A stretch of DNA of 38,572 nt, taken from the NCBI GenBank assembly GCA_943328785.2, contig CALQBJ020000008.1, positions 1 to 38,572 on the forward strand. The letters run 5' to 3'. Each line of letters begins with the position of its first letter. Positions within the stretch are counted from its first letter, which is position 1. Of this stretch, positions 1 to 38,572 are shown piece after piece. This DNA is from Bifidobacterium breve. Its GTDB lineage: Bacteria > Acidobacteriota > Vicinamibacteria > Vicinamibacterales > CAVVIG01. Under the pieces are notes generated by a model. It worked only from the letters and a program-made list of their open reading frames with translations. It had not been told where the DNA came from and did no database searches. The position numbers and the translations under genes are program-made.

Positions 1-368
1 GACTTGGCGGGCGGTTCGGCTGCCATGACACGTTCGATGACTACGGCGTCTTCCCGCGTCGGGGTCACCAGGCTCTGCTTGCGCGCCAGCGCTTCGATGC
101 GCGCCGGAGCGCGCAGGGTCTCGATGTCGAGCCGAAGGTGTCGGCCGGCGTCCTCTTCGACCGAGCGCTCCCGCTGCACTTCCTCGAGCCGGTAGCCATG
201 GCGCACGATCTCAAAGTGCTGCCAAGTCCAGAACATGACGGCGACCAGCGGCAGCGCCCAGAGTGCGGCGGACTTCCACATCTCGGCCTGTCGCTCGGCG
301 TCGACCTCACGAACGATCGGGTTGTTGCGAACGTCCTTGCGAACGGCGTATTCGAAGGCTTCGGCCAT
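1..368 (-). CDS. ftsL: FtsL-like cell division protein (partial, runs off window)
   Basis: The 5' part of a gene directly downstream of rsmH; its ATG overlaps the rsmH stop (TGATG). The first ~122 codons are visible and begin MAEAFEYAVRKDVRNNPIVR. A short cytoplasmic N-terminus is followed by one hydrophobic segment at about residues 37-50 (ALWALPLVAVMFW) and then a charged, coiled-coil-like periplasmic stretch (EEVQRERSVEEDAGRHLRLD). This is the bitopic layout of FtsL, the small divisome protein that acts with FtsB/FtsQ to activate FtsW/FtsI. FtsL sequences are poorly conserved, so the call rests on topology, size and the invariant mraZ-rsmH-ftsL gene order. The C-terminus lies outside the window. 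Confidence 0.75.
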   Translation of the reverse strand, partial: MAEAFEYAVRKDVRNNPIVREVDAERQAEMWKSAALWALPLVAVMFWTWQHFEIVRHGYRLEEVQRERSVEEDAGRHLRLDIETLRAPARIEALARKQSLVTPTREDAVVIERVMAAEPPAK

Positions 369-1249
369 CACGCCACTCCTTCAAGCACGCGGAGCTTGGC
401 ACTCCGCGCGCGAGGGTTCTGATGCAGTTCGTCGTCGCCGGCCATCACCGGCCTCTTCGTCACGACCAGTCCGAGACCACCCTGATGCAGACCGCGGAAC
501 GTGTGCTTGACGATGCGGTCTTCGAGCGAGTGGAAGCTGATGAGCACCAGCCGCGCGTCTTGGTGCAGGTGGCGGGCCAGCGTCGCGAGGAACTCGTCGA
601 GCCCCTCGAGTTCACGATTCACCCAGATACGCAGCGCCTGGAACGTGCGGGTTGCCGGATCGATACGCTGATAGCCGCGCACCGGCACGGCGCGCCTGAC
701 GAGCGATGCGAGCCGGCCCGTGGTCGTGACCGGTTCGACGTAACGGGCATCGACGATCGACCGCGCGATACGCCGCGAGAAGCGCTCCTCGCCGTACTGG
801 TAGATGGCGTCGGCGATGTCGCTCTCGGATGCGGTCGCCAGCAGATCGGCGGCGGTGTCGCCAGACGAGCGGTCCATCCGCATGTCGAGCGGTTCGTCGC
901 GCTGGAAGCTGAAGCCGCGTCCGTTGAGATCGAGCTGCATCGACGACACGCCGAGATCGGCAAGGGCGCCGTCGATCGACACGATGCCGCGCTGTTCGAG
1001 TTCCTGCGCGACGCTCCGGTAGTCGGCGTGAATCAATTCGACGCGGTCGCCCCAGGGCGCCAGCGTCTCACGCGCAATGGCGAGGGCATCGGCGTCGCGA
1101 TCGAAACCGATGATGCGCGACGCGCCGGCTTCGAGCAGCGCACGCGAGTGTCCGCCGAGGCCGACCGTGCAGTCGACGTACAGCCCGCCGCGTTCCGGCC
1201 GCAGGTACTGCAGTACTTCCGCCGTGAGGACGGGAACGTGGAGGCTCAA
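368..1249 (-). CDS. rsmH: 16S rRNA (cytosine1402-N4)-methyltransferase RsmH
   Basis: A 293-aa cytoplasmic SAM-dependent methyltransferase that N4-methylates C1402 of 16S rRNA near the ribosomal P site. The family signatures are all present: HVPVLTAEVLQYL at the N-terminus, the SAM loop DCTVGLGGHSRALLE, GFDRDADAL, DLGVSSMQLD followed by GRGFSF and DEPLDMRMD, FQALRIWVNREL, and the C-terminal LISFHSLEDRIVKHTFR. Length is normal for the family (about 290-320). The start is a TTG that overlaps the mraZ stop (TTGA), so translation is probably coupled to mraZ. It belongs to the dcw operon and is followed by ftsL with another overlap. Confidence 0.97.
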   Translation of the reverse strand: MSLHVPVLTAEVLQYLRPERGGLYVDCTVGLGGHSRALLEAGASRIIGFDRDADALAIARETLAPWGDRVELIHADYRSVAQELEQRGIVSIDGALADLGVSSMQLDLNGRGFSFQRDEPLDMRMDRSSGDTAADLLATASESDIADAIYQYGEERFSRRIARSIVDARYVEPVTTTGRLASLVRRAVPVRGYQRIDPATRTFQALRIWVNRELEGLDEFLATLARHLHQDARLVLISFHSLEDRIVKHTFRGLHQGGLGLVVTKRPVMAGDDELHQNPRARSAKLRVLEGVA

Positions 1250-1686
1250 ATGCCGAACTCCGACAGCGCACGCGCATCGTCATCCGTGAACGGCTCGCGC
1301 TGCAGTTTCGAGAGGAAGCGGTCGTGGTTCCAGACGTCGAGATAGCTGAACTGCCCGAGCACGTCGACGTCGCCGATCATCGTGGCGGCATCGCGCAGGC
1401 GCACCGGAATGAGCACGCGCCCCTGTGTGTCGAGTTCACTGATGGAACCGAAATAGTTCACGCGGTCGAGGAAGCGGAGCTTGGACGGATTGGTGGAAGG
1501 AACTTCGCTGAGTTTCTGTTCGAGTTCAAGCCAGACAGGCATCGGATAGATCCGTACGTACTCCCCCGTCAGGCTCGTGAGGAACAACTCGCGGCCGTAC
1601 TTGCTCTCCAGCAACGACTTGAAGGTCGTGGGAACCTTGAGCCGTCCCTTTTCATCAATACGTGCCGGGGAGTTCCCTCTAAACAC
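1246..1686 (-). CDS. mraZ: MraZ, transcriptional regulator of the dcw cluster
   Basis: A DNA-binding protein of the AbrB-like fold that caps division/cell-wall clusters and represses its own operon. The N-terminus FRGNSPARIDEKGRLKVP is the first MraZ/SpoVT-AbrB-like half; a second half follows (SISELDTQGRVLIP). I place the start at the GTG at 1686, which gives the canonical MFRG N-terminus (146 aa) with GGAG 9 nt upstream. An in-frame GTG at 1701 would add five residues (VERWS) but lies within the operator repeats. The stop overlaps the rsmH TTG start. A strong promoter and periodic GTGG repeats lie just upstream, which fits autoregulation. Confidence 0.95.
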   Translation of the reverse strand: MFRGNSPARIDEKGRLKVPTTFKSLLESKYGRELFLTSLTGEYVRIYPMPVWLELEQKLSEVPSTNPSKLRFLDRVNYFGSISELDTQGRVLIPVRLRDAATMIGDVDVLGQFSYLDVWNHDRFLSKLQREPFTDDDARALSEFGI

Positions 1687-1689
1687 GCT

Positions 1690-1721
1690 CCACCGCTCCA
1701 CTTCTGGCCACTATTTTCCAC
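1690..1721 (-). promoter_or_regulatory. MraZ operator: GTGG repeats at 10-bp spacing
   Basis: On the minus strand GTGG occurs at 1718-1721, 1708-1711 and 1698-1701, exactly 10 bp apart, with a fourth copy at 1690-1693 (8 bp on). Direct GTGG(G) repeats with one-helical-turn spacing upstream of mraZ are the known binding target of the MraZ ring in E. coli. Here they lie between the predicted transcription start (about 1719) and the mraZ start codon, so bound MraZ would block initiation. Confidence 0.8.
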
Positions 1722-1725
1722 GTCG

Positions 1726-1754
1726 ATGGTAAGAGACGGCAGGGGGCCTGTCAA
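1726..1754 (-). promoter_or_regulatory. Sigma70-type promoter of mraZ-rsmH-ftsL
   Basis: Minus-strand -35 TTGACA (1749-1754, perfect), a 17-bp spacer, and -10 TACCAT (1726-1731, 4 of 6). The predicted start is near 1719, inside the MraZ repeat array. This is one of only two perfect TTGACA -35 boxes I found in the window; the other is at the FadR-type operator. Confidence 0.75.
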
Positions 1755-1959
1755 CCGCAAAAGGCAATCCGCCAGTAACTTACGCCGTATCTTCATCGCG
1801 ATTTCAGTCTCGGGCGTACGCCCATAGCGCCACTAATTTGGGGCGATGCCAGAACGACGGTAAGGAAGGGTTCATGTTCCGGCAGCCGCCAAGGTCGCGA
1901 ATCCTGCACCAGGAGTCCGGTCACGGCCTCGGAATGCGGTACGATTCTGGGTTTGCCGC

Positions 1960-2826
1960 ATGGCTGAACTCGCCGAACGCACATCCGTCATCGTCCCCGC
2001 CTTCAACGAGGCGCACTCCGTCGCCACCCTGGTCGAGTCGCTCCAGCGGCAGGCCCGGTGGCTTGAGATCATCGTGGTTGACGATGGGTCGACGGATGGA
2101 ACGGGCGACGCGGCGGCCGGCGCGGGAGCCAGGGTCCTGCGCCACCCGTACAACAAGGGTAATGGCGCAGCCGTGAAGACGGGGCTGCGCAGTGCGGCGG
2201 GCGCCTACATCCTCATCGTCGACGCCGACGGCCAGCACCAACCGCACGACACCGTGCGCCTGGTCAGCCAGCTCGATCGCTACGAGCTGGTGGTCGGCGC
2301 CCGATCGGCCGACTCACAGGCATCATGGTCGCGGCGCATCGGCAACCACTGGTTGAACCGCACGGCGAGCTACCTGACGGGACACCCCATTCCGGACCTG
2401 ACGTCCGGCTTCCGCGCGGCGCACCGCGAGTGCATGCTCGAGTTCATTCACCTGTTCCCGAATGGATTTTCCACGCCAACAACGTCTACCATGTCCTTTA
2501 TCCGCGCGGGTTACAGCGTGCGGTTCGAGCCGATCGTGGCCGCGCAGCGGCTCGGCACCTCGAAGATTCGCCTCGGCTCAGACGGTGCCCGTTTCGTGCT
2601 GATCCTGCTGAAGGTCACGACGATCTTCAGTCCGCTCCGCCTCTTCGTACCTGTCAGCGGCGCGCTGTTCGCGCTCGGCGCCGCCTATGCGGCGTGGACG
2701 ATCGCCACGCAGTCGCACGTCACCAATTCATCCGTGCTGTTGATTCTCTCGAGCATCGTGATTCTCCTGATTGGCCTTGTGTCGGAACAGATCGCTTCCC
2801 TGCGGTCGGAAGGGCGGCGTTCGTGA
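1960..2826 (+). CDS. GT2 glycosyltransferase with C-terminal membrane anchor (polyprenyl-phosphate type)
   Basis: A 288-aa family 2 glycosyltransferase. The GT-A fold is visible: SVIVPAFNEAHS at 9-20, IIVVDDGSTDGTG at about 37-49, and the metal/nucleotide motif VDADGQH at about 87-93. LTSGFRA and the GTSKIRLG loop follow. Two hydrophobic segments at about 225-248 and 258-280 anchor the C-terminus in the inner membrane, as in enzymes that load a sugar onto undecaprenyl or dolichyl-type phosphate (DPM1/ArnC-like). It is the first gene of a five-domain glycan operon, and its stop overlaps the next gene's GTG. The sugar cannot be told from sequence. A TACGAT hexamer at 1940-1945 is a possible -10. 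Confidence 0.9.
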   Translation: MAELAERTSVIVPAFNEAHSVATLVESLQRQARWLEIIVVDDGSTDGTGDAAAGAGARVLRHPYNKGNGAAVKTGLRSAAGAYILIVDADGQHQPHDTVRLVSQLDRYELVVGARSADSQASWSRRIGNHWLNRTASYLTGHPIPDLTSGFRAAHRECMLEFIHLFPNGFSTPTTSTMSFIRAGYSVRFEPIVAAQRLGTSKIRLGSDGARFVLILLKVTTIFSPLRLFVPVSGALFALGAAYAAWTIATQSHVTNSSVLLILSSIVILLIGLVSEQIASLRSEGRRS

Positions 2827-3560
2827 GCCTCTCCGCGCTGGTCATCGTCCCGACCTACAACGAGCGGACGAACATCCCTGTGCTGGTCGCCGGGCTCATG
2901 CAGCACGAGCACGTGCGCGTCCTGGTCGTGGACGACAACTCGCCGGACGGCACCGGCGCGCTCGCCGAGGAACTCGGACGCACGTACAACGGCCGCGTCT
3001 CGGTGCTCCACCGCACGACGAACCGCGGCTTCGGACGCTCGTACATCGACGGCATGAAGCAGGCGCTCGGCGAAGACGTGGACGTCATCTGCCAGATGGA
3101 CGCCGACCTGTCGCACGACCCGGCGCAACTGCCCGACCTGATCGCCGCCATCGGCGCCGCCGACATGGTGATCGGCTCGCGCTACGTGCGCGGTGGCACC
3201 ATCGTGAACTGGCCGTTCAAGCGCCACGTCCTGAGCCGCTTCGCCAATACCTACATCCGCACGGTCACCCGGGTCAGCGCGCACGACTGCACCTCGGGCT
3301 ATCGCTGCTGGAAGAAATCGGCCCTCGCCTCGCTGCCGCTCGACGCCTTCTTCTCGGACGGCTACTCGTTCCTGGTGGAGATGCTCTTCGTCGCGCATCG
3401 GCGCGGCTGCCGCATCGCGGAAGTGCCCATCACGTTCGTCGAGCGCCGCGAGGGCGAGTCGAAGGTGTCGCGCGCCGTACTGCTCGAATCAGCGGTGACG
3501 CCGTGGCGGCTCATCTCCAATCCCGAATCGAGCCGCAAGGCTCCGCGGCGCACGTCGTGA
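2823..3560 (+). CDS. GT2 glycosyltransferase, polyprenol-phosphate mannose synthase-like
   Basis: A 245-aa soluble GT2 enzyme resembling dolichol/polyprenol monophosphomannose synthase. Visible motifs are ALVIVPTYNERTNIP at the N-terminus, VLVVDDNSPDGTG at about 34-46, the catalytic QMDADLSHDP at about 91-100, VIGSRYVRGG, and TSGYRCWKKSAL. It lacks the membrane segments of the preceding gene. The start is the GTG at 2823, which overlaps the upstream stop (GTGA) and puts VIVP at the usual distance from the N-terminus. It probably makes a lipid-linked sugar donor or adds a sugar in the same pathway as its neighbours. Confidence 0.9.
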   Translation: MSLSALVIVPTYNERTNIPVLVAGLMQHEHVRVLVVDDNSPDGTGALAEELGRTYNGRVSVLHRTTNRGFGRSYIDGMKQALGEDVDVICQMDADLSHDPAQLPDLIAAIGAADMVIGSRYVRGGTIVNWPFKRHVLSRFANTYIRTVTRVSAHDCTSGYRCWKKSALASLPLDAFFSDGYSFLVEMLFVAHRRGCRIAEVPITFVERREGESKVSRAVLLESAVTPWRLISNPESSRKAPRRTS

Positions 3561-4582
3561 CTACCGGCTACCGCCACTTCTACCGCGGGCGCCGGGTCAT
3601 GGTGACCGGCGGCCTGGGCTTCATCGGCAGCAACCTCGCACGCCAACTGGTCGAGCTCGGCGCCGACGTGCTGCTGGTCGACTCACTGCTGCCCGACTAC
3701 GGCGGCAACCGATTCAACATCGCGCCGTTCGAACAGCAAGTCCGGGTCGACACGACGGATGTCAGGAACCGCGAGGCGATGAACACGCTGGTGCAGCACC
3801 AGGACGTCATCTTCAATCTCGCCGGCCAGGTCAGCCATATCGACAGCATGCGCGATCCGTATGCCGACCTCGACATCAACTGCCTCAGCCACCTCACGCT
3901 GCTCGAGGCCTGCCGCCACCACAATCCGTCGGTGAAGGTGGTCTACGCCGGCACGCGACAAATCTACGGCCGGCCCGATTCGCTGCCAGTAAACGAGTCG
4001 CACCTGGTGCGGCCTACCGACGTGAACGGCATCAACAAGGCCGCCGGCGAGCAGTACCACCTGGTCTACAACAACGTCTTCGGCATCCGCGCCTGCTCGC
4101 TGCGACTGACCAACGTCTTCGGGCCGCGACAGCTCATCAGGCACAACCGGCAAGGCTTCATCGGCTGGTTCATCCGGCTGGCGCTCGAAGGGCGCACCAT
4201 CCAGATCTACGGCGACGGCGCCCAGCTCCGCGACTTCGTCCATGTCGATGATGCGGCGGACGCGTTCCTGCGGGCAGGAGCCGACGACCGCTGCAACGGT
4301 GAGGTGTACAACGTCGGCGGCACCGCACCCATCAGCCATCGCGACCTGACGTCGATGCTGCTCGACGCCGCCGGCTCTGGCCGCGTCGAGTACATCGAGT
4401 GGCCGCAGGAGAAGAAGGCGATCGACATCGGCAGCTTCTTCGCCGATTCGTCGAAGTTCACCAGCGCCACCGGGTGGTCGCCGCGTATCGCGCTGCGGGA
4501 CGGGCTGGCCGCCACCCTCGGCTTCTATCGCGAGCACTTCGCCCACTACGTCGACGCCGCGACGGCGCAGGAGCAGGCATGA
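3557..4582 (+). CDS. NAD-dependent extended SDR epimerase/dehydratase (Asn in place of catalytic Tyr)
   Basis: A 341-aa nucleotide-sugar modifying enzyme of the extended short-chain dehydrogenase family. The Rossmann motif GGLGFIGS is at 18-25, followed by NLAGQVSH, AGTRQIYG at 131-138, LTNVFGPRQ, and YGDGAQLRDFVHVDD. Where most members have YxxxK, this one reads N157-G-I-N-K161, so the catalytic Tyr is replaced by Asn and the Lys is kept. From memory a DVNGINK subfamily exists in glycan clusters, so this may be a conserved variant and not damage. The GTG start at 3557 overlaps the previous stop (GTGA). The substrate is unknown; an epimerase, dehydratase or decarboxylase role is possible. Confidence 0.88.
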   Translation: MTTGYRHFYRGRRVMVTGGLGFIGSNLARQLVELGADVLLVDSLLPDYGGNRFNIAPFEQQVRVDTTDVRNREAMNTLVQHQDVIFNLAGQVSHIDSMRDPYADLDINCLSHLTLLEACRHHNPSVKVVYAGTRQIYGRPDSLPVNESHLVRPTDVNGINKAAGEQYHLVYNNVFGIRACSLRLTNVFGPRQLIRHNRQGFIGWFIRLALEGRTIQIYGDGAQLRDFVHVDDAADAFLRAGADDRCNGEVYNVGGTAPISHRDLTSMLLDAAGSGRVEYIEWPQEKKAIDIGSFFADSSKFTSATGWSPRIALRDGLAATLGFYREHFAHYVDAATAQEQA

Positions 4583-6642
4583 GCCGTTTCCGCATTCCCT
4601 TCGGGTCGCCCGCGCCGCGCGAGGACGCCGCGGTCATCCGCGCGGCCATCGAGCGAGTCGTCAGCAGCGGCTGGTATGTGCTCGGTCCGGAAGTCGCAGC
4701 GTTCGAAGCCGAGTTCGCGGCAGCCGCAGGCGCGGCGCACGCGGTCGGCGTCGGTACGGGCACGGACGCCATCGCGCTGATCCTCAAGGGTCTCGGCATC
4801 GGCCCCGGCGACGAGGTCATCACCACGCCGCTGTCGGCCGCCTACACGGCACTCGCCGTCATGATGGTCGGCGCGCGCCCGGTGTTCGCGGACATCGATC
4901 CGGAGCGGCACACGCTCGACGCGGCAGCCGTGGCCCGTGCCATCACGCCGCGCACGCGCGCGCTGCTGCCGGTGCATCTCTACGGGCAGGCGGCCGACAT
5001 GGACGCGTTGATGCCGCTGGCGGCGGCGCACAACCTGTCCGTCGTAGAAGACGCCTGCCAGGCTCATCTGGCAACCGCGTCCGGACGGCCGGTCGGCACC
5101 ATCGGCATCGCTGGCGCCTTCAGCTTCTATCCGACCAAGAACCTCGGCGCCCTCGGCGACGGCGGCGCCATTGTCACCGACGACGAGGCGTTCGCGGCAA
5201 AGCTGCGGCGCCTGCGCAACGGCGGCCAGACCAACCGCTACCATCATCTCGAACCGGGCATGAACTCACGGCTCGACGAGATGCAGGCGGCGATCCTCAG
5301 GGCGCGCCTGCCGTACCTGCAGGCGTGGACGCACGCTCGGCGCTCGCGTGCGGCGCAGTACCGCGCCGGACTCGCCGGTGCGGCGGTCCATGTTCCGCCC
5401 GAGTTCGACGCCGGCCACGTCTATCACCTGTTCGTCGTCCGCACCCGCAGCCGCGCGGCGCTGCAGGAGCATCTGGCGAACAGCGGCATCGAGACGCTCG
5501 TGCACTATCCCGTGCCGATTCCGCGACAACCGGCGCTCGCCACCCAGCAACCAGCAGACTGCCCGGAAGGCAATCGCGCCTGCGACGAAGTCGTGTCGCT
5601 GCCGATGCACCCCGGGCTCTCCGCGGACGACGTTCAGGACGTGTGCGCCGCGGTGTGTGCATTTCACGAGGAGTACCGCATGCGAGCTCTCATTACCGGC
5701 GGTGCCGGCTTCATCGGCTCCCACCTGTCCGAGGCACTGCTCGAGGCCGGACACCAGGTCCACGTGCTCGACAACCTGTCCACAGGGTCGATCGACAACA
5801 TCACGCACCTGAAGGGGCGCACCGGGTTCAGCTACGACATCGATTCGGTCGACAACGAACCGTTGCTGGCGGAACTGATCGATCACGCAGACGTGGTCTT
5901 CCACTTCGCGGCGGCGGTTGGCGTCAAGCTCATCGTCGAGCAGCCGGTCCACACCATCGAAACCAACGTGCACGGCACCGAAGTGGTGCTGAAGCACGCA
6001 AACAAGAAGAAGAAGCTCGTGGTCGTGGCGTCCACATCGGAGGTCTACGGCAAGAGTGTCGACGTGCCGTTCCACGAAGATTCCGACCTCGTGATGGGGC
6101 CGACCACGAAGCACCGCTGGGCCTACGCCTGCAGCAAGGCGATCGACGAATTCCTGGCGCTCGCCTACTGGAAGGAGCGCAAGCTGCCGGTCATCATCGT
6201 ACGGTTCTTCAACACGGTGGGTCCGCGCCAGACCGGCCAGTACGGCATGGTCATCCCGAACCTCGTGCGCCAGGCGCTGGCCGGCGAGCCGATCACCGTG
6301 TTCGGCGACGGCACTCAGCGCCGCTCGTTCACGCACGTGGCTGACGTGGTGCGAGCGCTGATCGCACTGATCAACGAACCGAAGGCCATCGGTCAGGTCG
6401 TGAACATCGGTAACACCGAAGAGATTTCCATCCAGGGGTTGGCCGAGCGGATCAAGGCGGTGACGAATTCCGCCTCGCCGATCAAGCTCATCCCCTACGA
6501 CCAGGCGTATGAATCGGGCTTCGAAGACATGCCGCGGCGCCTGCCGGATCTGACGAAGATCCACGGGATGATCGGCTACGAGCCACGCCATACGCTCGAC
6601 TCGATCCTGCACGACGTGGTCGAGTTCTTCCGCGGACAGTAG
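4579..6642 (+). CDS. Fused DegT/DnrJ-family aminotransferase and NAD-dependent epimerase
   Basis: One 687-aa reading frame encodes two complete enzymes. Residues 1-367 are a PLP-dependent sugar aminotransferase (GVGTGTDAI, EDACQAH, and the PLP lysine in FYPTKNLGALGDGG at about K187). Residues 368-687 are an extended SDR, with GGAGFIGSH just after its Met, TSEVYG, an intact catalytic YACSK, FNTVGPRQ and FGDGTQRRSF. No stop separates them. An internal GAGGAG lies 6 nt before the in-frame ATG at 5680, so the SDR may also be made separately. The ATG at 4579 overlaps the upstream stop (ATGA). The pair would convert a keto-sugar nucleotide to an amino sugar and epimerise or decarboxylate a nucleotide sugar. 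See the findings for the possibility of a lost stop codon. Confidence 0.85.
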   Translation: MSRFRIPFGSPAPREDAAVIRAAIERVVSSGWYVLGPEVAAFEAEFAAAAGAAHAVGVGTGTDAIALILKGLGIGPGDEVITTPLSAAYTALAVMMVGARPVFADIDPERHTLDAAAVARAITPRTRALLPVHLYGQAADMDALMPLAAAHNLSVVEDACQAHLATASGRPVGTIGIAGAFSFYPTKNLGALGDGGAIVTDDEAFAAKLRRLRNGGQTNRYHHLEPGMNSRLDEMQAAILRARLPYLQAWTHARRSRAAQYRAGLAGAAVHVPPEFDAGHVYHLFVVRTRSRAALQEHLANSGIETLVHYPVPIPRQPALATQQPADCPEGNRACDEVVSLPMHPGLSADDVQDVCAAVCAFHEEYRMRALITGGAGFIGSHLSEALLEAGHQVHVLDNLSTGSIDNITHLKGRTGFSYDIDSVDNEPLLAELIDHADVVFHFAAAVGVKLIVEQPVHTIETNVHGTEVVLKHANKKKKLVVVASTSEVYGKSVDVPFHEDSDLVMGPTTKHRWAYACSKAIDEFLALAYWKERKLPVIIVRFFNTVGPRQTGQYGMVIPNLVRQALAGEPITVFGDGTQRRSFTHVADVVRALIALINEPKAIGQVVNIGNTEEISIQGLAERIKAVTNSASPIKLIPYDQAYESGFEDMPRRLPDLTKIHGMIGYEPRHTLDSILHDVVEFFRGQ
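5668..5682 (+). promoter_or_regulatory. Internal ribosome-binding site and start codon for the SDR half
   Basis: GAGGAG at 5668-5673, a 6-nt gap, then ATG at 5680-5682, in the same frame as the upstream aminotransferase. Residues after this ATG (MRALITGGAGFIGS) are a textbook SDR N-terminus of 320 aa. A TAA or TAG in place of the TAC codon at 5674-5676 would give two ordinary separate genes. Confidence 0.65.
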
Positions 6643-6645
6643 CCG

Positions 6646-6651
6646 TATACT
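6646..6651 (+). promoter_or_regulatory. -10 element TATACT six nt before the start codon
   Basis: TATACT lies 6 nt before the ATG at 6658, so transcription would be expected to start at or next to the A of the ATG. No Shine-Dalgarno sequence and no convincing -35 are visible. It implies a leaderless transcript separate from the glycan operon that ends at 6642. Confidence 0.55.
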
Positions 6652-6657
6652 GACGCC

Positions 6658-7314
6658 ATGCGACTGCACGTCCTCGGTCTCATCGTCGCAGCCATGGCGC
6701 TTGCCGGCACTCCGGCCTCGGCTCAGGTGCGCATCACGATCGCCGACGGACGGGTGACGGTGTCCGCGAAGGACGCCACCACCCGCCAGATCCTCACCGA
6801 GTGGGCCCGGGTGGGCCAGACACGCATCGTGAACCTCGATCGCCTGTCTGGCGCGCCGCTGTCGCTCGAACTGACCGACGTGCCCGAGACGCAGGCGCTC
6901 GAGACCGTGCTGCGCGCGGCCAGCGGCTACCTGGCCGCGCCGCGCGCACGCGAACTGCCCAACGCCTCTCGCTACGACCGCATCTTCCTGCTGGCCTCGA
7001 GCAGCGGCAGCACCGCCCGCCCGAGCGCGCCGGCACCACCGCCCTCGCCCGCCTTCGCGCCGCCGCCGTTCAACGATGAACAACCGGTCGACGAGGAGTC
7101 GCCGCCTCAGTCGGCCACGCAACAGCACCAGAACCTCCCGATTCGCGGGCCGGCCTTCGCTACGTTCCCGCAGCCGCAACCGCAGGCACCACCGCCGCCC
7201 CAGCGTGAGGTCACGTTCGCCGCGCCGCCGTTCGGGGCACCGGCGGGCGTCTCGACGCCAGGCATGGTCGTGCCCGCGCCGCCGCCGGCCGCCCCGCCCA
7301 ACACCGATCGCTGA
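6658..7314 (+). CDS. Secreted protein with STN-like domain and Pro-rich tail
   Basis: A 218-aa protein. An N-terminal signal peptide (MRLHVLGLIVAAMALAGTPASA, cleavage before QVRI) predicts export. Residues about 23-100 (VRITIADGRVTVSAKD, LSLELTDVPETQALETVLRA) resemble the short secretin/TonB N-terminal (STN) beta-alpha-beta module. The rest (about 118-218) is low-complexity and very rich in Pro, Ala and Gln, as in periplasmic linkers. No enzyme motif is visible. It is transcribed in the same direction as yqeY and murJ and may have its own leaderless promoter. The STN assignment is a by-eye resemblance, and the precise function is unknown. Confidence 0.75.
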   Translation: MRLHVLGLIVAAMALAGTPASAQVRITIADGRVTVSAKDATTRQILTEWARVGQTRIVNLDRLSGAPLSLELTDVPETQALETVLRAASGYLAAPRARELPNASRYDRIFLLASSSGSTARPSAPAPPPSPAFAPPPFNDEQPVDEESPPQSATQQHQNLPIRGPAFATFPQPQPQAPPPPQREVTFAAPPFGAPAGVSTPGMVVPAPPPAAPPNTDR

Positions 7315-7350
7315 ACGCGCCGCCGCGTTTCGCAGGAGTTCAATACACCC

Positions 7351-7803
7351 ATGTCACTCGTCGACGAGATCAGCGCCGCCATCACCGACGCCATGCGCCA
7401 GAAGCACGCCGCACGCCTCAGCGCCCTGCGGATGCTCAAGGCCGCCTTCATGAACAAGAGCATCGAGAAGGGGCACGACCTCGACGACGGCGAGGCGCAA
7501 CAGGTGGTGGGTGCACTGGTGAAGCAGCGGCGCGACTCGGTCGATCAGTTCCAGAAGGGTGGCCGCCAGGACCTCGCGGACAAGGAACTGGCCGAGATCA
7601 CGATCCTCGAGTCGTACCTGCCGCCCGCCGCCGACCCGGCCCTGATCGAGCAGGCGGTCGTCGACGCCATTGCGGAAGCCGGGGCAACCTCCGCGAAGGA
7701 CATGGGCAAGGTGATGAAGGCCGCGATGGCGAAGCTCGCCGGCCAGACCATCGACGGCAAGGTCGTCAACGAGCTCGTCCGGAAGAAGCTGGCTGGCGCC
7801 TAG
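7351..7803 (+). CDS. yqeY: GatB/YqeY domain protein
   Basis: A 150-aa cytoplasmic protein of the YqeY family, which is related to the tail domain of the GatB amidotransferase subunit. The family pattern is clear: LVDEISAAITDAMRQKHAARLSALRMLKAAF at the N-terminus, then VVGALVKQRRDSVDQFQKGGRQDLADKE, ILESYLP, and the C-terminal SAKDMGKVMKAAM followed by IDGKVVNELVRKKL. Full length for the family. AGGAG lies upstream at an 11-12 nt gap, slightly long. It ends 3 nt before murJ, so the two are likely cotranscribed. The cellular role of the family is not well established; a link to amidated tRNA is inferred from the GatB relationship. Confidence 0.93.
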   Translation: MSLVDEISAAITDAMRQKHAARLSALRMLKAAFMNKSIEKGHDLDDGEAQQVVGALVKQRRDSVDQFQKGGRQDLADKELAEITILESYLPPAADPALIEQAVVDAIAEAGATSAKDMGKVMKAAMAKLAGQTIDGKVVNELVRKKLAGA

Positions 7804-7806
7804 CGC

Positions 7807-9435
7807 ATGGCACAGGTTCCGGCCGCGGACGCGCCGCCCGACACCGGCACCTCCGACCCGCTCGCCCGGGCGGCCGGCATCGCCGGCGCCGCCACCCTCA
7901 CCAGCCGCATCCTTGGACTCGTACGCGAGCAGGTGCTCGCCGCGCTCTTCGGCGCGGGCGACCAGATGGATGCGTTTCTGGTCGCCTTCCGCATTCCCAA
8001 CCTACTGCGGGACCTGTTCGCCGAAGGCGCCATGAGCGCGGCGTTCGTCCCGACCTTCACCGCGCACCTCACCACGCATGGCAAGGCCGACGCGTGGCGG
8101 CTCGGCAACAACGTGCTGAACGCGCTCCTGCTGATCACCGGCGCGCTCGCGCTGCTGGGGACGCTCTTCGCGACGCCGCTCGTCACGCTCTACGCCGAGA
8201 ACTTTGCGGCGGTGCCAGGCAAGCTCGAGCTCACGGTCACGCTGGCGCGGGTCATGTTCCCGTTCATCACGCTCGTCGCGATCGCGGCGGCGGCCATGGG
8301 CATGCTGAACTCGCTCCGGCACTATTTCGTGCCGGCGCTCTCACCGGCCACCTTCAACCTGGTGGCGATCGTGTTCGCGGTGGCGCTGACACCCGTGATG
8401 CCGATGCTCGGACTGCCGCGCATCATGTCGATGGCGGTAGCGGCGCTGGTCGGCGGATTGGCGCAGGTGCTGGTGCAGTGGCCGACGCTGCGCCGTGAAG
8501 GGTTCCGCTATCGACCGGTGCTCGATTGGCGCGACCGCGGGTTGCGCCAGGTGCTGACGCTGATGGGGCCTGGCACCGTCGGCCTCGCCGCCACCCAGGT
8601 AAACCTGCTCGTCAGCACGCTACTCGCCACCAGCCAGGGCACCGGCGCGGTGTCGTGGCTGCAGTATGCGTTTCGCGTGATGTACCTGCCGCTCGGGCTC
8701 TTCGGGGTCTCGATCGCCACGGCGGTGCTGCCGGCGGCGGCCCGTCACGCAGCGCTGGACGACCGCGACGCCGTGCGCCGCACCGTCTCGCAGGGGCTGG
8801 CGCTGATGCTGGTGGTGAACATCCCAGCCACCTGCGGCCTCATCGCCCTCGCCCCCGAGATCATCCGCCTGCTGCTCGAACGTGGGCACTTCACGGCCGT
8901 CGACACCACCGCCACCGCCGCGGCGTTGCGCCTGTATGCCGTCGGGCTCGTCGGCTACTCGACGACACGCATTGCGTCGCCGGTCTTCTACGCGCTCGGT
9001 CGCAGCCGGGTGCCGGTGACGCTGAGCATCATCTCGATGCTCACCAACCTGGGCCTGAGCCTCGCGCTCGTGCGTGTGATGGGGTTCGGCGGTCTCGCCC
9101 TCGCCACGTCGCTGGCGGCGCTCGTCAACGCGACGCTCTGCGTTGCGCTGCTGCGCCGCCATCTCGACGGGCTGGCCGGCCGCTCGCTGGCGCTCACGTT
9201 CCTGAAGACCGGAATCGCGGCGGCCGCGATGACGATGGCCGTGGTGGGCGTGAACCGTTCACTGTCCGGCGGGGCTGGCGATACGGGCACCGTCGTGCAG
9301 GCGCTCCACCTCGTTGCGGCGATCGGCGCCGGCCTGCTCGCGCTGGCGCTCACCGCGCGGATGCTGCGGATCGACGAGTTCACGTCGCTCTCAGCAGAAG
9401 CGCGCAAGCGGGTACAGAAGCTGCTCGACCGCTGA
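7807..9435 (+). CDS. murJ: Lipid II flippase MurJ
   Basis: A 542-aa polytopic inner-membrane protein of the MOP/MviN family that flips undecaprenyl-linked peptidoglycan precursor to the periplasm. Diagnostic stretches are AGAATLTSRILGLVREQVLAALFG near the N-terminus, DAFLVAFRIPNLLRDLFAEGAMSAAFVPTF, MFPFITLV, and the central SWLQYAFRVMYLPLGLFGVSIATAVLP. About 14 hydrophobic segments are spread along the sequence, as expected. The ATG at 7807 is 3 nt after the yqeY stop, implying one transcript. The N-terminal 15-20 residues (AQVPAADAPPDTGTSD) are a short polar extension. Confidence 0.96.
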   Translation: MAQVPAADAPPDTGTSDPLARAAGIAGAATLTSRILGLVREQVLAALFGAGDQMDAFLVAFRIPNLLRDLFAEGAMSAAFVPTFTAHLTTHGKADAWRLGNNVLNALLLITGALALLGTLFATPLVTLYAENFAAVPGKLELTVTLARVMFPFITLVAIAAAAMGMLNSLRHYFVPALSPATFNLVAIVFAVALTPVMPMLGLPRIMSMAVAALVGGLAQVLVQWPTLRREGFRYRPVLDWRDRGLRQVLTLMGPGTVGLAATQVNLLVSTLLATSQGTGAVSWLQYAFRVMYLPLGLFGVSIATAVLPAAARHAALDDRDAVRRTVSQGLALMLVVNIPATCGLIALAPEIIRLLLERGHFTAVDTTATAAALRLYAVGLVGYSTTRIASPVFYALGRSRVPVTLSIISMLTNLGLSLALVRVMGFGGLALATSLAALVNATLCVALLRRHLDGLAGRSLALTFLKTGIAAAAMTMAVVGVNRSLSGGAGDTGTVVQALHLVAAIGAGLLALALTARMLRIDEFTSLSAEARKRVQKLLDR

Positions 9436-9478
9436 CCGACTGCCATGGCCCGACGTGTTACGATCGAATGACGCGCCC

Positions 9479-10246
9479 ATGCGCCGACCACCTTCCCGCT
9501 ACGGATCGTCGATGTCGTTCGGCCCAGGGCCGCTGTCCTCAGCGCTCAAGGGGCTGATCGGTACCACTGTCGGCATCTTCCTGCTGCAGGTCGTCGCCGA
9601 GTGGACCGGCTGGAATCTGACGTGGACCTTCAGCCTGCGTCCGGTCGAGGTGCTCGAGCACTTCCAACTGTGGCGCGTTGCCACCTACATGTTCCTGCAC
9701 GATCCGAGGAACCTGTTCCACCTGCTCTTCAATATGCTCGCGCTCTGGATGTTCGGCAGCGAACTCGAGCGGATCTGGGGCACGCGCTACTTCCTGACGT
9801 TCTACTTCGTCACCGGCATCGGCGCCGGTGTGCTCACCGCGCTCTTCTCACTGCTGCCGTTCGACTTCGCCGCCCACGTCTACGGTTCGTACATCTACGG
9901 CGCATCGGGCGCCATCTTCGGGTTGCTCCTCGCGTATGCGATGTACTTCCCGGAACGCGAGATGTACCTGTGGATGCTGTTCCCGGTGAAGACGAAGTAC
10001 GCCGTGATGATCTTCGGCGCCATCGAACTCTTCCTCACCATCACCGGCAGCAGCGGCGTCGCGAACGCCACGCATCTCAGCGGTTTCGTCGTGGCGTATC
10101 TCTTCCTCAAGGGCGGGCGGATGCGGTTGCACCCGTGGTCCGAGGTGAAATACCGGTATCTGAAGTGGAAGATCAACCGGGCACGCGCCCGGTTCGACGT
10201 CTACCAGGGCGGCCGCGCACAGGACTGGGACCGCAAGGTCCACTGA
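9479..10246 (+). CDS. Rhomboid-family intramembrane serine protease
   Basis: A 255-aa polytopic membrane protease. The catalytic dyad is present: GASG with Ser about 143 and His about 199 in THLSGF. The oxyanion-region H81/N85 in HLLFNMLALW is also present, followed by MFGSELERIWG. Six to seven hydrophobic segments are visible, then a basic C-terminal tail (YRYLKWKINRARARFD). The start is either the ATG at 9479 or the ATG at 9512 (MSFGPGPLSS). I prefer 9479, but the choice is uncertain because neither has a good Shine-Dalgarno. A TACGAT hexamer at 9459-9464 may be its -10. It converges on doxX with a 39-bp gap. Confidence 0.9.
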   Translation: MRRPPSRYGSSMSFGPGPLSSALKGLIGTTVGIFLLQVVAEWTGWNLTWTFSLRPVEVLEHFQLWRVATYMFLHDPRNLFHLLFNMLALWMFGSELERIWGTRYFLTFYFVTGIGAGVLTALFSLLPFDFAAHVYGSYIYGASGAIFGLLLAYAMYFPEREMYLWMLFPVKTKYAVMIFGAIELFLTITGSSGVANATHLSGFVVAYLFLKGGRMRLHPWSEVKYRYLKWKINRARARFDVYQGGRAQDWDRKVH

Positions 10247-10285
10247 CGACCGTCGCGGCTCACGCCACACCGCCTCGGACACCCG

Positions 10286-10302
10286 TCAGCGCCGGACGCT
10301 GA
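10286..10302. terminator. Small inverted repeat between convergent genes
   Basis: TCAGCG, a CCGGA loop, then CGCTGA. It overlaps the DoxX-family stop codon and lies 40 nt past the rhomboid stop. There is no U-tract, so it could only be a weak or factor-assisted terminator. Confidence 0.25.
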
Positions 10303-10726
10303 GGGGCAACCGCACACCGCCGAACGCCAGTCCGAGCGTCGCTCCCAGCACAGGCAAGCCGTAGCCGTTGGTGAGGATGGCGTAGGTGAACAGTGCGCCG
10401 CTGGCCACATGGATGTTCAGCACCATCATGAACGCCAGAAAGGCCGCGAGCGACGTCCAGACCCCGGCAATCAGCGCCAGACCCGCTGCGATCTCCCCCA
10501 ACGGAACAAGACGCGCGAAGACGGCCGTGCCGGGAATGGCCACATGCTCGAGGTACCAGTGCGACGGCGAACCCGCAGCGGCCTCAGCGAGCCAGTGGCT
10601 GAAGCGTCCGGCGAGGATGGAGGCATCCATCAACCACCGGTACTTATTCAGACCTTCGAAGAGAAAGAAGACGCCGAGGGCGATGCGGATGATGGTGAGT
10701 CCGGTCGCCTGCCTGTCGATTGCCAT
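10286..10726 (-). CDS. DoxX-family membrane protein
   Basis: A 146-aa protein with four hydrophobic segments and the DoxX pattern: GLTIIRIALGVFFLFEGLNKY at the N-terminus, FARLVPLGEIAAGLALIAGV in the middle, then FLAFMMVLNIHVASG. DoxX relatives are small inner-membrane proteins tied to quinone or thiol redox functions in some species; no specific role can be read here. The ATG at 10726 has AGGTG about 7 nt upstream (CAGGTGACAACC), which settles the start over an in-frame ATG at 10777. It lies 51 nt downstream of the cupin gene in the same direction, probably in one transcript. Confidence 0.88.
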   Translation of the reverse strand: MAIDRQATGLTIIRIALGVFFLFEGLNKYRWLMDASILAGRFSHWLAEAAAGSPSHWYLEHVAIPGTAVFARLVPLGEIAAGLALIAGVWTSLAAFLAFMMVLNIHVASGALFTYAILTNGYGLPVLGATLGLAFGGVRLPLSVRR

Positions 10727-10777
10727 GGTTGTCACCTGCTGAAGCCGCGCTGACGGCAGCCCCCGACGCCTGGCCAT

Positions 10778-11140
10778 TCAGCGCGGCAGCTCTTCGTCGG
10801 CGCCGGCGAGCCATTCTTCACGGATCGGGCTGAAGACGTCGAGTTCGAAGGTGTCTTCGAGTGCTTCGGCCTGATGCGCGACCCCGGACGGGATGCGCAG
10901 CACTTCGCCTTCGCGCACGGTGATTTCCTCCCCGGCCACGACGAACCGGAGAGCCCCCTGGAGCACGTAGGTCATCTGCTCGCTCCGATGGGCGTGCATC
11001 GGCACGAGACAGCCGCGCTTAAGGTAGACCTGGACCAGCATCTCGCGCTCGCCGGTGACGATCTTCCTGGACAGCATCTCGGTGACCTTGTCGAGCGCAA
11101 TCTCATCCCACCGGTGCAATCGCACGCCAGTCTGTCCCAT
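10778..11140 (-). CDS. Cupin-domain protein
   Basis: A 120-aa single-domain cupin. The metal-binding motif 1 is [16 protein letters not shown] (His about 49 and 51, Glu about 54), followed by G-rich turns ([16 protein letters not shown]) with the motif 2 His at about 89. This is typical of small conserved cupins that bind a divalent metal; ligand and reaction are unknown. I choose the ATG at 11140 because a TATCCT hexamer lies 9 nt upstream, as at other starts in this window; an in-frame ATG at 11164 would add eight residues. It is divergent from the 2-oxoacid dehydrogenase gene with only 51 bp between start codons. Confidence 0.88.
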
Positions 11141-11149
11141 GCACGCTTG

Positions 11150-11155
11150 AGGATA
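11150..11155 (-). promoter_or_regulatory. -10-like TATCCT of the cupin gene
   Basis: Minus-strand TATCCT lies 9 nt before the ATG at 11140, with no Shine-Dalgarno between them. It faces away from the TATACT at 11177-11182, so two promoters share this 51-bp divergent gap. Confidence 0.4.
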
Positions 11156-11176
11156 TCCCAACATCGCGGGGTGCTA

Positions 11177-11182
11177 TATACT
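11177..11182 (+). promoter_or_regulatory. -10 element TATACT of the 2-oxoacid dehydrogenase gene
   Basis: TATACT (within TATATACTT) lies 9 nt before the ATG at 11192, predicting a leader of about 3 nt. No Shine-Dalgarno sequence and no clear -35 are visible. Confidence 0.5.
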
Positions 11183-11191
11183 TCGAAATCG

Positions 11192-13336
11192 ATGAAGAGC
11201 GCCGTCGCGAGCGGTGATCGTCAGGCAGCGAAGGTTGCAGAGGCCGCATTCAATGGGCTCTCCCGCGACCAGGTCCTCGACGCCTATCGCACCATCGTCC
11301 TGTCGCGAAAGATCGACGACAAGGAAATCCAGCTCAAGAACCAGAGCCAAGCGTTCTTCCAGATCAGCGGCGCCGGCCACGAGGCCATTCTCGTCGCCGT
11401 CGGCATGACGCTGCGCCCAGGTTACGACTGGTTCCACCCCTATTACCGCGATCGGGCCCTCTGCCTGCAGCTCGGCGTCACGGCGCTCGACATGCTGCTG
11501 GCGTCGGTCGGCGCGGATGCCGACCCGAGCAACGCCGGTCGCCAGATGCCGTCACACTGGGGCAACAAGTCGCTGAACATCGTCGCCGGTTCCAGCTGCA
11601 CGGCCACGCAGGTGCTGCACGCCGTCGGCATGGCCGAAGCGGGCACGCTCTACAGCCGGATCGAGCAGATCGCGAACCGCGAGACGCTCTTCCACGCGGA
11701 CGAAATCGTCTACACCTCGCTCGGCGAAGGGTCGACCAGCGAAGGCGAATTCTGGGAAGCGGTCAGCGTGTCGTGCACGCGCCACATCCCGGTCCTGTTC
11801 CTCGTCGAAGACAACGGCTACGCCATCTCGACGCCGGTCGAAGTCGAGATGCCCGGCGGCGATATCTCGAAGCTGCTGCGCTCGTTCCCTAGCCTGCACA
11901 TCGAAACGGCCGACGGCACCGACCTGTTCGACAGCCTACGCGCCGTGCGCGCGGCCGCAGACTACGTGCGTGCCCGCAAGGGGCCCGCGCTGGTGCACGC
12001 GCACGTCATCCGCCCGTACTCGCACTCGCTGTCCGACGACGAAAGGCTGTACAAGACGGCGGCTGAACGCGAGGCGGAAGCGAAGCGCGACCCGATCGGC
12101 CGTCTGGCCACCTTCATCACCACGAACGGCCTGGCGACTGCCGCCGACCTGGCCAGCCTCGAAGCCGAGCTCGACCGCGAGGTGTCGCTCGCCGCCGAGC
12201 AGGCGGTGGCGGCGCCGAAACCGTCGAAGAACACCGTCACCCACTTCGTCTACTCGCCGACCGTCGACCCGACGTCGGCTGCGTTCGACACGCCTGCCAC
12301 TCCGCACGGCAAGCCCGAGACGATGGTGGACGCGATCAACGAGACGCTGAAGGACGAGATGGCGCGCAACCCGCGCATCATCATGTTCGGCGAGGACATC
12401 GCGGACGCGAGCCGCGCCGAGGCCCTGAAGGAAGTGAAGGGCAAAGGCGGCGTGTTCAAGGTCACGCATGGCCTGCAGCGCATCTACGGCAGCGACCGCG
12501 TGTTCAACGCGCCGATTGCCGAAGCCGGCATCGTCGGCCGCGCCATCGGCATGGCCATGCGCGGACTCAAGCCGGTGGTCGAAATTCAGTTCTTCGACTA
12601 CATCTGGCCCGCGATGATGCAGATTCGCGACGAGATGTCGATGCTGCGCTACCGCTCGGGCAATCACTGGACGTGCCCGGTCGTGATGCGCGTGCCGATC
12701 GGCGGCTACCTGCGCGGCGGTGGCCCGTACCACAGCCAGTCGGGCGAGAGTATCTTCGCCCATTGCCCCGGCCTGCGCGTCGTCTACCCGTCCAATGCGG
12801 TGGATGCGGCCGGCTTGCTCCGCACGGCCATCCGCTGCGACGACCCGGTGCTCTACCTCGAGCACAAGCACCTGTACCGCCAGACCTACAACAAGGGCGA
12901 GTACCCTGGTGCGGACTTCATGATCCCGTTCGGCAAGGGCGCCATTCGCCGCGAAGGCTCCGACGTGGTCGTGCTGACGTGGGGCGCGCTCGTGCAGCGC
13001 TCGCTCCTCGCGGCACAGCAGGCGGCGGAACGCGACGGCATCGAGGCGGCCGTGTTCGACCTGCGCAGCATCATGCCGTTCGACTGGGAGGCGATCTCGG
13101 CGCTGGTCAAGCGGACCAACCGCGTCGTCATCGCGCACGAGGACGCGCTCACCTGCGGCTTCGGCGCGGAACTCGCCGCGCGCATCGCTGACGAACTGTT
13201 CCCCTATCTCGACGCGCCGATCCGGCGCGTGGCGGCGCTCGACACGCCGGTGGCCTACTCACCGGACCTCGAAGAAGCGATCCTGCCGCAGACCTCGGAC
13301 GTCCTCGCCGCCATTCGCGCCGTCGCGAAGTTTTAA
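11192..13336 (+). CDS. 2-oxoacid (branched-chain type) dehydrogenase E1, fused alpha and beta subunits
   Basis: A 714-aa thiamine-diphosphate enzyme that decarboxylates a 2-oxoacid and acylates the E2 lipoyl domain. Residues about 25-345 are the alpha subunit ([59 protein letters not shown]). Residues about 377-714 are the beta subunit ([54 protein letters not shown], and a C-terminal transketolase domain). Branched-chain oxoacid is the likeliest substrate class. The ThDP motif is atypical: GEG instead of GDG and DN instead of NN. E2 and E3 genes are not in the window. The ATG at 11192 follows a TATACT by 9 nt. Confidence 0.93.
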
Positions 13337-13646
13337 AGCGGTTCTCCCTCGCAATCGCCGGCCGGTTCCGCGATCCGCGCGGCGTCCAGCAGTCGGCCTC
13401 GGGACGCGACTTCAACTTTGCCCGCCTGGCGGACGAGATGTGGGGCATCGATTCCCACTTCGACGGCCCGTTCCGGATCGTGGAGATCGGCAGCGAACCC
13501 GGCCGGATCATCGACCCGACGTCGTTCGCCGTGGCCGACGCACCGTGATGAGCGGCGCCGGCGCGGTCTCACCGGCCACGATGTGCGTCGGGCCGGGCGG
13601 CCGGTTGCTCATCAAGTCAGGGCTGCACGAATACGACGTCGGCTGA
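13337..13646 (+). pseudogene. Remnant of a secreted 6-bladed beta-propeller gene
   Basis: No intact gene fills the space between the E1 gene and the fad operon. One frame without a proper start reads RFRDPRGVQQSASGRDFNF, then LADEMWGID, then FRIVEIGSEPGRIIDPTSF and VADAP before a stop at 13546-13548. A second short frame (ATG 13549 to 13646) follows. The EIGSEPGRIIDPTSFxVADAP segment resembles the NHL/6-bladed beta-propeller proteins common in acidobacteria, as I remember them. I read it as a decayed fragment, but the assignment is by eye and weak. Confidence 0.35.
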
Positions 13647-13673
13647 AACTGCGCCGGAAGACCGGGGTGTGGC

Positions 13674-13679
13674 TTGACA
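13674..13679 (+). promoter_or_regulatory. -35 TTGACA of the fad operon promoter
   Basis: A perfect TTGACA. Spacing of 17-18 bp puts the -10 at about 13697-13703 (for example GAACAT, 3 of 6), fully inside the FadR-like palindrome at 13692-13711. Transcription would then begin near 13710, downstream of the ATG at 13696. A repressor bound to the palindrome would occlude the -10. Confidence 0.6.
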
Positions 13680-13691
13680 CCCCTTTCACCA

Positions 13692-13711
13692 CTGAATGAA
13701 CATTCATTCAG
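13692..13711. promoter_or_regulatory. FadR-type (TetR family) operator
   Basis: CTGAATGAACATTCATTCAG: two perfect 9-bp arms around a 2-bp centre. The core TGAATGA-N4-TCATTCA matches the operator known for the TetR-family FadR of Bacillus subtilis, which represses beta-oxidation genes and is released by long-chain acyl-CoA. It sits over the predicted -10 and precedes fadN, fadA and fadE homologues, which fits the same regulatory logic. Confidence 0.85.
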
Positions 13712-14193
13712 CGTCATGCTCGCCACCCCTGCCGCGCGACGCGATCCTCCGTGCGGCCATCGACGTGTTCGCCGAACGCAGCTACTTCAATGCCCAGGTG
13801 GCCGACGTGGCACGCGCCGCTGGCGTCGCGGCCATCGAGGACCCAGCTGAGCGCCTTCGCCGCTTCGCGCAGTTGCACCTGGCCATGCTCGGCCGCGACC
13901 GCAACCTTGCCATCGTCTTTCAGGTGGAGCTGCGGCAATCGGTGAAGTTCATGGAGCGGTTCTCGGCGACGCTCCTGCGCGAGTACCTCGGGCAGATTCG
14001 TGCCACGATCGAAGCAGGCCAGAAGAGCGGCGTCTTTCGCAAGAACCTCAATGCCACCACCGTGGCGAAGATGTTCTTCGGCGCGCTCGACGAGATGGCC
14101 ACCAACTGGATCCTGAGCCGGCGGCGCTACAACCTCGAACTGGACGCCGACGCAGTCGTAGACATTTTTCTCGACGGGACACGCCCACGATGA
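13696..14193 (+). CDS. FadR-like TetR family regulator lacking the recognition-helix region
   Basis: A 165-aa protein whose two ends match the fatty-acid-responsive FadR branch of TetR. The N-terminus has helices 1-2 (ILRAAIDVFAERSYFNAQVADVARAAGVA) and the C-terminus the ligand domain (LHLAMLGRDRNLAIVFQVELRQSVKFME, MFFGALDEMATNWILSRRRYNL). Between GVA and EDPAERL the usual GTIYLYF recognition helix and helix 4, about 35 residues, are absent in frame. The first ATG lies inside the operator and upstream of the predicted transcription start. A more natural ATG at 13715 is in another frame. DNA binding is therefore doubtful. The stop overlaps fadN (ATGA), so the reading frame may survive through translational coupling. 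Confidence 0.8.
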   Translation: MNIHSASCSPPLPRDAILRAAIDVFAERSYFNAQVADVARAAGVAAIEDPAERLRRFAQLHLAMLGRDRNLAIVFQVELRQSVKFMERFSATLLREYLGQIRATIEAGQKSGVFRKNLNATTVAKMFFGALDEMATNWILSRRRYNLELDADAVVDIFLDGTRPR

Positions 14194-16472
14194 CGCAGCC
14201 ATCCTCCATCCGTTCAGCCGCCGTGCTCGGTGCCGGCACCATGGGTTCGCAGATTGCGGCGCACCTGGCGAACGCCGGCATTCCCGTGCTGCTGCTCGAC
14301 GTCACCCCAGAGGCGGCGCGCGAGGGCCTGAAGAAGGCGGCGGCGCTGAAGCCCGACCCATTCTTCACGAAGCAGGCAATCGCCCGCATCTCCACCGGCG
14401 GCTTCGTCACCGACCTGGCTAAGGTGTCCAGCGCTGACTGGATCATCGAGGCGGTCGTCGAGAAGCTCGACGTGAAGCAGATGCTGTTCACCCAGATCGA
14501 GCCGCTGCGCGCGCCGCATGCGATCGTGTCGTCGAACACCAGCGGCATTCCGATCGCCGCGCTCGCCAACGGGCGCAGCGCCGAATTCCGCGCACACCTC
14601 GTCGGCACCCACTTCTTCAACCCGCCGCGCTACCTGCGGCTGGTGGAAGTGATTCCGACGCCCGATACCGACCCGGCGGTCGTGGAACGCATCACCCGCT
14701 TCTGCGATCTCGCCCTCGGCAAGGGGGTGGTGCCGGCGAAGGACAGCCCGAACTTCATCGCCAATCACATCGGCCTGTACGGCGTCGTGCACCTGATACG
14801 TGCGCTGGAGTCGGGCCAGTACACGATCGAGGAGATCGACGCCATCACCGGACCGGCGCTCGGACGCCCGAAGAGCGCCACGTTCAGGACGATGGACATC
14901 GCGGGACTCGACGTCCTCGATCATGTGCTGCGCAACCTGCAGGAACGGATGCCCGAGGACACGCAGCGCTCCGGCTTCACGCTGCCGCACATCGTCGCCG
15001 ACCTCGTGCACCGTGGCTGGACGGGCGGGAAGGCCGGTCAGGGTTTCTACAAGCGTGAAGGCGCCGACATCCTCACGCTTGATCCCGCGACGATGACCTA
15101 CCGGCCGAAGCAGCCGGCGCGCCTCGCCTCGCTCGATGCGGTCAAGGGTGTCGACGACGTGGCCGCGCGCGTGCGGACGCTCTTCAACAGCCCAGACAAA
15201 GCGGGCACGCTGCTGCGCGACACGTTGGCGCCCATGCTCGTCTACACCGCGACGGTGGCGCCGTCCATTGCCAACTCGATCGACGATGTCGACCGCGCCA
15301 TGCGGTGGGGCTTCGGCTGGGACCTGGGTCCGTTCGAGCTGTGGGACGCCATCGGACTCCAGGCCGTGCTCGACGTGGCGAAGCCGGCCACGGTGCCGCC
15401 GCTGGTCGCCGCGCAACTCGCCGCCGGCCGCACCCGCTTCCGTGATGGTCTGGTTGCGCCCGCGGCACCAGGGCTGCAACTGCTGCGCTCGGCGAAGGAG
15501 CGCACCGCGGTCCTGAAGAAGAATCCCGGTGGCAGCCTCGTCGACCTCGGCGACGGCGTGCTCTGCGTCGAGCTGCACTCGAAGATGAACGCCATCGGCG
15601 CCGACACGATGCAGATCGTGCAGGCGGGTCTCACCGAAGCCGCGGCGAACTTCGAGGCGCTCGTTATCGGCACCGACGCGGTCAACTTCTCCGCCGGTGC
15701 CAACCTGATGCTCGTGCTCGTCGAGGCGCAGGACGGCAACTGGGACGAGATCGACCTGATGGTCCGCATGTTCCAGAAGGCGACGCTGTCGCTGCGCTAC
15801 TCGCCGGTGCCGGTGGTGCTGGCGCCGTGCGGCCTGGCGCTCGGCGGCGGCTGCGAGTTCGTGCTGCACGGCGACCGCGTGCAGGTAGCGGCGGAGACCT
15901 ACATCGGCCTCGTGGAAGTGGGCGTTGGCCTCATCCCCGCTGGCGGCGGCACGAAGGAAATGACGCAGCGTGCCGCGCGACAGGCCGCCAGCGCGAAGGC
16001 CGACCTGCAGCCGTTCGTGCAGGCGGCCTTCGAGACCATGGCGCTCGCGAAGGTGTCGACCAGCGGTGCGAACGCACGGCAACTGGGCTATCTGCACGAT
16101 CACGATCCGATCTCGATGAACCGGGAACGGCTCCTTGCCGATGCGAAGGCGACGGCGCTCGATCGCGTGCGCGAAGGCTATCGCCCGCCGGTGCCGGAAC
16201 CGATTCCGGTCGGCGGCGAAAGTCTCGAGTCGGCCCTGAAGCTGGGCGTGCACCTTGCCTGGCGCGCGGGCCGCGCCACTGATCACGACGCGGTTATCGG
16301 CCGCGCCCTGGCGCACATCGTCGCTGGCGGGTCGCTGCCGCACGCGACGCAGGTGAGCGAGCAGTACCTGCTCGACCTCGAGCGCGAAGCGTTCCTGAAG
16401 CTGTGCGGCGAGCGCAAGACGCTGGATCGGATCCAGCACACGCTCAAGACCGGCCAGCCGCTCAGGAACTAA
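14190..16472 (+). CDS. fadN: 3-hydroxyacyl-CoA dehydrogenase / enoyl-CoA hydratase, FadN type
   Basis: A 760-aa bifunctional beta-oxidation enzyme. The NAD-binding dehydrogenase domain comes first (AAVLGAGTMGSQIAAHLANAG at about 9-29, SSNTSGIPI, GTHFFNPPRYLRLVEVI, GKGVVPAKDSPNFIANHIG), then the dehydrogenase C-domain (DIAGLDVLDHV, GWTGGKAGQGFYKR). The crotonase fold lies at about 440-620 (NFSAGANL, PCGLALGGGCEFVLHGD, VEVGVGLIPAGGGTKEM). This order, dehydrogenase before hydratase, is that of Bacillus FadN and opposite to E. coli FadB. It hydrates enoyl-CoA and oxidises the 3-hydroxyacyl-CoA for the thiolase downstream. The ATG overlaps the regulator stop. Confidence 0.95.
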   Translation: MTQPSSIRSAAVLGAGTMGSQIAAHLANAGIPVLLLDVTPEAAREGLKKAAALKPDPFFTKQAIARISTGGFVTDLAKVSSADWIIEAVVEKLDVKQMLFTQIEPLRAPHAIVSSNTSGIPIAALANGRSAEFRAHLVGTHFFNPPRYLRLVEVIPTPDTDPAVVERITRFCDLALGKGVVPAKDSPNFIANHIGLYGVVHLIRALESGQYTIEEIDAITGPALGRPKSATFRTMDIAGLDVLDHVLRNLQERMPEDTQRSGFTLPHIVADLVHRGWTGGKAGQGFYKREGADILTLDPATMTYRPKQPARLASLDAVKGVDDVAARVRTLFNSPDKAGTLLRDTLAPMLVYTATVAPSIANSIDDVDRAMRWGFGWDLGPFELWDAIGLQAVLDVAKPATVPPLVAAQLAAGRTRFRDGLVAPAAPGLQLLRSAKERTAVLKKNPGGSLVDLGDGVLCVELHSKMNAIGADTMQIVQAGLTEAAANFEALVIGTDAVNFSAGANLMLVLVEAQDGNWDEIDLMVRMFQKATLSLRYSPVPVVLAPCGLALGGGCEFVLHGDRVQVAAETYIGLVEVGVGLIPAGGGTKEMTQRAARQAASAKADLQPFVQAAFETMALAKVSTSGANARQLGYLHDHDPISMNRERLLADAKATALDRVREGYRPPVPEPIPVGGESLESALKLGVHLAWRAGRATDHDAVIGRALAHIVAGGSLPHATQVSEQYLLDLEREAFLKLCGERKTLDRIQHTLKTGQPLRN

Positions 16473-16507
16473 TGGTCGTTAGTCATTCGTCGTTGGTCGT
16501 TGGTCGC
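16473..16507 (+). repeat. Five tandem 7-bp units
   Basis: Immediately after the fadN stop: TGGTCGT, TAGTCAT, TCGTCGT, TGGTCGT, TGGTCGC. Each unit is exactly 7 bp with consensus TGGTCGT. Non-coding; it resembles short heptanucleotide tandem repeats reported in other bacterial groups. Confidence 0.75.
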
Positions 16508-16517
16508 GAAGGGGCAT

Positions 16518-16541
16518 GTAGCTGCGGACCTTCAGGTCCGC
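16518..16541 (+). repeat. Dispersed hairpin repeat, copy 1
   Basis: GTAGCT followed by a perfect palindrome of 8-bp arms, GCGGACCT-TC-AGGTCCGC. It lies between fadN and the following hydrolase gene, just after the heptad array. A second copy is at 24397-24420 on the other strand and differs only at two paired stem positions. As RNA it would form a 7-bp stem with a UUCA loop, which may trim or attenuate the operon transcript. Confidence 0.75.
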
Positions 16542-16554
16542 CTGTAGCAGGAGC

Positions 16555-17367
16555 ATGACAGACCCGTTCGAGATCGTGGAGCTAGGCGCGGGGGCACCGC
16601 TCGTGCTCATTCCGGGTGTCCAGGGACGCTGGGAGTACTCGCGTGCGCTCGTGTCGGCACTCGCCCGCGTCTACCGGGTCATCACGTTCTCGCTCTGCGA
16701 TGAGCGCAGCGTTCGCGCCGGCCAGCAGCCCATCGACGCGTTCGCCGATCAGGTGGAGTCGGCGCTCGATCGGCTGGGTATCGACCGAGCCGCCATCGTC
16801 GGCGTGTCGTTCGGCGGCCTCGTGGCGCTGCGCTTCGCGGCGACACGCCCGCATCGTACTTCGGCGCTGACGATGGTCTCGGCACCGGGACCGCGCTGGC
16901 ATCTGCGTCCGCGCCACGACCTCTACGCGCGCCTGCCGTGGCTGTTCGGGCCACTGTTCCTCATCGAGTCGCCGTTCCGGTTGCGCAAGGAAATCCAGGC
17001 GGCGCTGCCGGGTTGGCGTGCACGGCTGGCCTACCTGCGCGAACAGGCCGGCATCATCACGTCGGCGCGCGTGTCGCTGTCGCGGATGGCGGCGCGAGCC
17101 AGGCTCATCGGGTCGTACGACCGCGTGGCTGACACGACGCTCGTCACAGCACCAACCCTCATCGTCCAGGGGGACGATGCGCTCGACCACGTGACCGGCT
17201 CTGGCGGCACGGCGGACTATGCGCGGCTCATCGCCCATGCGCGGCATGCGCGGATGGACCGCACCGGGCACCTCGGCTCCGTCACGAGACCGGACGAGTG
17301 CGCGGCCCTCATTCATCAGTTTCTCGTCGATGCGAAGAAGGACAGTCGTGACAGCAGTGCTGCGTGA
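16555..17367 (+). CDS. Alpha/beta hydrolase
   Basis: A 270-aa cytoplasmic alpha/beta-hydrolase fold protein. The oxyanion-loop region is APLVLIPGVQGRWEYSRAL near residues 13-31. The nucleophile elbow GVSFGG carries the catalytic Ser (about residue 84), a late Asp is in VQGDDALDHV, and the catalytic His is in TGHLGS near 240. It is embedded in the beta-oxidation operon between fadN and fadA, so an acyl-ester or acyl-CoA/lipase-type substrate is plausible but not shown. The ATG at 16555 has AGGAG only 1 nt upstream, too close for a normal ribosome-binding site. Its 3' end overlaps the next gene by 20 nt. Confidence 0.88.
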   Translation: MTDPFEIVELGAGAPLVLIPGVQGRWEYSRALVSALARVYRVITFSLCDERSVRAGQQPIDAFADQVESALDRLGIDRAAIVGVSFGGLVALRFAATRPHRTSALTMVSAPGPRWHLRPRHDLYARLPWLFGPLFLIESPFRLRKEIQAALPGWRARLAYLREQAGIITSARVSLSRMAARARLIGSYDRVADTTLVTAPTLIVQGDDALDHVTGSGGTADYARLIAHARHARMDRTGHLGSVTRPDECAALIHQFLVDAKKDSRDSSAA

Positions 17368-18022
17368 GTTCCAGGGACCTGCGGGTCGTCTCGAAGCGAT
17401 TCTCGATCTGCCCGTGCCGAAGGGTGTGACCAGCGACGGGCTCGCCGCCACGGGCGCCGACGGCGGCATCCGCGCCGCGGTCGTGCTTGGCCACCCCCAC
17501 CCGCAGTTCGGCGGGACGATGCACACCAAGGGCATCTATCACACGGCCAAGGGGCTGACGCGGATCGGCTGCGCGGTGCTTCGTTTCAACTTCCGCGGCG
17601 TCGGCAAGAGCGAGGGCGCGTGGGATGAAGGGCGTGGCGAACGCGACGACTTCACGGCCGGACTCGACGTGATGGCCGCGCGCTTCCCCGGCGTGCCGTT
17701 GTGGGCTGGCGGCATGTCGTTCGGCTCGTGGGTCGGCATGAACGTCGGTGTCGTCGATCCGCGCGTGTCGGCGCTCATCGGCATCGCTGCGCCCGTGAGC
17801 AAGTGGGACTTCGCCGAGGTGGAAAAGAGCCCGAAGCCGAAGTTCTTCGTGCACGGCGAGATGGACGAGATTAGCGGCTTCCGCGAGATCAACGCCTTCT
17901 ACGCACGTGCCGCTGACCCGAAGGAACTGGTCATCATCGACTCGTCCGATCACCTATTCAACGGAGTTGTGGCTGAAGTGGCCGACGCGATCGAATCGCT
18001 GCTCGGCGACTGGAACGGATGA
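17348..18022 (+). CDS. Alpha/beta hydrolase, COG2945-like small serine hydrolase
   Basis: A 224-aa cytoplasmic hydrolase. Recognisable parts are VVLGHPHPQFGGTM (oxyanion region), VLRFNFRGVGKSEG (strand with conserved FRGVG), the nucleophile motif GGMSFGSW with catalytic Ser, FFVHGEMDEISG with the acidic residue, and DSSDHLFNG with the catalytic His. This pattern is that of the small COG2945 dienelactone-hydrolase-like family. The start is the GTG at 17348 with AAGGA about 6 nt upstream; the in-frame ATG at 17330 lacks a ribosome-binding site. It overlaps the previous gene by 20 nt and ends 3 nt before the thiolase, so it is inside the fad operon. Substrate unknown. Confidence 0.87.
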   Translation: MTAVLREFQGPAGRLEAILDLPVPKGVTSDGLAATGADGGIRAAVVLGHPHPQFGGTMHTKGIYHTAKGLTRIGCAVLRFNFRGVGKSEGAWDEGRGERDDFTAGLDVMAARFPGVPLWAGGMSFGSWVGMNVGVVDPRVSALIGIAAPVSKWDFAEVEKSPKPKFFVHGEMDEISGFREINAFYARAADPKELVIIDSSDHLFNGVVAEVADAIESLLGDWNG

Positions 18023-18025
18023 ACC

Positions 18026-19195
18026 ATGCATGATGCTGTGATTGTCTCCGCCGTCCGCACGGCCGCCGGCAAGGCGCCCACTGGCACACTCCGCGGCACG
18101 AGGCCCGATGAGCTGGCCGCTGCCGTCATCACCGAGGCATTGCGCCGGGCGGTGGGCATCGACGCGGCGGAGATCGAGGACGTCATTCTCGGCTGCGCGA
18201 TGCCGGAGGGCGAGCAGGGAATGAACGTCGCGCGCATCGCGAGCTTGCGCGCCGGCGTCCCGGTGAGCGCCTCGGCCGTCACGGTCAATCGCTTCTGCGC
18301 CTCCGGCCTGCAGGCGATCGCCTACGCCGCCGAGCGCATCATGACCGGAGGGTCGTCGGTCATCGTCGCCGGCGGCACCGAGTCGATGAGCATGATTCCG
18401 ATGGGCGGCTTGAAGGTGTCGCCGAATCCGGCGCTGATGAACAGCTACCCTGACGTGTATCTCAGCACCGGGCTGGTCGCCGAGAACCACGTCAAGGACT
18501 ACGGCATCTCGCGCGACGACCAGGATGCCTTCGCGCTACGCAGCCACCAGCGTGCACTGGACGCCATCGATGCGGGCCGGTTCACCGAAGAGATCGTGCC
18601 GATCACGGCGCGCCTGTTCGACCCCGCCAGCGGCACGACCATCGAGAGCCTCTTCAGCGTGGACGAAGGCCCGCGGCGCGACACCTCGGCCGCCGCGCTC
18701 GCGCAACTGCGAGCCGCATTTCACGTCGCCGGCAGCGTCACCGCCGGCAATTCCTCGCAGATGAGCGACGGCGCGGCGGCGGTGGTGGTCACCAGCGCGG
18801 AGCTGGCGAAGGCGCGCGGGCTCACGCCGCTGGCGCGCTTCGTGGCCTACGCCACGGCAGGCGTCGAACCCGAGAAGTTCGGCATCGGCCCGGTGCCGGC
18901 GGTGCTGAAGGTGCTGAAGCTGGCCGGGCTGACGCTCGACCAGATGGACGTCGTCGAGTTGAACGAGGCGTTCGCGGCGCAGGCGCTGGCCTGCCTGCGC
19001 GAGCTGCCGATCGACCCCGAGAAGCTGAATGTGAACGGCGGCGCCATTGCGCTCGGGCATCCACTCGGATGCACCGGCGCGAAGCTGACGGCGACGGCGC
19101 TCCATGAACTGCGGCGACGCAACGGACGCTACGCGATGGTGACCATGTGCGTCGGCGGCGGCATGGGCGCGGCCGGTATTTTCGAACGGATGTAA
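18026..19195 (+). CDS. fadA: Acetyl-CoA acyltransferase (3-ketoacyl-CoA thiolase)
   Basis: A 389-aa thiolase that cleaves 3-ketoacyl-CoA to acetyl-CoA and a shortened acyl-CoA, the last step of beta-oxidation. The nucleophilic Cys is at about 91 in [14 protein letters not shown], the active-site His at about 345 in [10 protein letters not shown], and the second Cys at about 375 in [10 protein letters not shown]. The N-terminal [19 protein letters not shown] and NGGAIALG are also typical. Length matches the family. It lies 3 nt after the hydrolase and 2 nt before fadE. Partner of FadN, as in the Bacillus fadNAE operon. A biosynthetic acetoacetyl-CoA thiolase is the alternative, but the context favours degradation. 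Confidence 0.95.
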
Positions 19196-19197
19196 CC

Positions 19198-20976
19198 ATG
19201 AGCAGCAACAGCGGATTGATCCTGCGCGGTGGCGAGTTCCTGCTGCGGGCGACGGCACCCGACGATATCTTTACGCCCGAGCAGCGGACCGACGAACATC
19301 GGATGATCGGCGACACCGTGCGCGACTTCGTCACCAACGAGGTGCTGCCGGTGCTCGACCGGCTCGAGTCGAAGGACTGGGCGCTGTCGCGAGAACTGGT
19401 GAAGCGCGGCGCCGCGCTCGGCATCATGGGCGCCGACGTGGCGGAAGAGTACGGCGGGCTGGCACTCGACAAGGTGTCGTCGGTGGTCATCAGCGAGCAG
19501 ATCTCGAAGTCTGCGTCGTTTGCGGCCACCTTCGGGGCGCACGCCAACCTGGTCATCCTGCCGTTGTCGCTGTTCGGCACGGACGCGCAGAAGCGGCAGT
19601 ACCTGCCGCGCCTGCTGAGCGGCGAGCTGATTGGCGGCTACTGCCTGACCGAGCCGGGTTCCGGCTCCGATGCCCTCGGCGCGAAGACGCGCGCCACGAA
19701 GCAGGCGGACGGCAGTTACCTGTTGAGCGGCGAGAAGATGTGGATTACGAACGGCGGCTTCGCCGACGTGTTCATCGTCTTTGCGAAGGTGGACGGCGAG
19801 CAGTTCACCGCCTTCATCGTCGAGCGCGCGTTCGGCGGGCTGACCAGCGGCAACGAGGAGCACAAGATGGGGCTCCACGGCTCGTCGACCACGCCGATCC
19901 TGCTGCAGGACGTTCGCGTCCCACCCGAGAACGTGCTCGGCGAGGTTGGCAAGGGGCACAAGGTGGCGTTCAACGTGCTGAACTTCGCCCGCTACAAACT
20001 GGGTGCGATGTGCAGCGGCGGCGCACAGGGCGCCATCGGCGAGTCGGCGAAGTATGCGGCACAGCGCAAGCAGTTCGGCCAGCCGATCGCCTCGTTCGGC
20101 GCCATCAAGCACAAGCTCGGCGAGATGGTCGTGCGCGCCTTCGCGGTGGAGAGCCTCATCTACCGCACGGCGGGGATGATCGACACGCGTGTGTCGGCGA
20201 CGCCGCACGAAGCGGCAGACCAGTCGGTGGTGCTGCAGGCCGTCGAGGAGTACGCCGTCGAGGCGTCGATCGCCAAGGTGGCCGGTAGCGAGATGATGAA
20301 TTTCGTCCTCGACGAGAACATCCAGGTGCACGGCGGCAATGGCTACGTGCGCGACTACCCGGCTGAGCGCGAGTTCCGCGACTCGCGCGTGAACCGCATC
20401 TTCGAAGGCACCAACGAAATCAACCGGCTGCTCATCCCGGGCATGCTGGCGCGCCGCGCGGTGAAGGGCGACATCGGCCTCATTGCGGCAGCGGAGGCGC
20501 TACAGGACGAACTGCTCGGGCCAGCCGCCCTGCCGTCGGGCGATGACGCACCGCTGGCGGACGAACGCCGCGCGGTGGAGTCGTTCAAGAAGGCGTCGCT
20601 GATGGTGCTCGGCCTCGCGATGCAGACCTACCGCGAGAAGCTCGGGGAACAGCAGGAGGTGCTGCTGCACCTGGCCGACATGATCATCGACACCTACGCG
20701 GCCGAGAGCGCGCTGCTCCGGGCTTCCGCCGCCGCCGCGGCCGCGCGCAGCGGGGCGTCGCTGCAGGCCGATGCCACGCGGGTATTCGTGAACGATGCGG
20801 CGATGCGCATCGAGGCATCGGCGAAGCAGGCACTCGCGGCGATGCTCGATGGCGACACGCTGCGGACGATGGTGGCAGCGCTGAAGCGGCTGTTCCGGCA
20901 GATGCCGATCAACACCGCGGCGCTGCGGCGCACACTGGCCGACGCGGCCGTGGCTCGCGGCGCGTACCCCTTCTGA
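19198..20976 (+). CDS. fadE: Acyl-CoA dehydrogenase, FadE type (long form)
   Basis: A 592-aa flavin-dependent dehydrogenase that makes 2-enoyl-CoA, the first step of beta-oxidation. The core is visible in order: EEYGGLALDKVSSVVISEQ, CLTEPGSGSDALGAKTRA, SGEKMWITNGGFADVFIVFAK, GLHGSSTTPILLQDVRVP, NVLNFARYKLGAMCSGGAQ, QVHGGNGYVRDYPAER, and RIFEGTNEINRLLI with the predicted catalytic Glu. A helical extension of about 170 residues follows, as in the roughly 594-aa Bacillus FadE and in very-long-chain enzymes. Electrons would go to ETF, which is not encoded here. The ATG at 19198 is 2 nt after the fadA stop. Confidence 0.95.
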   Translation: MSSNSGLILRGGEFLLRATAPDDIFTPEQRTDEHRMIGDTVRDFVTNEVLPVLDRLESKDWALSRELVKRGAALGIMGADVAEEYGGLALDKVSSVVISEQISKSASFAATFGAHANLVILPLSLFGTDAQKRQYLPRLLSGELIGGYCLTEPGSGSDALGAKTRATKQADGSYLLSGEKMWITNGGFADVFIVFAKVDGEQFTAFIVERAFGGLTSGNEEHKMGLHGSSTTPILLQDVRVPPENVLGEVGKGHKVAFNVLNFARYKLGAMCSGGAQGAIGESAKYAAQRKQFGQPIASFGAIKHKLGEMVVRAFAVESLIYRTAGMIDTRVSATPHEAADQSVVLQAVEEYAVEASIAKVAGSEMMNFVLDENIQVHGGNGYVRDYPAEREFRDSRVNRIFEGTNEINRLLIPGMLARRAVKGDIGLIAAAEALQDELLGPAALPSGDDAPLADERRAVESFKKASLMVLGLAMQTYREKLGEQQEVLLHLADMIIDTYAAESALLRASAAAAAARSGASLQADATRVFVNDAAMRIEASAKQALAAMLDGDTLRTMVAALKRLFRQMPINTAALRRTLADAAVARGAYPF

Positions 20977-20981
20977 GCGAT

Positions 20982-21413
20982 ATGCAGACACAGCGAACAC
21001 CACGACACCTGTGGATCGTCGGCGGCCTCGCCCTGCTCTGGAACGCGATGGGCGCCTTCGACTATTCGATGACCCAGTCGAGGAACGCCGCGTACATGGC
21101 GAGCTTCACACCCGAGCAACTCGCCTTCTTCTACGGCATGCCGGCGATCATCAACTCTGCCTGGGCGGTCGGCGTCTGGGGCGGGGTGGCCGGCACGCTG
21201 CTGCTGTTGCTGCGCCGGCGCTTGGCGGTGTGGGTGTTCCTGGCGTCGGTGCTCGGCGTCATCACCACCACGTTCCACAACTACGTGCTGTCGAACGGCA
21301 TGACGGTGGCGGGCGACCCGTTCTCGCTCATCTTCACCGCCGTCATCTTCATCGTCGCGCTCGGCCTGTTCCTGTACGCCAGCACCCTGCATGCACGCGG
21401 CGTGCTGTCGTGA
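20982..21413 (+). CDS. Four-TM membrane protein of unknown function
   Basis: A 143-aa protein with about four hydrophobic segments: LWIVGGLALLWNAMGAF, INSAWAVGVWGGVAGTLLLLL, LAVWVFLASVLGVITTT and LIFTAVIFIVALGLFLYA. The first is followed by a loop with the motif FDYSMTQSRNAAYM and by FTPEQLAFFYGMPA. This sequence type is common as an uncharacterised small membrane protein; I do not recognise a specific function. It begins 5 nt after fadE and may be the last gene of that transcript. Confidence 0.75.
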   Translation: MQTQRTPRHLWIVGGLALLWNAMGAFDYSMTQSRNAAYMASFTPEQLAFFYGMPAIINSAWAVGVWGGVAGTLLLLLRRRLAVWVFLASVLGVITTTFHNYVLSNGMTVAGDPFSLIFTAVIFIVALGLFLYASTLHARGVLS

Positions 21414-21469
21414 CCAGCGAGGTTGGGGGTCGGAGTCCATCGCCTATCGCCTATCCCGCACCGCCCGGA

Positions 21470-21475
21470 TAGAAT
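21470..21475 (+). promoter_or_regulatory. -10 element TAGAAT seven nt before a start codon
   Basis: TAGAAT followed by a 7-nt gap and the ATG at 21483. No Shine-Dalgarno or -35 visible. Predicts leaderless initiation for the lipoprotein gene. Confidence 0.5.
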
Positions 21476-21482
21476 ATCGGCG

Positions 21483-22139
21483 ATGTCGCGCACTCGATTT
21501 CTCCTGCCGCTGCCTGCTGCGCTCCTCGCGGTTGTCGCGGTGCTGCTCACCGCCGCAGCCTGCAGCAACACGCCGCACGAGGAAGACCCGCAGGACTACG
21601 TCCGCAAGCTCACCGCTGGACGCGCGGCGAAGGACGCCGACTTCCAGGCGGGCACCGACGTCATCCCGAGCGCGGAGCTGAAGGCGCGGTTCCTGCCGCT
21701 GGCGTACTTTCCGGTCGACCCCAACTACAACGTACTGGCCGGCCTGAAGCCGTCCACCGAAGACATCCAGGTGATGATGCCCACCTCCACCGGCCAGCGC
21801 CGCAAGATGCGCCAGGTCGGACGGATGGAGTTCACGCTGAAGGGCCAGCAGATGTCGCTGCTCGCCTTCAACGAGGTCGGCGCCCCGGACAACACCCACG
21901 TGACGCTGATGTTCAGCGACATGACCAGCGGCACCGAAACCTACGCCGCCGGGCGCTACATCGACCTCGCGATGACGGCGAGCGGCATCTACGCGCTCGA
22001 CTTTAACCTCGCCTATCACCCCTACTGCTACTACAACCCGGCGTACGAGTGCCCGTATCCACCGGCCGAGAACCGGCTGAAGGTGCCGATTCACGCCGGC
22101 GAGCGGATGAAGAAGTCCGGCGAAGCGCAGCCCCAATGA
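21483..22139 (+). CDS. DUF1684-family lipoprotein
   Basis: A 218-aa predicted lipoprotein: a hydrophobic signal with lipobox LTAAAC (Cys about 27). The rest matches the DUF1684 pattern as I know it: DYVRKLTAGRAAKDADF, LPLAYFPVDPNYNV, VGRMEFTLKGQQMSLLAF, TLMFSDMTSGTETYAAGRYIDL, and DFNLAYHPYCYYNPAYECPYPPAENRL near the C-terminus. The paired Cys/Tyr-rich C-terminal motif is the most characteristic part. The function of the family is not established. An in-frame upstream Met would add 20 residues and spoil the signal peptide, so I use 21483. Its stop overlaps the next ATG (ATGA). Confidence 0.87.
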   Translation: MSRTRFLLPLPAALLAVVAVLLTAAACSNTPHEEDPQDYVRKLTAGRAAKDADFQAGTDVIPSAELKARFLPLAYFPVDPNYNVLAGLKPSTEDIQVMMPTSTGQRRKMRQVGRMEFTLKGQQMSLLAFNEVGAPDNTHVTLMFSDMTSGTETYAAGRYIDLAMTASGIYALDFNLAYHPYCYYNPAYECPYPPAENRLKVPIHAGERMKKSGEAQPQ

Positions 22140-22813
22140 TTCGAGCCGTCATATTCGACTTCGACGGAGTGATCGCCAACAGCGAACCGCTCCACTTCCG
22201 TGCCTACCGCGACGTCCTGGTAGACAAGGGGATCGCGCTCACCGAATCGTCCTACTACGAGCTCTACCTTGGCTACGACGATATCGGCGCGTTCAAGGCG
22301 ATCGCCGCCGACACCGGCACCGCGTTCACTGACGCCGACATCGCCTCGCTCGTCGCGCGCAAGGCCGTGCGCCTCGAGGAACTCGAGAAGAGCGGCTCGG
22401 TGCTCTTCCCCGGCGCCCGCGACGCCATCATGCGCATGGCGGACGCGTTCCCGATTGCCGTGGCGTCTGGCGCGCTGAAGGCCGAGATCCTGCGCGTCCT
22501 CGACCACGAAGGGCTGCGCGGCCACTTCCAGTTCGTCGTGTCGGCTGAAGACACGCCGGCCAGCAAGCCCGACCCGGCACCGTATCTGCTCGCCGCAGAG
22601 AAACTGCGGTCGACGGTCGCCGACCTGCAGGCGCACGAGTGCGTGGCGATCGAGGACTCGAAGTGGGGTCTCGTGTCGGCGCGTGCCGCCGGCATGCGCA
22701 CCGTCGGCATCACGCAGACCTATCCTGCCTCCGCACTGGTGGACGTGTCGGACACGGTCATCACGCACCTCGACCAGTTCACGCCCGCCCTGCTCCACTC
22801 ACTCGCCGGCTGA
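22136..22813 (+). CDS. HAD-superfamily phosphatase (beta-phosphoglucomutase-like)
   Basis: A 225-aa cytoplasmic HAD hydrolase of subfamily IA. Motif I FDFDGVIANSE carries the nucleophile D8 and acid D10, motif II is VASGALK, and motif III/IV is SKPDPAPYLLAAEKL followed by CVAIEDSKWGLVSARAAGM. An alpha-helical cap lies between motifs I and II. This pattern is shared by phosphoglycolate phosphatases and beta-phosphoglucomutases, so the substrate is a small phosphorylated metabolite that cannot be specified. The ATG at 22136 overlaps the upstream lipoprotein stop, so the two are translationally coupled. Confidence 0.9.
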   Translation: MIRAVIFDFDGVIANSEPLHFRAYRDVLVDKGIALTESSYYELYLGYDDIGAFKAIAADTGTAFTDADIASLVARKAVRLEELEKSGSVLFPGARDAIMRMADAFPIAVASGALKAEILRVLDHEGLRGHFQFVVSAEDTPASKPDPAPYLLAAEKLRSTVADLQAHECVAIEDSKWGLVSARAAGMRTVGITQTYPASALVDVSDTVITHLDQFTPALLHSLAG

Positions 22814-22827
22814 TCACGAACACCCGC

Positions 22828-22897
22828 CACTCGTCACACACGGCTCTTGGGACGTGTGACCAACGACTGGGGCGAGCATTCGTCCCAGTGACGAGTG
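22828..22897. repeat. Nested inverted repeats downstream of the HAD gene
   Basis: Outer arms are perfect 10-mers: CACTCGTCAC at 22828-22837 and GTGACGAGTG at 22888-22897. Inner arms are GTCACAC at 22833-22839 and GTGTGAC at 22854-22860, which share bases with the outer left arm, so two alternative hairpins compete. There is no U-tract. It could be a terminator or a trace of a small mobile repeat. Confidence 0.45.
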
Positions 22898-22924
22898 ACA
22901 GGCGCTGCCTTTCATACTCGCCGC

Positions 22925-23340
22925 ATGGCCGACTTTTCTCCACGGAGGATGTCCCCCAGGCGCCTGATGAAAGCGGCGCTTGTGCTGCTCGTTACCCTCT
23001 ATCTCTGCGGCGGGAAGGCCCGCGCCCACAGCATCACCGGTACCAGCCACCGCCATGTCCACCCTGCCCATGGGCTGGCGCCAACGCAGGCCCTGCCGCT
23101 CGCAGCCAGCCGGACATTCCGGGTGTCACCCCACAGGTCCGCGGAACCTGAACCCTCCAAACGTGCTCGAGTACGCCGTCGGCGTCAACCGGCAGTTCGG
23201 GAGCCGAGCAGCGCTGCGCGCCGACTACGTCTTCCGCAACTACCGCGACTGCTCCTCGCAGCGGACCGACGTCGATGGCACCGACAGGCGGTCGAGAACA
23301 TGGGGCAACGTGAACGGCGCGAACCACGTGAACACCACCC
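22925..23340 (+). pseudogene. Collapsed TonB-dependent receptor gene (N- and C-terminal scraps)
   Basis: From the ATG at 22925 a signal peptide is intact (LMKAALVLLVTLYLCGGKARA) and is followed by HSITGTSHRHVHPAHGLA. I align this by eye with the SITGT-x-GxVxDxxG start of the carboxypeptidase-regulatory domain found on Oar-like acidobacterial receptors. About 70 bp later, in other frames, come PDIPGVTPQVRGT (up to 23151) and NLNPPNVLEYAVGVNRQFG plus ALRADYVFRNYRD (to about 23260), the style of the receptor's C-terminal barrel strands. At least two frameshifts and loss of most of a roughly 1000-residue protein are implied. CATACT lies 6 nt before the ATG. The rest of the gap to 23440 shows no gene. 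Confidence 0.55.
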
Positions 23341-23428
23341 CGACCGTTCTGGCCATCCTGATCTTCTGGCCGGCCTGCCTCGCCAGCCCAGCCCTTCCCG
23401 GCCTTCCTGCCGTTGGCGCCCGATGGGC

Positions 23429-23434
23429 TATGCT
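23429..23434 (+). promoter_or_regulatory. -10 element TATGCT six nt before a GTG start
   Basis: TATGCT, 6-nt gap, GTG at 23441. The same geometry as at 6646-6658. It supports the GTG and leaderless initiation for the SirB1-type gene over the in-frame ATG at 23423, which lies upstream of the predicted transcription start. Confidence 0.55.
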
Positions 23435-23440
23435 ACCGAC

Positions 23441-24349
23441 GTGCTGAGCCCTGCCCTCGTGCGCGATTTTACGGCGCTCGCCCATAGCCACGACCCCGAC
23501 CTTGCGGTGGCGGCCCTGATGATGTCGCGGGTGGCCTATCCGGCCCTCGACACGGAGGTCTACGTCGCCCAACTCGACGCGCTCGGCCGCGAGGCGCGGC
23601 GGCGCGTGGCCGACGCCACCGCCGCGGGCACGACGCTCGAGATTCCGCCGCATGTCGATCCGGCCGTGTTCGCGCGGATCGCCGCCTTGAACACGTATCT
23701 GTTCGAGGACGAGCGCTTCACCGGCAACGACGAGCAGTACGAAGACCCCCGCAACAGCTTCCTCAACGAGGTGCTGGACCGACGCATGGGCATTCCGATC
23801 ACGCTCGCCCTGGTCTACATGGAAGTGGCGCGGCGGGCCGGCATCGACGCGGAAGGGGTGAACTTCCCTGGGCACTTTCTGGTCCGCGTGCGCGGCGTGC
23901 ACGGCACGCAGTACTCGCGCGACCTCATCATCGATGCGCACCACGGCGGCGCCCTGCTCTCCGAGAGCATGTGCCGCGACCTGCTAACGCGGCAGACCGG
24001 CGACGAGCAGCTGTGGGATGCCCATGCGCTGGCCCACGCCACGAAGCGGCAGATCATCACGCGCATGCTGCTGAACCTGAAGCGTGCCTACGTGCGGCTC
24101 TACTCGTTCCAGCAGGCGCGCGACATCACCGAGCTGCTGCTGGCCGTCGACCCGGCCGCCGTCACCGAACGGCGCGACCGCGGCCTGCTCGCCTATCACC
24201 TGAACGACCTGCCGTCGGCGCTGCGCGACCTGCAGACCTATCTGGAACTCTCGAAGGGGATCGAACTCGACGAGGACGAGCGTGATGAACACGCGCGCAT
24301 CTGGGAACACGTGAAGACGCTCAGGCGGCGAGTGGCCTCGCTCAACTGA
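23441..24349 (+). CDS. SirB1-type transglutaminase-like protein with C-terminal TPR
   Basis: A 302-aa cytoplasmic protein of the SirB1/COG2912 type. The N-terminal and middle regions carry the family core: LNTYLFEDERFTGNDEQYEDPRNSFLNEVLDRRMGIPITLALVYMEVARRAGIDAEGVNFPGHFLVRV. The conserved FLNEVLxRRxGIPITL and NFPGHFL segments belong to the transglutaminase-like domain. A helical region at about 205-290 (RDITELLLAVDPAAVTERRDRGLLAYHLNDLPSALRDLQTYLEL) is tetratricopeptide-like. The family is linked to S-adenosyl or cell-regulation roles in some species, but its activity is undefined. The start is the GTG at 23441, preceded by TATGCT. It converges on the endonuclease III relative. Confidence 0.9.
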   Translation: MLSPALVRDFTALAHSHDPDLAVAALMMSRVAYPALDTEVYVAQLDALGREARRRVADATAAGTTLEIPPHVDPAVFARIAALNTYLFEDERFTGNDEQYEDPRNSFLNEVLDRRMGIPITLALVYMEVARRAGIDAEGVNFPGHFLVRVRGVHGTQYSRDLIIDAHHGGALLSESMCRDLLTRQTGDEQLWDAHALAHATKRQIITRMLLNLKRAYVRLYSFQQARDITELLLAVDPAAVTERRDRGLLAYHLNDLPSALRDLQTYLELSKGIELDEDERDEHARIWEHVKTLRRRVASLN

Positions 24350-24396
24350 GCGCACGCAGCCGGCGGAGTCAAGCCGTAGCCGCGCGTCTTTCGGGG

Positions 24397-24420
24397 GCCG
24401 ACCTGAAGGTCGGCAGCTAC
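24397..24420 (-). repeat. Dispersed hairpin repeat, copy 2
   Basis: On the minus strand: GTAGCT followed by GCCGACCT-TC-AGGTCGGC. Identical to copy 1 (16518-16541) over 24 positions except for two that are partners in the stem (G/C exchanged for C/G), so pairing is preserved. It lies in the 67-bp gap between convergent genes ending at 24349 and 24417 and could stop transcription from both sides. Confidence 0.75.
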
Positions 24421-25154
24421 GAACGGCTCTCTCGGCGCGAGGGGCAGCGCCCGCTGAGCGGGCACACGGAACAGTGCGGGTCGTCGGCGCAGGTCTGCAC
24501 CGCGTGGTGTCGCAGGTAGAGCGCGGCGCGCCGGTAGGCAGACTCTTCCCTCGGCAGTCCCGCCTCGATCATCCGCCTGATCGGACGCAGTCTCGGCGCC
24601 TTCAACCGCTCCCACCCGCCCGCACTCGCCAGTCGTGACACCAGCCGCGCCACATCGCGGTCGACCGGCATGACGCAGTGCTGCCCGCCGAACAGCAGCA
24701 TCCGGTGGACGCCGCCCTCGCCGAGGCGCGGCACCCTGGCCAGCAGCCGCCGCGCACGTGGCAGTGCGCCACGCACGATCGCGCTGAACGCCGGTTGTCG
24801 CCGGAACCGTTCGACGCCGAGCAGCAGCGCGTGCAGTCGCTGTTCCTGGTACGGCCCCGCCTGGACCAGGGCCGCCGTCAGCCGGCCGCGAGCGGCGCGA
24901 AACATCGCATCGGGGGTGAGTGCGGGAATCCGCAGCAGCGCCGCGTAGGCGGCGTCACGACGGCTGGGAGTGGTGTGCGCGGAGAGCACGTCCCAGACGT
25001 AGTAGCGGAACGGATCGGCGGGCGGCGCTGGCAGCGGTCCGTAGAACCGCTCCAGCGTCGCAATGAGACCCGAGACGGGCAGGCTCGTCAGAGCTTGCCA
25101 ATCTCCTGGTAGAGCACGGCCGACGAGATGATGCCGTTGTGGAAGTTGTCGCAA
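24417..25154 (-). CDS. Endonuclease III-related HhH-GPD DNA glycosylase-like protein
   Basis: A 245-aa protein of the helix-hairpin-helix/GPD superfamily. The start is a TTG at 25154, the only usual start codon I see before the conserved region; it makes a 67-bp overlap with the upstream peptidase gene. LIATLERFYGPLPAPPADPF is the first helix region. The HhH is VPRLGEGGVHRMLLFGG, followed by CVMPVDRDVARLVSRL with the conserved Asp. The C-terminus has CADDPHCSVCPLSGRC, a four-Cys cluster (C-x5-C-x2-C-x5-C) that could bind a [4Fe-4S] centre. The Lys of endonuclease III in GxGRKTA is missing (Gly by my alignment), so it may be a monofunctional glycosylase. DNA base-excision repair is the likely role; substrate unknown. 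Confidence 0.75.
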   Translation of the reverse strand: MRQLPQRHHLVGRALPGDWQALTSLPVSGLIATLERFYGPLPAPPADPFRYYVWDVLSAHTTPSRRDAAYAALLRIPALTPDAMFRAARGRLTAALVQAGPYQEQRLHALLLGVERFRRQPAFSAIVRGALPRARRLLARVPRLGEGGVHRMLLFGGQHCVMPVDRDVARLVSRLASAGGWERLKAPRLRPIRRMIEAGLPREESAYRRAALYLRHHAVQTCADDPHCSVCPLSGRCPSRRESRS

Positions 25155-26455
25155 TCGAGCTTCTCGTTCGGGGCGTGCGCGTTCTCGTCGGGCAGGCCGA
25201 CACCGAACAGCACCGACGGCAGGCCGAGTTCCTCCTGGAACGTCGCCACCACCGGAATCGAGCCACCTTCACGCGTGAACACCGGCGTACGGCCGAAGCC
25301 CTGCTCGATGGCGCGCCCCGCCGCCTGGATGAACTTGTTGTCGAACGACGCCATCCACGGCTTGCCCCCGTGCATGCGCGTCACTTTCACCTCGACGGTC
25401 TTCGGTGCGAGCTTCTGCACGTAGTCCTCGAAGAGCTTCGCGATCGTGTTCGGGTCCTGGTTGGGGACCAGGCGCATGCTCACCTTCGCCATCGACACGG
25501 CCGGTAGCACGGTCTTGGCGCCCGCACCGGTGAAGCCCGAGAGCAGCCCGTTCACCTCGAACGTCGGACGCGCCCAGGTCCGCTCGAGCGTCGTGTAGCC
25601 CGGCTCGCCCTGCACCTTCGGGATGCCGAACGTCTTGCGGTACTGCTTCTCGTTGAACGGGAGCGTGGCCCACGCCTGCCGCTCTTCGTCGGTCAGCGGC
25701 ACCACGTCGTCGTAGAAGCCCGGGATCTTGATCGTGCCGTTGCGCTCCTTCATGCCGGTCAGCATCTGCGCCAGCACGAAGGCGGGGTTGGCCAGCGCGC
25801 CGCCGAAGACGCCCGAGTGCAGGTCGGTGTTGCTACCGCGCACGTCGATCTGGAAGTAGACGAGGCCGCGCAGGCCGTAGCAGATCGAGGGGACACCGCG
25901 CGCGAACATCGCGGAGTCGGAGATGACGACCACGTCGGCCTTCAGCAACTCCTTGTTACCCTTCACGAAGTTGTCGAGGTTGACGCTGCCCACCTCTTCC
26001 TCGCCTTCGAGGATCAGCTTGATGTTCACCGGCAGGCGGCCGTTCTGCTTGAAATGCGCTTCGATCGCCTTCAGGTGCATGAACACCTGCCCCTTGTCGT
26101 CGGCCGAGCCGCGCGCGAAGATCTCGCCGTCGCGGATCGTCGCCTCGAACGGCGGCGACAGCCACAGGTCGAGCGGATCGACCGGCTGCACGTCGTAGTG
26201 GCCGTAGAACAGGATGGTCGGCGCCCCTTCGGCACCCAGCCACTCGCTGTAGACGATGGGGTTGCCCGGCGTCTCGAACAGCTGGACGTTCTGCAGCCCG
26301 ACGCGCCGCATCTCGTCACCGCACCACTCCGCGCAGCGCCGCACGTCGCCCGCGTGTTCGGGCAGCGCGCTGATGCTCGGGATGGCGAGCAGCGCCTTCA
26401 GTTCCTCGAGGTAGCGTTCGCGGTTGACGTTGATGAAATCGATGACGTTGTTCAT
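25088..26455 (-). CDS. M20-family dipeptidase/metallopeptidase
   Basis: A 455-aa zinc-dependent peptidase of family M20. Metal ligands are visible: GHYDVQP (H86, D88), GSADDKG (D119), GEEEVGS (E152/E153), and a late HAPNEKLD with the C-terminal His. The dimerisation domain is in between (FQIDVRGSNTDLHSGVFGG). Length and motifs match the carnosinase-like dipeptidases (PepV/DapE-related). I choose the ATG at 26455; a GTG at 26479 that overlaps the MBL stop (GTGA) would add eight residues and is the alternative. It lies within a minus-strand run with the MBL hydrolase and a secreted hydrolase. Role: intracellular peptide turnover. Confidence 0.94.
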   Translation of the reverse strand: MNNVIDFINVNRERYLEELKALLAIPSISALPEHAGDVRRCAEWCGDEMRRVGLQNVQLFETPGNPIVYSEWLGAEGAPTILFYGHYDVQPVDPLDLWLSPPFEATIRDGEIFARGSADDKGQVFMHLKAIEAHFKQNGRLPVNIKLILEGEEEVGSVNLDNFVKGNKELLKADVVVISDSAMFARGVPSICYGLRGLVYFQIDVRGSNTDLHSGVFGGALANPAFVLAQMLTGMKERNGTIKIPGFYDDVVPLTDEERQAWATLPFNEKQYRKTFGIPKVQGEPGYTTLERTWARPTFEVNGLLSGFTGAGAKTVLPAVSMAKVSMRLVPNQDPNTIAKLFEDYVQKLAPKTVEVKVTRMHGGKPWMASFDNKFIQAAGRAIEQGFGRTPVFTREGGSIPVVATFQEELGLPSVLFGVGLPDENAHAPNEKLDCDNFHNGIISSAVLYQEIGKL

Positions 26456-26475
26456 GGCGTGCAGGTACTCCAGGG

Positions 26476-27294
26476 TCACGGGGCGACGTCGGCCGACCAC
26501 TGGCCGTGCGCGACGAAGGCCCGTCCCTCGCGTCTGAGCTTCTCGAGATGCGCGCGCACGGTCTCGTGCGCGGCCGGCATCAGAGCCGGAGTCAGACCAT
26601 GATAGATGGATTCGGTGACCGCCTGCACCGTCCGAGGCCCGGAGGCCAGCGCGGTCAGCACCTGCCCCTCCCGCACCAGCCGGTGTTCGATAGACCGCCG
26701 CAGGAAGCGCTCGGGCTCGTGAATGGCCGGACCGTGGGCCGGCAGCAACCGCGTCGGCTGCAGCGCGCGGATGCGCTCGAGCGAGACCAGATACTCGCCG
26801 AGATCGCCGCCGCGGCTGGGAATCATTACCGACCCGGTCGCCATCACCAGGTCGCCCGCAAACAGCGTCCCGCTCCGCTCATGCCAGAACGCCACATGGT
26901 CCGGCGAGTGCCCCGGTGTGTGCACCGCCACGAGGCTGTCGCCGCCCAACTCGATGCGTGAGCCGTCGTGCAGCGCCTGCCAGTCGACGGGGAACCGCTC
27001 GTCCTGCCCTGGCCACGCCTTCTTGTGGAACGTCGCGTGCGGGTGCGCGTCGCGAATGCTGGTGGCGCCCATCGCATGGTCGCTGTGGGCGTGCGTGACC
27101 AGCACCCGCTCCAGCCGCGCCCGGCGCTGCCGCAGGTGCGAGCCGAGCAGGTCGAGGTGCTCGGGCCGCCCCTGGCCGGCATCAATCAGGACTGCGGCAC
27201 CGGTCGTCGCCGTCAGCAGGTAGGTGTTGTTGCCGTCGCCGGTCAGCGGACCGGGGTTGTGGGCCGGTACCACGATCGGCGTGAAGGTGGGCAC
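26476..27294 (-). CDS. MBL-fold metallo-hydrolase, LACTB2-like
   Basis: A 272-aa metallo-beta-lactamase fold protein. The metal-binding motif THAHSDHAMGA supplies H68, H70, D72 and H73. Further ligands are in HTPGHSPDHV, AGDLVM and PAHGP. A C-terminal helical winged-helix-like domain (RFLRRSIEHRLVREGQVLTAL, HLEKLRREG) is the LACTB2 pattern, a family with ribonuclease or thioester/glyoxalase-like members. The start is a GTG at 27294, 6 nt after the stop of the secreted hydrolase gene, so it is cotranscribed. Function beyond hydrolase is not decidable from sequence. Confidence 0.92.
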   Translation of the reverse strand: MPTFTPIVVPAHNPGPLTGDGNNTYLLTATTGAAVLIDAGQGRPEHLDLLGSHLRQRRARLERVLVTHAHSDHAMGATSIRDAHPHATFHKKAWPGQDERFPVDWQALHDGSRIELGGDSLVAVHTPGHSPDHVAFWHERSGTLFAGDLVMATGSVMIPSRGGDLGEYLVSLERIRALQPTRLLPAHGPAIHEPERFLRRSIEHRLVREGQVLTALASGPRTVQAVTESIYHGLTPALMPAAHETVRAHLEKLRREGRAFVAHGQWSADVAP

Positions 27295-27300
27295 GGCGTG

Positions 27301-28566
27301 CTAGCGACTGGCCTGGTGGTCAAGCGTCAGCCCGACCGACGTGCGCGGCAGGAACCCCTTGAAGTCGCCGTTCGCCTCCCGCCCGAAGTAGGCCAGGCGG
27401 TCCTGCTGTCCCTTCAGGTAGAGCTCGAAGAAGGCGGTCGCGAAGTGATCGAGGATGTTGTTCATCCTGACGCTGTCCCACACCGCATCGGCGTAATGCA
27501 CGAAGGGGTACGACTTCAGCGTCTCCGAGTAGCGATAGGTCTCGATCGGCGCCGGAATCGGCGCGCCCGCGTTGTGGTTGGCGTTGATGAACGTCAGCAG
27601 CCAGCGCTCGGCATGCACGGCACCTTCGTAGATAGCCTTGGTGCCACGCTCGTACTGTGCGACGTTGTCATTGCTCCCGGCCACGAACAGCACCGGGGTC
27701 CGGATGCCCGCCAGCCCGGTCGCGTCCCAGAAGCCGTTCTGCATGCCCCACGGTGCCACCGCGATCGCCGCCTTGATGCGCGGGTCGATCGTCTTCTGGT
27801 AGTCAGAATTCGCAGCGGTCCGCTGCGCGAGCAGACGGTTCGGCGGTGCGTTGTTGGCCGTCACCGCCGCGTCGGCATAGGCGCCGCCGATGACGTTCAC
27901 CAACCCGTAGCCGCCCATCGAGTAGCCGACGATGCCGGTCTTCGAGTCGTCGACAATACCGGCGAGGAAGTGCCCGCTCCCCGTGCGGCCGAGCCTCGCA
28001 ACTTCGTTCAGCACGAACAACTGATCAAAGGCGCGGTTGTACAGCGTGCTGCCGAACGCCTGCTGGTCGTCGTAGGTGCTGTCCGGATGATCGATGGCGA
28101 CGACGACGAAGCCGATCGTCGCGAGGTGCTCGCACAGGTGACTCATCAGGAACCGGTTACCAGGGTAGCCGTGCGAGACGATGACGAGCGGAAACGCGCC
28201 ATCGGTGGTGACCGGTGCCGCGCCACGGACGGCGCGCCCATACAGCACCGCGGTGACCGACGGATCGCGCGTGACGACGCGCGTCGCGCCGCCTGATTGC
28301 TGCCCCGGTGCCAGCTTCGCCGGATACCACGCCTCGAGCACGAGCCGCCGATCGTACCGGGCATTCGGCGCGCCCTCCGTCGTATGGACGACATCGACGC
28401 GGTTGCGGTCGGTGACGTCGAACGTCTGGACGCCGATGGTGTAGGGCCCGTGCTTCGCGAGTTCGGGCGCGAACGGCGCCACCATGTCGATGCGGTTCGT
28501 CTGGGCGACGGCCATCGAGGCGACAGCCAGGCAGGCAACGAGGACGGCGGTCAGGCGAAAGCGCAT
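27301..28566 (-). CDS. Secreted alpha/beta hydrolase (dienelactone/PAF-acetylhydrolase-like)
   Basis: A 421-aa exported protein: signal peptide MRFRLTAVLVACLAVASMAVAQ. The fold is that of large alpha/beta hydrolases: VIVSHGYPGNRFLMSHLCEHLA, VAIDHPDS, the nucleophile elbow GIVGYSMGGYG with catalytic Ser, LFVAGSNDNVA and a late NANHNAG with a candidate His. Similar proteins are annotated as acetylhydrolase or dienelactone hydrolase; the substrate is unknown. The ATG at 28566 has GGAG 8 nt upstream. A TAGAAT hexamer lies 19 nt before the start, so it probably has its own promoter within the 32-bp gap after the barrel gene. Confidence 0.88.
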   Translation of the reverse strand: MRFRLTAVLVACLAVASMAVAQTNRIDMVAPFAPELAKHGPYTIGVQTFDVTDRNRVDVVHTTEGAPNARYDRRLVLEAWYPAKLAPGQQSGGATRVVTRDPSVTAVLYGRAVRGAAPVTTDGAFPLVIVSHGYPGNRFLMSHLCEHLATIGFVVVAIDHPDSTYDDQQAFGSTLYNRAFDQLFVLNEVARLGRTGSGHFLAGIVDDSKTGIVGYSMGGYGLVNVIGGAYADAAVTANNAPPNRLLAQRTAANSDYQKTIDPRIKAAIAVAPWGMQNGFWDATGLAGIRTPVLFVAGSNDNVAQYERGTKAIYEGAVHAERWLLTFINANHNAGAPIPAPIETYRYSETLKSYPFVHYADAVWDSVRMNNILDHFATAFFELYLKGQQDRLAYFGREANGDFKGFLPRTSVGLTLDHQASR

Positions 28567-28585
28567 GCAGAGTTCTCCGAGCGGA

Positions 28586-28591
28586 ATTCTA
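28586..28591 (-). promoter_or_regulatory. -10-like TAGAAT upstream of the secreted hydrolase gene
   Basis: Minus-strand TAGAAT, 19 nt before the ATG at 28566, with a predicted leader of about 12 nt that just includes the GGAG ribosome-binding site. No good -35. Confidence 0.35.
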
Positions 28592-28598
28592 GTGCGAA

Positions 28599-29843
28599 TC
28601 AGAAGCTGTAGCGCAGCGACAGCGTCAGGTTGGAGTTCCGGCGGTACTGACCGAGGAAGTCGTCGGACCGGCCCGCGAGGACGACGCCGGACACCGTCGC
28701 GCGCCAGTGCGCGCCGCGTGCCTGCGAATACTCGCCCTTCACGTAGACCCCGTGGCCGTTCTGGCGCACCGCGCTCTCGAGCGTCACGCTGCGGTTGGAA
28801 TCGACGGTATACGACGCGCGAGCCACGACCGCCCGCGTGAGCCCGCGGTCCGGCGCAAACGGCGTCGGCACCCGGCGCGTCGTCACCACCTCGCCGGCGT
28901 AGCCGCCGAGCAACAGCCACTCGCCGGTCTGCCGTTCCACCTGCACGACATACAGCACGTAGTCGTCGGCGTTGCTGTCGCGCGCCCGGAACACCGCAGC
29001 CTCGCCTTTCAGCGTGAACCAGCGCGTCGGCCAGGCGGCATCGGCGCCGAATGAGCGCACGCGTGGATAGTCGCGCAGCAGCAGCAGATCGCGCACCGTG
29101 GCGGCAGGCACGGCGACGAGGTTCGGCAGGTGGTTGATGCCGTCGAAGCCCGACACCGAGAACTCATAGCCGTCTCCCGTGTGACTCCATCGTGCGCCGA
29201 CCTGGTCGCGCGTCGGCAGCGCCAGCGCCGACGGCAGCAGCCGTACGCCGTCCGAGCCAGTGGGCCGCACGGTCCACCGCTGGTCCACGAGCGGCAGGCG
29301 GCTGGGGGTGAAGCGCGGCTGCCACACGACGTCGAGCGTCTCGGCCCCCCGCTGCGCCACGATGCGTGCGGCCGGCACGGCGAGGAACCCCGCGTCGATC
29401 ACGGTGAGGAAGTCGCGCGGCGCGAAGTGATCGGTCGGCGTGACGATGTCGGCCTTGCCCCAGCGGATGAACTGCTTGCCGACGTCGATGGTGAGCGGAC
29501 CACGGGTCACCGTGGCGGTCAGGCGGCGTACGCCCAGCATCGGGCGCCGCTCGCGCCGGTCGCCGAGGTCCAGCCGCCAGACGCGCTCCACCTGCGCGTG
29601 CGTGTTGCCACGCACCTCGACGCCGCCGGCGACCTGCAACCACCGACGAGGCCGCGCGAACAGCTCCTCGCGCACGAGCACATCAAGGGTCGCCTGCGTA
29701 CGGTCGCCAGGCGCCGCCTGCGGAAACAGCGCGAGCCCGACGTCGACAACACCCCGCTGCGTCAGCGACTGCGCACCGGCCGGCGCGGCACACGTCAGGC
29801 ACAGCGCGAGCGCGCAGCAGCCGATGCGGACGCGCCGGGTCAT
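28599..29843 (-). CDS. Predicted outer-membrane beta-barrel protein of a Lol-like system
   Basis: A 414-aa protein with signal peptide MTRRVRIGCCALALCLTCAAPAGA and a sequence of alternating amphipathic strands ending in Arg-Tyr-Ser-Phe, a C-terminal aromatic residue typical of BAM-assembled barrels. LGVRRLTATVTRGPLTIDVGKQFIRWGKADIVTPTDHFAPRDF is the most conserved-looking region and recalls alginate-export/DUF1302-like barrels, but I cannot name the family. It overlaps the LolA-like gene upstream (ATGA) and is the last gene of the ABC-permease-LolA operon. Its likely job is receiving or passing the exported lipid or lipoprotein at the outer membrane; that is inference from context. Confidence 0.78.
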   Translation of the reverse strand: MTRRVRIGCCALALCLTCAAPAGAQSLTQRGVVDVGLALFPQAAPGDRTQATLDVLVREELFARPRRWLQVAGGVEVRGNTHAQVERVWRLDLGDRRERRPMLGVRRLTATVTRGPLTIDVGKQFIRWGKADIVTPTDHFAPRDFLTVIDAGFLAVPAARIVAQRGAETLDVVWQPRFTPSRLPLVDQRWTVRPTGSDGVRLLPSALALPTRDQVGARWSHTGDGYEFSVSGFDGINHLPNLVAVPAATVRDLLLLRDYPRVRSFGADAAWPTRWFTLKGEAAVFRARDSNADDYVLYVVQVERQTGEWLLLGGYAGEVVTTRRVPTPFAPDRGLTRAVVARASYTVDSNRSVTLESAVRQNGHGVYVKGEYSQARGAHWRATVSGVVLAGRSDDFLGQYRRNSNLTLSLRYSF

Positions 29844-30652
29844 TGGCGGCGAATCGCCTGGAGGGTGAAGTCGTCCTCTTTCATCGGGACGTTGTACTGC
29901 AGCTTGTCGAGCGTGAGGCGCGTGCGGCTGTTGCGCTTCACGTCGGTCATCTCGAGCTGCTTCGCCGTCCAGATCCCCTGCACGTTCTGGATGTCGAGGT
30001 AGTTCAGCCGCCGCACCACCTGGTCCTTCACGAGGTTCTCGATGCGGGCGCACGCGTAGTTGTCCTTGCGGATCCAGACGGTCGACGTCGTGTACTGCGA
30101 CGACTTGCCCTGCCGGGGCGTCGACTGGATCTTCCACATCGCCACACCGTCGAGCGAGTCGTCGCCGAGCAGCGCGTAGTCGTACTGATCGACATCGCGC
30201 TCCTCGAGGTCCTCGAAGCTGAAGTCGGTACCGAAGAAGCGGGTCGAGCGGTCCTGCAGGGCGATGCGGCGATCGCGCTCGATCGCTGGTGTCCACATCC
30301 ACTGGTCGGAGGCACGGTCCGGATGGTTCACGACCAGCAGCGCGACGCCCTTCACCTCGGCCGGCTGCGTGAAGCGCAGCACCATGCGGCTGGCGCCGTG
30401 CGAGCCGAGACGTTCGAGCATCCAGCGCTTGTCCGACACCTTGCCCTTCGCGTCGAACACCTGCAGCACGCCTTCATAGCGCTGCGATGCCGCCTGCGTC
30501 CGCTGCTGCGACTCCTCGACGATCTGCCGCGCGTTGTCCGCGGCTCGCACGTGCGGCGCGAGGCTCGACAGCAGCGCGCACACGACAAGCCACACGCCGG
30601 CGCGGCGGGGCGTCGAGGCGAGGGGCACGCGCACGATCTTGACGTCACTCAT
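29840..30652 (-). CDS. LolA-like outer membrane lipoprotein-sorting protein
   Basis: A 270-aa periplasmic carrier-type protein. A signal/anchor segment is at about 17-38 (GVWLVVCALLSSLAPHVRA). The mature part starts DNARQIVEESQQRTQA and shows the LolA-like half-barrel pattern: YEGVLQVFDAKGKVSDKRW, SRMVLRFTQPAEVKGVALLVVNH, RASDQWMWTPAIERDRRI, FFGTDFSFEDLEERDVDQYDY, and YACARIENLVKDQVVRRLNYLD. This is the family annotated 'outer membrane lipoprotein-sorting protein'. It overlaps the permease gene by 8 nt, with the start at 30652. It presumably picks up a lipid cargo from the ABC permease and delivers it to the barrel protein. Confidence 0.87.
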   Translation of the reverse strand: MSDVKIVRVPLASTPRRAGVWLVVCALLSSLAPHVRAADNARQIVEESQQRTQAASQRYEGVLQVFDAKGKVSDKRWMLERLGSHGASRMVLRFTQPAEVKGVALLVVNHPDRASDQWMWTPAIERDRRIALQDRSTRFFGTDFSFEDLEERDVDQYDYALLGDDSLDGVAMWKIQSTPRQGKSSQYTTSTVWIRKDNYACARIENLVKDQVVRRLNYLDIQNVQGIWTAKQLEMTDVKRNSRTRLTLDKLQYNVPMKEDDFTLQAIRRQ

Positions 30653-33197
30653 ATTCCAGTGCCTCCACAAGCGAGCCGCGCACGGCCGATTCCGCCGGCC
30701 AGAGCGCCGCCACGAACGCCGACCCGAGCATCGTCGGGATCAGATATAGCGCCACCCGGTACGGGAACACGTAGTCGAGCCGCATCCCCGCGATGTCGTG
30801 ATGGACGATCTGCAGGATGTAGTACAGGTTCACGGCACCGAAGGCGAGCCCGAGAATGAGCCCGAGCAGGCCGATGGTCAGCGCTTCCATCCAGATGGTG
30901 CGGCGGATCTGCGCCCGCAGTCCGCCCACGGCCTGCAGCACGCCGAGTTCGCGGCGACGATCGGTAATCGACACGGTCAGGGTGTTGACGATGCCGAGGA
31001 TGGCGACGAGGACCGCCACCGCGATCTGCACCGACGACAGGCTGAACCACTGGTCGGTGACGCGCAGGATGTAGTCCTTCAGTTCGCGGTTGGTCAGCAC
31101 GAACACCTGCCGCTGGCCGGCGTAACGCTCGAGCACGCGCGCCTTCACGTCCGGCACCTGCGCCCAGGGCTGCAGGTAGACGCGGAAGACGTTGATGGTG
31201 TCGTCGTGCCAGTAGTGCTCGAACAGCGTCCGGTCCATCAGGATCGTGCCCTGCTGGTCCGAGTAGTCGACGACCACACCGACGATCGGCACGCGAATGA
31301 CGCCGTGCGGCGCGTCGATCTCGAACAGGTCACCGAGGGTCAGCCGCTGCAGTTCCGCCAGGTTATCGGACAGGATGACACCGCGCCCCTCATGCGTCTC
31401 GCGCCACATCGTCGACGGGTCGCCGGCGACAGGCGTCGCGTGCACGGTCTCGGACAGGCTGAGCGTGTCGGTCGCCACGATCATCACCGGCGTACCGCGA
31501 TAGACAATGCGGGCATTGCGTACCGCCTGCACACGGGCGATGCCGTCGATCTGCTCGAGTTCGCCGGCCATCTCTGGCGGGAAACGCAGCGTGCGAATCA
31601 CGATGTCCTGCGAGGGGGCGATGAACAGGTCGGGGTTCAGCGCGCCGTCCATCCAGACGATGATCGAGTCGTAGCTGGCGCGGGCCATGCCGCCGAAGGC
31701 CACGACGAGCGCCAGCGACAGCATCACGGCCGCGACGCTGGCCGACGTGCGGCGCGGCGTCTGGATGAGGCTGTCGGCCGCGAGAGCGCCTTCGACCGGA
31801 CGCATGAACCGGAGCACCGGGCGCAGCAGGCGCGACAGGCCGAGCGACAGCAGCGGTCCGAGCAGCAGCACCATCACGACGACGAGGGCGTAGCCGACAT
31901 AGAAGACCAGGCGCGACTGCGACGTGAACAGGCACGCCACCGAGATCGCCGCGAGCACCACCGCGGCCACGGCGCGGACGCGGCTCTCGCCGGCGGACAG
32001 CACCTGATACTTGCCCTTCTGCAGCGCCTGCACCGGATCGACCGCGGCGGCCTGCCGCGCCGGGATCAGCGCGGCGATGATGCTGGTGGTGACGCCGATG
32101 AGCAGGGCTCCGACGAGGACGAGCGGGTCGGACGCAATGTCGTCGGCGCGCTGCGCCACACCGTAGACGTCGCGCATCAGCGCACCGATCGTGACCGCGA
32201 TCCCGCGGGCCAGCACCAGGCCGACCAGGACGCCGGCGGCTGAGCCGACCAGGCCGGTGATCGCACTCTCGCCGAGGAAGAGCGCGCGGATCTGTCCGCG
32301 GGTGGCGCCGAGCGCGCGCAGGATGCCGATCTCCGAGCGCCGCTGCGTCACGGCGATCGAGAACGCGTTGTAGATGATGAACATCCCGATGAACAGCGCG
32401 AACAGGCTGGAGATGTTGATCATCATGCCGTAGGCGGCGGTCATCGCCTCGAACTGCTGGCCGCGGTTGGCCGGCGCGTCCACCTGGAAGCCGGGTCCAA
32501 GCAGGGTGCGCAGTTCGGTCTGCGCCTCGGCGATCGTGCGCCCTTCGCGGACGGAGAGATCGATGCGGTCGAACGTGCGGCCACGGCCGAACATCTTCTG
32601 CGCGGCATAGATATCCATCACCGCAAGGTTGCCGCCAAAGGCCGACGCCAGGCCGGACGAGGCCATGATGCCGCGGACGGTGAAGCGGCGCTCGCCCATC
32701 GCCGTGCCGAGCGCAAGCTGACTGCCGGTGGCGATACCGTGCGCGTCGGCGAACAGCTTCGTGAGGATGAGGGAGTCGGCCTGCGCGAGGAACACGAGCG
32801 GGTCGTCGATCACCGCGTCGTCGCCCTCTTCGAGGTCGTAGTCGCGAAGGCTGCGGTCGCCGGTCATGTCGGTGCCGAGCACCAGCAGGCTGCCGGCGCC
32901 GGCGATGCCGGTGTCGACCACCGCCTCGATTGCCGGCACGGCCACAGCCACCGTCGCCGCACCTTGCACGGTCTCGAGCACTTCCTCGTTGAACCCGGTC
33001 TCACCGGCGGTGATCTGCAGTTCCGTCTTGCCGGCGATCTGGTCGACCGTGTGGTTGAAGGCGAACAGCACGCTCTGGTTGGCCGTGTGCATACCGACGA
33101 ACACGGCCACGCCGAGCACGATGCCGGCGGTCGTCAACAGCGTCCGCAGGATGTGCTTGCGGAAGTACGGCCAGCTGATGAGCCGCAGGAGCATCAT
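30645..33197 (-). CDS. FtsX/MacB-type ABC transporter permease, double-length
   Basis: An 850-aa inner-membrane permease with two FtsX units. The N-terminal part is LRTLLTTAGIVLGVAVFVGM, then a periplasmic MacB-like domain (about 45-270). The first three-helix FtsX block has SEIGILRALGATRGQIRALFLGESAITGLVG, then a second membrane entry near 480 with another periplasmic domain. The final FtsX block is RRELGVLQAVGGLRAQIRRTIWMEALTIGLLG. LolC/E and MacB have four TM helices; this has roughly eight to ten, as in the 'FtsX-like permease' long forms. ATGA overlap with the ATPase gene. It extrudes substrate from the outer leaflet of the inner membrane, probably a lipid or lipoprotein. Confidence 0.92.
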   Translation of the reverse strand: MMLLRLISWPYFRKHILRTLLTTAGIVLGVAVFVGMHTANQSVLFAFNHTVDQIAGKTELQITAGETGFNEEVLETVQGAATVAVAVPAIEAVVDTGIAGAGSLLVLGTDMTGDRSLRDYDLEEGDDAVIDDPLVFLAQADSLILTKLFADAHGIATGSQLALGTAMGERRFTVRGIMASSGLASAFGGNLAVMDIYAAQKMFGRGRTFDRIDLSVREGRTIAEAQTELRTLLGPGFQVDAPANRGQQFEAMTAAYGMMINISSLFALFIGMFIIYNAFSIAVTQRRSEIGILRALGATRGQIRALFLGESAITGLVGSAAGVLVGLVLARGIAVTIGALMRDVYGVAQRADDIASDPLVLVGALLIGVTTSIIAALIPARQAAAVDPVQALQKGKYQVLSAGESRVRAVAAVVLAAISVACLFTSQSRLVFYVGYALVVVMVLLLGPLLSLGLSRLLRPVLRFMRPVEGALAADSLIQTPRRTSASVAAVMLSLALVVAFGGMARASYDSIIVWMDGALNPDLFIAPSQDIVIRTLRFPPEMAGELEQIDGIARVQAVRNARIVYRGTPVMIVATDTLSLSETVHATPVAGDPSTMWRETHEGRGVILSDNLAELQRLTLGDLFEIDAPHGVIRVPIVGVVVDYSDQQGTILMDRTLFEHYWHDDTINVFRVYLQPWAQVPDVKARVLERYAGQRQVFVLTNRELKDYILRVTDQWFSLSSVQIAVAVLVAILGIVNTLTVSITDRRRELGVLQAVGGLRAQIRRTIWMEALTIGLLGLILGLAFGAVNLYYILQIVHHDIAGMRLDYVFPYRVALYLIPTMLGSAFVAALWPAESAVRGSLVEALEYE

Positions 33198-33868
33198 CGC
33201 CGCACGTCCTCCACGACGTGGCCATCCTTCAGGGCGATGGTGCGGCTGCAGCGCTCGGCCACCGTCATGTCGTGCGTCACGATGACGACCGTCGAGCCGA
33301 GGCGGGTGTGCAGGTCCTGGATGAGTGCGAGGATCTCTGCGCCGGTCCGGCTGTCGAGGTTGCCGGTCGGCTCGTCGGCCAGCAGGATGGGCGGGTAGAT
33401 CGACAGGGCGCGGGCAATGGCCACACGCTGGCGTTCGCCGCCGGACAGTTCCTCCGGCAGGTGCGTCAGCCGCTGCCCGAGCTGCACGAGCTGCAGCAGC
33501 TCGCGCGACCGCGCATCGACCTTGCTGCGCGACCAGCCGCGCAGGTGCAGCGGGAGGCCGACGTTCTCGAGACTGGAGAGCGTGGGTAGGAGGTTGAAGA
33601 ACTGGAAGATGAAGCCGATCTTGTCGCGCCGCACGCGCGTCAGCCCATCGTCGGTCAGGCCGGCGAGCGCCTCGCCGTCGATATGGACGGCGCCGGAACT
33701 GGGGCGATCGAGACCGCCGACCAGGTTGAGCAGTGTCGACTTGCCGGAGCCCGAGGGGCCGACAATCGACACCATGTCGCCCTTGTTGATGGTGAGGCTC
33801 ACCTCATGCAGGGCGGTGACCTGCCGTTTGCCGGCGAACTGCTTGCTGACGCGGTCGAGAACGATCAT
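33194..33868 (-). CDS. ABC transporter ATPase, LolD/MacB type
   Basis: A 224-aa nucleotide-binding subunit. Walker A GPSGSGKST is at about 37-45, the signature LSGGERQRVAIARAL in the middle, Walker B ILLADEPTGNLD, and the H-loop VIVTHD. The sequence GDMVSIVGPSGSGKSTLLNLVGGLDRPSSG is typical of the LolD/FtsE/MacB ATPases that power FtsX permeases without moving substrate through the membrane. First gene of the four-gene envelope operon; ATG at 33868. A perfect CRP-type palindrome lies 41-56 bp upstream of this start. Confidence 0.95.
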   Translation of the reverse strand: MIVLDRVSKQFAGKRQVTALHEVSLTINKGDMVSIVGPSGSGKSTLLNLVGGLDRPSSGAVHIDGEALAGLTDDGLTRVRRDKIGFIFQFFNLLPTLSSLENVGLPLHLRGWSRSKVDARSRELLQLVQLGQRLTHLPEELSGGERQRVAIARALSIYPPILLADEPTGNLDSRTGAEILALIQDLHTRLGSTVVIVTHDMTVAERCSRTIALKDGHVVEDVRR

Positions 33869-33908
33869 GGCGAGTCCAGGTCTGTGCGGGTCAGGGGACA
33901 GCCGATTC

Positions 33909-33924
33909 TGTGATTCATTTCACA
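33909..33924. promoter_or_regulatory. CRP/FNR-type palindrome TGTGA-N6-TCACA
   Basis: TGTGATTCATTTCACA: both half-sites match the CRP consensus exactly, with the canonical 6-bp spacer. It lies 41 bp upstream of the ABC ATPase start, in the gap that also faces the thioesterase remnant. A clear -10/-35 pair could not be assigned, so activation versus repression is open. Confidence 0.6.
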
Positions 33925-33973
33925 AAGCGTGGCGTTTCCGGAACAATCTACCCAGTTGAGACGTCGGCTGCCA

Positions 33974-34181
33974 TCAGTCAGGTTCGGGCGCCGCTGACAG
34001 GGCCGCGCGCGTCACGACCGGCAGCGGAATCGTGCAATTGGCCGTGTAGTCGTAGGCCACGTTCACCGTCCGCCCATCCGCGAGGTGCTGCCCGGTGGTC
34101 GCGTTGGCGACCGCGTAGTCGAGCGTGACGCTGCTCATGTCGAGCGCGGCCATGGCGAAACACCCAGCGAGCCTCGGACAT
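33974..34181 (-). pseudogene. Truncated acyl-CoA thioesterase (hotdog) gene
   Basis: The 3' part, from an ATG at 34153 to 33974, encodes SSVTLDYAVANATTGQHLADG and RTVNVAYDYTANCTIPLPV. This looks like the last third of a 4-hydroxybenzoyl-CoA-thioesterase-like hotdog protein (a TGxxVQVAYDY-type strand). The N-terminal two thirds, including the catalytic region, are missing. An ATG at 34181 in another frame begins MSEARWVF and is preceded at 8 nt by TATTCT. I take it as the original start, joined to the tail by a frameshifting deletion. If translated at all, it is from 34153 (59 aa). Confidence 0.5.
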
Positions 34182-34188
34182 GGAGGGT

Positions 34189-34195
34189 TAGAATA
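34189..34195. promoter_or_regulatory. Overlapping divergent -10 elements (ThyX-like gene / thioesterase remnant)
   Basis: Plus strand TAGAAT (34189-34194) is 11 nt before the GTG at 34206. Minus strand TATTCT (34195-34190) is 8 nt before the ATG at 34181. The two hexamers share five base pairs, so one A/T-rich patch could serve both directions. Confidence 0.5.
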
Positions 34196-34205
34196 CCTGA
34201 CTACC

Positions 34206-35825
34206 GTGGCACCCCTTCCCCAGACGCAGGACACCTTCACCGCGGACGAATGCCGGGCGCTCGAGCCGTTCTTCACCAACACCGACCGGCCGGTCTTCGC
34301 ACTGCGCAACCTGCCCGAGACCGTGAAGGGCGCCCTCTTCTCGCGCTACTCGCGTTCGGCCAAGTCGCTGCGCCGGCTGTTTCTCGACGAATTCCTGGGT
34401 GAGGTCGGCGAGTCCGCCGGCGCCACGTCCGGCACGGGCGCCGGGATTGGCAGCGAGCGGGCCGACAGACTCTACGCGCGCGTCTTCAACGAATACGGCG
34501 ACGACTCGGTAGGGCAACTCGGCGGCGCCCATGTCGCGTGCGAAGGGGTGTCGAACATCCTGACGAAGGTGCTCGAGTGGGGACGTCTGATGGCGTACCT
34601 CGAACAGTCGACACGCTACGTCCCGTACACGGCGAAGCCGAACGGCCGCTGGAAGTATCACGTGCCGGCCGACGTCGCGCGCTCGCCGCTCGCCGCGCAG
34701 TTCACCAGCACGCTCGACCATGCCTTCGAGGTCTACGCGAAGTGGATCCCGGTGCTCGAGGAGCACTTCCGCGCGAAGTACCCGAAAACAGCCGAAGACT
34801 CCGACGCCGTCTACCGCTCGGTGATCCGCGCCAAGGCACTCGACACGCTGCGCGGCCTGCTGCCGGCGGCCACCACGTCGAACCTCGGGCTCTACGGCAC
34901 GGGTCAGGCCTACGAAGCGCTCATCCTGCGCATGCGCGCAAACCCGCTCGAGGAAGTGCGCAGCTACGCCGACATGCTGCTGCACGAGTTGCAGCAGGTG
35001 ATGCCGGCGTTCGTCGCCCGTATCGACCAGCCGACGCGCGGCGGGCGCTGGGTGGAATACTTCACGTCATCGCGCGACGCGACGCTCGAGGCGGTGCGTG
35101 CGCGCATCGGCCACGTCGACGCCGAACCGCGCGAGGAAGTGACGCTGACGGAGTTCGATCCGGAAGGGGAAGTGAAGGTGGTGGCGTCGGCTTTGTACGC
35201 CGCGAGCACGCTGCCAGACGACCAGCTGCTGCAGCTGGCGCGCGCCATGTCAGCCGACGATCGCGCCGCAGTGCTCCGCGCCTACATCGGCGACCGCGCC
35301 AACCGCCGCCACAAGCCGGGACGCGCCTTCGAGCGCACGCACTACCGGTTTGACGTACTCGCCGATTACGGGGCGTTCCGCGATCTGCAGCGCCATCGCC
35401 TGCTCACGCTCGAGTGGCAGACGCTGACGCCTGACCATGGCTGCGTCGAACCAGCGGCCATCGAAGACGCCGGCGCCCTCGCTGACTGGCGCGAGGTGAT
35501 GCAGCGCTCCGCCGATCTGCATGGCGCCCTGGTGTCGAGCGGACTCCAGGCGGCGGCCAGCTACGCGGTGTCGATGGCCTACCGCGTCCGCTTCTACATG
35601 GACATGAACGCGCGCGAAGCGATGCATGTCATCGAACTGCGCACTGCACCGCAGGGGCATCCCTCCTACCGGCGCGTCTGCCAGGCGATGCACCGCGCGA
35701 TTGCCGAGGTGGCTGGGCATCGGGCGATCGCCGACGCGATGCAGTACGCCGATCACTCCAGCGTCGAGCTCGAGCGCCTACAGCAGGAACGCGCGATGGA
35801 AAAGAAGCGCGCCGCGCGTACCTGA
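34206..35825 (+). CDS. FAD-dependent thymidylate synthase-like protein, tandem (double ThyX)
   Basis: A 539-aa protein built of two ThyX-like halves. The first half has ALFSRYSRSAKSLRRLFLDEF, the helix EYGDDSVGQLGGAHVACEGVSNILTKVLEWGRLMAYLEQSTRYVPY (the QSTRY part resembles the SxRY end of the ThyX motif) and a central RAKALDTLRGLLPAATTSNLG. The second half has KPGRAFERTHYRFDVLADYGAFRDLQRHRLLTLEWQ (RHR start of the ThyX motif), YMDMNAREAMHVIELRTAPQGHPSYR. Standard ThyX is about 220-250 aa, so this is a duplicated form that I know only as annotated 'FAD-dependent thymidylate synthase'. The GTG at 34206 follows TAGAAT by 11 nt; no Shine-Dalgarno. dTMP synthesis is possible but unproven. Confidence 0.85.
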   Translation: MAPLPQTQDTFTADECRALEPFFTNTDRPVFALRNLPETVKGALFSRYSRSAKSLRRLFLDEFLGEVGESAGATSGTGAGIGSERADRLYARVFNEYGDDSVGQLGGAHVACEGVSNILTKVLEWGRLMAYLEQSTRYVPYTAKPNGRWKYHVPADVARSPLAAQFTSTLDHAFEVYAKWIPVLEEHFRAKYPKTAEDSDAVYRSVIRAKALDTLRGLLPAATTSNLGLYGTGQAYEALILRMRANPLEEVRSYADMLLHELQQVMPAFVARIDQPTRGGRWVEYFTSSRDATLEAVRARIGHVDAEPREEVTLTEFDPEGEVKVVASALYAASTLPDDQLLQLARAMSADDRAAVLRAYIGDRANRRHKPGRAFERTHYRFDVLADYGAFRDLQRHRLLTLEWQTLTPDHGCVEPAAIEDAGALADWREVMQRSADLHGALVSSGLQAAASYAVSMAYRVRFYMDMNAREAMHVIELRTAPQGHPSYRRVCQAMHRAIAEVAGHRAIADAMQYADHSSVELERLQQERAMEKKRAART

Positions 35826-35832
35826 GCGCTCG

Positions 35833-35848
35833 GCCGGCTCAGGCCGGC
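35833..35848. terminator. Hairpin between convergent ThyX-like and rpoZ genes
   Basis: GCCGGC, loop TCAG, GCCGGC, within a direct duplication of GGCCGGCTC. It spans the 13-bp gap and the rpoZ stop. Strong GC stem, no U-tract; bidirectional, possibly only attenuating. Confidence 0.35.
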
Positions 35849-36048
35849 TCGATGGCGACGGCCGGATCCGTGATCACGAACGCCACACGCTCGATCTTGC
35901 GGGCGGCGACTTCCATCAGCGCGGTCGTCGTCTTCTTGTGCGTGCCGACTTCGACGAGCGGAACGCATCCCTTCACCAACTGCGCCGAGCGCAGCCCAGC
36001 CATGACTGCGAATTCGAGGATGCCGAGACCTGCGGGACGTTGCACCAT
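35839..36048 (-). CDS. rpoZ: DNA-directed RNA polymerase omega subunit
   Basis: A 69-aa protein with the omega core pattern: GLGILEFAVMAGLRSAQLVKGCVP matches the FxxVxxAxxRAxQL helix, and HKKTTTALMEVAARKIE matches the KxTxxALxEI segment after it. Omega promotes assembly of the RNA polymerase beta' subunit and can carry the ppGpp site. The C-terminus (RVAFVITDPAVAIEPA) is slightly longer than minimal forms. The ATG at 36048 has AAGGA about 6 nt upstream, an excellent ribosome-binding site. It follows a small membrane ORF by 35 nt and both may share the promoter at 36331-36336. The sequence is divergent, so the call is by pattern. Confidence 0.82.
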   Translation of the reverse strand: MVQRPAGLGILEFAVMAGLRSAQLVKGCVPLVEVGTHKKTTTALMEVAARKIERVAFVITDPAVAIEPA

Positions 36049-36083
36049 GAGGTTTCCTTCCGACGGAGACAGAGAACAGCTGC

Positions 36084-36254
36084 TCAGCGAACGAGCAGAT
36101 AAAGGCCAGCGACCGCACACATCGCGACGATCGGCAGCACGATTCGGAAACGGCGAGCCGTCTCACGTTCGCGCTCGGCGCTAAGCGCCACCCACGTGTT
36201 CCAGCGGGATTCGTCGGACGTGTCGGGTGAAGACGCGGATTCGGAATGCGCCAT
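36084..36254 (-). CDS. Small single-pass membrane protein upstream of rpoZ
   Basis: A 56-aa protein with a polar Ser-rich N-terminus (MAHSESASSPDTSDESRWN), a basic/acidic helix (ALSAERERETARRFR) and one C-terminal hydrophobic segment (IVLPIVAMCAVAGLYLLVR). No family recognised. It looks real because the frame is intact, the hydrophobic segment is well formed, and a promoter-like TATACT faces it about 77 nt upstream. Start ATG at 36254; ribosome-binding site weak. Cotranscribed with rpoZ, so possibly a conserved neighbour. Confidence 0.55.
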   Translation of the reverse strand: MAHSESASSPDTSDESRWNTWVALSAERERETARRFRIVLPIVAMCAVAGLYLLVR

Positions 36255-36330
36255 GACGCACCCCACTCAGTAGAGCTTTGGTGAGGGTTCTGGCCGACGA
36301 AGCCGGTAACTCAGAAAAGCAGGAACTTTC

Positions 36331-36354
36331 AGTATACGCCCCTTCCGGTATACT
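36331..36354. promoter_or_regulatory. Mirror-image divergent -10 elements AGTATAC-N10-GTATACT
   Basis: An inverted repeat with perfect 7-bp arms. Read on the plus strand the right arm gives TATACT (36349-36354) facing the small ORF at 36450. On the minus strand the left arm gives TATACT (36336-36331) facing the membrane protein/rpoZ pair. Either two back-to-back promoters or an operator covering both. Confidence 0.55.
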
Positions 36355-36449
36355 CGCCTCGTCCCCACGAGCCTGCACGGGCAGACTCTTCGGCGTCCCA
36401 CCCCTGGGCCGTCGCACGTCCACGCGCGCCCAACACCGGAGAGTTCCCA

Positions 36450-36656
36450 ATGCATACCCTCAGCTGGCTTCGCCTGTTTGCCTACTCGGAACGCGAGACC
36501 TTCGTGCGACAGCGCGCGCGCGATCACCGCGAGGCGTTGCTGCTGAACGGTGGCGTGAGCCTGTCGCTGGGACTGGCCCCGCTCGAACCGCCGCTCGCCG
36601 GCTCGGCACCGGCAGGCCGCGCTACTCCTCCTCCTCCTCGTCGTCGTCGTTCTTGA
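36450..36656 (+). CDS. Hypothetical small protein
   Basis: A 68-aa ORF, MHTLSWLRLFAYSERETFVRQ followed by a basic/acidic helical stretch and a Pro/Arg-rich end. It has a good ribosome-binding site (GGAGAG about 7 nt before the ATG) and a promoter-like TATACT about 95 nt upstream, which argues for expression. Its last 35 bp overlap the 3' end of def on the other strand, and there the Pro-Arg tail is just the complement of the def acidic tail codons. No family recognised; the first 50 residues are the credible part. Confidence 0.4.
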   Translation: MHTLSWLRLFAYSERETFVRQRARDHREALLLNGGVSLSLGLAPLEPPLAGSAPAGRATPPPPRRRRS

Positions 36657-37170
36657 CCCAGTAGCGCGAGTACTCGTCGAGGAAGGTCAGCGTCTCGAAG
36701 GCCGTCATCCGATCCAGGAAGAGGATGCCGTCGAGGTGATCGGTCTCGTGCTGGATGATGCGCGCCGAGAAGCCGCGCATCCGCAGCTCGATGCGCTCGC
36801 CGTCGCGATCGAGCCCCCGCACTTTGATTTCGCGATGCCGTGGCACCTTGCCGCGGATGTCGGGGATGCTGAGGCAGCCTTCCCAGTCGTCGACCATCTC
36901 GTTGCCGATCGGGGTGATCTCGGGGTTGATGAGGGCGATAGGTGGGGTCGGCTCGTCACCACGCGCCATGTCGAGCGCGGCCACGAAGAGGCGGATGTCC
37001 TCGTGTACCTGCGGCGCAGCCAGGCCCACGCCGTGATACTCATCCATCGTCTCCATCATGTCGTCGATGAGCTTCTGGATGGCGGGCGTACGGACCGTCG
37101 CCTTGTCGAGGGCCTTGGTCTTCTTGCGGAGCACGGGATGTCCCATGCGGGACACTTTCAGAATCGACAT
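36622..37170 (-). CDS. def: Peptide deformylase
   Basis: A 182-aa Fe/Zn enzyme that removes the formyl group from nascent protein N-termini. All three motifs are intact: GVGLAAPQ (47-54), EGCLSIP (97-103, metal ligand C99), and QHETDHLDG (140-148, metal ligands H141 and H145 with catalytic E142). The C-terminus ends in an acidic run NDDDEEEEE, longer than in most homologues. The start is the ATG at 37170; perfect -10 TATAAT lies 9 nt upstream with no Shine-Dalgarno, so the mRNA is probably leaderless or nearly so. Divergent from a Nudix gene with 41 bp between starts. Confidence 0.97.
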   Translation of the reverse strand: MSILKVSRMGHPVLRKKTKALDKATVRTPAIQKLIDDMMETMDEYHGVGLAAPQVHEDIRLFVAALDMARGDEPTPPIALINPEITPIGNEMVDDWEGCLSIPDIRGKVPRHREIKVRGLDRDGERIELRMRGFSARIIQHETDHLDGILFLDRMTAFETLTFLDEYSRYWVKNDDDEEEEE

Positions 37171-37179
37171 ATCAGCCGA

Positions 37180-37187
37180 ATTATACT
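37180..37187. promoter_or_regulatory. Overlapping divergent -10 elements (def / Nudix hydrolase)
   Basis: ATTATACT: on the minus strand TATAAT (37185-37180), 9 nt before the def ATG; on the plus strand TATACT (37182-37187), 24 nt before the Nudix GTG. The two hexamers share four base pairs. No strong -35 is present for either. Confidence 0.6.
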
Positions 37188-37211
37188 TGCCACCACGGAT
37201 CAGCCCCAGCC

Positions 37212-37754
37212 GTGACCGAACAGCACCCACACGACGCCCACGGCTATCGCTTCTGCCCGCGCTGCGGCCAGCAACTCGAGGAACGCCTCCTCAAGCCCGG
37301 CGACCCCTCGCGGCTCGTCTGCCTGGTCTGCGGCTTCGTCTTCTATCTCGACCCGAAGATTGCCGTCGGCACCATCATCCGCACCGATGACGACCACCTC
37401 GTGCTGGTACGGCGGGCCATCGAACCTGGCTATGGAAAGTGGGTCTTTCCGGGTGGCTACGTCGACCGTGGCGAGGCGCTCACCCGCGCCGCCATCCGCG
37501 AGGCCCGTGAGGAATGCGGGCTCGACGTGCGCCTCGACGGCCTGGTGAACGTCTACTCCTACCCTGGCCGCACGGCGATCATCGTGGTCTACGCCGCCAC
37601 GGCCCTCGACGGCACCCTCGCAGTCGACGACGAGAGTCTCGAGTGTGCAGTCGTCACCCCCGCCGACATCCCCTGGACCAATCTCGCCTTCCACAGCACG
37701 CACGACGCGCTTCGCGATTATCTGGCCGGACTCCTGCATCCGCTGACCAGGTAA
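37212..37754 (+). CDS. Nudix hydrolase with N-terminal zinc ribbon
   Basis: A 180-aa cytoplasmic protein. A zinc-ribbon with four Cys (C15, C18, C37, C40: FCPRCG and LVCLVCG) is followed by a Nudix domain whose box is intact, GGYVDRGEALTRAAIREAREE with CGL next (G82x5E88x7REUxEExGU). The ribbon-Nudix layout resembles NADH pyrophosphatase (NudC)-like and ADP-ribose pyrophosphatase-like proteins; the substrate is probably a nucleoside diphosphate-linked compound. The NudC SQPWPFPxS sequence is not present. GTG start at 37212, divergent from def. Confidence 0.92.
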   Translation: MTEQHPHDAHGYRFCPRCGQQLEERLLKPGDPSRLVCLVCGFVFYLDPKIAVGTIIRTDDDHLVLVRRAIEPGYGKWVFPGGYVDRGEALTRAAIREAREECGLDVRLDGLVNVYSYPGRTAIIVVYAATALDGTLAVDDESLECAVVTPADIPWTNLAFHSTHDALRDYLAGLLHPLTR

Positions 37755-37826
37755 CGAACGAATACCCGAGTCTTCACGCGTTGACGCCGGCGCCGATCAC
37801 GTTTTCGGCAGCGACCCAACGGCTTT

Positions 37827-37842
37827 TGTAATCACCCTTACA
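37827..37842. promoter_or_regulatory. Palindrome TGTAA-N6-TTACA upstream of the lipoprotein gene
   Basis: TGTAATCACCCTTACA has the same arm length and 6-bp spacer as the CRP-like site at 33909-33924 and contains GTA-N8-TAC. It lies 41 bp before the ATG at 37884. A Crp/Fnr-family site is one reading; a promoter could not be assigned. Confidence 0.35.
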
Positions 37843-37883
37843 CGGTGCGCGTCCGGACCCCGTACGCCGCCAGGGTTACGACA

Positions 37884-38572
37884 ATGAAGCGATTCATAGC
37901 CCTCAGCTTCCTGATAACCGCCGCACTCACGGGCGCCTGCACCGGTGTCGAACGCGAATCGTCCAACGTGCTGGCGCCGAGTCCGGCCGCGGCCACCCCC
38001 ACGCCGGCCCCCTCGTCACCGAGCGCGCCGTCGCTCCTCGGCACCTGGTCGTCGAATCCGCTGGCGGGCATTCCGGCCAGTTCGTGCACCGGTTTCTCGT
38101 GGCAGGTGACCAGCCAGAGCTCGACGTCGATCGCGGGTACCTTCTCGGCGACGTGTGCGAACGGGGTCTCCGCCACCGGCACGGCGTCCGGCACCATCAA
38201 CGGCGCCAACGTCCCTTACACGGTGACCGGCAACGGTAGCGTCCCTGGCTTCCCGTCGTGCCCCTTCGCCATCAGCGGCACGGCCATCATCGTCGACGGC
38301 GACACGCTGCGGATTCCGTATTCGGGGACGACGTGCCTTGGTCCGGTCAGCGGCGAGGAAACGCTCCGTCGTCCCACGCCACCGCAACCGCCCACCCAGC
38401 CTCCATCGCAGCCGCCGTCGCAGCCGCCAACGCAGCCGTCGCCACCAGCCGAGAACCCGCATCATGTCGGGCCGGGTCCGCTGTCATTGGCACGGACGGA
38501 GCAGGTGATCAACGCGACAGCCGACGAGTTCCCGCAACTGATCACGGCGCGACCGACGGAAGGCGAGGCGCA
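37884..38572 (+). CDS. Secreted lipoprotein with Pro/Gln-rich linker (partial, runs off window)
   Basis: At least 229 codons, cut by the window end. Signal and lipobox: MKRFIALSFLITAALTGACTG (Cys about 19). A Ser/Pro-rich stretch follows, then a beta-rich domain at about 50-155 with GTWSSNPLAGIPASSCTGFSW, GTFSATCANGVSATGTASG and GDTLRIPYSGTTCLGPVSGEETLRR. It has paired Cys, so a disulfide is possible. After it comes a tandem linker of PPTQPPSQ-type repeats, then LARTEQVINATADEFPQLITARPTEGEA, the start of another domain that I only associate loosely with secreted acidobacterial proteins. No function assigned. AGGG lies about 10 nt before the ATG. Confidence 0.78.
   Translation, partial: MKRFIALSFLITAALTGACTGVERESSNVLAPSPAAATPTPAPSSPSAPSLLGTWSSNPLAGIPASSCTGFSWQVTSQSSTSIAGTFSATCANGVSATGTASGTINGANVPYTVTGNGSVPGFPSCPFAISGTAIIVDGDTLRIPYSGTTCLGPVSGEETLRRPTPPQPPTQPPSQPPSQPPTQPSPPAENPHHVGPGPLSLARTEQVINATADEFPQLITARPTEGEA

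Follow-up and report, generated by a model that had tools for sequence, protein, structure and literature searches.

FadR proteins of the TetR family are the closest described counterparts of the gene analyzed here. The operator consensus of Bacillus subtilis FadR is of the TGAATGA...TCATTCA type, and three PDB entries (3whb, 1vi0, and 5gp9) are presumably Bacillus FadR/YsiA. In the parts of its published account cited here, FadR of Thermus thermophilus is a TetR-type, palindrome-binding regulator tied to fatty acid degradation genes, with the operator TTRNACYNRGTNYAA and several target operons (PMC5597230). Our window (the whole stretch of 38,572 nucleotides that was analyzed) carries a fadR gene that resembles the Bacillus one in the type of its operator and in its place beside beta-oxidation genes, and its ligand domain aligns over the full length with the three PDB entries (phmmer E values of 1.1e-18, 1.2e-18, and 2.8e-20, respectively). 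Unlike Bacillus FadR, the window copy is without helix 3, the greater part of helix 4, and the usual start. It also differs from the Thermus system, as described in those parts, in the operator itself and in having one operator in the assembly against several targets. Narrow searches of the literature gave nothing useful on TetR regulators without a helix-turn-helix or on the operator word beside FadR.

The open reading frame at positions 13696 to 14193 codes for 165 amino acids, and the Pfam domain TetR_C_4 (the YsiA-like ligand domain) covers residues 44 to 160 (E value of 4.8e-25; 88.7 bits against a cut-off of 21). Together with the alignment of homologues, this match agrees with a preliminary description of the locus, which had placed the protein in the FadR branch of TetR and judged its ligand domain to be intact, as it is by sequence. 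The gene belongs with the FadR/YsiA branch of the TetR family, for which a DNA binding released by acyl-CoA is presumed. At the N terminus, TetR_N is matched only at positions 1 to 29 of 47, and a complete helix-turn-helix is absent; the intact relative L003 covers positions 1 to 46. The NCBIfam FadR model, scored on the window protein alone, gave 112.6 bits, below its cut-off of 200 and best over residues 48 to 162. The surviving frame is open, with no stop before its ATGA overlap with fadB, which is followed by two alpha/beta hydrolases and then a thiolase. An AlphaFold model built from 28 aligned sequences has a mean pLDDT of 79.5 overall, with block means of 81 to 95 at residues 51 to 70 and 91 to 165, so that most of the ligand domain is well modeled. 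The remnant of helices 1 and 2 is weaker (block means of 69 to 76), and residues 81 to 90 are poor (51). Such a model describes a possible fold of the chain and is no sign of its production.

What the protein lacks is a block of 35 residues (105 bp), made up of the recognition helix together with most of helix 4. Homologues were taken from 68 loci with a FadR frame, 17 of which were dropped as their last 120 residues are identical to those of another, leaving 51 plus the window; two of the loci, L010 and L018, are cut on the 5' side by a contig end. The missing interval is exactly 105 nt in all 51 distinct aligned homologues, and the gap spans 35 alignment columns. Where relatives such as L003 read GVAAGTVYLYF..., the window reads GVAAIEDPAERL, with GGCGTCGCGGCC fused to ATCGAG at the junction. 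The alignment with acidobacterial homologues, which the preliminary description had called for, confirms its claim that the recognition helix is gone, and helix 4 for the most part, and its estimates of size and place (about 35 residues and 105 bp, near 13840) were accurate. A recognition helix relocated in the protein or in another frame was considered separately and rejected, as the nucleotide alignment shows the 105 bases to be absent, not shifted.

The 105-bp loss joins similar short sequences, the codons for GVA and AVA. The 12 bases before both break points match at a mean of 7.0 positions among the 13 family genes and 6.4 among all 51 homologues, against a background of 3.8, and the longest exact word common to both break points has 8 bases (13 family genes). 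Since the break points carry these similar short sequences, a slipped-strand deletion between short direct repeats may have produced the loss.

The preliminary description had taken the loss as a clean, in-frame one. This is right for the 105-bp deletion, but a second, frameshifting deletion near the start had been missed. In the nucleotide alignment, the stretch from 13716 to helix 1 is shorter in the window than in the relatives, the difference in bases not being divisible by three, and the frame that opens at the relatives-type start soon ends (Table 1). Among the homologues with the operator in reach, 47 of 49 have an in-frame ATG, GTG, or TTG between the operator and helix 1 (the first of them at most 25 nt from the operator in 44 of those 47), the exceptions being L058 and L082; the window has none. 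After the ATG that lies within the operator, the next in-frame start of the window gene is the GTG at 13765, already inside helix 1. Of 48 homologues, 24 have the operator ATG in a frame other than that of fadR. This ATG is in frame in L082, where it is the sole start before helix 1 and may serve as the start codon, and because L082 shares this situation with the window, a start at the operator ATG is not impossible.

The palindrome at the promoter, described as intact in the preliminary account, is indeed perfect. A sigma-70 consensus scan of positions 13300 to 14300 gave no full promoter above threshold. There is a candidate -35 element, TTGACA, and a TTGAC or TTGAT box lies at most 34 nt from the operator in 44 of 49 relatives. 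From the position of the TTGACA, 13 nt 5' of the operator, transcription would start at or behind the operator. As a side observation, the distance from box to operator is 12 to 13 nt in 25 of the 49 homologues, 20 to 25 nt in 15, and 28 to 34 nt in 4, with no such box within 40 nt in the other 5. The two main spacing classes are about one helical turn apart and possibly represent two placements of the operator relative to the promoter.

Table 1. Features of the fadR locus and of the adjacent propeller gene remnant (positions in the window).
Feature	Position	Strand	Evidence or remark
NHL/beta-propeller remnant, N-terminal part	13354..13535	+	blastn, 79.7% to G001:C35 46631-46812
Propeller remnant, C-terminal end	13554..13640	+	tblastn, residues 370-398 of the G001 400-codon open frame, 72%
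TTGACA, candidate -35 element	13674..13679	+	13 nt before the operator
FadR-type operator TGAATGAACATTCATTCA, intact	13693..13710		0 mismatches; chance expectation in the window 0.00
ATG within the operator	13696..13698	+	Sole ATG/GTG/TTG opening the annotated frame before helix 1
Frame opened by the ATG immediately 3' of the operator (relatives-type start)	13716..13850	+	44 codons, TGA at 13848-13850; frameshifted
DNA-binding domain remnant, helices 1-2 (RDAILRAAIDVFAERSYFNAQVADVARAAGVAA)	13735..13833	+	Pfam and alignment
Junction of the 105-bp deletion	13822..13836	+	Alignment; exact break ambiguous inside a short repeat
Acyl-CoA-binding/dimerization domain (TetR_C_4), intact by sequence, including the stop codon	13834..14193	+	Pfam, alignment, AlphaFold
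fadB-type 3-hydroxyacyl-CoA dehydrogenase/enoyl-CoA hydratase	14190..16472	+	ATG overlaps the fadR stop (ATGA)

One of the readings offered in the preliminary description was that a second, full-length FadR elsewhere in the genome uses this operator. The perfect preservation of the operator speaks for it, and about 3% of the genome may be absent from the assembly (3.83 Mb in 312 contigs, 96.8% complete and 3.6% contaminated). The search for a FadR paralogue and for extra operator sites that had been proposed along with this reading was run, and neither was found in the assembly. TetR_C_4 occurs only once, the six other genes with TetR_N are not among the TetR_C_4 matches, and the window protein finds itself and a single match at an E value of 0.26. 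No operator beyond the one at fadR was found with up to two mismatches. Moreover, across the order, all 77 genomes that carry FadR gave a single match each at E values of 1e-25 or below. These results argue against a second FadR, which we consider very improbable.

We have also analyzed the occurrence of FadR and its operator in related genomes. The intact FadR of L003 was searched against 162 genomes of the order, and 77 of them, the window genome included, gave a match at the threshold just mentioned; the survey of gaps covers matches of this strength. In 74 of the 77, the match is unbroken, begins no later than query residue 18, and covers the helix-turn-helix. In G053, the match begins with base 1 of the contig and the recognition helix is present, and in G063 it is cut 2 bases from a contig end, so that the window genome is the only one of the 77 with an internal gap. 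The L011 locus (genome G010) has a FadR frame of 296 amino acids with an N-terminal extension of about 80 residues before helix 1, perhaps an insertion. No second assembly of the window species turned up, although one of the searches may omit very near records.

Of the 26 other genomes in the family of the window genome, 13 gave a strong FadR match and all 26 a fadB match, in some cases a partial one; among the 13 that lack FadR, 8 have a completeness of at least 90%. Among the matches listed, the palindrome (with 0 or 1 mismatches) is found in FadR-bearing genomes mostly at fadR, with one additional 1-mismatch site each in G017 and G033, and the FadR-less genomes G003, G024, and G046 each have a single 1-mismatch site elsewhere. 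Of the 51 fadB loci listed as FadR-less, we examined 28 (11 plus 17 of a set of 40), and 2 of these (L059 and L066) proved to be FadR-bearing, which leaves 26 rows from 21 distinct genomes, 5 of them represented twice. The remaining 23 loci were left out: L099, in which the start of fadB is missing, and 22 with fadB at about 48 to 54% identity. In the 1.2 kb before fadB, none of the 26 rows has an operator at fewer than four mismatches, nor a FadR remnant except for a weak match of 26 residues in L084 (E value of 0.001). Among the loci examined, operator and repressor are kept or lost together at the fadB locus, and the window is the sole intermediate seen.

The order of genes in the intact relative G005 is E1 dehydrogenase, propeller, fadR, and fadB. 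The congener G001 (the same sequence as L048, JAFDVO010000041.1) has E1, propeller, and fadB, with neither fadR nor the operator at that place. In three other loci (L036, L040, and L041, from genomes G011, G008, and G022), both fadR and the propeller gene are gone and the E1 dehydrogenase gene is followed by fadB at a distance of about 5 to 11 bases, which may place beta-oxidation under the promoter of the E1 gene there.

The comparison with the congener extends to the rest of the window, as positions 1 to 34135 are collinear by blastn, with gaps, with contig C35 of G001. Over 1 to 13326 and 14186 to 20976 there are six gaps of at least 12 nt, of 15 to 51 nt in size. The gene between E1 dehydrogenase and fadR, which is intact in G001 (336 amino acids) and occupies the same place in G005, is broken in the window into two propeller pieces with about 210 residues missing between them; by tblastn, the N-terminal remnant runs from 13153 to 13527 with a gap of 28 residues. 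One gap in the propeller remnant, of 24 bp and in frame, lies between similar short sequences. A putative TonB-receptor-like gene, so named by appearance only, has an open frame of 1,054 codons in G001 and is represented in the window by pieces at 22892 to 23306, with several internal deletions (tblastn). The window also contains about 1.2 kb (28554 to 29840) that are absent from G001 at the collinear place. Gene loss by internal deletion recurs in the window; the preliminary description, which had taken the fadR lesion alone, was correct on that lesion being real in the sequence and had missed the decay of the neighboring genes.

Three genes with internal deletions in one window could also be read as an assembly fault, and this is the main rival to reading fadR as a pseudogene. 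The lesions would then stem from reads joined in a chimeric path, from a minority strain, or from an error of the assembly, and the living cell would have a full-length fadR. The fragmentation and contamination of the assembly are consistent with such an origin, as are the perfect operator, the otherwise constrained appearance of the gene, the absence of this state from the other 76 FadR-bearing genomes of the order, and a propeller remnant about as similar to the congener as intact genes are. However, there are two separate lesions in fadR, and the flanks show only the six gaps mentioned above. The word shared by the break points is also far shorter than the word lengths usual in assembly. 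Finally, because the congener has lost fadR altogether, a loss of this gene in the genus is not strange. Taken together, we regard an artifact as unlikely.

The remaining frame was also compared with its intact relatives. Between the window gene and L003, the nearest intact gene, pairwise dN/dS is low, about 0.13 for the ligand domain (dS 1.03, dN 0.132) and about 0.03 for helices 1 and 2 (dS 0.85, dN 0.029), and both values are within the range of intact pairs. Among the positions that are invariant elsewhere, the window changes 1 of 38, the G of the RG[YF]F motif, which is S in the window, while the other genes change 0 to 2 of 38 to 40. Of the 82 such positions counted for the family, 4 are changed in the window, as in the intact genes L006 and L009, the joint highest count. 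Neither dN/dS nor the invariant positions indicate relaxed selection on the remaining frame. The sole hint of it is the terminal branch of the window gene, the longest among the 14 family genes (0.266 versus 0.063 to 0.228), and it points no more than mildly to faster change. With no clear long-term decay, the loss is recent, or the frame is maintained by something, or the lesion is not real. As helices 1 and 2 show no long release from selection, the loss of fadR looks recent.

Maintenance of the frame would be expected if the short protein had a function of its own. A FadR without its helix-turn-helix could be made from the operator ATG or from an internal start, dimerize, and act as an acyl-CoA sink or as a partner of another regulator, and the preliminary description had included such a residual acyl-CoA-binding partner among its options. 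The ligand domain, intact by sequence and well modeled for the most part, would suit this role, as would the frame that stays open up to fadB, its low dN/dS, and the precedent of L082, which suggests that the operator ATG is usable as a start. Against it, the usual start is frameshifted, the AlphaFold confidence drops in the remnant of helices 1 and 2 and around residues 81 to 90, and those two helices, which have no evident use once helix 3 is gone, are not relaxed. A long-lived, DNA-free FadR is disfavored in particular, since helices 1 and 2 should then have drifted. No comparable state was seen in the other 76 genomes, and being found in 1 of 77 FadR-bearing genomes, the short protein is not a maintained form in the order. 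A functional short protein is thus improbable, and we give equally little credence to its specific version in which a DNA-free acyl-CoA-binding dimer serves as a buffer or an anti-regulator and the operator is left to serve only as a promoter.

We consider it likely that the window gene is a fadR pseudogene of recent origin, with its operator left behind. Compared with intact orthologues, it carries disrupting lesions, namely, the 105-bp deletion and the frameshift behind the usual start. By analogy with the family, an intact FadR is expected to occupy the palindrome, which overlaps the promoter and start of its own gene, and to be released from it by long-chain acyl-CoA. A first deletion, of non-triplet length and located between the usual start and helix 1, would have put that start out of frame, and a second one, of 105 bp, would have removed the recognition helix along with most of helix 4. 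One assembly supports these lesions, and we assume that they are real in the cell. The truncated product should not bind the operator because its helix-turn-helix is missing, and with no such binding the operator would be a leftover and fadB and the genes that follow it would probably no longer be repressed by FadR. The constitutive fad operon that the preliminary description had put forward is the option that fits best with a lost repressor, as far as expression can be predicted from sequence.

If the pseudogene is real, the window captures an intermediate stage that other members of the family seem to have gone through already, in which the repressor breaks first and operator and gene vanish afterwards, the end state in some genomes being a fadB directly behind the E1 dehydrogenase gene. 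It is also a warning that an open frame with a good Pfam match can be a dead regulator with its apparent start inside its own operator. Beyond this, little changes for the specialist.

The locus also resembles fadR of related acidobacteria (Vicinamibacterales, e.g., G005/L003), with which it shares the operator, the ligand domain (79% identity), and the place before fadB. In G005/L003, unlike in the window, the helix-turn-helix is complete and fadR has an in-frame start behind the operator. Pseudogenes of bacterial regulators can arise by gene loss through small deletions, and the window gene resembles them in its small internal deletions, its decayed neighbors, and a congener that lacks the gene. 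Unlike them, it appears to have been caught early, with the ligand domain and the operator still uneroded.
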